A stretch of DNA of 45,486 bases from the IMG/VR virus record IMGVR_UViG_3300024518_003808, positions 1-45,486 of that record; one strand, written 5' to 3'. Origin of the DNA: a virus. The notes under the pieces were generated by a model. It saw nothing but the letters and a program-made list of their open reading frames with translations. It made no database searches and was not told the origin of the DNA. Position 1 is the stretch's first letter, and each line of letters begins with the position of its first letter. The position numbers and the translations under genes are program-made. Shown here in pieces: positions 1 through 45,486 of the stretch.

Positions 1-7
1 GTGACCC

Positions 8-1141
8 TTAGAGAAGCGCCCCCTGCTCGCCCTCGGGTGCCTCACCAGGCTGCACCCAGCTCGGATCCTTCTCGTTGACTACGTCGCCCTTCCGCTGTCC
101 GCGCTGCACTTTGCGGAACCGCCGGCCGCAGTCGGTGGCCGCGCACGCCACAGGGCTCGGCGTGCCCTTCTTCACCAGGGTGCGACTCCCACACTTGCAG
201 ATGAGGACTTTCTCGGGGCCAGCGTCCGTCTCCCCGGACGGCGTCACCGGGGGCGCCTCGTAGGGGTCGCGAGGGATGGACTCGCACTTCCCTGGATGAC
301 CGTCCTCGAGGTCACAGTAGGGCTCGCAGGCGGCGGCCACCACCTCTTCGACCGCTCCCGCAGGCGGCACCCAGCTCGGATCCTGCTCGTTGACCTGGGC
401 GGGCTCAACCCCGGGCACGTCCTCCTCATCTGCCGGAGTGACTACCTCCGAATTGTCCACGCGATCCTCGACGATCTCGGCGTCTTCCGCGTGGCCCAGG
501 GCTTGCTGGAGCAGCGGGTCTTCCCCGGGGTCCGCGGGGGCGCTGAAATCGGTCCCCCGCACCGAGCTCGGGATGTCGCGCAGCTCCTCGGCCAGGGCGA
601 GCCCCATCGTGACGTCCGCAAAGTGGTCGCGCAGCAGGAAGCCGAGCGCCCTCCACTTCAGCATCTGCTTCGGGTAGTCCGTCCATGGGCCGGACTTCCC
701 CCACAGCTTCGCCTTGCGGGCATCGGCCACCCCGAAGCTGTGCTCCGAGGGCTCCTCGCGTCCCGCCCGCCAGAGCTGGACGGTGCAGACCAGATCATCA
801 CCCTCGCCCTCGTAGTGCTTCTCGAATTGCGTGCCGGGCTTGAGCGCGGACACGGCGTTGAGCAGCCCGAGGGCGGCCTCGCCCATCAGTCCCGAGCGAC
901 CGTTGATGACGGTCACGCTCTTGAGGCTCTGCATCGGCGGGAGCCCCAGTTCGTGGCCGGTCTGCATCGCGATGATCACCTGCTCGGGTCGCGACATTCC
1001 CTTGGGCGCGAGCCCGGCCTGGATCACCCCGTTCGCGAGCTTCGTGAATTGCTCAAGCCGTAGCGTGAACGCTTCCGCCGACTCGATCGTTTGCGCCATG
1101 CCGGTGGGTGCATTCGCCACCAGCGCCTTCTCGTTTTCCAT
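8..1141 (-). CDS. recT: RecT-family single-strand annealing protein with C-terminal Cys-rich tail
   Basis: 377 aa. Residues 10-195 look like RecT: an early GHELGLPPMQSL segment, a SGLMGEAAL segment, and the WTDYPKQMLKWRALGFLLRD block followed by a GLALAEEL helix near 180-187. RecT proteins anneal complementary single strands and pair with a 5'-3' exonuclease, and that partner lies directly upstream (1146-2000), with its stop 4 nt from this ATG. AAGGAG precedes the ATG at 1141. A longer open frame runs upstream to 1600 but overlaps the exonuclease and is rejected. The C-terminal ~110 residues are unusual: cysteines at 272, 276, 286, 315, 317, 333 and 338 suggest one or two zinc sites, between two copies of a VNE(Q/K)DPSWV linker. 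The stop TAA is at 8-10, next to the window end. Confidence 0.9.
   Translation of the reverse strand: MENEKALVANAPTGMAQTIESAEAFTLRLEQFTKLANGVIQAGLAPKGMSRPEQVIIAMQTGHELGLPPMQSLKSVTVINGRSGLMGEAALGLLNAVSALKPGTQFEKHYEGEGDDLVCTVQLWRAGREEPSEHSFGVADARKAKLWGKSGPWTDYPKQMLKWRALGFLLRDHFADVTMGLALAEELRDIPSSVRGTDFSAPADPGEDPLLQQALGHAEDAEIVEDRVDNSEVVTPADEEDVPGVEPAQVNEQDPSWVPPAGAVEEVVAAACEPYCDLEDGHPGKCESIPRDPYEAPPVTPSGETDAGPEKVLICKCGSRTLVKKGTPSPVACAATDCGRRFRKVQRGQRKGDVVNEKDPSWVQPGEAPEGEQGALL
52..394. repeat. 28-bp direct repeat inside recT (52-79 and 367-394)
   Basis: The two 28-bp copies differ at one base. They encode the repeated VNE(Q/K)DPSWV peptide that brackets the cysteine-rich tail of the RecT protein. 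The arrangement suggests an internal duplication or a module swapped in by recombination between copies. Confidence 0.85.
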
Positions 1142-1145
1142 GGTG

Positions 1146-2000
1146 TCAGTCTCCTTCGGTGAGTGATTCGTCGAGGTCGATGGCAAATTCAGGCAGCTCG
1201 ATGGCCGATACGCCCGGCGGATAGCCCGGGAACTCGCCAGTCTCCAGGCACGTCGCCCAGCGGCGCAGCGCTCGCCGGCGGGCCAACTCTCCCGTCCGTA
1301 GGGAGTCCTGTCCCAGTTCGTGGATCTGCGCGGCCCAGGGCGCGTCCTTCTCGATCGCGATGAAGAGGAACTGCCGGTCCCGCGGCGAGAGCGTGTGCGC
1401 TCCGTCGAGGTAATGGGCGGCCTGGAGGGCGTAGCCGAAAGTGTGGCAGTCGCGCGAAAACTTCCAGCCGGAGGCGTCCTGGCAACTCTTGAGATCGACG
1501 AGGACCGGCCAGTCGCCGTAGGTGGTGAACTTGTCCACGCGGGCCTTGCAGGCGAGGTTCGTTCGCTTGTCGACCCACACCATGCAGACCTCGGTCGCAC
1601 CCTCCGCTCCGAGGAGGTGGGCCACGTCAGCGTGCCCCCCCACGGCCCTGGCTCGCATCTGCTCGCATCGCTCGAAATCCTTGACCGAGAGGAGGGTCTT
1701 CCCGGCGTTCTCCTCCTGGTGGGCCGCCCAGGCCTCCTTGTTTGCCTTCGAGCGCTTGTCGACTTCGAGTCCCTTGGCGTACTCCCCCTCGAAGCGGTCG
1801 GGCTCGAGGATGCAGGCGTGGATCGCGTCGCCGAGCTGCATGGCCGGGGTGGGGGCCCGAGGCTCCAGTTGGCTCGTTCGTGCGTGGAGCGGCGTGCGCT
1901 TGTCGATCGCCTTGAGCAGCGTCGCGTTCGCGGCCTCCCACCCGTAGTACTCGTCGAAGCTCACGTCGGGATAGATGCCCGGATCGGGGCAGTCGGCCAT
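1146..2000 (-). CDS. RecE/DUF3799-like PD-(D/E)XK exonuclease
   Basis: 284 aa. It matches the DUF3799 / exodeoxyribonuclease VIII-like nuclease fold that accompanies phage RecT. LGDAIHACILEPDRF lies near residues 56-70. The core nuclease residues appear as E137 (GATE), D156 (CKARVDKF) and D169-x-K171 (VLVDLKS). The expected activity is 5'-3' resection of double-stranded DNA to provide single strands for RecT. The ATG at 2000 follows AAAGGAGA with good spacing; the open frame extends to 2288 but crosses the divergent regulator. It is first in a two-gene leftward operon with recT. Confidence 0.85.
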   Translation of the reverse strand: MADCPDPGIYPDVSFDEYYGWEAANATLLKAIDKRTPLHARTSQLEPRAPTPAMQLGDAIHACILEPDRFEGEYAKGLEVDKRSKANKEAWAAHQEENAGKTLLSVKDFERCEQMRARAVGGHADVAHLLGAEGATEVCMVWVDKRTNLACKARVDKFTTYGDWPVLVDLKSCQDASGWKFSRDCHTFGYALQAAHYLDGAHTLSPRDRQFLFIAIEKDAPWAAQIHELGQDSLRTGELARRRALRRWATCLETGEFPGYPPGVSAIELPEFAIDLDESLTEGD

Positions 2001-2048
2001 AGCAGATCTCCTTTGGATGCCGTATCGCCATAATTGTCGACGGCAGGC

Positions 2049-2086
2049 GTGACGGATGCGGTCACAACCGATTGGGCTATTCTGCC
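2049..2086 (+). promoter_or_regulatory. Divergent control region with operator-like repeats and candidate promoter
   Basis: The 90 bases between the divergent starts at 2000 and 2091 hold an inverted repeat GTGAC-N7-GTCAC (2049-2065). It runs into CACAACCGATTGGGC (2063-2077), directly followed by TATTCT (2078-2083), 7 nt before the ATG of the small HTH gene. The same CAACC-NN-TTGGG-N-TATTCT arrangement recurs upstream of the integrase on the other strand (8513-8533). I read it as an operator overlapping a promoter, probably autoregulated by the adjacent HTH protein. No convincing -35 is visible. Confidence 0.5.
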
Positions 2087-2090
2087 ACGG

Positions 2091-2342
2091 ATGGAGAAGC
2101 CCAACCACTTCCGGCTGGTCCGTCGCCGGCGCGGCTGGACGATCACGGACGTGGTCAACCGCTGTGAGACGGTGAAGGATCAGCAGTACCGGAATCTGGA
2201 GTCGGGGTCTGCGAACCCCGCACGCTGCACCGCGCGCACAATCGACGAGTTGGTACAGGTGTTCTGGCCTGATCTCGAGTGGCGGCACTTCCTCCCAGAA
2301 ACGCCGTTAGCTTTCAAGACCGGGCGTCGCCGGCGCCGCTAA
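2091..2342 (+). CDS. Small helix-turn-helix regulator (Cro/CI-like)
   Basis: 83 aa from the ATG at 2091. Residues ~8-50 (LVRRRRGWTITDVVNRC ... QQYRNLESGSANP) resemble the Cro/CI-type HTH, in which the second helix and the following loop contact DNA; the tail is arginine-rich. It lies divergent to the exonuclease/recT operon across a palindrome-bearing region, the usual place for an early switch regulator. An upstream ATG at 2034 in the same frame would overlap the operator, so 2091 is preferred although no strong ribosome site precedes either. Repressor or Cro-like role is inferred. Confidence 0.65.
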   Translation: MEKPNHFRLVRRRRGWTITDVVNRCETVKDQQYRNLESGSANPARCTARTIDELVQVFWPDLEWRHFLPETPLAFKTGRRRRR

Positions 2343-2414
2343 CTGCCGCACGATTTTGCACTCCCCACATTTCCTAGCGCAGCTAACATGCTGCGATCGG
2401 ATGGGGGTCCACCA

Positions 2415-2741
2415 ATGAACAAGCCCGTGCTCTCTCCTGCGTTTCTGCAGGAGCTGGCCGAGAACAATCCTATCGGCATGCAGCTCGACAGTGCCGACGT
2501 CCAAGCCTGGTTCGATCTGATCTGGCTCAAATTCAAGACACACAGATACAAGCAGCAGAAGCGCGCGATCATCTCATGGTGGTCGCGCGTTCGCGAATCG
2601 GAGATTGACGATGCGCGCGCGCGCGTCACCCGAATGCGCGACGACGCACAAGTGGCGGCGATCGAAGCGTCACTCGGCAACGTCATCCCGATCCGCCGGC
2701 CCGGCGTCGATCACTTCGCGAAGCTGGGTCGGGGCCGATGA
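2415..2741 (+). CDS. Hypothetical early protein
   Basis: 108 aa from the ATG at 2415, behind a G-rich stretch (ATGGGGG, 2401-2407); an alternative ATG at 2388 lacks a ribosome site. I do not recognise the family. The protein is mostly helical with a Trp- and basic-rich centre (WFDLIWLKFKTHRYKQQKR) and a basic tail, compatible with nucleic-acid binding. Its last codon overlaps the next start as ATGA (2738-2741), so it is translationally coupled to the RecA-fold ATPase and probably works with it. Confidence 0.7.
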   Translation: MNKPVLSPAFLQELAENNPIGMQLDSADVQAWFDLIWLKFKTHRYKQQKRAIISWWSRVRESEIDDARARVTRMRDDAQVAAIEASLGNVIPIRRPGVDHFAKLGRGR

Positions 2742-3601
2742 CGCACTACGAACTGGATAAGGCCGCCGGATTGAGCTGCGCCGATATTGCGATCAGCTCG
2801 ATGATCGAGGCCCTCCAAGCCTCGACCGAGAACGAGTACATCGATCTGCGTGAGCCCTACGACCCGCTGCCTCCGAAAACGTGGCCGTCGACGCTCGCCT
2901 ACGTGGACAAGCACGCCGGCGGTTTCTACGGGGTAAGCGCCTGCACCGCCGAGAAGGGCAGCGGGAAGACGATGCTGGCGACATCCTCGGCGATGGCTGC
3001 CGCAGCGTCTGGGCACTGGCAGGTGTGCATGTTCCTGGCGGAGGATGACTACGACGGGTTCCGCGAGCGTTTCAATCTCAACATCGATGCCCACCCCGAG
3101 CTCGAAGACTGCATCGACAATTTCCATCTGTTCTCGGTTGGTCGTGGTCAGACGCCGGAGATGATCTGCGCGGACGTAGCGTGCGCCGTCGATGCGAAAA
3201 TGGACACGCCGATCCTCGTTGTGATGGACTCGATCAACTCGATCGTGAACCTCGGGACGGGGAACTACTTCGATTCGCTTCGTGCGTTCGGACTCTGGGC
3301 GATGCTCGCGCGCCGGATCTCGCGAGGCGAGGCCTCATTCCTCCTGACATGCGAGAGCAACAAGCGAGGGGAGGCGAAGGCCGAGCAGATCCCGTTCTGG
3401 GCCGATGTTTATTTGAAGATGAAGAAAAAGTCTGACAACGTCGTCGAGATGTGGCTGGACAAGACGCGACGCACAGCCGGCGAGGGCCCGATGGGCAAGC
3501 ACGTCCGGACTTGGATGGCGCAACGATTTTACCTGCACAGCGACATTCCCGAGCTGCGGATCGTCTCCGGCGGCCGGCGGGAAGATCTGGAGTTCTTCTG
3601 A
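2738..3601 (+). CDS. RecA/DnaB/RadA-superfamily P-loop ATPase
   Basis: 287 aa. The Walker A is AEKGSGKT at residues 71-78 (first glycine replaced by alanine). The Walker B is ILVVMD at 159-164, followed by SINSI. This layout is typical of the RecA-like fold shared by RadA, KaiC, DnaB-type helicases and phage RecA-like recombination ATPases. No N-terminal helicase or lid domain is obvious. Coupled to its neighbours by ATGA overlaps on both sides, it belongs to an early replication/recombination operon that also holds a RusA-type nuclease. A helicase loader or a recombination mediator are both possible; the sequence does not decide. Confidence 0.75.
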   Translation: MTHYELDKAAGLSCADIAISSMIEALQASTENEYIDLREPYDPLPPKTWPSTLAYVDKHAGGFYGVSACTAEKGSGKTMLATSSAMAAAASGHWQVCMFLAEDDYDGFRERFNLNIDAHPELEDCIDNFHLFSVGRGQTPEMICADVACAVDAKMDTPILVVMDSINSIVNLGTGNYFDSLRAFGLWAMLARRISRGEASFLLTCESNKRGEAKAEQIPFWADVYLKMKKKSDNVVEMWLDKTRRTAGEGPMGKHVRTWMAQRFYLHSDIPELRIVSGGRREDLEFF

Positions 3602-4005
3602 TGAGCGCATCTGAACACGACATCGCGGTGAAGATGGGTTTGGGCTTCGCGAAGGTCGTCGAGGCCTTCCTCGGCCCGGCGAAAGAGGGCCTCGAGCGCC
3701 ACGCCGACGGCAAGCCGGTGCGCTTTGGCGCGGACATTGAGCTCCGCATCAAGCGAGGCGTGATCGTCGGCCGGTTCATCCCGCGTGCGCCGGTGATCAA
3801 GCCAGTCGCGCTCGCGCATGACGCCTTCGTGCTCCAGGCCGACCGGGCCGGACAGCTCGAATTCGTTTACGCCGGGAGCCTCGACGAGTTGCAGGCGGCG
3901 CAACGTTCCGCGGAGGAGGCCCGCGCGATCGACGAGAGCGAGATGGAGGAGCCGACGGACAACGTCGGAGAGGACGAGGTCGTCGGGGCCCCGGTGATCG
4001 ACTGA
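3601..4005 (+). CDS. Hypothetical early protein, acidic C-terminus
   Basis: 134 aa, starting at an ATG that shares its first base with the preceding TGA. Family not recognised. The N-terminal ~90 residues alternate strands and helices (RFGADIELRIKRGVIVGRF), and the last 35 residues are strongly acidic (ESEMEEPTDNVGEDEVV). Acidic tails like this occur in single-strand-binding proteins and DNA mimics, but no such domain is identifiable. Coupled between the ATPase and the interrupted gene at 4005. Confidence 0.7.
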   Translation: MSASEHDIAVKMGLGFAKVVEAFLGPAKEGLERHADGKPVRFGADIELRIKRGVIVGRFIPRAPVIKPVALAHDAFVLQADRAGQLEFVYAGSLDELQAAQRSAEEARAIDESEMEEPTDNVGEDEVVGAPVID

Positions 4006-4211
4006 TGGCAACGATTGGGCTGGCCTACGAGGAGATGCTGGTCGCCGCGGTCGCTGGTTCCTACCGGCGGATCCGGTCGATTTCGCGTGGCAAGAAAGAC
4101 CGCCACGGGCACAGCGGTAGAGATGTGTGGTCGATGGACATCGAGGGCGCACTCGCTGAGATGGCGCTCGCGAAGCACCTGGGCGTCTACTGGTCTGGAT
4201 CGATCGTGCTC
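4005..4211 (+). pseudogene. N-terminal half of a split conserved phage protein
   Basis: From the ATG at 4005 the frame gives about 65 residues ending IEGALAEMALAKHLGVYWSGS. I recognise this as the first half of a conserved phage hypothetical family of roughly 130-190 aa. After about 4203 the frame turns into Ser/Arg-rich nonsense to 4388. The missing second half (VRQTPYDSGRLILH ... ALVTGQLGEYSIRGW ... GGRPAYFVPQSAL) is found in the same orientation at 6645-6893. The gene therefore appears interrupted by about 2.4 kb of foreign DNA. The fragment may still be translated, since it is coupled to the gene before it. Confidence 0.8.
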
Positions 4212-4309
4212 TGCCCATCGTCCGCGCAATCGCTCTCGATGTGGACGAGTTCACCACCGACCGGCTCGAATACGAGTTGCGTCGCCGCGCCATCGCGCCG
4301 CCGAGCTGA
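4205..4309 (+). pseudogene. C-terminal half of a second split gene
   Basis: In the frame cgt-gct-ctg from 4205 the sequence reads RALPIVRAIALDVDEFTTDR and ends RRRAIAPPS with TGA at 4307-4309. It has natural protein composition but no start of its own. Joining it at the shared heptamer CGTGCTC to the fragment beginning at 6497 restores one open frame of about 80 codons. This is the reciprocal product expected if a circle opened inside this gene and integrated into the gene at 4005. Confidence 0.6.
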
Positions 4310-4320
4310 CCGCAAGCTAC

Positions 4321-4348
4321 GCCCGACACGCCGCGCAGGGTGTCGGGC
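4321..4348. terminator. Stem-loop, 9-bp perfect stem
   Basis: GCCCGACAC (4321-4329) pairs with GTGTCGGGC (4340-4348) around a 10-nt loop, just after the stop of the preceding fragment. No T-run follows, so intrinsic termination is uncertain. Confidence 0.4.
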
Positions 4349-4390
4349 GAAACGTGCGATCAGGCGCGACAGGGGGATGGGGGGTTGAAC

Positions 4391-4936
4391 GTGACGAGAT
4401 ACAAGTGGACGATCGAGATCGAAGTCTGCGCCGCTGGAGTCGCGGACGGCTTCGACGCGAGCGAGTGCGTCAAGCGCAACGACGGCGGGCCGAGCGCGTT
4501 GTGCGACATGGGTGAAGCGGCGAAGTGGTTCCGCTTCGACGAGGCGACGGTCAAGGTGATCGCCGCGCCTGACCCGAAGGACATCAGACCAGAGCAGGGC
4601 TACGACTACCTGCGCCGGCCTGCCGAGGATCCGGATGCGGTCTGGCAGGTCGCACCCTTCGACGGGTGCGAGACATGCAACGGGGACGGCTGGATCGCTC
4701 GGCAGCACACGGCCGACCCATGCCACGACAGCGACCACCCGCGATGCAGCGCGAGCTGCTGTGGAGATCCGATCCCACAAGCCGGAATCGTTGCAGAGAT
4801 GACCATTGGCGCGGATCAGTCGGCGAGTACCCTGCACGCCTGGTGTGGCCTGGACTGCCTGGCCGCCAGCGCCGACGCCTTCGTCTGGGCTGCGACCGAG
4901 TTGACGCAAGACTCCGGCGCTCAGGTCTTTCTGTGA
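4391..4936 (+). CDS. Cysteine-rich hypothetical protein with CxxCxGxGW motif
   Basis: 181 aa from the GTG at 4391, placed after a GGATGGGGGG stretch. The N-terminal third looks like a small beta domain (RYKWTIEIEVCAAGV). The centre has CETCNGDGW, a DnaJ-type CxxCxGxG zinc motif, followed by CHDSDHPRCSASCC, so at least one zinc site is likely. Function unknown. It lies inside the block that splits the gene at 4005, next to a small membrane protein gene. The high GC resembles phage genes rather than the lower-GC antitoxin gene downstream. Confidence 0.65.
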   Translation: MTRYKWTIEIEVCAAGVADGFDASECVKRNDGGPSALCDMGEAAKWFRFDEATVKVIAAPDPKDIRPEQGYDYLRRPAEDPDAVWQVAPFDGCETCNGDGWIARQHTADPCHDSDHPRCSASCCGDPIPQAGIVAEMTIGADQSASTLHAWCGLDCLAASADAFVWAATELTQDSGAQVFL

Positions 4937-4954
4937 TTGGGAGGTCGGCAAACG

Positions 4955-5092
4955 ATGAGCGTCGAGATCCGCGACGGTGGCTTCTGGGCCGAAGTGATGC
5001 GCGCCGCATACAGGCGAGGCTTTCTGAATGGTGCCCTCGCCGCCTCGGTGGCGATGTTCGTCCTGGTGGTCACTTGGTTCGTGCTGTCGTAG
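4955..5092 (+). CDS. 45-aa small membrane protein
   Basis: The ATG at 4955 follows GGGAGG at 4938-4943. The product has a polar N-terminus with charged residues, then one hydrophobic helix at about residues 24-44 (ALAASVAMFVLVVTWFVL). It is predicted to be a single-pass inner-membrane peptide. It lies 18 nt after the cysteine-rich gene, probably in the same operon. Role unknown. Confidence 0.6.
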   Translation: MSVEIRDGGFWAEVMRAAYRRGFLNGALAASVAMFVLVVTWFVLS

Positions 5093-5124
5093 CTCGCGGG
5101 GAGTGAGGACGGCAGCTCGGAGGT

Positions 5125-5141
5125 GCCCGGAAGTTCCGGGC
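5125..5141. repeat. 17-bp palindrome at a recombination boundary
   Basis: GCCCGGAAGTTCCGGGC is an inverted repeat with 8-bp arms around one central base. It sits between the end of the small membrane gene and the toxin remnant, where phage-like sequence gives way to toxin-antitoxin sequence. It could be an operator of the old toxin-antitoxin pair or a terminator stem; no T-run follows. Confidence 0.45.
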
Positions 5142-5143
5142 GA

Positions 5144-5230
5144 AACTGGGGGATCAACTTCGAGACCGGAACGGTGCTGGTTCTCAGAATCGGGACCCAC
5201 GAGCAGTACGAAACTTGGAGTTTCAATTAG
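5144..5230 (+). pseudogene. C-terminal remnant of a HigB-like toxin
   Basis: Read in frame to the TAG at 5228-5230, the end is INFETGTVLVLRIGTHEQYE then TWSFN. The (V/I)xxIGTHxxY signature is the characteristic C-terminus of HigB/RelE-type mRNA interferases. The position immediately before a HigA-like gene is the normal higBA order. The upstream two-thirds of a ~100-aa toxin, including the other catalytic basic residues, is absent; the frame is open only back to 5093 with no good start. The toxin is therefore almost certainly inactive. Confidence 0.6.
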
Positions 5231-5232
5231 AC

Positions 5233-6450
5233 ATGCGTCCCAAGACCATTCGAAACGAAACTGACCACCAGAACGCGCTCGCGGAAATTGAGCGCCTTAT
5301 GGCGAGTAGTCCGATGATCGGCTCCGAGGAAGCCGATCGCTTGGACGTGTTGTCGTTGTTGGTTGAGGAGTACGAGAAGTCGGCGTTTCCGATCGAGCTT
5401 CCTACCCCAATCGACGCGATCAAGTTTCGTATGGATCAGATGGGACTTGAGCAGCGCGACCTGATTCCTTTCATCGGCAGCCGCGCTCGCGTATCAGAGG
5501 TCCTGAACGGTAAGCGCCCGCTCACCCTGACGATGATGCGGGCACTACATAGCGGGCTGGGTATTCCTGCTGCTGTTCTCTTGAATGAGGAAACCACGGA
5601 GATCGAGCCCAGGGCAGAGATCGACTACGAGCGCTTTCCGCTTCGAGACATGGCGAGATTCGGGTGGATCGCGGCTCCAAAGCGCATTCTGGCTAAGCAC
5701 GCTGAGTCGCTAATGGACGAGTTCGCTGCGCCCATCGGAGGTTTCCTTCCCGCGTCCAATCATTCCCTTCGCCGGACTCGCACGATGCGCAGTGCCCGTA
5801 AGATGGACCCTTATGCTCTTGAGGCTTGGTGTATGAGAGTTCGCATTCGAGCACTCGAATCTCCGCTCACTTCAAAGTTCTCTGCCGCCGACATCAGCAA
5901 AGAAGTCTTTCGCGAAATTGCTCAGTTGAGCGCGAGGTCCGATGGGCCGCTTCGTGCAGCCGAGCGGATAAACGACCTTGGCGTTCACTTCATTGTCGAG
6001 CGGCACCTTCCAAAAACTCACCTCGATGGTGCCGCATTGCTCTCGACTGATGACGCGCCGATTATCGCATTGACTCTTCGTCACGATCGCTTGGATTCCT
6101 TCTGGTTCTGCCTTCTCCATGAACTGGCGCATGTGGTGCTCCACCTCAATCCCGAAACCGATTCATGCGTGGATGACATGGATGCGCCATCGACTGGATC
6201 AGATGTCGAACGTGAGGCCGATCAGAGAGCGCGAGAGGCTCTTGTTCCATCGAAGGTCTTTCGGAAGAGCAGGGCTTACTCGGTCCGCAGCGTCGCGGCG
6301 GCAGTAGACCTCGCATCCACACTGAATGTCCACCCAGCGGTTGTTGCTGGAAGGATTCGCTACGAGGCGAGTGACTACCGGATTCTGAGCCAGCTCGTCT
6401 CCCACGGGGAGGTCAAGAGGTTGTTTCCCGCCCCGTTCGAAGGAGAGTGA
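5233..6450 (+). CDS. HigA-like antitoxin fused to ImmA/IrrE metallopeptidase
   Basis: 405 aa from the ATG at 5233, where similarity to HigA N-termini (MRPKTIRNETDHQNALAEIE) begins; a TTG at 5215 is an alternative. Residues 1-120 match the COG5499 HigA type, with an HTH around 65-115 (MGLEQRDLIPFIGSRARVSEV). Residues ~190-405 carry an IrrE/ImmA zinc-peptidase with HELAH at 296-300 and a downstream EREADQRAREALVP segment likely giving the third ligand. Such fusions sense and cleave regulators; here it could autoregulate or act on a host or phage repressor. Base composition is visibly less GC-rich than the neighbours, supporting recent bacterial origin. The toxin before it and the gene after it are both truncated, yet this frame is intact. 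Confidence 0.85.
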   Translation: MRPKTIRNETDHQNALAEIERLMASSPMIGSEEADRLDVLSLLVEEYEKSAFPIELPTPIDAIKFRMDQMGLEQRDLIPFIGSRARVSEVLNGKRPLTLTMMRALHSGLGIPAAVLLNEETTEIEPRAEIDYERFPLRDMARFGWIAAPKRILAKHAESLMDEFAAPIGGFLPASNHSLRRTRTMRSARKMDPYALEAWCMRVRIRALESPLTSKFSAADISKEVFREIAQLSARSDGPLRAAERINDLGVHFIVERHLPKTHLDGAALLSTDDAPIIALTLRHDRLDSFWFCLLHELAHVVLHLNPETDSCVDDMDAPSTGSDVEREADQRAREALVPSKVFRKSRAYSVRSVAAAVDLASTLNVHPAVVAGRIRYEASDYRILSQLVSHGEVKRLFPAPFEGE

Positions 6451-6512
6451 TGATGACTGCCGCAACGTACATGCCGATCCTCAAGGGAAGGGGCCAATGC
6501 GATCCGAACTGA
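6450..6512 (+). pseudogene. 20-codon stub resembling the start of a beta-protein gene
   Basis: ATGATG overlaps the stop of the HigA/IrrE gene and follows AGGAGAG, so translation would start well. The product contains TYMPILKGRG, which resembles the conserved N-terminus (YVPILKGxxGE) of the beta-protein family often found next to ImmA/IrrE genes. It then loses similarity and stops at 6510-6512. I infer that the bacterial cassette was cut at about 6480 when joined to phage DNA. Confidence 0.45.
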
Positions 6513-6643
6513 TGAAGCGCCTCTTCCGCGCGATCGCAGAAAGCGGAGATCCGGCGCTGATTCAGATCGCCCGGCTGATCGCTGAAGACGAGAGCCATCA
6601 GGGCAACAGCGACGTCAGGGCAAGAGGGCGAGCGGGCGCGCGA
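6497..6643 (+). pseudogene. N-terminal half of the second split gene
   Basis: ATG at 6497 behind AAGGGAAGGGG. The first ~37 residues (MRSELMKRLFRAIAESGDPA, then IQIARLIAED) look like a genuine small helical protein. From about 6610 the frame runs over sequence that codes for another protein. Joining at CGTGCTC (6644-6650 with 4205-4211) connects it in frame to the C-terminal fragment at 4205-4309. Function unknown. Confidence 0.55.
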
Positions 6644-6644
6644 C

Positions 6645-6893
6645 GTGCTCGGATTCGAGGTCAGGCAGACACCCTACGACAGTGGCCGGCTCATCCTGCA
6701 CCGCGACGATGCGGACGATGCGAGATTTGCGCTGGTCACTGGGCAGCTCGGGGAGTATTCGATACGCGGCTGGATTCTCGGCAGTGAGGGCAAGGACGAC
6801 GAGTGGTGGGGGGATCCGCAGGGCGGTCGTCCGGCCTATTTCGTCCCGCAATCCGCACTAGGCGAGGTGAAGAGTCTTGACCGATTCGTTTGA
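6645..6893 (+). pseudogene. C-terminal half of the split conserved phage protein
   Basis: From a GTG at 6645 the frame reads 82 residues, VLGFEVRQTPYDSGRLILH through ALVTGQLGEYSIRGW to GGRPAYFVPQSAL. This is the second half of the family whose first half is at 4005-4211. Upstream in the same frame there is also GERARDV, which fits the family spacing better than an exact join at the heptamer. The GTG may be used as a fortuitous start, but no good ribosome site precedes it. Confidence 0.8.
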
Positions 6894-6972
6894 CCTTCGG
6901 GTTATAGGCCGCGACGACGCACAGCTAGACCTTTTCGGGGACGGCTGTGAAACCGCTATGTGCGGCGTGTGA
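6877..6972 (+). CDS. Possible 31-aa leader peptide before rusA
   Basis: A TTG at 6877 opens a short frame, MTDSFDLRVIGRDDAQLDLF and GDGCETAMCGV, ending TGA 6970-6972. It overlaps the end of the split gene and the start of the RusA gene in other frames. It fills the only gap between them, and its composition is protein-like. No family known; the start codon is weak. Confidence 0.35.
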   Translation: MTDSFDLRVIGRDDAQLDLFGDGCETAMCGV

Positions 6973-7346
6973 CGTACTCGATAGCGTTCGACCTCTATGA
7001 GCTGCCGAAGACGCAGCCAGACACGTTCCCGAATCGGTTCGCGCGAACGAACTACCGAAAGAAGTGGCACCGCTGGGTCTGGGAAAGCGTCTTGGCTGCT
7101 GGCGGTGCGCCCGCCGCCCCCCTCGAGCGAGCCGCAGTGACGTGCGTGCGACACTCGGCGAGAGAGCCGGACCCCGACAACCTCGCCTATTCCTTCAAGG
7201 TGGTGCTCGACGGGCTGAAGCACGCCGGTGTGATCAGAGATGACCGTCGCGCCGTGGTGGGCGCGCCGGTCTACATCTGGGAATGGACGAAGCCGAAATA
7301 CGGGCGGATTACTATCGGAGTTCGTGAGGAACCCCGCGAGCAATAG
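6960..7346 (+). CDS. rusA: RusA-family Holliday-junction endonuclease
   Basis: 128 aa from the GTG at 6960 (a second GTG at 6969 is possible). The signature is EPDPDNLAYSFKVVLDGLKH at residues 69-88, with the catalytic aspartates D71, D73 and D84 and a following GVIRDD. This matches RusA (PDxDN...K..xDxL...G). Length is normal for the family. RusA dimers resolve four-way junctions or debranch replicating phage DNA, in keeping with RecT and the RecA-fold ATPase in this genome. It ends the rightward early operon. Its last 35 bases overlap the convergent gene that ends at 7312. Confidence 0.88.
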   Translation: MRRVTYSIAFDLYELPKTQPDTFPNRFARTNYRKKWHRWVWESVLAAGGAPAAPLERAAVTCVRHSAREPDPDNLAYSFKVVLDGLKHAGVIRDDRRAVVGAPVYIWEWTKPKYGRITIGVREEPREQ

Positions 7347-7590
7347 CATCGGCCTCGACGATTACCTCGCAGGCAGTCCAGTTGGAGACTTCGTCGACCC
7401 GAGAATCGCAGTGCCGCAGCACGAAGGTGATGCGTCGGCGCTTCCCGCCGCGCGCGTCGCGTGAGACTCGGGTCGACATCAGCTTGTACCCGGGCACGGG
7501 GCACAGATCGACATACATCGCCGCGGCGTGTGCCTGGCGTGGCGTGCGGCCGAGCAGGTAGACCTCGACAGTTTGCGGCGAGTTACTCAC
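7312..7590 (-). CDS. Hypothetical protein, convergent with rusA
   Basis: 92 aa from the GTG at 7590, which lies 10 nt past the preceding stop and behind AGGTGGGAG; an ATG at 7611 in the same frame would overlap that gene by 11 nt. It has a beta-rich start (QTVEVYLLGRTPRQAHAAAM), a basic centre (SRDARGGKRRR) and ends TAG at 7314-7312, inside rusA. Family not recognised. Last gene of the integrase operon. Confidence 0.6.
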   Translation of the reverse strand: MSNSPQTVEVYLLGRTPRQAHAAAMYVDLCPVPGYKLMSTRVSRDARGGKRRRITFVLRHCDSRVDEVSNWTACEVIVEADAIARGVPHELR

Positions 7591-7600
7591 CGTCTCCCAC

Positions 7601-7918
7601 CTAATTGACATCGTTGACCCCGAGCTTCCGCAGCTCTCCGATCGCTGCAATCTTCTGCGTTGTTTCAAGGATCTGCTCGTCGGTCGGCGGCTCCCACAGG
7701 CCACAGTCGCAGCGCTCAAGCTCTCCGGGTGAGCAGCCGAACGCCGATACCCCTGGCAGTGTCGAGTCGCTGCCGTGGACGATCTGAACGGTCACGCTCC
7801 CATCATCCATCAGCGAGTACTCCGTGATCACGTAGTGGCGCCCGCCCACCTGCTTGTAGCATGTGTCGGCAGGGTATTCGTCGATTGCAGCCTGCAGCCT
7901 CGGATCGAGGGCGCTCAT
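7601..7918 (-). CDS. Hypothetical protein with Cys-x-Cys near C-terminus
   Basis: 105 aa, ATG at 7918 sharing a base with the integrase stop (TGATG). The sequence starts MSALDPRLQAAIDEYPADTC and has a beta-like stretch (VGGRHYVITEYSLMDDGSVT), then a CDCGLWEPP segment and a final helix. Not recognised. Translational coupling suggests it is made with the integrase; an excisionase or regulatory role is possible but it lacks a clear HTH. Confidence 0.6.
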   Translation of the reverse strand: MSALDPRLQAAIDEYPADTCYKQVGGRHYVITEYSLMDDGSVTVQIVHGSDSTLPGVSAFGCSPGELERCDCGLWEPPTDEQILETTQKIAAIGELRKLGVNDVN

Positions 7919-8475
7919 CACCACGTCCTTCCCGCCGCGAGTTCCACGGCTTCGTCGCAGCCCAGCGACGATAGGTAAATCTGAGTCGTCTTCAGGCTCT
8001 GGTGCCCGAGGTTGAGCTGGATCGCGCGGATCCCGATTCCCTCGTCATACATTTCGCGCGCGTAGCGGTGGCGCAACGCGTGCGGGTGCACGCGGTCGCG
8101 TATGCCCGCCTTGCCGGCGAGCAGCCGAACCGTGCGGCGAACCTGGGTCGTCTGAAGCGGCTGACCCGAGGCTGTTTGCAGTATGTGACCACCCCATGAT
8201 CCCGACTGCTGTGCCCCGAGCCAGCCGCAGACAATCTCCGCCGCCCGCCTATCGAGGCCAACGTAGCGCTCGATGTCACCCTTGCCGCGCACGACGTGGA
8301 TTCGCCCGGTGCCGTCGGGCCGGAGCTCCACGTCGGCGCCACGCACCGCGCAGGCCTCGAAATTCCGCAGGCCTCCCCGCCAGAGCAAGGTGAGGAGGAC
8401 GCGGTCGCGACCACGCGATTTCGCGAACATGCGACGGACTTCGCCTTCGGATAGGGGACGCTTCGGGTACTTCAT
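7918..8475 (-). CDS. int: Tyrosine recombinase, catalytic domain only
   Basis: 185 aa from the ATG at 8475, behind CACGGAGG. All active-site residues are visible: R37 (GGLRNFE), K65 (VRGKGD), H132-x-x-R135 (HALRH), H158 (LGHQS) and nucleophile Y167 (TTQIY). The usual N-terminal arm-binding and core-binding domains (150-200 aa) are missing; the upstream frame is open but overlaps the next gene and carries no such domain. It could be a minimal integrase, a dimer-resolving recombinase, or depend on a partner protein. It has its own promoter-operator and leader hairpin at 8481-8533. Confidence 0.85.
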   Translation of the reverse strand: MKYPKRPLSEGEVRRMFAKSRGRDRVLLTLLWRGGLRNFEACAVRGADVELRPDGTGRIHVVRGKGDIERYVGLDRRAAEIVCGWLGAQQSGSWGGHILQTASGQPLQTTQVRRTVRLLAGKAGIRDRVHPHALRHRYAREMYDEGIGIRAIQLNLGHQSLKTTQIYLSSLGCDEAVELAAGRTW

Positions 8476-8480
8476 GCTGC

Positions 8481-8501
8481 CTCCGTGGGCGGTGCGCCCG
8501 G
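8481..8501 (-). promoter_or_regulatory. Leader hairpin preceding the integrase ribosome site
   Basis: On the minus strand, CCGGGCGCACCGCCCACGGAG forms GGGCG-CAC-CGCCC directly before ACGGAGG and the ATG. The same design with different stem bases occurs at 12144-12165, 13069-13089 and 13575-13595. Confidence 0.5.
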
Positions 8502-8512
8502 TATGGTGAAAA

Positions 8513-8533
8513 AGAATACCCCAACGGGTTGGG
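8513..8533 (-). promoter_or_regulatory. Operator/promoter of the integrase operon
   Basis: On the minus strand CCCAA-CCCG-TTGGG (8533-8520) is followed by one base and TATTCT (8518-8513). It matches 17 of 21 positions of the site before the early HTH gene (2063-2083). The palindrome would cover the -10/-35 spacer, so a repressor bound there would block initiation. The -35 is unclear. Confidence 0.5.
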
Positions 8534-8608
8534 AGGATGCCAGGGGGGGGCTCTCGCCCGTCTTTTGCGGCTATCCTCACGGCCTCCTTCCGATATAGCC
8601 GAGCGCGA

Positions 8609-8643
8609 GGGCGGCCCAGGGTCATGGTGTCCCTGGGCCGCCC
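8609..8643. terminator. Strong hairpin between accessory block and integrase
   Basis: GGGCGGCCCAGGG (8609-8621) and CCCTGGGCCGCCC (8631-8643) form a 13-bp perfect stem with a 9-nt loop. It follows the last gene of the leftward accessory block and precedes the separately promoted integrase operon, so it probably terminates the first. On the minus strand no T-run follows; on the plus strand GTCTTTC follows. Confidence 0.6.
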
Positions 8644-8648
8644 GTCTT

Positions 8649-8729
8649 TCAGCGGAGCTGCACCTCGAGCCAGGCGCACAGCACTCCGAAGGCCACTACC
8701 AGCGTGATCACGGTGACGGCTTGCCTCAT
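8649..8729 (-). CDS. 26-aa hydrophobic peptide
   Basis: ATG at 8729 overlaps the stop of the upstream gene as ATGA, giving MRQAVTVITLVVAFGVLCAW then LEVQLR and TGA. Residues ~5-20 form a single membrane helix. Coupled, GC-rich and immediately before the terminator hairpin, it ends the accessory operon. Function unknown. Confidence 0.5.
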   Translation of the reverse strand: MRQAVTVITLVVAFGVLCAWLEVQLR

Positions 8730-9139
8730 GCGAATTCCCGCTCGAGGGTGTCGGCGAGGGCCCGCAGCGACTCGGCCAGCGACAGGGCCACCTCGTCGAG
8801 ATCGCCGGTGATGGCGAGGATCGCGAGCGATCGATCGCTGTCGTCACGCGTCTTCAGCGCGTAGACGGGGAAGACCCCGTCACCGTCGGCGGTGCCGGCG
8901 AGCACCCCGGCGCCGCTCACGCCGCTCAGGAAGTTGATCTGGTGGCGCAGGGCGTAGTGCTCGACGTCCGTGCGTACCTGATCCTTCAGGAACGTGCTCC
9001 AGTCGCCGCTGCAGACGGCCTGGAGGACGCTGTCCTCGCCGATTGCGTAGCACGGGTCGCAGACCATCAGCATGCCGGCGTCAACGGCGACCTCGCCGAT
9101 TCGCGACCATCGCGGCTTCGTGTTCGTCGTGGTTCCCAT
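8726..9139 (-). CDS. DUF4241-like protein
   Basis: 137 aa from the ATG at 9139 (a GTG at 9142 gives a 4-nt overlap with the previous stop). It carries IGEVAVDAGMLMVCDPCY near residues 15-32 and GTADGDGVFPVYALKTRDD near 82-100. These match the pattern of DUF4241-type proteins (VDSGxLMIxDPCY ... GYGDGxYPVY). The biochemical role of the family is not known to me. Member of the coupled leftward accessory operon. Confidence 0.6.
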   Translation of the reverse strand: MGTTTNTKPRWSRIGEVAVDAGMLMVCDPCYAIGEDSVLQAVCSGDWSTFLKDQVRTDVEHYALRHQINFLSGVSGAGVLAGTADGDGVFPVYALKTRDDSDRSLAILAITGDLDEVALSLAESLRALADTLEREFA

Positions 9140-9342
9140 CACTCGCCCCCTTCAAACGTCCACCCCTTCGGAACCGTGATCGAGAACCCGCTGGGGATGA
9201 TGTTCCAATCGTATTCAGTCAGCCAGACGAGGAATTCAGCCCGCTGCTGGCCGCTCATCTTGCGCCAGGCGTTGCGGCCGTCCGCGAGCCTGCGCGGTGC
9301 GCCGTCGGGCAGTGTCTTGAGAGTCTTGCCTTGCCTTTTCAT
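9139..9342 (-). CDS. Small hypothetical protein
   Basis: 67 aa, ATG at 9342 after GAAGGAG. Basic N-terminus (MKRQGKTLKTLPDG), a helical centre (WRKMSGQQRAEFLVWLTEYD) and a short beta tail. Not recognised. It is one of the few uncoupled genes of this block without the conserved leader hairpin; 14 nt separate it from the methyltransferase stop. Confidence 0.6.
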   Translation of the reverse strand: MKRQGKTLKTLPDGAPRRLADGRNAWRKMSGQQRAEFLVWLTEYDWNIIPSGFSITVPKGWTFEGGE

Positions 9343-9356
9343 GGTGTGCTCCTTCG

Positions 9357-10766
9357 TTATGCGACCGAGCGGGTCGCTTCTGTGACGATTGCCTGGGCAA
9401 CCGGTGGTGAAACTGAATTCCCGACCATGCGGATCTGGTCGGTCTTCGTGAAGGGTGCGCCGGCGGAATCCTTCTCGAAGTGGTAGCCGGCGTCGAACCC
9501 CTGCGCGAGGTACAGCTCGCCGGGTTGCAGCATACGCATACCGATATCGACGATGCGATACGGCTCGCCATGTATCTCAACGAGGGCGAAGCGGTCCCGC
9601 GTGGTGATCGTGTGCAGCGGGGTTCGCAGCGACTGGCCGACGGTGCCGGCCGAGCCGTAGTACTTCATCAGAAACGCATGCACGTCGTGTCCGCGGCGCG
9701 GGTGCCCGGCCGGCGCGAGCAGCGCTGCGGTGAGCGCCTTCGTGTCGCGGGCGGTGATCGTGTGCAGCGGGTCGTCCAGGCGCTGCCCGATGGCGCCGAT
9801 GGCGCCGCCGTTGTGCTTCGCCACATAGGGGATGACGAGGTTTTTATCGTTCGTCGCGCAGATCGTCGCGAGCGGCTGAGTCAGCGGCTGCCCGCGGAAC
9901 AGGCCGGCGCCCTTCCCCTCGACCAGGCCGGCGCCGGTGCGCTTGCTGTAGTGGCCGTGCCGCACGATGTACGGCTCGCCGGCGCCCTGCACGAACTTCG
10001 CGATCCCCATCGCGATCCGCCGTTGAGTTGCCTCGGCGAGCGGGCGCTTGCGGTTGAAGATCGAGCGCACCGGGTGCGACCAGTCGATGCACTCCGCGGC
10101 GGTGCGGTACGGCAGCAGGCCCTCGCCGTGGGTCGGCGCGGGGAACGCCGGCGTGCGTCCGTCGCGCCGCGCGACCAGGAACCAGCGGTTGCGGGTGGTG
10201 GGTGCGCCGTAATCCGCCGCGCGCATGTCTTGCCAGTCGATGGTGTAGCCGAGGCTGCGGATCTTGCCGCACCACGCCCGGAACGTGACGCCGGCGCGTG
10301 ACTTGTCAGGGCGCCCGTCTTTTCCGAGCGGGCCCCACGTCTTGAACTCGGGCACGTTCTCGACGACCACCACGCGGGGCCGGACGGCCTCCATCCAGCG
10401 CGGGATCACGTCCGCGAGCCCGCGGATGTTCTTCTCTTTCGGACTGGTGCCCCGAGCCCGCGAGAAGTGGGTGCAATCGGGGCTGAACCAGACCAGGCCC
10501 ACGGGCAGGCCGGCGCAGGCCTCGCGCGGGTCGACCGACCAGATATCCTCGACGTAGTGGCGCGTCTCGGGGTGATTGGCTTCGTGCATCGCGATGGCGC
10601 GCGCGTCGTGGTTGATCGCGATATCGACCGGGCGACCTATCGCGGCCTCGATGCCGCTCGACGCGCCGCCGCCGCCGGCGAAATTGTCAATCACCAGCTC
10701 GCCGGGGAAAGCGCGCTCGCCCACCACCCGCAGAATCGGCGGCCTGTACGTGTGCCCGTCTTTCAT
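9357..10766 (-). CDS. DNA (cytosine-5) methyltransferase
   Basis: 469 aa. Motifs in order: I at 26-36 (VIDNFAGGGGASSG, SAM binding), IV with catalytic C98 (FSPDCTHFS, a PDC variant common in phage enzymes), VI with ENV at 136-138, VIII (QDMRAADYGAPTTRNRW), and X near the C-terminus (MVGNSVSPPVAQA). The region between VIII and X, the target-recognition part, contains repeated PL(A/H)TIxxxD units. It probably methylates phage DNA against host restriction; no cognate nuclease is present. The ATG at 10766 overlaps the SprT stop as ATGA. The first codons and an internal KDGR contain the repeated AAGACGGGC motif. Confidence 0.92.
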   Translation of the reverse strand: MKDGHTYRPPILRVVGERAFPGELVIDNFAGGGGASSGIEAAIGRPVDIAINHDARAIAMHEANHPETRHYVEDIWSVDPREACAGLPVGLVWFSPDCTHFSRARGTSPKEKNIRGLADVIPRWMEAVRPRVVVVENVPEFKTWGPLGKDGRPDKSRAGVTFRAWCGKIRSLGYTIDWQDMRAADYGAPTTRNRWFLVARRDGRTPAFPAPTHGEGLLPYRTAAECIDWSHPVRSIFNRKRPLAEATQRRIAMGIAKFVQGAGEPYIVRHGHYSKRTGAGLVEGKGAGLFRGQPLTQPLATICATNDKNLVIPYVAKHNGGAIGAIGQRLDDPLHTITARDTKALTAALLAPAGHPRRGHDVHAFLMKYYGSAGTVGQSLRTPLHTITTRDRFALVEIHGEPYRIVDIGMRMLQPGELYLAQGFDAGYHFEKDSAGAPFTKTDQIRMVGNSVSPPVAQAIVTEATRSVA

Positions 10767-11293
10767 GTCAATTCTCCTGGGGTCCGCAGACCCGGCCTGA
10801 ACGTGCCGCCGCATCCGATGTGGGTGTACGTGCGACGCGCCGCGAGGGCGCGTGCGCGGACCAACTCGAAGCCGCAGCGCTCGCAGGTCGCGACCACCCG
10901 CCGGGCGCTGCGCTTGCGGCGCTTGCGCTCGATGCCGAGCGCTGCGGCTTCGGCGACTGTTGCGGTTCGGCGTGCCGAGCCGCCGAGCTTGCGATGCCAC
11001 GCGCGCCACGCCGGGCCGTGGCCTGCGCCGCGACCCGCGGCGAGGTGAGCAACCTCATGGGTGACGGTGTCGCGGTATTGTTCGGCGTCGGCTGCGAGGG
11101 ACGGGTGCAGCTCGATGGCGATCACCAGCTCACCCGTCTTTCCGCGCTTCCAGCGCGCGCGCCCGAGCGAGGTCCGCAGCCGCGGGTTGACCCGCACGGG
11201 CGCGTCGAGCACGTCCGCGGTGAGCCTGTCGGTCGGGATCGCGAGCTGCGCGAGCACGTCGCGCACGCTCCCTAGCAGGTGTGCGCGCCTCAC
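10763..11293 (-). CDS. SprT-like zinc metalloprotease
   Basis: 176 aa from the GTG at 11293, coupled to the gene before it (GTGA). HEVAH at 79-83 with a third histidine at 92 (AGHGPAW) forms the SprT/Spartan active site. A C-terminal ribbon has C137, C140, H158 and C161. SprT/Spartan-type enzymes cut proteins crosslinked to DNA; in phages they accompany DNA-modification or replication genes. Adjacent to and coupled with the methyltransferase, it could remove trapped methyltransferase or other bound proteins. Between the domains is a basic stretch (ERKRRKRSARR). Confidence 0.85.
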   Translation of the reverse strand: MRRAHLLGSVRDVLAQLAIPTDRLTADVLDAPVRVNPRLRTSLGRARWKRGKTGELVIAIELHPSLAADAEQYRDTVTHEVAHLAAGRGAGHGPAWRAWHRKLGGSARRTATVAEAAALGIERKRRKRSARRVVATCERCGFELVRARALAARRTYTHIGCGGTFRPGLRTPGELT

Positions 11294-11781
11294 GACTGCA
11301 CCGGCTTGCCGTCAGCGTAGTCCCAGACGGGCGTGGTTGCGCCCTCCGGCGTACTTCCCGACCCGCCGCAACTCCGGCAGTCCAGCCCGCTCGCGAAGCC
11401 GCCACGGCCAGCGCAGGGCTTGCAGGCCTCGCCGCCCGGCGCCGGCTCCCAGGCCACGGCCTGGATGGCGAGGTGTCGGTCGACGTCGACCTCGACGCCG
11501 GTCGCGGGCTTGCGCTTGCGCGGCTTGCCCGTCTTGCGCGGCTTCGTCTTGCGCGCGGGCGCGTCGAGCTCGGCCCACAGCTCCGCGGTCATCGGCGCGA
11601 AGCTCTCCGCGCGAGCGGGTCGCCCGTCTTGCACTGGCGCCGCCGGCCCGGATCGCGCGCATTCGCCGGCGCAGCACGGGCACAGGGTGATCTGCTGCCG
11701 CCGGTGCCCGGCGCCCTCCCATCGCAGGGCGGGCGTCGGGCCGGCGGGTCGCCGGCATCGGTGGCAGGGGCGCCCGTTCAT
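11290..11781 (-). CDS. Cysteine-rich protein with DnaJ-type zinc motifs
   Basis: 163 aa from the ATG at 11781, which overlaps the previous stop (ATGA). Cysteine pairs occur at the N-terminus (CHRC), at LCPCC, and at the C-terminus (CKPCAGRGG ... CRSCGGSGS). The last two form a CxxCxGxG pair as in the DnaJ zinc centre. A central Lys/Arg-rich tract (ARKTKPRKTGKPRKRKP) suggests nucleic-acid contact. No enzyme domain seen. It probably binds zinc and DNA or RNA. Confidence 0.65.
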   Translation of the reverse strand: MNGRPCHRCRRPAGPTPALRWEGAGHRRQQITLCPCCAGECARSGPAAPVQDGRPARAESFAPMTAELWAELDAPARKTKPRKTGKPRKRKPATGVEVDVDRHLAIQAVAWEPAPGGEACKPCAGRGGFASGLDCRSCGGSGSTPEGATTPVWDYADGKPVQS

Positions 11782-12134
11782 CGCGAGATCCCGGCAATGC
11801 GACGCGCGGCTGACATCAGCTCGCGGGCGAACCCGCGGTCGACGTTGCGAGCACCGCCGCGCGGACCCACGGCGCTCCACTCGGTGCGCTCGCCGAATTC
11901 CAGGGCGAGCGCCATCGCCTGTCGCCGGGTCGGGAACACGACGCCCACCGACTTGCCCGAAGGGACGTGAGTTACCGTCCACCCGCTGCGCCGGTCGAGC
12001 CCGCCGGCGACCAGTTTGGCGTGGACCGCGAGCACGCTATCGCGGCTGGGCCGCGTCGCGGTGATTTCGACCTCGCCCATCTCGGCCCGCGTTGCGAGTA
12101 CCATCAGGACTCGGCGCCCGTCTTTCCGTGCCAT
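11778..12134 (-). CDS. Hypothetical protein of the leftward accessory block
   Basis: 118 aa from the ATG at 12134, after ACGGAGG and a leader hairpin. The frame also opens at a GTG at 12176, which has no spacing for a ribosome site. It shows a beta-rich N-terminus (RRVLMVLATRAEMGEVEITA), a stretch like an RNA- or DNA-processing fold (GWTVTHVPSGKSVGVVFPTR) and a basic C-terminus. Not recognised. It starts the coupled run leading through the zinc protein, SprT and methyltransferase. Confidence 0.6.
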   Translation of the reverse strand: MARKDGRRVLMVLATRAEMGEVEITATRPSRDSVLAVHAKLVAGGLDRRSGWTVTHVPSGKSVGVVFPTRRQAMALALEFGERTEWSAVGPRGGARNVDRGFARELMSAARRIAGISR

Positions 12135-12143
12135 TGCTTTGAC

Positions 12144-12219
12144 CTCCGTGGGCGATCTCGCCCGGTTGTTTCGCACTCCGTGTGCGTCGATACCCGCCGC
12201 GGCGGCGCCGGCGGATATC
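12144..12219 (-). promoter_or_regulatory. Structured leader of the 12134 gene
   Basis: The proximal hairpin 12144-12165 is GGGCG-AGAT-CGCCC directly before ACGGAGG. Further upstream is CGCAC-N5-GTGCG, then a 10-bp stem (12189-12198 with 12210-12219, one G-U pair). The serial hairpins resemble those before the 13062 and 13567 genes. Confidence 0.5.
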
Positions 12220-12222
12220 AGC

Positions 12223-13062
12223 TCACGCGGAGACTAGTTCCTGAATCAACGCGTATCGCTTCGCGGTTGCTCCGTGGGCTTGAATCACCCGCCCTCGATT
12301 GGCGGGTCGCGTCGCGATGCCGTCGCACATCATCGGGCAACCCTCGCACGACACCCGGCGCCCGGCCTCCTCGCTCGCCGGGCAGCGCGCCTCGGCTGCG
12401 AGGCGTCGCGCGTCGCCCTTCTCTGCGACCCGGAACCACGACCACCCGAGGGCGTCAGCGGCGCCGGCTTGCTCCTCGCTGTCGACCGATGCCATCACCC
12501 ACCCGCGTAGATCGGGACGGCTCGCCCACTGGTGGGTATAGCCAGTGCGCTCGCGCGCCGCCGCCGCTAGTACGCTCCACCACCCGACGGGCAGCGCGCC
12601 CGGGTCACCGTAAGTTCCAATTCTAAGCTTCGCCCGTCTTGCCGCGATACCGCGCGCCACGGTGACCGGGTCGAGCTTCGGATAATTGCCGCGCTTCCAC
12701 GCGTACCAGACGGCGCGTGGCCCTTGCCCTTTATTGACGTAGCAGGATCCGGCGCCGCCGGATGCCGGCGAGCGGTGAGGGCAATCTCCGCAGATGGACT
12801 CGTCGTCGCCGGCGACCCACGTATCCATCGGGTCGGCATCGGTGCGCAGAATGTAGGTCTGGAGCATGGCGCCCGTCTTGGTATTCGTGCTGCCCGTCGC
12901 CCACCCAACTAGAATCACGACGATTTCGCGCCCGTCGATTGCCGAGGGGCCCCTGTAAAGCTCGAATCCGTTGGGTGGGGAGTACGGGCGAGGCGGCGCC
13001 GGCGGGTCGCGGAAAATCAACCGGCGGCGCTGCCGGTCGGTAAGGTGGATACGTCGATGCAT
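12223..13062 (-). CDS. Conserved phage protein with four-cysteine motif
   Basis: 279 aa, ATG at 13062 after ACGGAG and a leader hairpin. A central SICGDCPHR ... GSCYVNKGQGPRAVWYAWKR segment (residues ~88-125) and CEGCPMMCDG near 240 give several cysteines that could bind metal. The stretch between (RIGTYGDPGALPVGWWSVLA ... YTHQWASRPDLRGWVMASVD) is recognisable from phage hypothetical proteins in DNA-modification neighbourhoods. The Cys-motif and TYGDP/ASVD strands recall a degenerate TIM-barrel, but I cannot assign a reaction. It may be part of a nucleotide-modification pathway; this is inference from context. Confidence 0.65.
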   Translation of the reverse strand: MHRRIHLTDRQRRRLIFRDPPAPPRPYSPPNGFELYRGPSAIDGREIVVILVGWATGSTNTKTGAMLQTYILRTDADPMDTWVAGDDESICGDCPHRSPASGGAGSCYVNKGQGPRAVWYAWKRGNYPKLDPVTVARGIAARRAKLRIGTYGDPGALPVGWWSVLAAAARERTGYTHQWASRPDLRGWVMASVDSEEQAGAADALGWSWFRVAEKGDARRLAAEARCPASEEAGRRVSCEGCPMMCDGIATRPANRGRVIQAHGATAKRYALIQELVSA

Positions 13063-13068
13063 TGTTCG

Positions 13069-13089
13069 CTCCGTGGGTCGTCGACCCGG
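13069..13089 (-). promoter_or_regulatory. Leader hairpin before the 13062 gene
   Basis: CCGGGTCGACGACCCACGGAG on the minus strand; stem GGGTC/GACCC, loop GAC, abutting the ribosome site. Identical to 13575-13595. Confidence 0.5.
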
Positions 13090-13113
13090 TTGTCGCGGCG
13101 GGTGTGCCGCGAG

Positions 13114-13149
13114 GTATCCGCGCAGCCTATCGAAGCGCTGCGCGGATAC
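13114..13149. repeat. Perfect 13-bp stem-loop in the 13062 leader
   Basis: GTATCCGCGCAGC (13114-13126) and GCTGCGCGGATAC (13137-13149) form a perfect 13-bp stem with a 10-nt loop. It lies between the stop at 13157 and the start at 13062. A terminator or attenuator between the two genes is plausible; no T-run. Confidence 0.6.
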
Positions 13150-13156
13150 GCTCGCC

Positions 13157-13567
13157 TCACAGCGCGTATACTTTCCCCCCCGTTATCAGCACGCGATCGC
13201 TGCCCGTCCACTCCTCGCCCGTCGATACCCAATGGAAGACGGGCACGGCGCCGGCGACGCTGCGCGAGGGGTTGTAGGTGATCATATTCCCGGCGTGAGG
13301 CGGGATGGGCGGACAGCCGGCGCCGTACTCGACCACCCGCCCGTGAACCCACGCGTGGACGGAGCGTTTGGGACCACCCACGGACGACGCCGTGCGGCTG
13401 CGTACCCAACCGGCGCGAGACACGACGGGCACGGCGCCGTCAACGATCACCCAATCGCCTCGCGCCGTAGCATGCTTCCGGCGCTGCCCTCGCGGCGGCG
13501 CCTCGGATATCACCACCCGCCCGTTTTGCAGATTGTGGTGGACGTGGTCAATCGGTTGGCGTGCCAT
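13157..13567 (-). CDS. Hypothetical protein, first gene of the accessory block
   Basis: 136 aa from the ATG at 13567 behind ACGGAG. It is beta-rich with many short Val/Gly/Trp strands (GRVVISEAPP, GDWVIVDGAVPVVSR, VAGAVPVFHWVSTGEEW, GGKVYAL) and an internal GAVPV repeat that is also repeated at DNA level (around 13238 and 13424). It looks like a small barrel domain. Function unknown. The promoter-operator at 13645-13674 drives it and probably the genes down to 8649. Confidence 0.55.
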   Translation of the reverse strand: MARQPIDHVHHNLQNGRVVISEAPPRGQRRKHATARGDWVIVDGAVPVVSRAGWVRSRTASSVGGPKRSVHAWVHGRVVEYGAGCPPIPPHAGNMITYNPSRSVAGAVPVFHWVSTGEEWTGSDRVLITGGKVYAL

Positions 13568-13574
13568 TGGTTCA

Positions 13575-13595
13575 CTCCGTGGGTCGTCGACCCGG
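13575..13595 (-). promoter_or_regulatory. Leader hairpin before the 13567 gene
   Basis: Same sequence as 13069-13089. Upstream in the same leader are two more hairpins on the minus strand: GGCGGG-N5-CCCGCC and CGTCGC-T-GCGACG. Confidence 0.5.
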
Positions 13596-13644
13596 TTGCG
13601 GCGGGTGGTTCCCGCCGTGCGACCCTTGGGGCGTCGCAGCGACG

Positions 13645-13674
13645 TACCTACCCAATCGGTTGGGTCGAATGCAA
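13645..13674 (-). promoter_or_regulatory. Candidate promoter-operator of the accessory operon
   Basis: On the minus strand TTGCAT (13674-13669) is followed, 18 nt later, by TAGGTA (13650-13645). The spacer contains the palindrome CCCAA-CCGA-TTGGG (13664-13651). The same CCCAA-N4-TTGGG element occurs before the integrase, and a near copy before the early HTH gene, suggesting one shared regulator. Confidence 0.5.
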
Positions 13675-13686
13675 GCTTGACCCGTC

Positions 13687-13863
13687 TCGACCACCCACGG
13701 CGCTGCGAGGCGCGCACCACGACCCGGGTGGGCGAGGGGCGACCCGGAGTCAGCGCGCCGGCGGGTGGGTCGTGAGGCGGGAGAGGAGGGGCGGGTGGGT
13801 TCCGAGGTATTCAACGAGGCGCTGCCCTGCCGTGGGATAGTCGAGCTCGCCGTGGGTGGTCGA
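13687..13863. repeat. 16-bp inverted repeat spanning non-coding region
   Basis: TCGACCACCCACGGCG (13687-13702) and its exact complement (13848-13863) are 145 bp apart. Between and beside them, GAGGCGCTGCCC occurs twice (near 13817 and 13862). No credible gene lies in 13568-14090; the open frames here are low-complexity Arg/Pro/Ser shadows. Confidence 0.6.
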
Positions 13864-13907
13864 GGCGCTGCCCGGCGAGCGTGTCGCATCCAACGGAAAG
13901 CGACACA

Positions 13908-13967
13908 GTGAGGGCGACGTGAGGGCGACGACACGGTGAGGGCGACGTGAGGGCGACGTGAGGGCAG
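13908..13967. repeat. Five-copy 11-bp tandem repeat, iteron-like
   Basis: GTGAGGGCGAC occurs at 13908, 13919, 13936 and 13947, with a degenerate copy at 13958. Copies 1-2 and 3-5 are contiguous, with a 6-bp spacer between the groups. This is spacing of one helical turn per unit, as in replication iterons or multi-site operators. The region is followed by a C-tract and the palindrome TTGGGGCCCCAA (14014-14025). Confidence 0.6.
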
Positions 13968-14090
13968 CGAGGGGCCCGGAGGGGATAGAATCGACCCCCC
14001 CCGCCCCCCCCATTTGGGGCCCCAACGCGCGCCCGTTGCGGTAGCGCTATGGACCCACCCGTTCACGCTCCGGCTCTGGAGTCCCTCGTT

Positions 14091-14420
14091 TCAGCCGCCG
14101 CGAGTGGAGCGGTGACCCAGCGTCTTCCGGCTCTTGGTGCTGAATACGCCGCGGTCATAGAGCAGTCCAGAACGCGGTCTTTGGGCGAGTTCGGGAATGA
14201 GTTCGGCGGGGGCGCATCCCAGGGCGATGGCGATGGCGCAGAGGGATCCGAGCCTGGTGGTTGCCCAGCGTCCGTTGGAGAGGGAGGCGATGGACTTCAT
14301 GCCGACCCCGGAGGCGGCGGCGATATCGACTCGTCGGAGGTTGGCAGCTCGGGAGAGTCGATCGAGAGGGGCCTCGGCCATGGTGGCATCGGGTGTGGGT
14401 TTGGGGTCGTACTTGCTCAT
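14091..14420 (-). CDS. XRE-type helix-turn-helix protein
   Basis: 109 aa from the ATG at 14420, overlapping the upstream stop (ATGA). Residues ~20-75 fit the Cro/CI-XRE HTH: LDRLSRAANLRRVDIAAASG, then KSIASLSNGRW, then the LGSLCAIAIALGCAPAELIP helix that is standard in XRE proteins. It probably binds an operator in the phage control region and, with the RHH-like protein before it, forms a two-gene regulatory unit divergent from the 14809 gene. A lysogeny repressor is one candidate. Confidence 0.7.
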   Translation of the reverse strand: MSKYDPKPTPDATMAEAPLDRLSRAANLRRVDIAAASGVGMKSIASLSNGRWATTRLGSLCAIAIALGCAPAELIPELAQRPRSGLLYDRGVFSTKSRKTLGHRSTRGG

Positions 14421-14743
14421 TGGGTGGCTTTGCCTTTTTGGAACTTCGAGCCACGGAATTCGGGTCGGACATCGCGATCGTCGAGGCCGATATGGTTGAG
14501 GAGGATGATGCTGGCGGCGATGCCGATCCCATCGGGGCCAAGGTTGACGGCTTGGCTTCGGCATTCGGCGAGGTAGGTGGCGAGGATGGCCCAGGCCGCG
14601 GTGGAGGTAGCGACATTCCAGGCGTCGGCGATAGTGCCGAGGTCGGCCCGTTCGCCTGGTCGGAGGCAGACGGAGACTCGTTCGGTGCGGTTGAGCTCGG
14701 GGAGCTGCGCGACGGAGCCGGAGCTGAGTTTTTGGCCTCGCAT
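14417..14743 (-). CDS. Ribbon-helix-helix-like DNA-binding protein
   Basis: 108 aa, ATG at 14743 with only a weak ribosome site. Residues ~20-65 (TERVSVCLRPGERADLGTIA, then DAWNVATSTAAWAILATYL) have the short strand and two amphipathic helices of RHH/MetJ-Arc regulators. The C-terminal part is helical with a basic end. Coupled to the XRE-type gene downstream. Its own start lies at the divergent regulatory region 14744-14808. Confidence 0.55.
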   Translation of the reverse strand: MRGQKLSSGSVAQLPELNRTERVSVCLRPGERADLGTIADAWNVATSTAAWAILATYLAECRSQAVNLGPDGIGIAASIILLNHIGLDDRDVRPEFRGSKFQKGKATQ

Positions 14744-14808
14744 TGGGATGGTGGAGGCTACCAGTCCCCAATGGCTTGGTCTACCTTGGGGCTAGAGAAG
14801 GAGTCGGC
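14744..14808. promoter_or_regulatory. Divergent regulatory region with CCCCAA / TTGGGG arms
   Basis: CCCCAA (14766-14771) and TTGGGG (14786-14791) form an inverted pair 14 bp apart, between the leftward regulator pair and the rightward gene at 14809. The half-sites equal those of the CCCAA-N4-TTGGG operators elsewhere, but with wider spacing. Confidence 0.4.
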
Positions 14809-15030
14809 ATGTCGATTTGGAAGGTACGTTTCAGGGAATTCGGGTCGGAGCATGTGGAAGCGGAGTCGATAGAGGCGGCATCGTCGAAGGCGCTGAGTGT
14901 GGTGTCGCTCGAGTTGGAGTTGGAGGTGGAGGTTAGGGAGGAGCCGGCGGTCCGCGAGGAGTTGCTGGAGGCCCGGGCCACGCTGGAGGTGGTGGGGGTG
15001 GAGTTGGTCGCTCCGCGGGTGATTCGGTGA
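14809..15030 (+). CDS. Small hypothetical protein
   Basis: 73 aa, ATG at 14809 behind AAGGAG (14797-14802). The sequence starts MSIWKVRFREFGSEHVEAES and continues with helices rich in Glu, Leu and Val (LELELEVEVREEPAVREELL). Compact acidic alpha-beta protein, not recognised. First gene rightward from the divergent control region and likely expressed under the neighbouring regulators. Confidence 0.6.
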   Translation: MSIWKVRFREFGSEHVEAESIEAASSKALSVVSLELELEVEVREEPAVREELLEARATLEVVGVELVAPRVIR

Positions 15031-15111
15031 GATGCGGTGCCACCGTGGCGCGTATGATCGCCGGGGATACGGCCACGCGGTGAATCGCCTCGACCCGTGT
15101 CGGGCGTGCGC

Positions 15112-15129
15112 TGCGACCGATCGGTCGCA
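15112..15129. promoter_or_regulatory. 18-bp perfect palindrome
   Basis: TGCGACCGATCGGTCGCA lies about 100 bp before the exported-protein gene in an otherwise non-coding stretch (15031-15229). It is a candidate operator for a dimeric regulator. Confidence 0.5.
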
Positions 15130-15229
15130 TCGTCGCATCATCTCGCGTGGCGACGCCGGCCAGCTCCCCGAGGTACGACCGGCACTGTGGCATCGGCTCG
15201 GGACGTTTCCGTCAGACAGCGAGGTCGCG

Positions 15230-15691
15230 ATGGCACCGCGACGGTGGCTCCATCGGCTGCGGGTGGGTTCGCTGCCGCCACTGCTCGCGCTTTTGCTGCT
15301 TGCGGTCGATGCCAGCGCGCAAGGGACCGCCGAGACGGTGCTGCTGCGGTGGGTGGATCCGAGTCCCGATCCGGGGGCGACTGGCTTCGTCGTCCACCTG
15401 GAGGTGGGTGAGGTGGTGACCGATCTGGCGTATGCGGTCGGCGATGGCTCGATGAGTGAAGACGGTCGCGTCTACAGCGTGTTCGTGGGGATAGGGCCCG
15501 GGGAGACGCACGTTTCGGTATCCGCGACTGCGGCCGAGGGTGTCTTCGCGACGACCTGGAGCGAGGGATCCGAGGTACGGACGTACCAGCCGACGACGCT
15601 GTGCAGCCGCGCGGACTTCACCGCGGACGGCATCGTCGGGGGGCCCGATTTCGGGATTTTTGCGGGGGTATTCGGCCGGATTTGCGACTGA
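15230..15691 (+). CDS. Exported protein with FN3-like domain and dockerin-like tail (accessory gene)
   Basis: 153 aa, ATG at 15230 preceded by GAGG. Residues 1-31 are a clear signal peptide (basic start, PPLLALLLLAVDA core, cleavage after SA-Q). Residues ~35-115 form a beta-sandwich-like domain (ETVLLRWVDPSPDPGATGF ... ETHVSVSATAAEG). The end, CSRADFTADGIVGGPDFGIF then AGVFGRIC, is a single dockerin/EF-hand-like calcium loop flanked by cysteines. Such proteins act outside the cytoplasm. Here the gene is isolated between control regions, so it is likely a lysogenic-conversion or accessory gene rather than a virion part. Confidence 0.7.
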   Translation: MAPRRWLHRLRVGSLPPLLALLLLAVDASAQGTAETVLLRWVDPSPDPGATGFVVHLEVGEVVTDLAYAVGDGSMSEDGRVYSVFVGIGPGETHVSVSATAAEGVFATTWSEGSEVRTYQPTTLCSRADFTADGIVGGPDFGIFAGVFGRICD

Positions 15692-15971
15692 TCGAGTTGC
15701 GAACGCAAGTTCGTGCCGTGGTGTCGGGCTGCCGCCCGAGGAAACTGGAAGAGGGAGAGGGCTTTGAGGCGGGGGGTGAGGGAGCTGGGTGGTGCGGATT
15801 GGCTCGGTGTTCGGGGTGAGCCGCCCTTCCCGCCGATTGGGGCCCGTCGGGGCGTTCCCTCTCCGTTTCGTACTCAGAGGTCGGAGCGGCCGGACGCACG
15901 CGATAGCAACGAGATCGGTGTTTGACAACATTGGAAACGTCGCGCTGGGCTGGTTGGGGTGAGAGGGCAAA
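15692..15971. other. Non-coding stretch before the late genes
   Basis: No credible gene. It holds a TTGACA at 15922-15927, a good -35, but no clear -10 at 16-18 bp. As the only sizeable gap before the long rightward gene run, it is the best place for the late promoter. Confidence 0.35.
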
Positions 15972-16211
15972 ATGACTAGTGGTCGGTGCGGGAAGCCTCC
16001 GAACATGGACGATATCGGCCCGGATCCGCTGGTGGAGGAGTGGAAGAGCGACCGTGGCGCCGAGGAGCGGCACTACTTTTTGAGCCGCGGCGGTGCGGAG
16101 AGCTTCGAGCAGTATCTGTTCGGAGTGAACCCGCAGCTATTCAGTGACCCGGAGATCAGCAGTATCAAGGATTACCTGCTCGCGATCCTTCGCGAGCGCA
16201 ACAAGGGGGGG
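15972..16211 (+). CDS. Upstream part of a frame-conflicted gene
   Basis: The ATG at 15972 follows GAGAGGG. The frame gives about 80 natural residues (DPLVEEWKSDRGAEERHYFL ... FEQYLFGVNPQLF ... SIKDYLLAILRERNKGG). At a run of seven G (16205-16211) the protein-like signal moves to the +1 frame, which starts EVAQKQKTIILMN. The original frame has no stop and would run as Arg/Gly/His-rich nonsense into the endolysin. Either the two halves are one protein made by slippage, the G-run is miscounted, or the second half starts at the GTG 16216. Function unknown. Confidence 0.55.
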
Positions 16212-16215
16212 CGAG

Positions 16216-16473
16216 GTGGCCCAGAAGCAGAAGACGATCATCTTGATGAACATGAGAAGGATCCAGCCGGAGACGAAGGAGGCGCTGCTCGACTGCCAGG
16301 ACGGCGACATCATCGGGGTGCTGCCCGAGGAGCTCGACTCGATCATGCCGATCACGTTCTACGGCGAGTCGATGGCGGAGGCGGTGAGCGCGAGTCCCGT
16401 GCCGTCGAAGGGTCGCGCGGGCCGCACGCCGGAGGGCAAGAAGGCGAGTCGGACGGCGAGCCTGCTGGAGTGA
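16216..16473 (+). CDS. Downstream part of the frame-conflicted gene
   Basis: From the GTG at 16216 the frame gives 85 residues: VAQKQKTIILMNMRRIQPET, KEALLDCQDGDIIGVLPEEL, a short beta stretch (SIMPITFYGES) and a basic tail (GRAGRTPEGKKASRT). The G-run just upstream could serve as a ribosome site. The stop TGA at 16471-16473 overlaps the endolysin GTG. Not recognised. Confidence 0.6.
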   Translation: MAQKQKTIILMNMRRIQPETKEALLDCQDGDIIGVLPEELDSIMPITFYGESMAEAVSASPVPSKGRAGRTPEGKKASRTASLLE

Positions 16474-16970
16474 ATGTCACGGCGTATGGCGTGGCCGAGC
16501 GCTTCATCGGGATCAAGGAAGTCCCTGGCACTGAGCACAACCCACAAATCTTAGCGATGCTGCGGCTCGATGACGTGTGGCCGGAAGGCGACGAAGTGCC
16601 CTGGTGCTCGGCGTTTGTGAACTGGGTCGCATGGTTGTTGCGGCTTCGCCGCAGCGAGAGTCTGCGCGCTCGAAGCTGGCTCGAGGTGGGCGACGGGATC
16701 CCGCTCCACGCCGCCCGGCCGGGTTTTGATGTGGTGGTGCTCAAGCGTGGGGGCGGTGATCAACCGGGCGCCGAGGTGCTCGACGCTCCGGGTCATGTGG
16801 GATTCTTTTCGAGTGCCGAGTTCAGCATCCACGGCGGGCTTCCGACCGCGGTCGATCTGCTGGGCGGGAACCAGGGCGACCGGGTTTCGATTGCGAGGTA
16901 TCCTGCGGATCGGATTCTCGGGGTGCGGAGGTTGCATCTTGACTATGGGAGGTTGCACTATGGGTCATAA
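16470..16970 (+). CDS. Endolysin, TIGR02594-type cysteine peptidase/amidase
   Basis: 166 aa from the GTG at 16470, coupled by GTGA. It follows the TIGR02594 (NlpC/P60-related) pattern from end to end: AERFIGIKEVPGTEHNPQI, then DEVPWCSAFVNW with catalytic C46, ARSWLEVGDGIP, GFDVVVLKRG, GHVGFF with H109, and LGGNQGDRVSI. Members cleave peptidoglycan peptide bonds for host lysis. No signal peptide is present, so the holin must release it. It lies before the terminase genes, far from the holin/spanin cluster at 44.3-45.4 kb, although on a circle both belong to the late transcript. Confidence 0.85.
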   Translation: MNVTAYGVAERFIGIKEVPGTEHNPQILAMLRLDDVWPEGDEVPWCSAFVNWVAWLLRLRRSESLRARSWLEVGDGIPLHAARPGFDVVVLKRGGGDQPGAEVLDAPGHVGFFSSAEFSIHGGLPTAVDLLGGNQGDRVSIARYPADRILGVRRLHLDYGRLHYGS

Positions 16971-17394
16971 GAGCGGCCTGCGACACGCAGGTGCGGTTGG
17001 CAAGCCTGCGGCTCGCGACGTTGGCGCCGAGCTGCGTGAGGGCACGGCCCTCGACATCGCGGAGCTGTGCGAACGCCACGCCGAGCGGAGCGTGAAGACG
17101 CTGGTCGACGTGCAGCGCAGCCGGAAGGCCACAGCCACAGCCAAGGTCGCCGCGGCGAACTCGATCCTCGATCGCGTTGCCGGCCGTCCGGCCACCCAGG
17201 AGCGCGAGCAGAACGAGGGCGGGCTCACGATCGTGGTGAATCAGCTCTACCTCGATGGCAAGCCGGAGGTGGTCGAGATCAAGCCCGTCGCGACCGAGGC
17301 GGAGATTGTGGCGGATGATCGGCCGAGCGCATCCGAGATCGACCTGCACGGCGATGGGGCGTCGATCGTCGTCAAAAGCCCTCTTGCCCGCTAG
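16960..17394 (+). CDS. Probable small terminase subunit
   Basis: 144 aa, ATG at 16960 with GGGAGG at 16947-16952, overlapping the endolysin end by 11 nt. The helical segment ALDIAELCERHAERSVKTLV, then RSRKATATAKVAAANSILDR and VAGRP, is typical of small terminase or terminase-associated phage proteins. Position shortly before the large subunit supports this. No N-terminal HTH is evident beyond the central helices. The C-terminal half is acidic and beta-like (VVNQLYLDGKPEVVEIKPV). Confidence 0.6.
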   Translation: MGHKSGLRHAGAVGKPAARDVGAELREGTALDIAELCERHAERSVKTLVDVQRSRKATATAKVAAANSILDRVAGRPATQEREQNEGGLTIVVNQLYLDGKPEVVEIKPVATEAEIVADDRPSASEIDLHGDGASIVVKSPLAR

Positions 17395-17424
17395 CCTTGG
17401 GCGGGTGATGAGGAGGACATTCTG

Positions 17425-17664
17425 GTGAATGGCACGGAACCGATGAAGAAGGGCAAGGCCGGCAAGCGCGCTTCGAGGCGTCCGACCGGCATGGGCAAGT
17501 CGGCCGACTCGCCGCCGCGCAGCATGGAGAAGTCTCTGAACGCGGACAACTCCGAGGAGGGCTTCGCCCCGTTCGCGAAGCCGAGCGGCGCCTTTGAGGC
17601 CGTCGACCCCGACGGCGGATACGCCGGCAACGTGGTCGGGCCGCAGAGCAAGCCGGTCGTCTGA
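17425..17664 (+). CDS. Small basic/disordered hypothetical protein
   Basis: 79 aa from the GTG at 17425, after GAGGAGGAC. The N-terminal half is Lys/Arg/Ser-rich (MKKGKAGKRASRRPTGMG); the second half is Pro/Gly/Asp-rich. No fold is visible. The next ATG overlaps its stop (TGATG). Confidence 0.55.
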   Translation: MNGTEPMKKGKAGKRASRRPTGMGKSADSPPRSMEKSLNADNSEEGFAPFAKPSGAFEAVDPDGGYAGNVVGPQSKPVV

Positions 17665-17783
17665 TGGGAGCGAAGAAGAGGAAGAAAGCAGCCCGGCGGC
17701 CGAAGCGGCCGGCGGCCAAGAGGCCCACCGCGTCGCAGCGCTTGCGCGCCTGGCTCGCGAAGTGGGTTGGAGGAGCACGATGA
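17664..17783 (+). CDS. 39-aa highly basic peptide
   Basis: ATG at 17664 overlaps the upstream stop. The product is Lys/Arg/Ala/Pro-rich (MGAKKRKKAARRPKRPAAKR) with a short Trp-containing helix at the end (RLRAWLAKWVGG). It could neutralise or bind DNA during packaging. The next gene overlaps as ATGA (17780-17783). Confidence 0.5.
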   Translation: MGAKKRKKAARRPKRPAAKRPTASQRLRAWLAKWVGGAR

Positions 17784-17962
17784 AGCCCGTGAAGACGACA
17801 GGCGCCGAAGGCACGATGCCCGGCCCGCTCGACAAGCCGCTCGACAAGCCGCCGATGCAGTACGTCGCATCGGAGAATGTGGCCCCGACGATTCAGGGCG
17901 CGGTGCCGTTCGATCTCCCGCTCGACAACGCCGGCGACCTCTCGAAGAAGTTCGCCGGCTGA
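17780..17962 (+). CDS. 60-aa hypothetical protein
   Basis: Coupled ATG at 17780 with AGGAGCACG upstream. Pro/Asp/Leu-rich and repetitive at the start (PLDKPLDKPP), then VASENVAPTIQGAVPFDLPL and NAGDLSKKFAG. Unrecognised. Fills the gap before the large terminase subunit. Confidence 0.5.
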   Translation: MKPVKTTGAEGTMPGPLDKPLDKPPMQYVASENVAPTIQGAVPFDLPLDNAGDLSKKFAG

Positions 17963-17997
17963 TATCTCCCAGTGAGCGGGATGTTTGGTGATCGTTG

Positions 17998-19296
17998 ATG
18001 CCGGAAATCACGCTGCCCAACAACTGGCGACCGCGCGAGTACCAAGAGCCATTCTGGCGTGCGATGGAAGGCGGGACGCGGCGCGCGGTGTGTGTATGGC
18101 ACCGTCGCGCGGGCAAGGATCTCACCGCCATCCACTACTGCGCCACCCAGGCCTTCCAGCGGCGCGGCCTGTATTGGCATCTCTTCCCCACATACAACCA
18201 GGGTCGCAAGGCGATCTGGGAGGGGATGGACAAGGACGGAACACCCTTCCTCGAAGCCTTCCCTGAAGGGACTTGGTACCGCAAGCGCGACGACGATATG
18301 ACGCTCTGGCTCCAGGGCGGAAGCAAGTACCAAGTCGTCGGCACCGATCACATCGACCGACTGATGGGCGCAAATCCTATCGGCGTCATCGTCAGCGAGT
18401 ATGCGATTCAGAACCCCGCCGCATGGGAACTCATCAGCCCCATTCTCACGGAGAATGGCGGGTGGGCGGTCTTCGTCTATACGCCCCGGGCGCGCAACCA
18501 TGGCTATCACCTGTACAAGTACGCGCAGGATCACCCCGATACGTGGTTCAGCGAGCTGCTCACGGTGGATGACACCAAGTCGGTCAACGAAGATGTCCTG
18601 GCCGAGGAGAAGGATCGACAGGTCCGCGAGTTCTTCGAGCAGGAGTACTACTGCAGCTTCAATGCAGCGCTAGTAGGGTCGATCTATGGCGACACGCTGG
18701 AGTGGCTCTACGAGCACGAACGGATTGGCGTGGTCCCTCGCAAGCCGGAGAAGGTCGTCTACACGGGATGGGATCTGGGGATTGGGGACTCGACGGCGAT
18801 CTGGTTCGCACAGCAAGTCGGCCGCGAGACACGCATCATCGACTACTACGAGAAGTCAGGCGAGCCGATCGATCACTACGTGAAGGTCTTGCGCGATAAA
18901 GGCTACATCTACGGTGACGCCTATCTGCCGCATGACGCTGGCTCCCGCGAGCTCGGGACCGGGCTGACGATCGAAGAGCAGCTCCGCAGCCTGGGCGTGC
19001 GATGCCGGGTCAGCGGGAAGTTCCCGATCTCGGACCAGCACGCCGCGGTACGCACCTTTCTCCGGGGTTGCTTCATTGCCGAGAAGGAGTGCGAGCGCGG
19101 CATCCAGGCGCTTCGCGAGTACGTCAAGCAGGCGATCGAGAACGAGCGCGGCCCGGATGGGGAGGTGCTCTATCGCGACCGCCCCCTCCATAACTGGGCA
19201 TCGCACGGAGCTTCGGCACTTGCGACCCTGGCGCTGGGGATGCGACCGGAATTCGAGGGGGAATGGCAGCAGCCGGACGCGTCCTACGTGGTGTGA
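17998..19296 (+). CDS. terL: Large terminase subunit
   Basis: 432 aa from the ATG at 17998. The ATPase Walker A-like motif is WHRRAGKD at 34-41 and the Walker B VIVSE is at 130-134 (motor part). The C-terminal RNase H-like nuclease begins with YTGWDLGIGD (D258), with later acidic positions around HDAG and H-A-L. It drives DNA into the prohead and cuts the concatemer. Length is typical. Position before the portal is standard for P22-like podoviruses. Confidence 0.9.
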   Translation: MPEITLPNNWRPREYQEPFWRAMEGGTRRAVCVWHRRAGKDLTAIHYCATQAFQRRGLYWHLFPTYNQGRKAIWEGMDKDGTPFLEAFPEGTWYRKRDDDMTLWLQGGSKYQVVGTDHIDRLMGANPIGVIVSEYAIQNPAAWELISPILTENGGWAVFVYTPRARNHGYHLYKYAQDHPDTWFSELLTVDDTKSVNEDVLAEEKDRQVREFFEQEYYCSFNAALVGSIYGDTLEWLYEHERIGVVPRKPEKVVYTGWDLGIGDSTAIWFAQQVGRETRIIDYYEKSGEPIDHYVKVLRDKGYIYGDAYLPHDAGSRELGTGLTIEEQLRSLGVRCRVSGKFPISDQHAAVRTFLRGCFIAEKECERGIQALREYVKQAIENERGPDGEVLYRDRPLHNWASHGASALATLALGMRPEFEGEWQQPDASYVV

Positions 19297-19314
19297 TATC
19301 CACTAGGGATGAGC

Positions 19315-19542
19315 ATGGCGATGGAACTTCGGGTTCGCTCGCTCGAATCGGAGAACGAGAAGCTCCGCAGCGAGATCGAGGCGGCGCAGAAATCCATCAT
19401 CGATCGCACGGAGCTGTTCGACAAGCGGATCGGGCTCCTCGAGGAGGGGCGCAATCCGTTGTCGAACCGCCCGCCGTTCATCATTCCTGAGTTTCCGATG
19501 AAGCTGTACGAACTGGGGCTCGCGCCCCCGACGGAGTCGTAA
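19315..19542 (+). CDS. Small coiled-coil protein
   Basis: 75 aa; ATG at 19315 has AGGG at good distance (19305-19308), while the ATG at 19309 is too close to it. MAMELRVRSLESENEKLRSE followed by IEAAQKSIIDRTELFDKRIG forms a heptad coiled coil over ~45 residues; the Pro-rich tail is NPLSNRPPFIIPEFPMKLYE. It lies between terminase and portal, perhaps an assembly cofactor. Family not recognised. Confidence 0.6.
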   Translation: MAMELRVRSLESENEKLRSEIEAAQKSIIDRTELFDKRIGLLEEGRNPLSNRPPFIIPEFPMKLYELGLAPPTES

Positions 19543-19544
19543 GC

Positions 19545-21722
19545 ATGGCCGCACAGGGCCCCGACATGCGTCGCCGCCTCGCCGAGCCGATTCCTGGCAT
19601 GGCCGGCGTTGACGAGGACGTGGAAGATTTTGGCTACCGAGCTCCGAGTGGAGGGAAGCCTGGTGCGCCGCTGAGTCTGGACGAGGTCCGCGGCATCGTG
19701 CAGCGCGAGATCGAAGATGCCAATGGTGGCTATGGCACGACGATCGGAGAGCAGCGCCGCGGCAACCTGCGCGCGTACTACGGCAAGCCGATCGGCAACG
19801 AGAAAGCCGATCGCAGCTCGATCGTGATGCGCGATGTGCTGGAAGTCGTCGAATGGACGATGCCATCGCTCGTCCAAATGTTCACGGGCGGCCAGTACAT
19901 CTGGAAGTTCAAGCCCATAGGCGAGGAAGACCAGCGCAACGCAGAACTTGCTACGGCGTACATCAACAAGGAATTCATGGACAACTGCGATGGATTCCAG
20001 ACGTTGTACGACTGGATGAAGACTGCGCTGATCGAGAAAAACGGCATTGTCAAGCCGTATTGGAAAGAGGTCCGGTCGCCGCAGCGGAAACGGTATTCGG
20101 GGATGACGCTCGAAGAGGTGACCGAGATCCTGTCGAATCCCGACACGGAGCCGCTCGCTGTCGATGAGTATGTCGAGGACATCTCGATCCAGGGAGAAAT
20201 CGTCCAAGTCCCGCTCTATGACCTCGAAGTCAAGACTTGGGAGATCCGAAAGGGGCTCGCGGTCGACGGCGTTCCGCCCGAGGAGTTCATCAGCGCTAGG
20301 CGCATGATCAAGCTCGACGACCCCGGGATGGTCGGGCAGCGCAAGAAGATGACCGTCTCGCAGCTCGTCGAGATGGGCTTCCCCTACGAGCAGGTGTCGA
20401 TGATCCCCAGCGACGACGGCCCGGAATACTCGCTGGGCCGCACCGAGCGGCTGTCGAAGGACGAGACGTTCCCCGTCACGACGGCGGAGCGCCTCGATGC
20501 TGCGTCGCGCGAGTTGTGGCTGACGGAGTGTCACATCACGATCGACGAGGACGGGGATGGCTACGCGGAGCGCCGGAAGATCTTCGTCGCCGGCGATGGT
20601 CCGGTTCACATCCTCGAGGACGAGGAAGAGAACTTCCAGCCCTTTTGCTCGTTGACTCCGGTGCCCACGCCACACAAGTTCTACGGCGAGTCGCTTGCCG
20701 ACCTCGTCTACGACTTGCAGGTGATCCGCTCGACGATCGTCCGGCAGATCCTCGACAACCTATACCTGTCGAACAACCCCCGACTGGCGGTGGTCGAGGG
20801 CATGGTCGAGATCAACGACCTCCTGACCTCGCGACCTGGCGGGCTCATCCGGCAGCGAGCTGCCGGCCAGATAGAGCCGGTGCAGCTCCCCCCGCTTCCG
20901 CGCGAGGCCTTCGCGCTGCTCGAATACATGGAGGACGTCCGAGCCAATCGAACGGGTGTGCTCGCGCACGGCCGGGACTTGGACGCCTCCGCCATCAACT
21001 CTACGGCGACCGGGCTCGCGTCGATGATGGCCGAGAAGCAGCAGAAGGTGGCGCTGATTGGGAGGATCTTCGCCGCCACGGGGATGAAGCACCTCGGCGA
21101 GAAGCTGCTGCGGCTGACCATCGAGAACGACTCGAAGTCTCGACAGGTCGAGATCAATGGCGAGTGGATGACGATCGACCCGTCGCAGTGGCGGAGTGGT
21201 TTCGGGGTACAGGTCGAGCTCGGATTTGGGGCCGGTGCTGCGATCGAGCGTCGGCAAGCCATCAAGGAAATCATGGAGGTGCAGGATAGGATGGCCGCAG
21301 CGGGCGGCGCCGGCTACTTGGTCACCCCGGAGAATCTGTTCAACTCCGGCAAGGAGCTGACCCAGACGGCCGGCTTCAACAATCCAAACCTGTTCTTCTC
21401 TGATCCCAGCGGCAGGCCGCCGCCGCAGCCGCCGCCGGACCCGGACATGGAGAAGGTGAGATTCGCCGCGATGAAGGAAGAGCAGGAAATCAGGATCGCC
21501 GGCGACCGGCTTGCCTTCGATGCTCAGAAGGAGGCCGATCTGGTTCGCCATCGGCGCGAAGATCTGGAGATGAAGGAGCGCGTCGAGATGGCGCGCATCA
21601 AGATGGAGCGCGAGGTCCGAATGGGCCAGCAAGAAGCTACGGTCGAGGCCGCAGAGATCAGTGCTTCCGCGCAGCGCGCGAAAGCCAACGGGGCATCGAA
21701 GCCCAATGGAGAGAGTCGATGA
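19545..21722 (+). CDS. Portal protein, P22-like
   Basis: 725 aa, ATG two bases after the previous stop codon. Length and features fit the P22 gp1 type: N-terminal ExxDANGGYGTTIGEQRR-like start, the central YGESLADLVYDLQVIRSTIV (stem/wing helix), LDNLYLSNNPRLAVVEGMVE, NRTGVLAHGRDLDASAINST, and ATGLASMMAEKQQKVALIGR (tunnel-loop helix). A long charged coiled-coil end (residues ~630-710) may form the internal barrel. It is the dodecameric DNA gate at the head vertex. Confidence 0.85.
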   Translation: MAAQGPDMRRRLAEPIPGMAGVDEDVEDFGYRAPSGGKPGAPLSLDEVRGIVQREIEDANGGYGTTIGEQRRGNLRAYYGKPIGNEKADRSSIVMRDVLEVVEWTMPSLVQMFTGGQYIWKFKPIGEEDQRNAELATAYINKEFMDNCDGFQTLYDWMKTALIEKNGIVKPYWKEVRSPQRKRYSGMTLEEVTEILSNPDTEPLAVDEYVEDISIQGEIVQVPLYDLEVKTWEIRKGLAVDGVPPEEFISARRMIKLDDPGMVGQRKKMTVSQLVEMGFPYEQVSMIPSDDGPEYSLGRTERLSKDETFPVTTAERLDAASRELWLTECHITIDEDGDGYAERRKIFVAGDGPVHILEDEEENFQPFCSLTPVPTPHKFYGESLADLVYDLQVIRSTIVRQILDNLYLSNNPRLAVVEGMVEINDLLTSRPGGLIRQRAAGQIEPVQLPPLPREAFALLEYMEDVRANRTGVLAHGRDLDASAINSTATGLASMMAEKQQKVALIGRIFAATGMKHLGEKLLRLTIENDSKSRQVEINGEWMTIDPSQWRSGFGVQVELGFGAGAAIERRQAIKEIMEVQDRMAAAGGAGYLVTPENLFNSGKELTQTAGFNNPNLFFSDPSGRPPPQPPPDPDMEKVRFAAMKEEQEIRIAGDRLAFDAQKEADLVRHRREDLEMKERVEMARIKMEREVRMGQQEATVEAAEISASAQRAKANGASKPNGESR

Positions 21723-21904
21723 GCAAAGTATTCGCCCAGGCAGTGCTCGACATCAAGGCGGGTGATCCCGGCACATGGCGTGGCGCCGTGGTGCAGATGT
21801 GCCTCGCCGAAATCGAGGGACAAGCCAAACCGAAGGCCGAGAAGAAGAGCGTCGTCGAGCGTGCGAAGAGTGCCATCAAGAAGACAGCGCCCAGCGACGA
21901 GTGA
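21719..21904 (+). CDS. 61-aa hypothetical protein
   Basis: ATG at 21719 overlaps the portal stop. MSKVFAQAVLDIKAGDPGTW and VVQMCLAEIEGQAKPKAEKK: an N-terminal helix pair and a Lys-rich end. Possibly a head-assembly accessory protein; not recognised. Confidence 0.55.
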   Translation: MSKVFAQAVLDIKAGDPGTWRGAVVQMCLAEIEGQAKPKAEKKSVVERAKSAIKKTAPSDE

Positions 21905-22278
21905 AGCCCGCCGGCGACCCCGACGAGATCGACCTCGTCGCAGAGAAAGAGGCACTGATTGCTCGCCGAGAGGCTGACGCAGGGGACGACCTCGTCGTGC
22001 GCGCGGGGGCCGAGGCGAAGCGATTCCTCGACGACCCGGTGGTTGTCGGGGCCTTCGCGGCGCTCGAAGTCCAGTGGATTGAGCAGTTCCGCTCGTCGGG
22101 AATCGACCAAGTCGCGGTGCGTGAGGAAGCGCATCGATTGCTCAATGTATTGGGCATGTTCAAGAGGCAGTTGCAACATGAGATAGAGAGCGGCATGCTC
22201 GCGACCAAGCGCAAGGTGGATCGCGTTACGGAAGACGCGATTGCAAACTCGGAAGGAGAGTCTGCGGGGATCTTCTGA
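21901..22278 (+). CDS. Helical hypothetical protein
   Basis: 125 aa from the GTG at 21901, coupled by GTGA. Almost entirely helical and charged; the core FLDDPVVVGAFAALEVQWIE ... AHRLLNVLGMFKRQLQHEIE is typical of small phage head-region proteins. No motif. Confidence 0.6.
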   Translation: MKPAGDPDEIDLVAEKEALIARREADAGDDLVVRAGAEAKRFLDDPVVVGAFAALEVQWIEQFRSSGIDQVAVREEAHRLLNVLGMFKRQLQHEIESGMLATKRKVDRVTEDAIANSEGESAGIF

Positions 22279-22286
22279 GCAGCTCT

Positions 22287-23363
22287 TTGATCTCGAATGC
22301 GACCGTCGATGAGGTCGCACAATTCAGCGCATATCTCGACAGCCAGGACGCCGTCCAGGGCGAATCCACTGATGCAGAGTCGTCGGCGGCCCAGGCCACT
22401 GCGCCGGAGTCAAGTGCGGACCCGGTCGCGGAAGGCAAAGTCCCGCCCAGCCCCAAGGCGCTTGCGAATCCCGAGGTAGCCGAGCCCGAGCCCGAGGTTC
22501 CGGTCGAGCCCGAGCCCGAGCCCGAGCCCGAGGTCGCCGCTGCCGAATCCGAGGAAGAGTCCTCGATTGACACTTGGACGGAACTCTCGGAGACGTTCGA
22601 CGTTGAGCCGGACGATCTGCTGGGCCATATCCAGATCGAAGGGCGCGACGGAGCGCTGGTTCCGCTCTCGGAGGCGGTCGAGTTCTACCGCGGCACCGCA
22701 GGGCTCGACGCCCAGACGAAGGCCGCCGTGGCTGAGATCGAGGGCGAGCTGCGAGGCTCGGTCGATCAGCAGCTCAACGAGATGACCCAGATCACGCAGC
22801 GGCTCATCACCCACATCGAGCAGGATCGACAGGTCGACCCTGCGTTGCAGGAGGCGGATCCCAAGGAGTGGATCCGGCAAACCGAATACGCGCGTGCGCG
22901 CAATCTTGCGGTGGAGCAATCGCTTGAGGCGATGAAGGCCGAGGCCGACAAGCGCTCGAAAGCGGACGAAGAAGCCCACGAAAAGTGGTCGTCCCAGCAG
23001 GTGCAGATCACCTACAACCGCCACCCGGAGTGGCGCGAGTCGGCGGTCGGCCAGGCCGCGATGCAAGAGATCCACGCGTATGCCAAGGGCGTCGGCTTTA
23101 CCGACGATCAGATATCAGACGTTCGTGATGCGAACTCGATCGAAGTGCTGTGGGCCGCATCGCAGTGGAACAAGCTGCAATCGAACAAGCCCGCAGCTCG
23201 CAAAGTGTTACGCGGACTCCCGAGGAAAAACCTCCGGGCCAGTGCGCGGAACGAGGCAGCGCCCAGAGAGGCGCAAGACAAGCAACGAGTAGCCGTTCAG
23301 GATCGATTCGCGAAGTCGGGTCGTATCGAAGACGCGCTCTCACTCTTCGAGGAGCACCTCTAA
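22287..23363 (+). CDS. Scaffolding protein
   Basis: 358 aa from a TTG at 22287; the start is uncertain because no ATG is available and the ribosome site is distant. Residues ~25-95 are acidic and low-complexity with repeated EP units from GAGCCC repeats in the DNA. The rest is helical and highly charged (AEIEGELRGSVDQQLNEMTQ, AEADKRSKADEEAHEKWSSQ) with a basic C-terminal region. Position just before the major capsid gene, composition and size match podovirus scaffolds. The ATG of the capsid gene follows its last codon. Confidence 0.75.
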   Translation: MISNATVDEVAQFSAYLDSQDAVQGESTDAESSAAQATAPESSADPVAEGKVPPSPKALANPEVAEPEPEVPVEPEPEPEPEVAAAESEEESSIDTWTELSETFDVEPDDLLGHIQIEGRDGALVPLSEAVEFYRGTAGLDAQTKAAVAEIEGELRGSVDQQLNEMTQITQRLITHIEQDRQVDPALQEADPKEWIRQTEYARARNLAVEQSLEAMKAEADKRSKADEEAHEKWSSQQVQITYNRHPEWRESAVGQAAMQEIHAYAKGVGFTDDQISDVRDANSIEVLWAASQWNKLQSNKPAARKVLRGLPRKNLRASARNEAAPREAQDKQRVAVQDRFAKSGRIEDALSLFEEHL

Positions 23364-24370
23364 TGGCACTGCCCGCAGGTACACAGACCACGTACACGAC
23401 GACTGGCGAGCGCGAGGACTTGGAAAGCCTCATCTACAACATCGATCCCACGGAAACGCCGTTCCTGATGATGGCCGGACGCGGGTCGGCTTCGAGCGTG
23501 AAGCACGAATGGCAGATGGATCGCCTCTCCGACGCGGACGACAACGCGCAACTCGAAGGCGATGACGCGGCGGGACTCACGGTCGTCGAGACGGTGCGAA
23601 TGGCGAACTTCTGCCAGATCGCGACGAAGGCGATCGTCGTATCGGGGACGGACGAAGTCGTCGACAAGGCCGGAAGGAACTCGGAGCTTTCCTATCAGCT
23701 CGCGAAGAGGAGCAAGGAACTCAAGCGGGACATCGAGTTCACGATGGTCGGCAATGACACCGTCGCCGATATGCTCAGTGCGGTCGGCGCAGCGGGCGCG
23801 GCACGCCGATCCGGGGCCATGCAATCGTTCTACCACGCAAATTCGGTCGTGGGCGGAACGGCGCTGCCGGGTGCCAACATCTCACGCGGCGCATCTCCGG
23901 GGGCAGACGGCGGTTTCAATACCACCACCGACATCCTCGGAGCACCGACGGACGGTGTGCAGCGCGCACTGCTGGAGAGCACTCTGAAGGGTGTGATCCA
24001 GGGCGCCTGGACGAACGGTGGCGATCCGAGCGTGATCATGTGCGGCCCGTTCAACAAGACCGTGATCAGCGGCTTCACGGGCAACAGCACGCGCTTCGAC
24101 CGCGGCGAGGACAAGCGACTCGTCGCCGCGATCGATGTGTACGTGAGCGACTTCGGAGATCATCGGGTGGTCCCGAATCGATTCTCCAGGGAGCGCGACG
24201 TGTTCGCGCTTACGCCGGAGCTCATCGAAGTCCGCTACCTCCGTCCCTTCAGGCAGCACGCTCTCTCGAAGACCGGCGACAGTGAGAAGCGACAGCTCGT
24301 TGTGGAGTACACCTTGAAGAACAGCAACAACGCCGGGCACGGGATCGTCGCGGACCTGACCACTTCGTAA
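23363..24370 (+). CDS. Major capsid protein, DUF5309/SU10-like
   Basis: 335 aa, ATG at 23363. The N-terminal EDLESLIYNIDPTETPFLMM then SASSVKHEWQMD is the hallmark of the DUF5309 / SU10 major capsid family. Further on are VDKAGRNSELSYQLAKRSKE (spine-helix-like), IMCGPFNKTVISGF and a C-terminal strand. An HK97 fold is expected for the family. A hairpin follows the stop, suggesting partial termination that raises capsid output relative to downstream genes. Confidence 0.88.
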   Translation: MALPAGTQTTYTTTGEREDLESLIYNIDPTETPFLMMAGRGSASSVKHEWQMDRLSDADDNAQLEGDDAAGLTVVETVRMANFCQIATKAIVVSGTDEVVDKAGRNSELSYQLAKRSKELKRDIEFTMVGNDTVADMLSAVGAAGAARRSGAMQSFYHANSVVGGTALPGANISRGASPGADGGFNTTTDILGAPTDGVQRALLESTLKGVIQGAWTNGGDPSVIMCGPFNKTVISGFTGNSTRFDRGEDKRLVAAIDVYVSDFGDHRVVPNRFSRERDVFALTPELIEVRYLRPFRQHALSKTGDSEKRQLVVEYTLKNSNNAGHGIVADLTTS

Positions 24371-24391
24371 GGGGTCGGGACTGGCAGTTTG

Positions 24392-24425
24392 GGGGCGGCT
24401 CGGCTTTGTGGTGCCGCGCCGCCCC
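24392..24425 (+). terminator. Hairpin after major capsid gene
   Basis: GGGGCGGC (24392-24399) pairs with GCCGCCCC (24418-24425); an inner CGGC/GCCG pairing extends it. TTCTCG follows, a weak T-run. Likely an attenuating terminator within the late operon. Confidence 0.55.
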
Positions 24426-24483
24426 TTCTCGTATAGGGTCGCTTGGTTAAATATGTGGCGACTGAGAATGGACAGGAGAACCC

Positions 24484-25533
24484 ATGCGCCCTCTCAATGA
24501 ATATTTCTTGTGGTCGATGGTTGACGACATATCGAGCGAAAACGTGTCCACGGTGGCACCGTTTGACGGAGAGATCGTTGACGTGTACGCAGGCTGGTCT
24601 ACCGCGATAACTTCCGCTCCGAATGTGATCACGGTAACCACTCCGTCTGGAGCGCTTGGCACGACGATGTCGCTAGCGACAGGAACGGCGCGGCGCGCGA
24701 CGATGTCGATAGAGCATGACGATGCGAATCGGGTTGTCGCTGCCGGGGACATCATCACGCTGGATACGAGCGGAGCGGGCTCCGCTGGCGGAGAATGCCA
24801 TTACTGCGTGGTAGTACGGGCGACCAGCGCGGACTACAACCCAGGCGATGTGATTTTGTCATGGTCCGGCTCTGTGATCCACGATGTCCAACCATCAAGG
24901 ATGTTTGGTGTGGCCCCGTGCGACCTCGAGGTGGTGGAAGGCTGGTGCGTAGCCGACGCAGCACCAGACGCAAGCACTACGCTCAACTTGGTGAGGGACG
25001 GCGGTGGCGTCGGTGAATTGCTTATGTCATGGGAGGTAGCGACGGGGGCGGTCCTTCACTCTTTCAACGCGAGTAGTCCAAAGGCCACCGTAAAGCAGGG
25101 TGAGAACCTTCGTACTTTGCCAGAGAATGACTCGGCAACCAGTGGCGGCATATACAGTGTAGTGCTGCGCTGCAAGCAGGTGGGAAAGGCTATGGCGATG
25201 TCGGAATATGTTGTCCCGGTGAGGAACAGTGACATACATCTAGGTTCCCTTGTTAACGTGCCGATTCCAGACACAGGGCGGATTGTCGCGATCCGAGGAT
25301 GTCCCACGAAGCCCATCACATTAGCCGACGATACGATGGAATTCGGCGTGAACGGAGGCTCCGCGTTTGCGTCGACTGTTTTCCCGCTTTCTGGGACGGC
25401 CCAAGGCCTAGTGGCGAGTAGTCTCGGAGGAAACACAACGATCACGAAAGACGATTACTTGACTGCGGATAGCCTTGCCGGAACGTCGGGATCTGACATC
25501 CACGGCTGCTTCAGCGTGGTGGTCGCGAGGTGA
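24484..25533 (+). CDS. Probable capsid decoration/head fibre protein with duplicated beta domain
   Basis: 349 aa, ATG at 24484 after GACAGGAGAA. Two similar beta-rich units are visible. Residues ~25-110: GEIVDVYAGWSTAITSAPNV ... LDTSGAGSAGG ... CVVVR. Residues ~250-349: GRIVAIRGCPTKPITLADDT ... DSLAGTSGSD ... FSVVVAR. Both show the pattern of trimeric phage decoration domains. A linker domain lies between. Position directly after the capsid gene supports attachment to the head surface. Base composition is slightly less GC-rich than its neighbours. Confidence 0.6.
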   Translation: MRPLNEYFLWSMVDDISSENVSTVAPFDGEIVDVYAGWSTAITSAPNVITVTTPSGALGTTMSLATGTARRATMSIEHDDANRVVAAGDIITLDTSGAGSAGGECHYCVVVRATSADYNPGDVILSWSGSVIHDVQPSRMFGVAPCDLEVVEGWCVADAAPDASTTLNLVRDGGGVGELLMSWEVATGAVLHSFNASSPKATVKQGENLRTLPENDSATSGGIYSVVLRCKQVGKAMAMSEYVVPVRNSDIHLGSLVNVPIPDTGRIVAIRGCPTKPITLADDTMEFGVNGGSAFASTVFPLSGTAQGLVASSLGGNTTITKDDYLTADSLAGTSGSDIHGCFSVVVAR

Positions 25534-26186
25534 TCGGTGCCTACGTCGGTGCCCAGCACGCGTTGAGTCCTGTCGTCCGCATAGAGGGTACGACCACCTA
25601 TCGCGTGCCATCGGCCACCGAGCAGCAGATCGCCATCCCGGCGCTGGAGTCTGGCGGAAGGCCAGAGTACATCACGATCACCGGACCGAACATCGGCACT
25701 TATTTCAAATTCGGCGACTCCACGGTGGATGCGACGACTGGTGGCGTTCTCATCCAGCCGCAATCGAACTTCTTCCCGATCGCCGTCGGTGGGCAAACGC
25801 ATATATCGTTTATAAGCCCGGCCGCCACCGCGCTGGGTATGCATGTGACGGCGGTTTCAAGCCTGCGGCACCCTGGCTCCTTGAAGGGGTTTCGGCCGGC
25901 GAAGAACGCGACCCTTCTCACTGGGCTCTCGAACGTCGCGACGCATACGATGACGATGCCGACCGCTGCCTCTGGCAAAAAAGCATCTGTGGTAATGATC
26001 TGGGGTGACGCGAGTGTTTTTTGCAAACCCGCACAAGTTGCCGGGAGTGTTCACAGCTCGCGCGATGGCATTCGTATGAAGAGCGGCTACCCAACCGTCC
26101 TCGATGTTACCGGCTACAGCGTATTGATGTTTGCGGCTGAGTCTGGAGTGTCGAACGAGACATCGGTTGCAGTGCTAGAGGTGTAA
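25530..26186 (+). CDS. Virion-associated beta-rich protein
   Basis: 218 aa from the GTG at 25530 (GTGA overlap). It contains beta strands with small residues (EYITITGPNIGTYFKFGDST, VHSSRDGIRMKSGYPTVLDV). No motif recognised. Between the putative decoration protein and small head-region genes, it is probably a minor head protein. Confidence 0.6.
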   Translation: MIGAYVGAQHALSPVVRIEGTTTYRVPSATEQQIAIPALESGGRPEYITITGPNIGTYFKFGDSTVDATTGGVLIQPQSNFFPIAVGGQTHISFISPAATALGMHVTAVSSLRHPGSLKGFRPAKNATLLTGLSNVATHTMTMPTAASGKKASVVMIWGDASVFCKPAQVAGSVHSSRDGIRMKSGYPTVLDVTGYSVLMFAAESGVSNETSVAVLEV

Positions 26187-26187
26187 G

Positions 26188-26526
26188 ATGAGCGCATTCC
26201 CCGTTCTAAAGTTCGCGTCCGACGCGACCAACGTGACACTCGCCGGGACACCGGCCAGCGCGAGCCACGCGATCCCCAATAAGGCCGACGGGAATCCGAC
26301 TCACTACCTCTACATCGCGACGTCTGGTGATATCTACTTTCTACCGGCGACTGACGAGGGCGGAACTCCGACAACCCTCGACGGTGCGACGACTGTGTCT
26401 AGCACGACCGGGGTTCGCATTAGAGATCGACAGTCTCTTGTGCTGGATGTCGGAGGGTCGAGCCACATCCTCACAATCGGCATCGCTGGAAGCGAGTCCG
26501 TGTCGCTCGCACCTGTGGAGTGGTAG
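26188..26526 (+). CDS. Small virion-associated beta protein
   Basis: 112 aa, ATG at 26188. MSAFPVLKFASDATNVTLAG ... YLYIATSGDIYFLP ... RDRQSLVLDVGGSSHILTIG. Its strand pattern is reminiscent of the neighbouring 25530 protein; the two may be diverged relatives. Unrecognised. Confidence 0.6.
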   Translation: MSAFPVLKFASDATNVTLAGTPASASHAIPNKADGNPTHYLYIATSGDIYFLPATDEGGTPTTLDGATTVSSTTGVRIRDRQSLVLDVGGSSHILTIGIAGSESVSLAPVEW

Positions 26527-27018
26527 ATGTCTGGGCCGACTCTTTCCAGCCGATTCAAGGCGCTCTCCGAGCAGACCACGATGGTTCGTGGCCGCGGCGC
26601 CTACGGGCGGAAGCCGAACAAGAGCCTGATGCAGAAGCTCTCTGAGTTCGGCCCGGTTACGACCCACCACTACGACGATGCCACCGGCGAGACGACGCTG
26701 GACACGACCCAAGACGTGGAGTCGATCTTGGACGCGAACGTCGACTTGTACAACGATGGGGATGGCTGGAACGAAGACCGCACGATGCGTAGGGTCGCGA
26801 GCATCCCGCTGGTCTATGTCGAGAAGCTCTACAAGAAGGGCATCGACATCTTCAATCAAGACGACTGGCCCAAGGTTGCGGCGCTGCTAGACAGCGGCGA
26901 ATTCAGGAAGTTCCGAACAGCGCCTGGCGTAATATCGAGGAAAACACGGCGCGAGTACGTTGGGCTTCGCGGTCAAGGATCCAAGCTGGGCAGCGGCGGG
27001 GGGCTCGCTACGGAATGA
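26527..27018 (+). CDS. Conserved podovirus structural-region protein
   Basis: 163 aa, ATG adjacent to the previous stop. The segment DANVDLYNDGDGWNEDRTMR then VASIPLVYVEKLYKKGIDIF and KVAALLDSGEFRKFRTAPG resembles a conserved protein encoded between capsid and adaptor genes in several podoviruses. Helical C-terminal half with basic end. Role not established; stop overlaps the adaptor ATG. Confidence 0.65.
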   Translation: MSGPTLSSRFKALSEQTTMVRGRGAYGRKPNKSLMQKLSEFGPVTTHHYDDATGETTLDTTQDVESILDANVDLYNDGDGWNEDRTMRRVASIPLVYVEKLYKKGIDIFNQDDWPKVAALLDSGEFRKFRTAPGVISRKTRREYVGLRGQGSKLGSGGGLATE

Positions 27019-27656
27019 GCTTTGTCGACTACGACAACTTGCTGCAGACAGTCGCGCAATGGATGGCGCGGGATGACCTCCTCGAGGACATCGCGGACGC
27101 TGTCTGGATGACAGAATGCAACCTCCAGCGCGAGATCCAGTTCGATGTTGCGGAAAAAATCCACTCCAGCACGACGGTTGCGAACCAAGGCTATGTGACT
27201 CTGCCGGATGATTTTGCGGAAGCGATGTTCTTCAGGTGGAGCGGGACGACGCAACGGCCTCCCGTGCGAGTTGTCGGCTGGGATACGTTTGACCGGATTG
27301 ACCGGCTCAACGAAGCATCGAACACGACCAGCTCGCAATCTCGCGCCGGGCTGGTCTTCGCAAATCGTCTGTACATCACGCCGTCGCCTGGGGAGTTCGA
27401 CTTCGATCTCTATTACAAGGCGGGTGTCCAGCACCTTGGCCCCGGCGCTCAGAGCAATCGCATCCTCGTCGAGTACCCCGACGCGCTGCTGTACGGATCG
27501 CTCACCCAGATGGCCCCATTTGTCGGAGACGACGAGCGCATGCAGACGTGGATGCCGCTCTACCAGTCCGCGGCCGAGCAAGCTCGACAGTCTGAGTGGA
27601 GGAAGCGCACCGGGCACGGCCCTCTCGCAATGAGCCCCGACATGGATGTCTGGTAG
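27015..27656 (+). CDS. Head-tail adaptor, P22 gp4-like
   Basis: 213 aa, ATGA overlap. The helical N-terminus (YDNLLQTVAQWMARDDLLED ... MTECNLQREIQFD), the central GYVTLPDDFAEAMFFRW, and the C-terminal RILVEYPDALLYGSLTQMAP plus a Gln/Arg helix match the phage adaptor group that binds under the portal. Neighbours (portal upstream, hub downstream) agree. Confidence 0.75.
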   Translation: MSFVDYDNLLQTVAQWMARDDLLEDIADAVWMTECNLQREIQFDVAEKIHSSTTVANQGYVTLPDDFAEAMFFRWSGTTQRPPVRVVGWDTFDRIDRLNEASNTTSSQSRAGLVFANRLYITPSPGEFDFDLYYKAGVQHLGPGAQSNRILVEYPDALLYGSLTQMAPFVGDDERMQTWMPLYQSAAEQARQSEWRKRTGHGPLAMSPDMDVW

Positions 27657-27658
27657 TA

Positions 27659-29182
27659 ATGGAGCAGGCGCGAGTCGGCTTCGGGAATTACGCGCCGGAC
27701 TTGCCTGCGCTTGCGAACCCAGGGCTCGCGGTGGCGCGGAATACGGTGCCGATCTCTGGCGGCTACAAGGGAGTGAACGCCCTGTCGCCCTTGGCAGGGT
27801 TCAACGCCCTCCCGGCGAGGCCTCGCGGTGCAATTGCCGGTATCGATTCGTCAGGCAATCCGTTCAACGTCGTGGGCACCGAGCTGACGCTCCAGATGCT
27901 GACGGACAACAACTACGACGTGACCCGCACCACTGGCGGCGCGTACAACTGCCAGACGTTCTGGGAGTTCGCGATCTTCCAAAAGAACGTCCTCGCCGTG
28001 AACCTGAACGACGACTCGCAGTATTTCGATCTGGTGAATCCGCCGTCCTCGATGAACTTCAAGCAGTTGGGGAACCCAGATCTGACTGGAACGGTGGCGC
28101 CACGCGCGGCCCACGTCGCCGTGATCGGCAGCTTCATCGTCATGGGGAACACGTTCGACGCGGTCAACGGCCGGGATGAGACGGCGATCCACTGGTCGGC
28201 CGTGAACGATCCATTCAACTGGCCGACTCCCGGGACTGAGGTCGCTCGAGCTGTGCAGTCCGATCGCCAGCCGCTCCAGGGAGACGGAGGCGCGGTTCAG
28301 GGCGTGATCCAGGGCGCGGAGGTCGGGGCCATCTTCCAAGAGCGTGCCGTGTGGCGAGCCGACTACCGCGGTGGCGATGTGGTCTTCGAACTCAACCGGG
28401 TCGAGCCACTGCGCGGGCTGCTGGTCCCTGCCATTGCCGTGCCCTTCGGCCGGCGTGTGTTCTATTTGGCGGAGGATGGGTTCTATCTGTTCGACTACAC
28501 CGAGTCGGTGCCGATCGGTCGCGAGATCATCGATCGCACATTTTTAGCCGACATCGATCTCTCGAATTCGAGTCGGGTGTCGGCTGTATCCGACCCAGGT
28601 GAGCAGCGCATCTGGGTGCTTTACCCCGGGGCCGGCAACGTCGGCGGCGTGCCGAACAAGTACCTCTGTTACGACTGGGGGCTGAATCGATTCTCCCACG
28701 GCGACGAGGCGGCGGAATGGTTGACCCAGGCGGTCGCCGTCGGTCGCACGCTTGATTCTTCGGGTACGAGCGCGGACCCAGACGATCTGGTCTTTTCGGA
28801 CTCGTTTGACGACCGTATCGCGGCGGTCGGCGACCTCGCGCTGGGCGCCTACGACACAGCTTTCAAGCTATCCGATTTCAGTGGGTCTGGGGTCGCGGCG
28901 GTGATCGAGACGGGGCGTCGCGAGCTCGCGCCTGGTCGAAGGGCCTTGGCTTCCCGCGCACGCGTCCTGGTCGATGCGGTTTCTCCAACGGTGCAAGTCG
29001 CCGGCCATGGCCGCGCCAAGGAGACAGCCCTGAGTTTCTCGCGTGAGACGAGGATTGACGAGGACGGGGATGCCCCCCTGCGGGTCGATGCTCGTTACCA
29101 CACGTTCCGAATCAATCTGCCGAGTGGTTTCGACAACGCGCTCGGGTTCGACATCTACTTCAAGTCCAGCGGCCATCGCTGA
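27659..29182 (+). CDS. Tail hub / DNA-stabilisation protein, P22 gp10-like
   Basis: 507 aa, ATG at 27659. Repeated beta-propeller-like motifs (WEFAIFQKNVLAVNLNDDSQ, HVAVIGSFIVMGNTFD, RRVFYLAEDGFYLFDY, QRIWVLYPGAGN) and its place after the adaptor match the tail-hub proteins of P22-like podoviruses, which form the hexameric nozzle and anchor spikes. The C-terminal RETRIDEDGDAPLRVDARYH leads into a jelly-roll-like end. Confidence 0.75.
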   Translation: MEQARVGFGNYAPDLPALANPGLAVARNTVPISGGYKGVNALSPLAGFNALPARPRGAIAGIDSSGNPFNVVGTELTLQMLTDNNYDVTRTTGGAYNCQTFWEFAIFQKNVLAVNLNDDSQYFDLVNPPSSMNFKQLGNPDLTGTVAPRAAHVAVIGSFIVMGNTFDAVNGRDETAIHWSAVNDPFNWPTPGTEVARAVQSDRQPLQGDGGAVQGVIQGAEVGAIFQERAVWRADYRGGDVVFELNRVEPLRGLLVPAIAVPFGRRVFYLAEDGFYLFDYTESVPIGREIIDRTFLADIDLSNSSRVSAVSDPGEQRIWVLYPGAGNVGGVPNKYLCYDWGLNRFSHGDEAAEWLTQAVAVGRTLDSSGTSADPDDLVFSDSFDDRIAAVGDLALGAYDTAFKLSDFSGSGVAAVIETGRRELAPGRRALASRARVLVDAVSPTVQVAGHGRAKETALSFSRETRIDEDGDAPLRVDARYHTFRINLPSGFDNALGFDIYFKSSGHR

Positions 29183-29505
29183 TGGCAGACAAGCCCGGAG
29201 TACCGGAGATCTGGCAGGGCAAGCTCGAAGAGCAGGTTCGCAAGGCCGCCCAGGTCGCAAACCAGCTCCAGAAGGGATACGGCAATAACAGCTTCAAGGT
29301 CACGCTGACAGCCGGAACGATCACCGAGGTGGTCCGTATCAACGCGAGGAGCGATCAAGTGGCATTTGTGAGCCCACGCAATGCGGCAGCAGCAGTGGAT
29401 TTCGCTGCGGGGACGACGTTCGCCGTGGCAAACAACGAGAAGGTGACGATCACGCATGCAGCAGGCGGCGCAGATCGAGAGTACGGAGTCGTGCTCCACG
29501 GTTGA
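29182..29505 (+). CDS. Small virion-associated protein
   Basis: 107 aa, ATG sharing a base with the hub stop. A helical start (IWQGKLEEQVRKAAQVANQL) then a beta-rich domain (VTLTAGTITEVVRINARSDQ ... FAVANNEKVTITHAAG). Perhaps a tail or decoration component; not recognised. The next start lies inside its 3' end. Confidence 0.6.
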   Translation: MADKPGVPEIWQGKLEEQVRKAAQVANQLQKGYGNNSFKVTLTAGTITEVVRINARSDQVAFVSPRNAAAAVDFAAGTTFAVANNEKVTITHAAGGADREYGVVLHG

Positions 29506-29926
29506 CGAGGTTGTCCTCGTCGCGGTGGACCCACAGGGATTCGGCCTGGTATGGCCGCTCGCTAAGGCGTTGTTGAGGCCTGCCTACGATCGAACGCCGA
29601 AGGGGGACGTGGCAAACGCCTGGCTCAAGCTGATGAACGGTGACTACATGCTGTGGTTGGTGTGGTGCCCTGGACATCAAGAGGCACTCGCGGCATGGCT
29701 CACGGAGATCGCGATCTACCCAACGGGTTGGAAGTCGGTGCGGATCATCGCTGCGGGCGGGCATGAGATGCGACGCTGGGTCCATCTCGTTGCTACGATC
29801 GAGGAATTCGCCCGAGACGAAGGGTGCGATGCCGTGGAGATTCTGGGCAGGCCTGGTTGGGCCAAGGTGTTCTCGAAATACGGCTACGGCGAAACGACAC
29901 GCGTCCTCGGGAAGGTGATGGCATGA
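29456..29926 (+). CDS. GNAT-like protein in the tail gene cluster
   Basis: 156 aa from the ATG at 29456, overlapping the previous gene by 50 nt with AAGGTG upstream. The C-terminal part (WVHLVATIEEFARDEGCDAV then EILGRPGWAKVFSKYGYGET) is the pattern of acetyltransferase-like phage proteins: helix before GC, then GRxGW..v...yGY. The acetyl-CoA loop is weak (AAGGHEMRRW). Such proteins are common near podovirus ejection genes; substrate unknown. Confidence 0.6.
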   Translation: MQQAAQIESTESCSTVDEVVLVAVDPQGFGLVWPLAKALLRPAYDRTPKGDVANAWLKLMNGDYMLWLVWCPGHQEALAAWLTEIAIYPTGWKSVRIIAAGGHEMRRWVHLVATIEEFARDEGCDAVEILGRPGWAKVFSKYGYGETTRVLGKVMA

Positions 29927-30882
29927 TCAGCGTCAATAGGTCGAAGTCAAGGTCGAAGACCGCCCCGTGGTCCGCGCAGCAGCCGTATCTCAAGCAGATC
30001 TACTCGCAGGCGCAGGATCTCTACGGCCAGGGCCCGTATCAATACTACGGCGGGTCGACTGTGGCGGGATTCGATCCGGCGAGCCAAGGGGCCTTTGGGC
30101 GTGCGCTCAATCGCAGCGCCGCGGGTTCCGAGGGCGTGCGTCAGGCGCAGGACGAGCAGATGCGGACCAGCCGCGGCGACTACCTCGATCCCGAGTCGAA
30201 CCCGTGGCTGACGAAGTCCTACGACCTCGCGGCCCGCGATATGGGCCGGAATTACTACGGACAGGTGAACGCGCTCGGCTCGCGGATGGAGGGCGCCGGC
30301 CGGACGCCAGGCACCAGTCAGCAGGATGTGCTGCGAGAGGGCTACGCCCGCGGCCTGGGGCAGCTCGGCGCCGACATCTACGGCGGTGCCTATCAGTTTG
30401 AGCGTGGGCAGCAGGCGCGTGCAGGCGGGATGGCTGGTCAGCTCGCGGACTACGACTACCGCGACATCGATGCGGCGCGCTCGGTCGGAATGCAGCGCGA
30501 GCAGCAGGCCCAGGCACAACTGAGCGATCTGGTGGCTCGATTCGAGCAGGGGCAGCGTGGCGGCGCCGAGAAACTTGCCGAGTTCTACCAGATGCTGGGC
30601 GGCCAGCCGGTCATGGAGAGCAACGCCAAATCGTCGAGCTTCGGCATGGGAATTATGAGCTGCTGGGCCGCGGCCGAGCTGTTCGGCTGGTTCACGCCGA
30701 AGTTCATGGCAGCGAGGCACTGGCTCCTCGAGCAATGGGAAGGCGACCAGGCCGATGCGTTCCGCGCCTTCTACGAGGCGAGTGGGTACGACCTCGCCCG
30801 AGAGATCGCGTGCGATGCGGAAGTGCGGGCCCAGTGGCTGCCGTTCTTCGAGTGGGCCGCCGCCGAAGGGGAGGCTGCCTAA
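29923..30882 (+). CDS. Probable ejection (internal virion) protein
   Basis: 319 aa, coupled by ATGA. Tyr/Gly/Gln-rich N-terminus (YLKQIYSQAQDLYGQGPYQY), a GFDPASQGAFGRALN motif found in podovirus internal virion proteins, long alanine/glutamine helices (RSVGMQREQQAQAQLSDLVA), and a separate aromatic C-terminal domain (ESNAKSSSFGMGIMSCWAAA ... ARHWLLEQWEGDQADAFRAF). Probably leaves the capsid with the DNA to form part of the channel. Confidence 0.65.
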   Translation: MISVNRSKSRSKTAPWSAQQPYLKQIYSQAQDLYGQGPYQYYGGSTVAGFDPASQGAFGRALNRSAAGSEGVRQAQDEQMRTSRGDYLDPESNPWLTKSYDLAARDMGRNYYGQVNALGSRMEGAGRTPGTSQQDVLREGYARGLGQLGADIYGGAYQFERGQQARAGGMAGQLADYDYRDIDAARSVGMQREQQAQAQLSDLVARFEQGQRGGAEKLAEFYQMLGGQPVMESNAKSSSFGMGIMSCWAAAELFGWFTPKFMAARHWLLEQWEGDQADAFRAFYEASGYDLAREIACDAEVRAQWLPFFEWAAAEGEAA

Positions 30883-32846
30883 TGGTGTGGTGGATGCTCG
30901 GCGCCCTCGGGAGTGGCCTCGGTGGCACCCTTGCTAAGGGTGCATTGGGGTCGGCGCTTGGTGGTGGGGGCAAGAAAGGCTCGTCCGCCCCCACCGATGG
31001 CGGCGGCATGATCAACCCGATGCAGCAGGCCGGCAATGCGATTGGGGAATTCGCTGGCGGTGCTGGCGGTGCGATATCCGATCGCGCTGGTGGCATGATG
31101 GCATCATACGGGCTCGATCCGATCACGAAGGAAGACCCCCGGGGTCGCGCAAGGCGGATCGTGGAAGGCCAGATGGATCGCAGCCTCCAGCAGCCTTACG
31201 AGGCGCCGGTTCAGTCCGCTCGCCCGCTGCCGATCTCTCCGGGCCCGGCGCAGATGCCGCGCGATCGGCCGCTGGGCAGGGAGCGCTTCCAGCGGCGACC
31301 CGGGTCGCGCTCTCTGATGGGCCAGATCGGGCGTCCGCGTGGCTTCGATGCCGGCTACTTCCCGCACGGCGGCGAGTGGCACGCGCCGATGCTGCCGCGC
31401 GAGGAGCTCGACGAGACTGGGCATATGCCCGTGACGCTCAACGTCACGCCGGGCGAAACGGTGAGGGTCGAGCCGCCGCCGGGCTCGGATGCCCAGCGCG
31501 AAGCCATCACTGGGTTTGGTACCGAGCTGCGCGGCGCCGACTTCCACCGCGATTACGGGTCGCTCTTCATGGAGCCAAGAGAAATCAGCCGCGCCCGGGC
31601 GCTGGGGGCTGCCGCCTTCTCCGACAATCCGTTCCTCGGGTACGAACGCTCGGTGGCCTCCCAGGAGTCAAACCTCCTAGCCGGGCAGCAGCGAGCGGTG
31701 GCAAGGGAGATCGCCCAGAGGTTCAGCGAGTCGGGCCCAGACGGGCCATCGAATCGAGATCTGCAGATATTCAACTCCGCGCGTCGCGCGGTCGGGCTCA
31801 CTGCCGCCAGAATCCCCAGCCTGGACGCCTACACCGCATTCGGCGAGAATGAGCCGCTTGGTACTTACGACCAAAAGTTTCGAGAGAATTTTGGCGGCGG
31901 GTACACCGCGGGGGAGAAACGGCCCGTCAAGGATCCAAGGAATCCGTGGACATCGACATCAGCCACGGAGCAACGGCGCCAGCTGCAGGCGCCTGGCTAT
32001 CGGTTAATCGCTAGGAACCTGACCCCCTTGAGGCTCTCTCAACTCTACGATGACCGAGAGGCTGGCGTCCGCGAAGCCATCAGTGAAATCAATGACTTCA
32101 TGTCGTACTTCGATAATCCTGCGGAATTCGAGAACATCCTGCGGGGAGGATACAACGACGTAAATCCAGACGATCCCGTGCCGCTTATCCCGATGGAGGG
32201 TGGCGAAGGCACGGGCGTCGGCGGCCCGCAGCGTGGCGCGGATACCCCGGCTAGCTCCGAGGCCGAACTCGCCGCTGCTGTGGGGGGGCTTACCACCGCG
32301 ACCGAGGTGCCGCGCTCGGCAGCGTGGGAAGCGTTGAGGGTTCCCCATGCGGATCCGCCGCTCGCGGAATCCTTCACCGACATAGCGGAGACGGACGCGC
32401 CATCGCGCGCCGCTGACTTGCCAATGCCGCGAGGAAGGTCTGCCATGCCATGGCAGGCCGCCGGGATGGGTGAGTGGTGGAACCGTTGGTCGGAGCAGGA
32501 GGCAGAGAGAGTACGGTCTGCGTGGCGGCCGGGAGGCTTGGATCACCTGGGCATCGGTGGACCCTCGGAAGAGGACAGGCAGGCCAGAATGGATAGGAAC
32601 AGAGCGTTCCTATCGCGGATAGGTCAGCCCTTTGAGGACTCAAGGGGTAGCCTGTCGGACATCGGCGGATATGACGCGGAAGGTGACCGGCGCAGGCTGG
32701 AGGACTGGAAGCGCATCCCCGGGAACATCCGGGGCTTCTTGGAGTCCGAGGCGGAGAAAGTACGGTCTGCGTGGGGGCCAGGAGGCTTGGATCACCTGGG
32801 CATCGGTGGACCCGACAGACCCATCAGCGGCGGGCGACACTTTTGA
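30882..32846 (+). CDS. Large ejection/internal virion protein with C-terminal repeat
   Basis: 654 aa from the ATG at 30882. It has a glycine-rich hydrophobic start (LGALGSGLGGTLAKGALGSA), typical of membrane-interacting ejection proteins. The middle is Pro/Arg-rich (PLPISPGPAQMPRDRPLGRE) and contains the MTLNVTPGETVRVEPPP-like beta stretch also seen in tape-measure-type ends. The C-terminus carries two copies of RSAWxPGGLDHLGIGGP from a 54-bp DNA repeat. Followed within 30 nt by the 1376-aa ejection protein. Confidence 0.6.
   Translation: MVWWMLGALGSGLGGTLAKGALGSALGGGGKKGSSAPTDGGGMINPMQQAGNAIGEFAGGAGGAISDRAGGMMASYGLDPITKEDPRGRARRIVEGQMDRSLQQPYEAPVQSARPLPISPGPAQMPRDRPLGRERFQRRPGSRSLMGQIGRPRGFDAGYFPHGGEWHAPMLPREELDETGHMPVTLNVTPGETVRVEPPPGSDAQREAITGFGTELRGADFHRDYGSLFMEPREISRARALGAAAFSDNPFLGYERSVASQESNLLAGQQRAVAREIAQRFSESGPDGPSNRDLQIFNSARRAVGLTAARIPSLDAYTAFGENEPLGTYDQKFRENFGGGYTAGEKRPVKDPRNPWTSTSATEQRRQLQAPGYRLIARNLTPLRLSQLYDDREAGVREAISEINDFMSYFDNPAEFENILRGGYNDVNPDDPVPLIPMEGGEGTGVGGPQRGADTPASSEAELAAAVGGLTTATEVPRSAAWEALRVPHADPPLAESFTDIAETDAPSRAADLPMPRGRSAMPWQAAGMGEWWNRWSEQEAERVRSAWRPGGLDHLGIGGPSEEDRQARMDRNRAFLSRIGQPFEDSRGSLSDIGGYDAEGDRRRLEDWKRIPGNIRGFLESEAEKVRSAWGPGGLDHLGIGGPDRPISGGRHF
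32511..32813 (+). repeat. 54-bp direct repeat (32511-32564 and 32760-32813)
   Basis: The copies differ at about two positions. Each encodes VRSAWxPGGLDHLGIGGP near the C-terminus of the preceding ejection protein. The close identity indicates a recent in-frame duplication of about 249 bp or a repeat kept by recombination. Confidence 0.85.
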
Positions 32847-32872
32847 GCGCCTCGAAGGCAGGCAGGTGAGCC

Positions 32873-35800
32873 GTGGCGGGACTCGACGAGATCCTCGCCG
32901 GCGAGGACTTCCTCGGGCTGGAGGAGTCCGAGCAGATCGCTCGCCTCCAGGGCGAGAACGACACGTTCCGCGCGGCCTACGCGAAGTCGCCTGAGAAGAG
33001 CACGGAGTTCCTCCGTGGCAAGCTCGGCCGCGGCGGGCGCGAGACGGCATTCGACGACATCATCGCGAGGGCGTCGGTGAAGCACCGCATCGACCCCAGG
33101 CTGCTCAAGGCGCAGATCCAGGCCGAGTCGGGCTTTGACCCGGACGCCGTCTCCCCTGCGGGCGCGCAGGGCTTGATGCAGATCATGCCGGGCACCCAGA
33201 AAGAGTTGGGTATCACCAACCCGTTCGATGCCGAGCAGTCGATCATGGGGGGCGCGAGCTACCTGCGGAAGCAGAGGGATCGCTTCGGTCGCTGGGACCA
33301 CGCCCTGGCCGCCTACAACGCCGGCGGGAGAACGGTCGCGGAATACGAGGGGATCCCGCCCTACGAGGAAACCCAGAATTACGTCCGCAGAATCATGGCT
33401 GACTGGGAGTCGCAGGCGCCAGCCGCGAGCACCGCGACTGCTGCGCCGCGAGAGGCTGTGAAGCCGCCGCCCAATCTGCCGCCGCCGGCAGGCGAGGAGT
33501 CTCCGGCTGGCTCGAGTGCTGCCGAGCGAGCGACGCGCCAGGCTGGCTACGGCTTCGCGGAATCCTTCACCGACACGGCACAGCTCATCGGACACGGCGC
33601 TAACTGGGTGCTGGGCTCCATGGGGCTGCCTGAGACGGACATTCCCGAGGCGATCGGGGCTTGGGAGGAGGAGAACCTACCGGAGGCCGTCACGGCCGAA
33701 GGGCGCGTCGCTCGTCTCACGGGCTACGGTGCGGGGTTTGGCCTCCAGGCCTTCGGCGTCGGAACCCTTGCCGCGGCCTCGAAGGTGCCGTGGCTTGCGC
33801 GCGCCGCGCGCTTCATCACCGCGGGGCCCGCCACCGAGCTCGCGGCCGGCGCGGCCGGCGGAACGGCGCAAGGTCTTGCGGCCGAGCACACCGACAGCAC
33901 GATTGCCCAGATCGGCGCCGGGATCGCCGGTGCGGTGACAGCCGGTGGCCTGGTCGAGGCCGGGGTCCGAAAGTACGGTCGCGCGGCACTGATCGGTGAG
34001 GTGGCAGAGCAGGAGGCCGGGATCGCTGCGGCCCGAGCGTCGCGCGCCGCTGCCCCGAACGCCCCCACCCCCCGCGCCGCCGAGGGTGCGCGTATCCCCT
34101 GGTCTACCCGCGAGGGTACGCCAGTACAGCGAGCAGAAGCCTTTGACGCATTGCCGGGCGATGCGGAGGTTACGTTATTCCACGCAACGTCTGATGCCAA
34201 CGCCGCAAACCTCATAGGTGGCGGCAAAGCAGTACCCCAACGCCAAGGGCGTGGTATCGAAGCGATTGACGATGGGATTTACGTTGGCACAGATCCGATT
34301 TCGGTTGAGGGGATGGGGCCGCGAATACTTGCCGTGACAGTCAAGAAATCGCAGGTTTCCCCCTCTTCGGAATTCCTAAGGACATCGCCAGACGGGACTG
34401 CTGGTCGCGCACTTGTACAAGGTGCAGCAACGGGCGGCGTTGTGCGTGGCAAACCGATTCGCGTGGAAGATGTTACCGATGCAGGGCGATACGCTACGGC
34501 TGCCGAAGCCCCCACCCCCCGCGCCGCCGGTGCTACTCGCGTCATCAACCCGCTGGACCGCGAGGGGCAGCACGCAGCCTTCGATCGCCTGACTACCGAG
34601 CAGGCCAAGCGGATGGATGCGCCGCCGGAAGCGGTGAAGCGGGCGACGGAATTCCATGGCATGAAGATCATGGACGAGATGACCGAGGGAGTCGCCAAGA
34701 CGATCGACCTCGAAACCACGACCAACCTGATGAACGCCTACAAGCAGTTCCTGAAGGGTGCGCCGGCGAGCTTCCTGCGGGTCAACCCTGGCAAGAGCGT
34801 GACGCTCAACGTCCGCGAGGCGATCCAATCGGGCACGATGAATCTGGACGAGATCAAGCCGATCCTCGATGCGAATGGCATCACGCTGGAAGAGTTCGTC
34901 ATGGGATTCCAGTCGACCACGTCGAACGCCGGTCGAATCCTCCAGCAGATGTCGGCGGCGCGGAAGGCCGAGAAGCGCATGCTGCGAGATATTGAGGCGA
35001 GCGGCGGGGCATCGGAGGCCGACTTCAAGAGGCTACGCGAGCTTGAAGGTGTGGACATCGAGCCGATGGGCTTTTGGCGCCGGCTGGAAAACGTCCGTCG
35101 CGGGATGCTCGTCACCCAGTTGTCGACTGCGATGCGGAACGCAGAGACGCAGGTAGCTAACCTGACCGTGAACACCATGGGCCAAATCATGGAAGGCGCG
35201 ATGCACCAAGTCATCCGGGGCGGAGCTCGGGCCGTCGGCAAGGAGTGGACCCCGGCTCGCTCGGCTGACGCTCTGGGACCGCTGTCGCGGATCTTCGTAT
35301 CGCCCCTTAAAACGAAGCGCCAAGTCGACGAGATGATGAAGATGGAGTCCTTTACGGATGACATGCATCGGCTCTTCTTCCGGTCTGCCTCGGAGGCCGA
35401 CGGGATCCCGGCACTGAAGCAGACGGGCGTGCTGAGTGGCTTCGAGAACACGGCGCGCATCCTGAATACGGCCAACCGATTTCAGGAGTACACGATTCGG
35501 CGCGCTGTCTTCGCATCGGAACTCGACCGCTCGCTCGCTGCGTCAGGCAAGCAGCTTGCCGACCTCGAGTCCGCCGGGAAACTCGGGACCATCGACCGCG
35601 CACACGTCAAGCAGGCAGTCGATCGCGCTCTCGAAATGACCTGGGGTAAGGAATTCAATCGCAATGCCATGGGAGCCGAGGGCTTCGCGGGTAAATTCAT
35701 CGACCTCGTCAATCACACGGGGGTCGGGCCGGTCCGCCTGACGCAGGTGATTCCGTTCCCCCGCTTTATGATGAACGCGATCAAGTGGCAGTACCAGCAC

Positions 35801-37003
35801 TCCCCGCTCGGGCTGATGAAGATGCTCTACCGGAAGTCAGAGTGGGAGAAGGTCGCGCAGGGCGACGTCTCCACGATCACGAAGGCATCGCTGGGGACCG
35901 GGATGCTTATGACCGCCCACCAGATCAGAGACTCCGAGTACGCCGGAGAGAGGTGGTACGAGATCCGCCCCGGGGCAGAGCAGGCCGAGTGGTTGAACGA
36001 GAACCTCAACATCGACATGTTCGAGCGAGACGAAGCCGGGAACATCGTGATGGACGAGGTCACCGGCAAGCCGAATATCGGCACCTTCGACACTCGGCCG
36101 TTCAACCCGTTTGCGAGCTATCTGTTCGCGGCAGACGTTGCCAAGCGGATTGGCGACGGCACGCTCAACCGGATGAGCACGCGCGATATTGCGATGGGCT
36201 TCCTCGCGGTGAACATGCGCGCCGGCGCGGGGCTCTTCATCCTCGACAAGGCACTCGACGACTGGACGCAAGGCCTCCAAGTCGATGAGAACCTGCCGCC
36301 GGAAGAGAAGGCCCAGGCCCAGGCCGAGGCGTTCGGACGGGGAGTGGCCGGCTACGCGGGGGCGGCATGGTCTGGGATGCTGGTCCCATTCCAGCAGCTC
36401 AACGATGCATTCGCGAGCTTCGACCAGGCGATGGGCGGGGATCCGCGCGCCGTCAAGGATGCGAATGCAGACCCGATGTTCGGCCAGTTCCGCACGAAGC
36501 TCGCTGCCTTTGGCGCCGCCGAGGGGCTGCCGGACCGGGAACTCCCGACTCGCGCAGCGCCTCCGGTCAACTTGGCCCCGGGCGCCCGGCAGTTGACCGG
36601 CGCGACGATTCGCGGCCCGAAGAACGCCGCCGAGAAGGAACTCGACCGACTCCAATTCTCGCGTGGCGAGATCCTCCCGGGGTCGGGCAACGACGCCTGG
36701 GACCGAATCGTGACGAAGCACATGGGGCCAGCCTTCGAGCGCTACGTTGTCCCGAGGGTGTCGAGCGGCAGATACCAACGCGCGAACGACGCGGCGAAGT
36801 CGCAGTTGATGCGTGGCTATCTGAAGCGCGCCCGCGACGTTGCGAGGCGAAAGGCAAGGCGTGAGGATCGTGCGCTTGGCCGCGAGGTAGACGAGATGAG
36901 GAGGCCGCGTCGCGAGCGGCGCGCCAAGGCGGCGCGCGAGAAGGGCCGGGCAGCAGCTCGCGAGGCCTACTTGATTAGCCAGGGAGTAATCGACGGTGGC
37001 TGA
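32873..37003 (+). CDS. Giant ejection protein: lytic transglycosylase, ART-like domain and long helical body
   Basis: 1376 aa from the GTG at 32873, after AGGTGAG. Residues ~62-165 are a soluble lytic transglycosylase: catalytic E85 in QAESGFDPDAVSP, GLMQIMPGTQ, and AAYNAGG near 147-152; this opens peptidoglycan during DNA entry. Residues ~215-385 are hydrophobic and Gly/Ala-rich, fitting membrane passage. Residues ~425-545 form an ADP-ribosyltransferase-like unit (VTLFHATS with H437, DDGIYVGTDP with Y470, RILAVTVKKSQ) enclosed by identical APTPRAA linkers. The remaining ~830 residues are helical with a basic end (RARDVARRKARREDRALGRE), as in T7 gp16-like or polyvalent phage proteins. The ART assignment is from pattern only. 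Confidence 0.75.
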   Translation: MAGLDEILAGEDFLGLEESEQIARLQGENDTFRAAYAKSPEKSTEFLRGKLGRGGRETAFDDIIARASVKHRIDPRLLKAQIQAESGFDPDAVSPAGAQGLMQIMPGTQKELGITNPFDAEQSIMGGASYLRKQRDRFGRWDHALAAYNAGGRTVAEYEGIPPYEETQNYVRRIMADWESQAPAASTATAAPREAVKPPPNLPPPAGEESPAGSSAAERATRQAGYGFAESFTDTAQLIGHGANWVLGSMGLPETDIPEAIGAWEEENLPEAVTAEGRVARLTGYGAGFGLQAFGVGTLAAASKVPWLARAARFITAGPATELAAGAAGGTAQGLAAEHTDSTIAQIGAGIAGAVTAGGLVEAGVRKYGRAALIGEVAEQEAGIAAARASRAAAPNAPTPRAAEGARIPWSTREGTPVQRAEAFDALPGDAEVTLFHATSDANAANLIGGGKAVPQRQGRGIEAIDDGIYVGTDPISVEGMGPRILAVTVKKSQVSPSSEFLRTSPDGTAGRALVQGAATGGVVRGKPIRVEDVTDAGRYATAAEAPTPRAAGATRVINPLDREGQHAAFDRLTTEQAKRMDAPPEAVKRATEFHGMKIMDEMTEGVAKTIDLETTTNLMNAYKQFLKGAPASFLRVNPGKSVTLNVREAIQSGTMNLDEIKPILDANGITLEEFVMGFQSTTSNAGRILQQMSAARKAEKRMLRDIEASGGASEADFKRLRELEGVDIEPMGFWRRLENVRRGMLVTQLSTAMRNAETQVANLTVNTMGQIMEGAMHQVIRGGARAVGKEWTPARSADALGPLSRIFVSPLKTKRQVDEMMKMESFTDDMHRLFFRSASEADGIPALKQTGVLSGFENTARILNTANRFQEYTIRRAVFASELDRSLAASGKQLADLESAGKLGTIDRAHVKQAVDRALEMTWGKEFNRNAMGAEGFAGKFIDLVNHTGVGPVRLTQVIPFPRFMMNAIKWQYQHSPLGLMKMLYRKSEWEKVAQGDVSTITKASLGTGMLMTAHQIRDSEYAGERWYEIRPGAEQAEWLNENLNIDMFERDEAGNIVMDEVTGKPNIGTFDTRPFNPFASYLFAADVAKRIGDGTLNRMSTRDIAMGFLAVNMRAGAGLFILDKALDDWTQGLQVDENLPPEEKAQAQAEAFGRGVAGYAGAAWSGMLVPFQQLNDAFASFDQAMGGDPRAVKDANADPMFGQFRTKLAAFGAAEGLPDRELPTRAAPPVNLAPGARQLTGATIRGPKNAAEKELDRLQFSRGEILPGSGNDAWDRIVTKHMGPAFERYVVPRVSSGRYQRANDAAKSQLMRGYLKRARDVARRKARREDRALGREVDEMRRPRRERRAKAAREKGRAAAREAYLISQGVIDGG
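34061..34529 (+). repeat. 22-bp identical direct repeats flanking the ART-like segment
   Basis: 34061-34082 and 34508-34529 are identical over 22 bases and both encode APTPRAA. The 425 bp between encode the ART-like domain and look less GC-rich than the flanking gene (by eye, not computed). The structure suggests acquisition or possible loss of the domain by recombination at the repeats, in frame: repeat-to-repeat distance is 447 bp, a multiple of three. Confidence 0.85.
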
Positions 37004-39194
37004 GATCAAGGACTGGTCGACCGTTGCGGCGTCCAACGTCGATACCCTGCCGGCGGCCGGCTGGCCGGAAGGCATGGCGCGAAGCGATGTAAACAACGTC
37101 GGTCGCGAGATGATGGCCGTGCTCCGGCGGCAGTGGGACCAGCCGGACTGGCGCGAACTCGTCAGCGACTACACCGTGACCGAGTCCGGCGGTCTGGTCA
37201 ACATCGGTGCGCTGGATGCCACGGCACTGTTCCCGGTGGGCACGAAGGTCAAGATCAGCAACGCCGGGGCTGATGTCTACGGCTTCGTCACCGTCTCGGC
37301 CTTCGGCGACCCAGATACCCAGCTCACCATCGGGTTCTGGAGCGGTGCGACATCGGCGGTACCGGCGACCGCGAACGGGATCTCCGCGTTCTACCTGGGC
37401 GGCAGCGAGAGCCTTGGGCGCAACGCGTTCAACGACGATACGCCGCCGTTCGTGTTCCCAGACGGCAGAACCGCTGCCGCGATCAATGCAGCCATCGTAT
37501 CGGCGCAATCGACGGGCCAGATTGTCCAACTCGACGCCGTGCAGTACGACTTGGAAGCAGCCATTTCGATCCCTGCCCCAGGGAACGTGACGATTCAGGG
37601 ACTAGGCATCGGCGTGACGATTCTGGTGCTCGCGGCCGGCGCGGACGTGACGATGCTGAACATCGCGGATGACTGTGCGGACGTGACGATTCGCGATATC
37701 CAGTTCAACGGCAACTCCGTCAATCAGACTGCCGGCAACGGAATCGTCGGGAACGACAACCTGACGCGCATTGTGCTGCACAACCTACTCTTCTACCGAG
37801 TGTGGGGCGAAGCGGTTGTCTTCGCGGCCACGGACGTCACGCCGACGTCACAGTCCTATCGCGACTGCTCGATGGATGGCATCTACGTCCAGCAGCCAGG
37901 TGGAAATGGAATCCGCATCCTCGACCCGAACGGTGTCAACCGTGGATTCTCGGTGACGAATTGCGCTGCGTTTGACCCGGGTCACGCCGATGGTGACGGG
38001 TCTTCTGGCAGTTTTGCGTTCAACATCGACTCGAAGAGCGTGGCGATGAGCAACATCGACGTGGTGCTGACCGCATCGACGGGAGCGACGGCCACCGGGA
38101 TCGTCTTCGGGGCTGTGACCTCTGGCGCTGGCGGCGCTGGCGGCGGTCGGCTCTCGCAACTGACGAACTTCAAGATCGAGGGAGCGAAATCGGACGCAAA
38201 CGGGCTCAGCATCCTCGGGAGATACGTCCAGGTATCCAATGGTGTCGTCAACATGTCGGGAGCTTCCGCACTGCCGTTGCTAATCGACGGGCTTGCCGCA
38301 TCCCCGGAAGAGGCGGGTGACATCATCGTGAGCGGCGTGCAGTTCCACCAAGGGCTGCGCTGCCAGATCAACAACGACGCAATGCGAGTCTCGCTGTCGG
38401 ACTGCCGGTTCAGCAACCAGACCGGTGTCAGCCTGCAATCCGCCGGGATTGATCTCACGATTTCCAACTGCGTGTTCGACGAGTCGACCGGAGATGGCGT
38501 AGTCCTCCAGGTCAACGGAAACGATGCAGTCATCCACGGCTGCGTATTCCGCGACATTGGTGGAGATGGCGTGCAGATCGAAAGCGGCGCGTCCCGGGCG
38601 ACCGTCACGGGGAATCACTTCGATACGGTCACAGGAAAGGGTGTCGACATCCAAGCCGGTGCGGTGGATACGATCTGCGCGAACAATACGTTCGTGGCTG
38701 TAGGTGGCACGGACGTTACGGACGCCGGCACGACCTCGAAGCTCTACCCCGATAACTTGCTCAACGTGACGGACGCTGCCGGGGAAAACATTCGCGGCCC
38801 CGATCTGTTCATCGAAGGCGCGGCCTTTACATGGACTAGCGCCGAAACAGTCTATCCGAGCTTTGAGGCAGTTGTATTCCCGATGGGTGGCGCCAACGGG
38901 TCGAGGCGGTACCGAATAAATCTCTCGCTGTCCGGCGGTGCCGGGGCCGGCACCAACGTATACGATATCTCGATCGGACCGCTCGGCACAATCGCAGACC
39001 CGAATGCTCGTTCAGCAACGATGCCATCGTCGGCATTAGTTAATGCGTCCTTCCTTTGGACGCCTGCCGCAGGGGACAAACTCACGGTTTCGATAGATGG
39101 TACTAATACAAACCCTGGCCTTAACTTCCTCTGGGCATACGACGAGGCTCTGACACGAAACACATATTTATGGATCAGGTACATAGATGGCTAA
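36996..39194 (+). CDS. Tailspike/fibre with beta-helix
   Basis: 732 aa from the GTG at 36996, overlapping the previous stop by 8 nt. Residues 1-55 (GWPEGMARSDVNNVGREMMA) are a virion-attachment module shared with the next protein. Residues ~150-610 have repeated right-handed beta-helix rungs (ADVTIRDIQFNGNSVNQTAG, GVQFHQGLRCQINNDAMRVS, RATVTGNHFDTVTGKGVDIQ). The C-terminus is a beta domain (YRINLSLSGGAGAGTNVYDI). The pectate-lyase-like fold is usual for spikes that bind or cut surface polysaccharide; the catalytic residues cannot be assigned. Confidence 0.75.
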   Translation: MAEIKDWSTVAASNVDTLPAAGWPEGMARSDVNNVGREMMAVLRRQWDQPDWRELVSDYTVTESGGLVNIGALDATALFPVGTKVKISNAGADVYGFVTVSAFGDPDTQLTIGFWSGATSAVPATANGISAFYLGGSESLGRNAFNDDTPPFVFPDGRTAAAINAAIVSAQSTGQIVQLDAVQYDLEAAISIPAPGNVTIQGLGIGVTILVLAAGADVTMLNIADDCADVTIRDIQFNGNSVNQTAGNGIVGNDNLTRIVLHNLLFYRVWGEAVVFAATDVTPTSQSYRDCSMDGIYVQQPGGNGIRILDPNGVNRGFSVTNCAAFDPGHADGDGSSGSFAFNIDSKSVAMSNIDVVLTASTGATATGIVFGAVTSGAGGAGGGRLSQLTNFKIEGAKSDANGLSILGRYVQVSNGVVNMSGASALPLLIDGLAASPEEAGDIIVSGVQFHQGLRCQINNDAMRVSLSDCRFSNQTGVSLQSAGIDLTISNCVFDESTGDGVVLQVNGNDAVIHGCVFRDIGGDGVQIESGASRATVTGNHFDTVTGKGVDIQAGAVDTICANNTFVAVGGTDVTDAGTTSKLYPDNLLNVTDAAGENIRGPDLFIEGAAFTWTSAETVYPSFEAVVFPMGGANGSRRYRINLSLSGGAGAGTNVYDISIGPLGTIADPNARSATMPSSALVNASFLWTPAAGDKLTVSIDGTNTNPGLNFLWAYDEALTRNTYLWIRYIDG

Positions 39195-40824
39195 TCTGTC
39201 AAAGTGGAGCACGACGGACGGCGATAACGACCAGGCCGCGAGCTCGGGGATGCCCGAGGGTATGGCGCGGAGCCTGGTCAACGACCGGGGTCGGGAGCAC
39301 ATGGGTGCGATCCGGCGCTGGTACGAAAATTCCGAGTGGGTCGACCTACTCGGCGAAACAGGTGGCGACTTCACGTTATTGCGGACTGGCACGACGACGT
39401 TCCGGGTGACGGACGCCGAAGGCGCCAATGCTACCGATAAGTTCACGGTAGGATCCTGGGTGAAAGTTACGGGGACGGGGACGGTCCCGACGACAGTGAT
39501 CGGCCGTATCGCGTCTGTGAGCGCGTACAGTGGCGTGCCGGGCCAGATCAACGTGACCCTCGAGCAGATCGTGAACCCGAACGATTGGGCGACGGCCCCA
39601 CTGCCCGACGCAACGGTAACTCTCGTCCAATGCTACTTCGCCAGAACGATCGACGAAGCCGCGTTTCACCCAACCGGCGCGACGCTCGCCCAGAGCCCGG
39701 GTGAGATTCCAACGATTGACGACTTGTCCACGGTTGCGACGAAGACCGAGGGCGCGGGCGGAACCATCGACGCGGACTTGCTCGACAACCAGCACGGAGC
39801 CTACTACGAGGCGATCTCGCGTGAGTCGCGAGGTAACGACATCATCAACGGCGACTTCGCCGTCTGGCAGCGCGGGACATCCTTTGCGGCTGCCGATGAC
39901 ACGACGTACTGCGCCGATCACGTAATCGTCCTGTCGGAGGCGGCCATCAATGATGTCGACGTATCCCGACAAAGCGGCGGCGGCGGGCAGGGATCGCGTT
40001 ATTTCCTGCGCCTCACGTCGACAGCAAGTGGATCGACAAACAAGTTCGGGATCGGTGGAATTCTCGAAAGCACGGAAGCGTTCAAGTACGCCGGTGGCGT
40101 TGCGTCATTCTCGTTTCGCGCGAAGAGCCAGAACGCTATCGGCGCGATCCGGGCTGTCCTGCTGGAGTCGGTGAGCCCCGCGGTTGTGGATGCGCCTGCC
40201 CGCGATCTTGTGGGAACCTGGGGAGCCGCACCGGCGCTGGTAACCGGGGGAATAAACTGGTCCGTCATCGGTAACGCGACGTACACCCTATCGACGATAT
40301 GGCAATCCTTCTCGCTTCCGAACGTATCTGTGACATCGGGTGCGCTCAACCTTGGCTGGCTCGTCTACGTCGATGACAAGTCGCACAGCACAGGCGACCA
40401 ACTTGACCTCGGGCTCTTCCAGTTGGAGCCGCAGGCGGTGGCTTCGGACTTCTACCACGTTCCATTCTCGCAGCAGCTCGCGAATTGCCAGCGCTACTAC
40501 GCCAAGACCTTCGCCTACGACACGACTCCCGGCGACAACGTGAGCCGCATCGGGGCGCGAGTCGCGCATCAGCAGGCCAACGACCTTTGGATTAGCTGGG
40601 AGCTCCCAGCCGTGATGCGTGCGGTGCCTACCGTGGTGGAGTACAACCCGGGGTCGACCGCCGCCGGGAGCGCCGACCGCATCGACGGGACCCCGGGCGC
40701 CGCCGCGATCAACTCCGATGCGACTCTCACCTCGGACTCGACCGTCGTCTCGGGGCAGGTATCTGCGGGCGGTGTGAATGACGCCCACTACGCGCAACAG
40801 TTCACGGCGAGCGCGGAGTTCTGA
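39187..40824 (+). CDS. Tail fibre with shared attachment module
   Basis: 545 aa, ATG at 39187 overlapping the spike stop. Residues 1-50 (GMPEGMARSLVNDRGREHMG) are paralogous to the spike N-terminus. The middle (NGDFAVWQRGTSF ... ADHVIVLSE) is a carbohydrate-binding-like sandwich common in fibres. The C-terminal LANCQRYYAKTFAYDTTPGD and PAVMRAVPTVVEYNPG are typical of receptor-binding ends. Having two fibres with one docking module suggests alternative receptors. No reverse transcriptase or template repeat is present, so a diversity-generating system is not supported. Confidence 0.75.
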   Translation: MANLSKWSTTDGDNDQAASSGMPEGMARSLVNDRGREHMGAIRRWYENSEWVDLLGETGGDFTLLRTGTTTFRVTDAEGANATDKFTVGSWVKVTGTGTVPTTVIGRIASVSAYSGVPGQINVTLEQIVNPNDWATAPLPDATVTLVQCYFARTIDEAAFHPTGATLAQSPGEIPTIDDLSTVATKTEGAGGTIDADLLDNQHGAYYEAISRESRGNDIINGDFAVWQRGTSFAAADDTTYCADHVIVLSEAAINDVDVSRQSGGGGQGSRYFLRLTSTASGSTNKFGIGGILESTEAFKYAGGVASFSFRAKSQNAIGAIRAVLLESVSPAVVDAPARDLVGTWGAAPALVTGGINWSVIGNATYTLSTIWQSFSLPNVSVTSGALNLGWLVYVDDKSHSTGDQLDLGLFQLEPQAVASDFYHVPFSQQLANCQRYYAKTFAYDTTPGDNVSRIGARVAHQQANDLWISWELPAVMRAVPTVVEYNPGSTAAGSADRIDGTPGAAAINSDATLTSDSTVVSGQVSAGGVNDAHYAQQFTASAEF

Positions 40825-41378
40825 TGCGGATCCTCCCCTTCGAGATCGGCGACCTGGCCTTCTTGCACGTCGAAGGCAACCGAGAGTTGGAGATCGCGAC
40901 GCAAGCCGTGTGGCACAGGATCTCCGACGCATCGCAGGAAAAATGGAACAACGCATCGTCGAAGTGGTGCGAGGACGGGTCCGGCTCCGGCTACATCACG
41001 GTGACATTCGCTGTCTTCAAGGATGGCGAGCTGTGGGGAGCCTGGGGTCTGTATCGGCTGTCGGCAGCCAACGAGGAGAACACCTGCTTCACCTGCAGGA
41101 TGGCGCCCATGCTTCCCGATCTCCTCGATGGCGATATGGAGAACCCACCTGACCTTTCCAGGGTTCGCAGCATCATCGCGTGGCTGCTCGACAATGAGCT
41201 CGCCACGGATACCGGGGAGATGTTCTGCGTCGTGCGTAGGCGCAACCCAGATGACACCGAGGCCGTAGAGTTCCAGCATGAGTGGAACAACATTGAGAAC
41301 ATGGAAGACTCACTCACGCTCTACGCTGACGACAAGACCGGGGACAACTCTGAACGCACCGGCGTCGATGGAAGCTGA
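40824..41378 (+). CDS. Virion-region protein, possibly GNAT-like
   Basis: 184 aa, ATG shares a base with the fibre stop. Alpha-beta protein (DLAFLHVEGNRELEIATQAV ... YITVTFAVFKDGELWGAWGL ... RSIIAWLLDNELATDTGEMF). The strand-helix order is compatible with an acetyltransferase-like or chaperone fold, but no acetyl-CoA loop is clear. Could be a fibre-assembly chaperone. Not recognised. Confidence 0.55.
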   Translation: MRILPFEIGDLAFLHVEGNRELEIATQAVWHRISDASQEKWNNASSKWCEDGSGSGYITVTFAVFKDGELWGAWGLYRLSAANEENTCFTCRMAPMLPDLLDGDMENPPDLSRVRSIIAWLLDNELATDTGEMFCVVRRRNPDDTEAVEFQHEWNNIENMEDSLTLYADDKTGDNSERTGVDGS

Positions 41379-41381
41379 TGC

Positions 41382-42668
41382 ATGGCGACCGTTTCCCTTA
41401 CGCCGGCGGTTCCGGCTGTAAACCCAGACCTGGGCGGTGACGCCCGATACGAGAAGGGTCTATCTGTCGAAAACCCCGATACCCCCACCTTTGGTCGCAC
41501 AGCAACGAAGGGGGCCGTGAGTTGGGGCGCCGTGATGCATTACGACACAAGCTCGATCCCGCTGGGTGCGTTCGTGTCGGACTGGAGCATCGAGGTGAAG
41601 GCGTCGTCGAGCGACTCAATCGGAATGACCGAGACGGTGTTCAGCGTGATGGAGCTTGACAGTAGGCTTAACCGGCAGACGACGACGTATCACGATGCTC
41701 GCATCCGGTTCTCTCCCGACGCCGACATATTCCCATCGCTCACATCCCTTTGGGACGACGAGCCGGCCTCGCACAACATCACCTTCGAGCGGATTGCCTC
41801 TATACGCTCCGGCATTGGGAATGTCGGCCAGACATGGGTGGCGAACTCAAACGCCAGCCTCGGAATCAACAAGTTCTTCGCGTATCTGGGCAAGTCTGGT
41901 TCGACCGGCGGTGCGAAGCTCACGCTGAAGCTGTACACGGCGACCGGCTCTTCCGGCGCGTACTCGAAAGACACGCTGATAGCGGAGACTGACGAGTACG
42001 ACGTAGATAGTTTCCTGCCCACCGGATCTGTAACGTTAAAAGCGATCTCCGGGAATGACTTCACGATTGCCGACCCGTTCGTCGTGACCGAGGGTGTCAG
42101 GTATCACCTCGAGTTCGACATCACGGGCGGAAGCGGCGACGAAAGCATCAAAATCGGGGTGCTGGACACGTTCGACTCAGATGCAACGCCGAACGTCCCA
42201 GCCGACGAAGGCGCCGTAGATAACATGACGGTCTACGCGTACCCTGGCCGAAAGCTCCAGGGCTTCCGGGCGAGGACGAACTTCCTGACGGGAGACAGGA
42301 TCCACGCAGTGGCCGCGGCTGCCGCAGTGGATGACATCGACGGCGTCATCAACTTCACCAGCGGCAGCAACTACACGTTCGGCCCGACGGCGCCTCCGCA
42401 TGACCTGGCGTTGCCAAACTTCCAGTCCGCACTCAACGCCGCACTCGGCGCGCGGGCATCACTCGCCGACGATTTCCTGGGAATCCGGATCAGCGGCGTG
42501 GCCGAGACGACCGACAGTGCCGAGCGAATCTTTCACGGCCAAAACAGCACGACGGCGACTCGCGACAGTCTGAAGGGTGCGATCCTGACGATCTCTTACC
42601 TTCTGGATTCAGATTACCTGCGGCGGTACGAGCATACGCCGGCGCCGAACATACTGATGAGGAGATGA
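41382..42668 (+). CDS. Virion structural beta protein
   Basis: 428 aa, ATG at 41382. Long beta-rich sequence with Ser/Thr/Asp-rich loops, including GAKLTLKLYTATGSSGAYSK and GVRYHLEFDITGGSGDESIK (a galactose-binding-like sandwich pattern) and an N-terminal part with GAVMHYDTSSIPLGAFVSD. Probably a fibre- or appendage-associated protein. No enzymatic motif. Confidence 0.6.
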   Translation: MATVSLTPAVPAVNPDLGGDARYEKGLSVENPDTPTFGRTATKGAVSWGAVMHYDTSSIPLGAFVSDWSIEVKASSSDSIGMTETVFSVMELDSRLNRQTTTYHDARIRFSPDADIFPSLTSLWDDEPASHNITFERIASIRSGIGNVGQTWVANSNASLGINKFFAYLGKSGSTGGAKLTLKLYTATGSSGAYSKDTLIAETDEYDVDSFLPTGSVTLKAISGNDFTIADPFVVTEGVRYHLEFDITGGSGDESIKIGVLDTFDSDATPNVPADEGAVDNMTVYAYPGRKLQGFRARTNFLTGDRIHAVAAAAAVDDIDGVINFTSGSNYTFGPTAPPHDLALPNFQSALNAALGARASLADDFLGIRISGVAETTDSAERIFHGQNSTTATRDSLKGAILTISYLLDSDYLRRYEHTPAPNILMRR

Positions 42669-42669
42669 C

Positions 42670-43116
42670 ATGTCGCTCTACACGGCGAATATGAGTGGGC
42701 AGCCTACAACCGACCAAGACGACTTCTTCAGGCTGAAGGGCGCCGCCGGCGTCCTGTGCAAAGTGAAGGAGATCCGCGTGTGGCAGACAGGATCGACTAC
42801 GCTCGCCATGAACGGAGTCCAGTTCGTGCGTGGAACGAGTGGCGGAACGGGTGGAACCGCACTCGACGAGTACAAGATGGATATCACCTCGGTTGCAGCG
42901 TCTGCGACTGCGTTCAGGCTCCCTACCGCGGATGTCGCGACTACCGATTTGACGGTAAAGGTCGGGTGGAACATTTTGCAGGAGATGGTCTGGCTGGCGA
43001 CTCCAGAGCTTGAGATCACGCTCGGGGCTACGCAGATCTTGGGTGTCCGGCTCTTGGTCGGTGCGTCGCTGACCGGGGCAGGCCTCAACATCATCTGGGA
43101 AGAGCGGTCAAGCTGA
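42670..43116 (+). CDS. Virion-region beta protein
   Basis: 148 aa, ATG after GAGGAG. MSLYTANMSGQPTTDQDDFF ... KEIRVWQTGSTTLAMNGVQF ... ILGVRLLVGASLTGAGLNII: a compact beta barrel/sandwich type seen in phage virion proteins that share an RLLVGASLTGAG-like end. Overlaps the next ATG. Function unknown. Confidence 0.6.
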   Translation: MSLYTANMSGQPTTDQDDFFRLKGAAGVLCKVKEIRVWQTGSTTLAMNGVQFVRGTSGGTGGTALDEYKMDITSVAASATAFRLPTADVATTDLTVKVGWNILQEMVWLATPELEITLGATQILGVRLLVGASLTGAGLNIIWEERSS

Positions 43117-43439
43117 TGCCTCGCGGTGGCTGGCATCCGTATGGCGGGGTCTACCGACCACAGGTCGTGGTGCGCTCCTACCGGGACGCTGTCTTCCCGG
43201 CGCCGGTCTTCTTCTATCCGACGCCTTTTGAGGGAGGCCTCGTCATCACGCTGGGGAGGGCGGTGATGCCGGCCGTCGCAGGTTTGGGTCGTGAGGCTCT
43301 CCCCGCAGTGGCTACGATGGGGGTAGGGGTGGAGCCGTCGGTTTCGGTCCTCGGCCGAGAGGTACTCGGTGCAGTGAAGGGACTGGGCCGCGAGGTCGTC
43401 CCCGCCGTGGGCAGCTTCGGCTACGAGGTCAATAAATGA
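43116..43439 (+). CDS. Protein with 11-residue tandem repeats
   Basis: 107 aa, ATG in TGATG. After an aromatic N-terminus (PYGGVYRPQVVVRSYRDAVF) the last ~65 residues repeat every 11: GLGREALPAVA, TMGVGVEPSVS, VLGREVLGAVK, GLGREVVPAVG, SFGYEV. The regularity indicates a solenoid or fibre shaft. Family unknown; structural role inferred from the virion gene context. Confidence 0.6.
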   Translation: MPRGGWHPYGGVYRPQVVVRSYRDAVFPAPVFFYPTPFEGGLVITLGRAVMPAVAGLGREALPAVATMGVGVEPSVSVLGREVLGAVKGLGREVVPAVGSFGYEVNK

Positions 43440-44272
43440 GACAATTGAACACACTCAGCCGTCGCGGCGACAACGTCGTCTACTGGCCGATCGGCCCCAC
43501 GAATCAGACCACAGGAGCCGCACTCGATCAGGTCGCGCTAAACGCTGCCAGCCCGACTGGGTCTGCAGTCATCCGCTTGTACAACGAACGCAAGGAATGC
43601 CGAATCGCGGAGCTCGTTACGAGGACTCGCTCGGCCGTCGCGGAGTCGGGGACAGTGCTCGAAGTCCCGGTGATTTCACCTTTCCCGTTCGAGGTCGGCG
43701 ATTCGGTTCGCATCCTTTTCGATCAAGGCTCAGACGTGCAGTACACGATTTCGACCGTCACACCCGGGTCCGACTTCAACGAGTTGACGCTCAATACCGG
43801 GATATTCAAGGCGATCGTCGCGGGCCATCCGGTGCGGCTCGTAAAGAAGAGCGCGTCATCGGTCCAGTATCCGGTCACCGTTGCCGATGTGACGCCGGAC
43901 CAGAGCGACGAGATCGAGTACGAAACCGATGACCTGAGTCTGGCAAAAAAGTCGAGCACGTTCGTGCGCTTTTCGACTGCCACCGAGGACGGTGACACCG
44001 CAGAAAATCAAGCGTCCTACTGCATCATCACCAGCACGACAGCGGGCGCCACGGTCAGCGTCGGTCGACGGGTCCGCATCCAGCTAGGGGGCCCGATCAC
44101 GCAGCAGGAATATGGCACGGTGTCGGCTGGAAGCGATGCCTGGGGCTTCGCCGGCACCGTGCCCGACACGCTGGTGCTGCCGGACCACGGCCTGGTCGGC
44201 ATCGAGGGCGAATTCGCCTGCGGCGCCGGCCTCAAATACATCGAGAAGTGGACTGTGAAGGTCGTCGAGTGA
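43436..44272 (+). CDS. Virion-region hypothetical protein
   Basis: 278 aa, ATGA overlap. Two beta-rich domains: residues ~15-130 (TGSAVIRLYNERKECRIAEL ... FPFEVGDSVRILFDQGSDVQ) and ~150-278 (TFVRFSTATEDGDTAENQAS ... GLVGIEGEFACGAGLKYIEK). FEVGDSVRI is reminiscent of small SH3-like or carbohydrate-binding barrels. Last structural gene before lysis; not recognised. Confidence 0.55.
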   Translation: MRQLNTLSRRGDNVVYWPIGPTNQTTGAALDQVALNAASPTGSAVIRLYNERKECRIAELVTRTRSAVAESGTVLEVPVISPFPFEVGDSVRILFDQGSDVQYTISTVTPGSDFNELTLNTGIFKAIVAGHPVRLVKKSASSVQYPVTVADVTPDQSDEIEYETDDLSLAKKSSTFVRFSTATEDGDTAENQASYCIITSTTAGATVSVGRRVRIQLGGPITQQEYGTVSAGSDAWGFAGTVPDTLVLPDHGLVGIEGEFACGAGLKYIEKWTVKVVE

Positions 44273-44520
44273 TGGAGGCCGCCGGATCGAACGGCCCCAG
44301 CGGTCGAGAATGGGGGAACCTGACGCGAGAGGTGCAGGAGATCCGCCATGACCTACGGAATCTCAAGATGATCGCCGACGCCACGCAGGTGCAGCTTCAG
44401 TCCATCGAGCTGCGGACGAATGCGCTGAACACGAAGATTTACACGACGATCAGCGTGTCCGTGGTCATCTTCGGCGTTGTCGGCTTCGGGATCCAGACAC
44501 TCATCTCGGCGATGAAATGA
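44272..44520 (+). CDS. Coiled-coil membrane protein of the lysis cassette (XhlA-like)
   Basis: 82 aa, ATG at 44272. N-terminal ~50 residues form a coiled coil (NLTREVQEIRHDLRNLKMIA ... QLQSIELRTNALNTKIY), followed by one hydrophobic helix at ~57-80 (VSVVIFGVVGFGIQTLIS). This is the layout of XhlA/haemolysin-type lysis helpers. Coupled by overlap to the next membrane protein. Confidence 0.6.
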   Translation: MEAAGSNGPSGREWGNLTREVQEIRHDLRNLKMIADATQVQLQSIELRTNALNTKIYTTISVSVVIFGVVGFGIQTLISAMK

Positions 44521-44816
44521 TGGTACAGAAGTGGCTCGCGGGGCTTGCCACGACGACGATCGTCGTGATGGGCGGCTTCGTGATCGAGGCCCGAGTCGAG
44601 ATCGCCACGTTGACCGAGGCGGTCGCCAACATCCAGCATGATCGGGTTGCCAAAGTGGAAGCCCAGGCGGATGCCAACGCGGCAGCGATCGTGGATCTCA
44701 GGATCGTCGATGCTAGCTGGCAGGCTATCCTCACGAACAAGGCCCCGGACTACGCCGAGGCCCTCGAAGCCGCCGTGGACGCCGCTAGGACGCCGGGCGG
44801 AGGAGGAATGCCGTGA
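44517..44816 (+). CDS. Membrane-anchored lysis-region protein
   Basis: 99 aa, ATG at 44517 (or 44520). An N-terminal anchor (WLAGLATTTIVVMGGFVI) is followed by an extended Ala/Glu/Asp helix projecting outward (EIATLTEAVANIQHDRVAKV). It resembles an inner-membrane accessory or spanin-like protein; since a better spanin pair follows, its role is uncertain. GGAGG near its end is the ribosome site of the next gene. Confidence 0.55.
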   Translation: MMVQKWLAGLATTTIVVMGGFVIEARVEIATLTEAVANIQHDRVAKVEAQADANAAAIVDLRIVDASWQAILTNKAPDYAEALEAAVDAARTPGGGGMP

Positions 44817-44986
44817 AGAAGTGGATCCTGAGCAAGACCCTGTGGTTCAACGCCATAGCCGCTGCCCTGGCTTACGTTATGAGCTCGGCGCAGGCTGCGC
44901 CGATCGATCCGATGTGGCAGACGATCCTCATTGCCGGTGGAAACTTCGGCTTGCGTTGGCTGACGCGGTCCAAGCTCACGTTGTAG
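44813..44986 (+). CDS. Probable holin
   Basis: 57 aa from the GTG at 44813 (GTGA overlap), behind AGGAGGA. MKKWILSKTLWFNAIAAALA begins a first hydrophobic helix; a second runs WQTILIAGGNFGLRWL before a basic end (TRSKLTL). The LSKTLWFN start and FGLRWLTRSKL end match small phage holin-like proteins with two membrane helices. It would permeabilise the inner membrane for the signal-less endolysin at 16470. Not listed by a 60-residue cutoff but well supported. Confidence 0.65.
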   Translation: MKKWILSKTLWFNAIAAALAYVMSSAQAAPIDPMWQTILIAGGNFGLRWLTRSKLTL

Positions 44987-45253
44987 GTGCCGTCCCTGGA
45001 GCTGATCGCAATCGCCTTGGGCGCGGTCGCCGGGACCGGCGTTCTGCTGTGGAAGTCGAGCACGAAGGTCGGCGAGGAGCGCGCGAAGCGTGCCCGGGCC
45101 GAAGAGCTACGGCGCCAGGCGGAAGGAGTCGCAGATGCGTATGAGCGAGGTGACGCGCGGGAGCGTGCGTGGCGTGCGCTCAGTCCTGCCGAGCGTCGCG
45201 CTCATCGCGCTCGCCTGCGCGCACGGGCCGCAGCGCGTCGTCGCGATCCCTGA
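44987..45253 (+). CDS. Inner-membrane spanin (Rz-like)
   Basis: 88 aa from the GTG immediately after the holin stop. One membrane helix at ~4-22 (LELIAIALGAVAGTGVLLW) followed by a highly charged periplasmic helix (KVGEERAKRARAEELRRQAE) is the Rz layout. The outer-membrane lipoprotein gene lies nested in another frame from 45135. Confidence 0.7.
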   Translation: MPSLELIAIALGAVAGTGVLLWKSSTKVGEERAKRARAEELRRQAEGVADAYERGDARERAWRALSPAERRAHRARLRARAAARRRDP

Positions 45254-45380
45254 GCCGCCGCTGATGCCAGTGACGGTTGAAGCCCACATGGAGTCCTGCC
45301 CCGCGGTCGTGAGGGTCTGGGTGGACGTCGAGGTCGAGGGCTACTTCGAGAGGTTGCGCGGGATGCGCGATCGGCCGTGA
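45135..45380 (+). CDS. Outer-membrane spanin lipoprotein (Rz1-like)
   Basis: 81 aa, ATG at 45135 behind GGAAGGAG and beginning inside the Rz-like gene in another frame, the classic Rz/Rz1 embedding. Signal peptide with lipobox-type LIALAC-A at residues ~19-25, then a short Pro-rich periplasmic part (VVAIPEPPLMPV). Together with the inner spanin it would fuse the two membranes at lysis, implying a Gram-negative host. The C-terminal ~35 residues are a small extra domain, longer than minimal Rz1. Confidence 0.7.
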   Translation: MRMSEVTRGSVRGVRSVLPSVALIALACAHGPQRVVAIPEPPLMPVTVEAHMESCPAVVRVWVDVEVEGYFERLRGMRDRP

Positions 45381-45384
45381 CGTT

Positions 45385-45419
45385 TTGGGGCCCGCCAAGA
45401 ATATCCTGGCGGGCCCCAA
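45385..45419. terminator. Bidirectional hairpin at the end of the late operon
   Basis: TTGGGGCCCGCCA (45385-45397) and TGGCGGGCCCCAA (45407-45419) form a 13-bp perfect stem with a 9-nt loop. It follows the last late gene and, across the window joint, faces the end of recT, so it could stop convergent transcription. No T-run on either strand. Confidence 0.6.
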
Positions 45420-45469
45420 GGGTCGGTTGCGACGGCGGATCTTGGAATCCTGTGTCGCTTGTTTTGGGG

Positions 45470-45486
45470 GTGACCCTTAGAGAAGC
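45470..45486. repeat. 17-bp repeat of the window start
   Basis: Bases 45470-45486 equal 1-17. The simplest reading is overlap of a circular assembly, with the recT stop at 8-10 just past the joint. A genuine short terminal repeat is less likely. Confidence 0.8.

Follow-up and report, generated by a model that had tools for sequence, protein, structure and literature searches.

The DNA analysed here (the window) is a whole IMG/VR virus record of 45,486 bp, whose portal protein is about 32% identical to the portals of podoviruses that infect Pseudomonas, for example tf and PaP4. After the terminase, portal, head and DNA-ejection genes lies a gene (32873–37003, plus strand, GTG start) which encodes a 1376-amino acid protein of the ejection or virion type. 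As an earlier note on this DNA had claimed, the protein is headed by a lytic transglycosylase (SLT) domain (33062–33376, plus strand, residues 64–168, PF01464, E 8.3e-26), and it matches PHROGs families of internal virion proteins and endolysins. No LPD domain is found in it by Pfam, and the locus search gave no relative of the whole protein.

The gene contains two copies of a 22-mer, GCCCCCACCCCCCGCGCCGCCG, at 34061–34082 and 34508–34529 (plus strand), which are 100% identical. Their starts are 447 bp apart, that is 149 codons, and both lie in the frame of the 32873–37003 ORF, where they encode APTPRAA (residues 397–403 and 546–552); the earlier note had correctly described them as identical, 447 bp apart and in frame. 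No further copy with up to 3 mismatches is found in the whole window, and dinucleotide shuffles give a mean of 0.02. Another repeat, of 73 bp, occurs at 32492–32564 and 32741–32813 (90% identical, 249 bp apart, direct orientation), in the ORF directly upstream of this gene (30735–32846), and encodes RVRSAWxPGGLDHLGIGGP.

The segment enclosed by the 22-mers, which we call the cassette, spans 34083–34507 (plus strand, 425 bp, residues ~404–545 of the acceptor protein). It encodes LFHATS, DDGIYVGTDP and RILAVTVKKSQ, as had been read from the sequence before. Its GC content is 58.6%, compared to 65.8% in the rest of the ORF, 70.4% in the 5' flank and 61.9% in the 3' flank, and is the lowest among 742 sampled 425-nt stretches of the ORF, which confirms the lower GC previously noticed between the repeats. 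Genome-wide, the cassette ranks 156 of 1803 and is not extreme. Its GC3 is 50%, versus 84% on the 5' side and 64% on the 3' side.

The C-terminal part of the acceptor (34530–37003, plus strand) can be aligned to cassette-free homologues from phages CRP-345, HMO-2011, CRP-1 and CRP-13. In blastp, residues ~550–1210 are 23–26% identical to the large proteins of HMO-2011 and the Roseobacter CRP phages, and the CRP-13 alignment starts at residue 550, inside or just after the second repeat. According to Pfam these homologues have no transglycosylase domain, and the alignment shows in them no counterpart of the cassette or of the repeat. At only ~25% identity, these homologues do not amount to a clean empty site for the window gene. 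The SLT head, the position after the structural genes and this distant homology to podovirus large proteins (HMO-2011) suggest that the window protein would be delivered with the phage genome.

A search of viral contigs with the cassette returned two relatives, L002 and L003. The L002 copy is 87% identical in amino acids and 81.3% in DNA over 459 nt, and its homology with the window begins at the repeat in both sequences. The L003 copy is 80% identical in amino acids and 80.8% in DNA over 437 nt, and here the homology ends inside the repeat in both. The proteins that host these copies are unrelated to the window protein, and the two contigs have no other DNA similarity to the window. L002 holds the repeat twice, around a different domain. 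In L003, positions 5467–6900 encode three tandem ADP-ribosyltransferase (ART)-like domains within one 2063-amino acid protein, with a full or partial linker at each border (CCCGCGCCGAAGCC). A tblastn search of the cassette in phages and plasmids found nothing.

These comparisons bear on the simplest alternative, in which the segment would be an ordinary integral domain and the repeats a local duplication or a chance product of GC-rich DNA. The protein does have many Pro/Ala-rich stretches, and the DNA 5' of the cassette exceeds 70% GC. However, only 0.02 copies are expected in the window with 3 mismatches allowed, the same DNA edges flank the same domain in unrelated phages, and homologues exist without the segment. 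As far as domain mobility is concerned, L002, L003 and the homology comparisons between the carriers described below refute this reading, which we consider hardly credible.

Viral contigs were scanned for the exact word CCCACCCCCCGCGCCG and genome contigs for an extended form of it. Next to effector-like domains, roughly a dozen independent long ORFs have this word, or its 3' half, in frame as PTPRA. That the repeat itself is common to unrelated phages had not been foreseen in the earlier note. Most of these carriers were found with the linker as bait, and all of them are metagenomic or MAG contigs; no convincing copy of the linker was found in 50,697 phage records.

The domains edged by the linker include several ARTs, a C5 DNA methylase, metallopeptidase-like and GNAT-like domains, and unknowns. 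Pfam identifies the C5 DNA methylase in carriers G005, G006, G007 and G012 (in the last, exactly between two linker copies), LPD38 (PF18857) in G002, G009, G011 and G012, SLT in G011, and weak ART-PolyVal matches in G002, G003, G006 and G007. SLT is present in two linker carriers. Two linker copies of G009 enclose a domain which, on visual inspection of its HEFGH motif, is metallopeptidase-like. The scan with the 3' half of the linker revealed a GNAT-like cassette, likewise identified visually, with a linker at either edge in L398 and L436. L318 has a bona fide ART: an ART-PolyVal domain (PF18760, 33.8 bits for a cut-off of 31.2) lies exactly between two exact linker copies 396 bp apart. The contig of L318 and L385 (PCCY01000001.1, Roseobacter MAG NP10) is related to the window phage, with 66–73% DNA identity in the terminase, portal and head genes; the linker-bearing gene of L318 occupies the genome place that corresponds to that of the window gene and has a different acceptor sequence.

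Many exact 16-mer matches in viral contigs were rejected as chance (out of frame, antisense or in unrelated genes), as were most of the 75 matches in genome contigs (Streptomyces, Actinomadura and others), which occur in GC-rich DNA, and most matches of the 3'-half scan (antisense or in unrelated frames). Approximate matches in Mycobacterium and Arthrobacter phages were also discarded (E of 0.09 or more, mostly antisense), including that of an Arthrobacter MuF-ART, which reads DAPIPGAAEA, and so was an approximate match in Tunturi_5, which reads VPVPPAPKPPPPP. The isolated cyanophage Dfl-JY45 of Dolichospermum (L448, PP438435.1) encodes at 66403–73566 a large protein that includes a relative of the L318 ART, 42% identical to it. 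A linker-like word occurs only elsewhere in that genome, at chance level.

Comparison of the carriers with one another shows both different cassettes in one acceptor and one cassette in different acceptors. G002, G009 and G012 share an N-terminus and an LPD38 C-terminus, between which G002 has three ART-like domains, G009 the metallopeptidase-like domain and G012 the C5 methylase. Conversely, G006, G008 and G010 are more than 99.7% identical to G007 over ~5.3–6.8 kb downstream of the linker and unrelated to it upstream. G004 and G006 have a common backbone (mostly 86–96%), and the acceptor N-terminus that they share loses homology 8 nt before the G006 linker. From the linker onward, L398 and L436, with their GNAT-like cassette, are 99.3% identical over 3.2 kb, and the upstream sequences are different; in L427, identity is 95% up to the linker, after which the sequence differs, the downstream neighbour of the GNAT-like cassette having been exchanged. 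G003 and G011 also share a cassette in different acceptors. In G015 (L386, MAG NP36 contig 31), the ORF at 14485–17442 contains a linker-bounded array A-B-A' of unknown domains, in which A and A' are 95% identical over 366 nt and B differs.

The coincidence between linkers and homology endpoints was quantified for DNA-homologous segments of at least 150 nt and at least 74% identity inside these genes. Of the 13 internal endpoints, ten are no more than 15 nt away from a linker copy, against a mean of 0.54 when the linker positions are circularly shifted (p<5e-5). Some of these endpoints depend on one another, as the same cassette is involved in three of the pairs. An eleventh endpoint, the start of the G003/G011 homology, coincides with a partial linker copy in G011 and was not counted. 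Most contigs in this test were selected because they contain the linker and not by their breakpoints; the cassette alone led to L002 and L003.

Such a pattern might be mimicked by false junctions, if the assembly of metagenomes had fused unrelated genes at a C-rich word common to them; every carrier is an assembled metagenome or MAG, and the word is short and GC-rich. This is highly improbable: three separate records (G006, G008 and G010) have one and the same junction, the reading frame is kept at both edges of many cassettes, and cassette pairs that are 81–89% identical cannot arise by mis-joining. The proposal of the earlier note that the segment is a swappable cassette is thus strongly supported by the occurrence of the same domain in unrelated proteins, by homology which ends at the repeat, and by the many other cassettes bounded by the same DNA word.

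Over 22 copies of the linker, the conserved core reads CCCACCCCCCGCGCCG and then NNG; two continuations are common, GCCGAAGCCCCC and GCCGCCGAGGGTGC, and identity often extends into neighbouring codons (matches of 24–30 nt). It could be proposed that this sequence is kept for the protein, PTPRA being a flexible inter-domain linker or a site at which the injected polyprotein would be cleaved into its separate effectors, with a DNA likeness that results from codon bias. The peptide is indeed Pro/Ala-rich and always located between domains, and it has been proposed that polyvalent proteins are processed by embedded zincin-like peptidases (PMC5512222). But the codon usage of each gene gives the exact PTPRA codons with a probability of just 0.0003–0.009 per copy, and the copies which did not serve as bait (G002 955, G006 357, G009 611 and G011 1277) all use CCC CGC GCC; the exception is the copy at residue 360 of G012, which uses synonymous codons. 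When PTPRAEA is scanned in any codons, the polyvalent-type proteins among the matches listed all have the exact DNA and the other encodings are found only in unrelated proteins. The extension of the identity into neighbouring codons and the position of the homology breakpoints at the linker also argue against a role of the peptide, which we regard as an improbable explanation. As the choice of codons is nearly invariant, conservation of the linker is, on sequence grounds, mainly at the DNA level.

Our preferred reading, to which we assign a probability of roughly 70%, is that the cassette is an exchangeable effector unit, that the repeats are a DNA-conserved linker common to unrelated phages, that exchange would proceed by annealing, and that the unit is ART-like and would be injected into the host. 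When two phage genomes meet in one cell, their identical linkers of 16–30 bp, nearly all GC, would serve as recombination homology. Annealing recombinases could plausibly act on identical stretches of this length and base composition, and the most likely route would be single-strand annealing by a protein of the RecT/Red-beta type. A domain could in this way be swapped, gained, lost or duplicated without a break of the reading frame. In the window phage, the transglycosylase-headed protein would then carry the ART-like cassette into the host, where it may modify a host target early in infection.

The window encodes a RecT-like ssDNA annealing protein (8–1600, minus strand; phrog_561, E 3.6e-24; PF03837, E 6.9e-5, below the cut-off), which is a candidate for the recombinase and whose part in exchange is putative. 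This family was not found in the other carrier records, most of which are fragments, and a search for annealing proteins of the ERF type found none. The window also encodes a tyrosine integrase (7918–8847, minus strand, PF00589, E 1.6e-28), which makes a temperate lifestyle of the phage probable. Among its other genes are a DNA methyltransferase (9357–11009, minus strand, phrog_116, E 8e-93), a transcriptional regulator with a metallo-protease-like part, possibly of an ImmA-type repressor system (5215–6450, plus strand, PHROGs 1373, 2439 and 87), and a right-handed beta-helix protein (36996–39194, plus strand, PF13229), a probable tailspike with a host-binding or depolymerase role.

The linker might instead be the site of a dedicated site-specific recombinase or mobile element, in a manner similar to integrons without attC hairpins. 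The fixed core with its sharp edges, the arrays with duplicated units and the tyrosine integrase of the window phage (7969–8454, minus strand) would fit such an arrangement. However, PF00589 is present in only one of 11 records, that of the window phage, and in none of the 10 other carriers, many of them fragments; no serine resolvase was found in the 11 records searched; no palindrome or half-site symmetry is evident on reading the core; and no element other than the domain itself was seen between the linker copies. Homologous or annealing exchange is favoured over a dedicated site-specific enzyme, which seems improbable. That recombination takes place at the linker is what we infer from these sequence comparisons.

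The nature of the enclosed domain is a separate question. The ART-PolyVal family (PF18760) is characterised by a His in strand 1, a Tyr in strand 2 and an Asp in strand 5. The window cassette has the His in LFHATS (34175–34192, plus strand; His 437, codon 34181–34183), which aligns to VYHGTS of the L318 ART-PolyVal cassette, the Tyr in DDGIYVGTDP (34271–34300, plus strand; Tyr 470, codon 34280–34282), which hhalign pairs with GIFFTRD and GLYVTIDP of other ART cassettes, and a third strand in RILAVTV; the strands are assigned from low-confidence models. In the third motif of the H-Y-D clade, TGGVV aligns to YDGYI and GIDGVY, with a G that replaces the D, in a region where the alignment is weak. 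The window cassette is 28% identical to the L318 ART in a MAFFT alignment, in which its third motif has GG in place of DG. When the three cassettes (window, L002 and L003) are compared by hhalign to five ART-PolyVal-like domains, the match is marginal (probability 18%, P 0.0014) and pairs LFHATS with YHGTS, GIYVGTDP with GIFFTRD and RILAVTV with RVLEAKV, in the correct order. One hundred column shuffles reach at most 1.4%, whereas true ARTs score 89–97%.

Pfam gives no match at E≤5 for any of these three cassettes, and the window cassette has none among NCBIfam families and PDB sequences. The uncharacterised phrog_6170 (118 amino acids) matches the L003 copy with an E of 1.6e-5, the L002 copy with 6.9e-4 and the window copy with 0.003, over the H-Y-strand-3 block only; the window cassette is nearer to this family than to ART-PolyVal. 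AlphaFold models of the cassette have a pLDDT of 37 (3 aligned sequences) and 45 (6 aligned sequences). For the second, low-confidence model, Foldseek gives a best PDB E of 8.2, which is not significant, and in the viral library an annotated ART ranks second, but with an E of 1.0.

Based on the motifs and the marginal profile match, the window cassette is probably ART-like, and an ART activity is a candidate function. The claim of an ART-like domain in the earlier note stands as regards the H and Y motifs, their order and the marginal hhalign match; it is not backed by a Pfam or PDB match, and the Asp position reads G. A domain that is as mobile as described but is not an ART, be it a different small fold or an ART relative that has lost catalytic activity, is an unlikely yet serious alternative, which concerns this part of the interpretation alone and not mobility. 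The missing Pfam match at E 5, the low pLDDT of both models, the non-significant Foldseek result and the H-Y-D Asp aligned to the G of TGGVV all point in that direction. Against it, hhalign matches the H, Y and strand-3 motifs, in the right order, to those of ART cassettes, well above the shuffles, and ART-PolyVal-like cassettes that can be recognised as such adjoin the domain in other carriers.

The polyvalent proteins of phages and conjugative elements were defined in 2017 by Iyer et al. (PMC5512222), who explained their architectures as accretions of domains taken from solo modules; neither the word linker nor the word shuffling appears in the main text. Like these very large multidomain phage proteins, which combine ART, methylase, peptidase, GNAT, transglycosylase and LPD domains, the proteins described here have several such domains, and the window protein joins two unlike activities, SLT and that presumed for the cassette, in 1376 amino acids. 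The DNA linker shared in frame at cassette edges is outside the description of PMC5512222. In polymorphic toxins, including phage MuF toxins, effector domains recombine beside a conserved delivery part (PMC3482391, PMC5576092). The exchange of effectors beside a conserved delivery part is the same here, but the toxin that they exchange is C-terminal, whereas the present unit is internal (residues 404–545 of 1376), has a border on either side and can occur in arrays.

Integron cassettes also form modular arrays bounded by a recurring DNA site; in the present case, however, no attC-like hairpin is evident, there is no shared integrase, and the units are in-frame domains rather than genes. In mosaic phage genomes, short conserved boundary sequences are found at module borders and are taken to promote recombination. 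They mainly mark gene borders in related phages, whereas the linker is a single word placed within reading frames, where domains meet, and the phages that have it are otherwise unrelated in DNA. No earlier description of the linker was found in the literature text searched, a search outside which most subscription papers lie. Polyvalent proteins and phage mosaicism are known, and exchangeable cassettes bounded by a DNA linker in polyvalent proteins appear to be a variation on them.

A broader and more tentative reading, which we hold to be possible rather than probable, is that phages share a dedicated system for in-frame domain exchange, in which the linker would be neutral as protein, favoured as a recombination substrate, and a common adaptor for any effector and any injected protein. 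Persistence of the linker may then result from selection for exchange rather than from a protein role. The linker is in the top 0.04–0.6% of its contigs for G-quadruplex propensity, which is partly implied by its C-richness, and its G-rich strand might stall replication and so promote exchange.

The linker provides a concrete, searchable DNA signature for the assembly of phage-injected multi-effector proteins, and the segments that it bounds nominate unknown domains as candidate effectors, for example the A and B units of G015. The linker also bears on the question of how domains pass between the proteins of unrelated phages with the reading frame intact, and suggests a plug-and-play swapping of the weapons that phages use against host cells.
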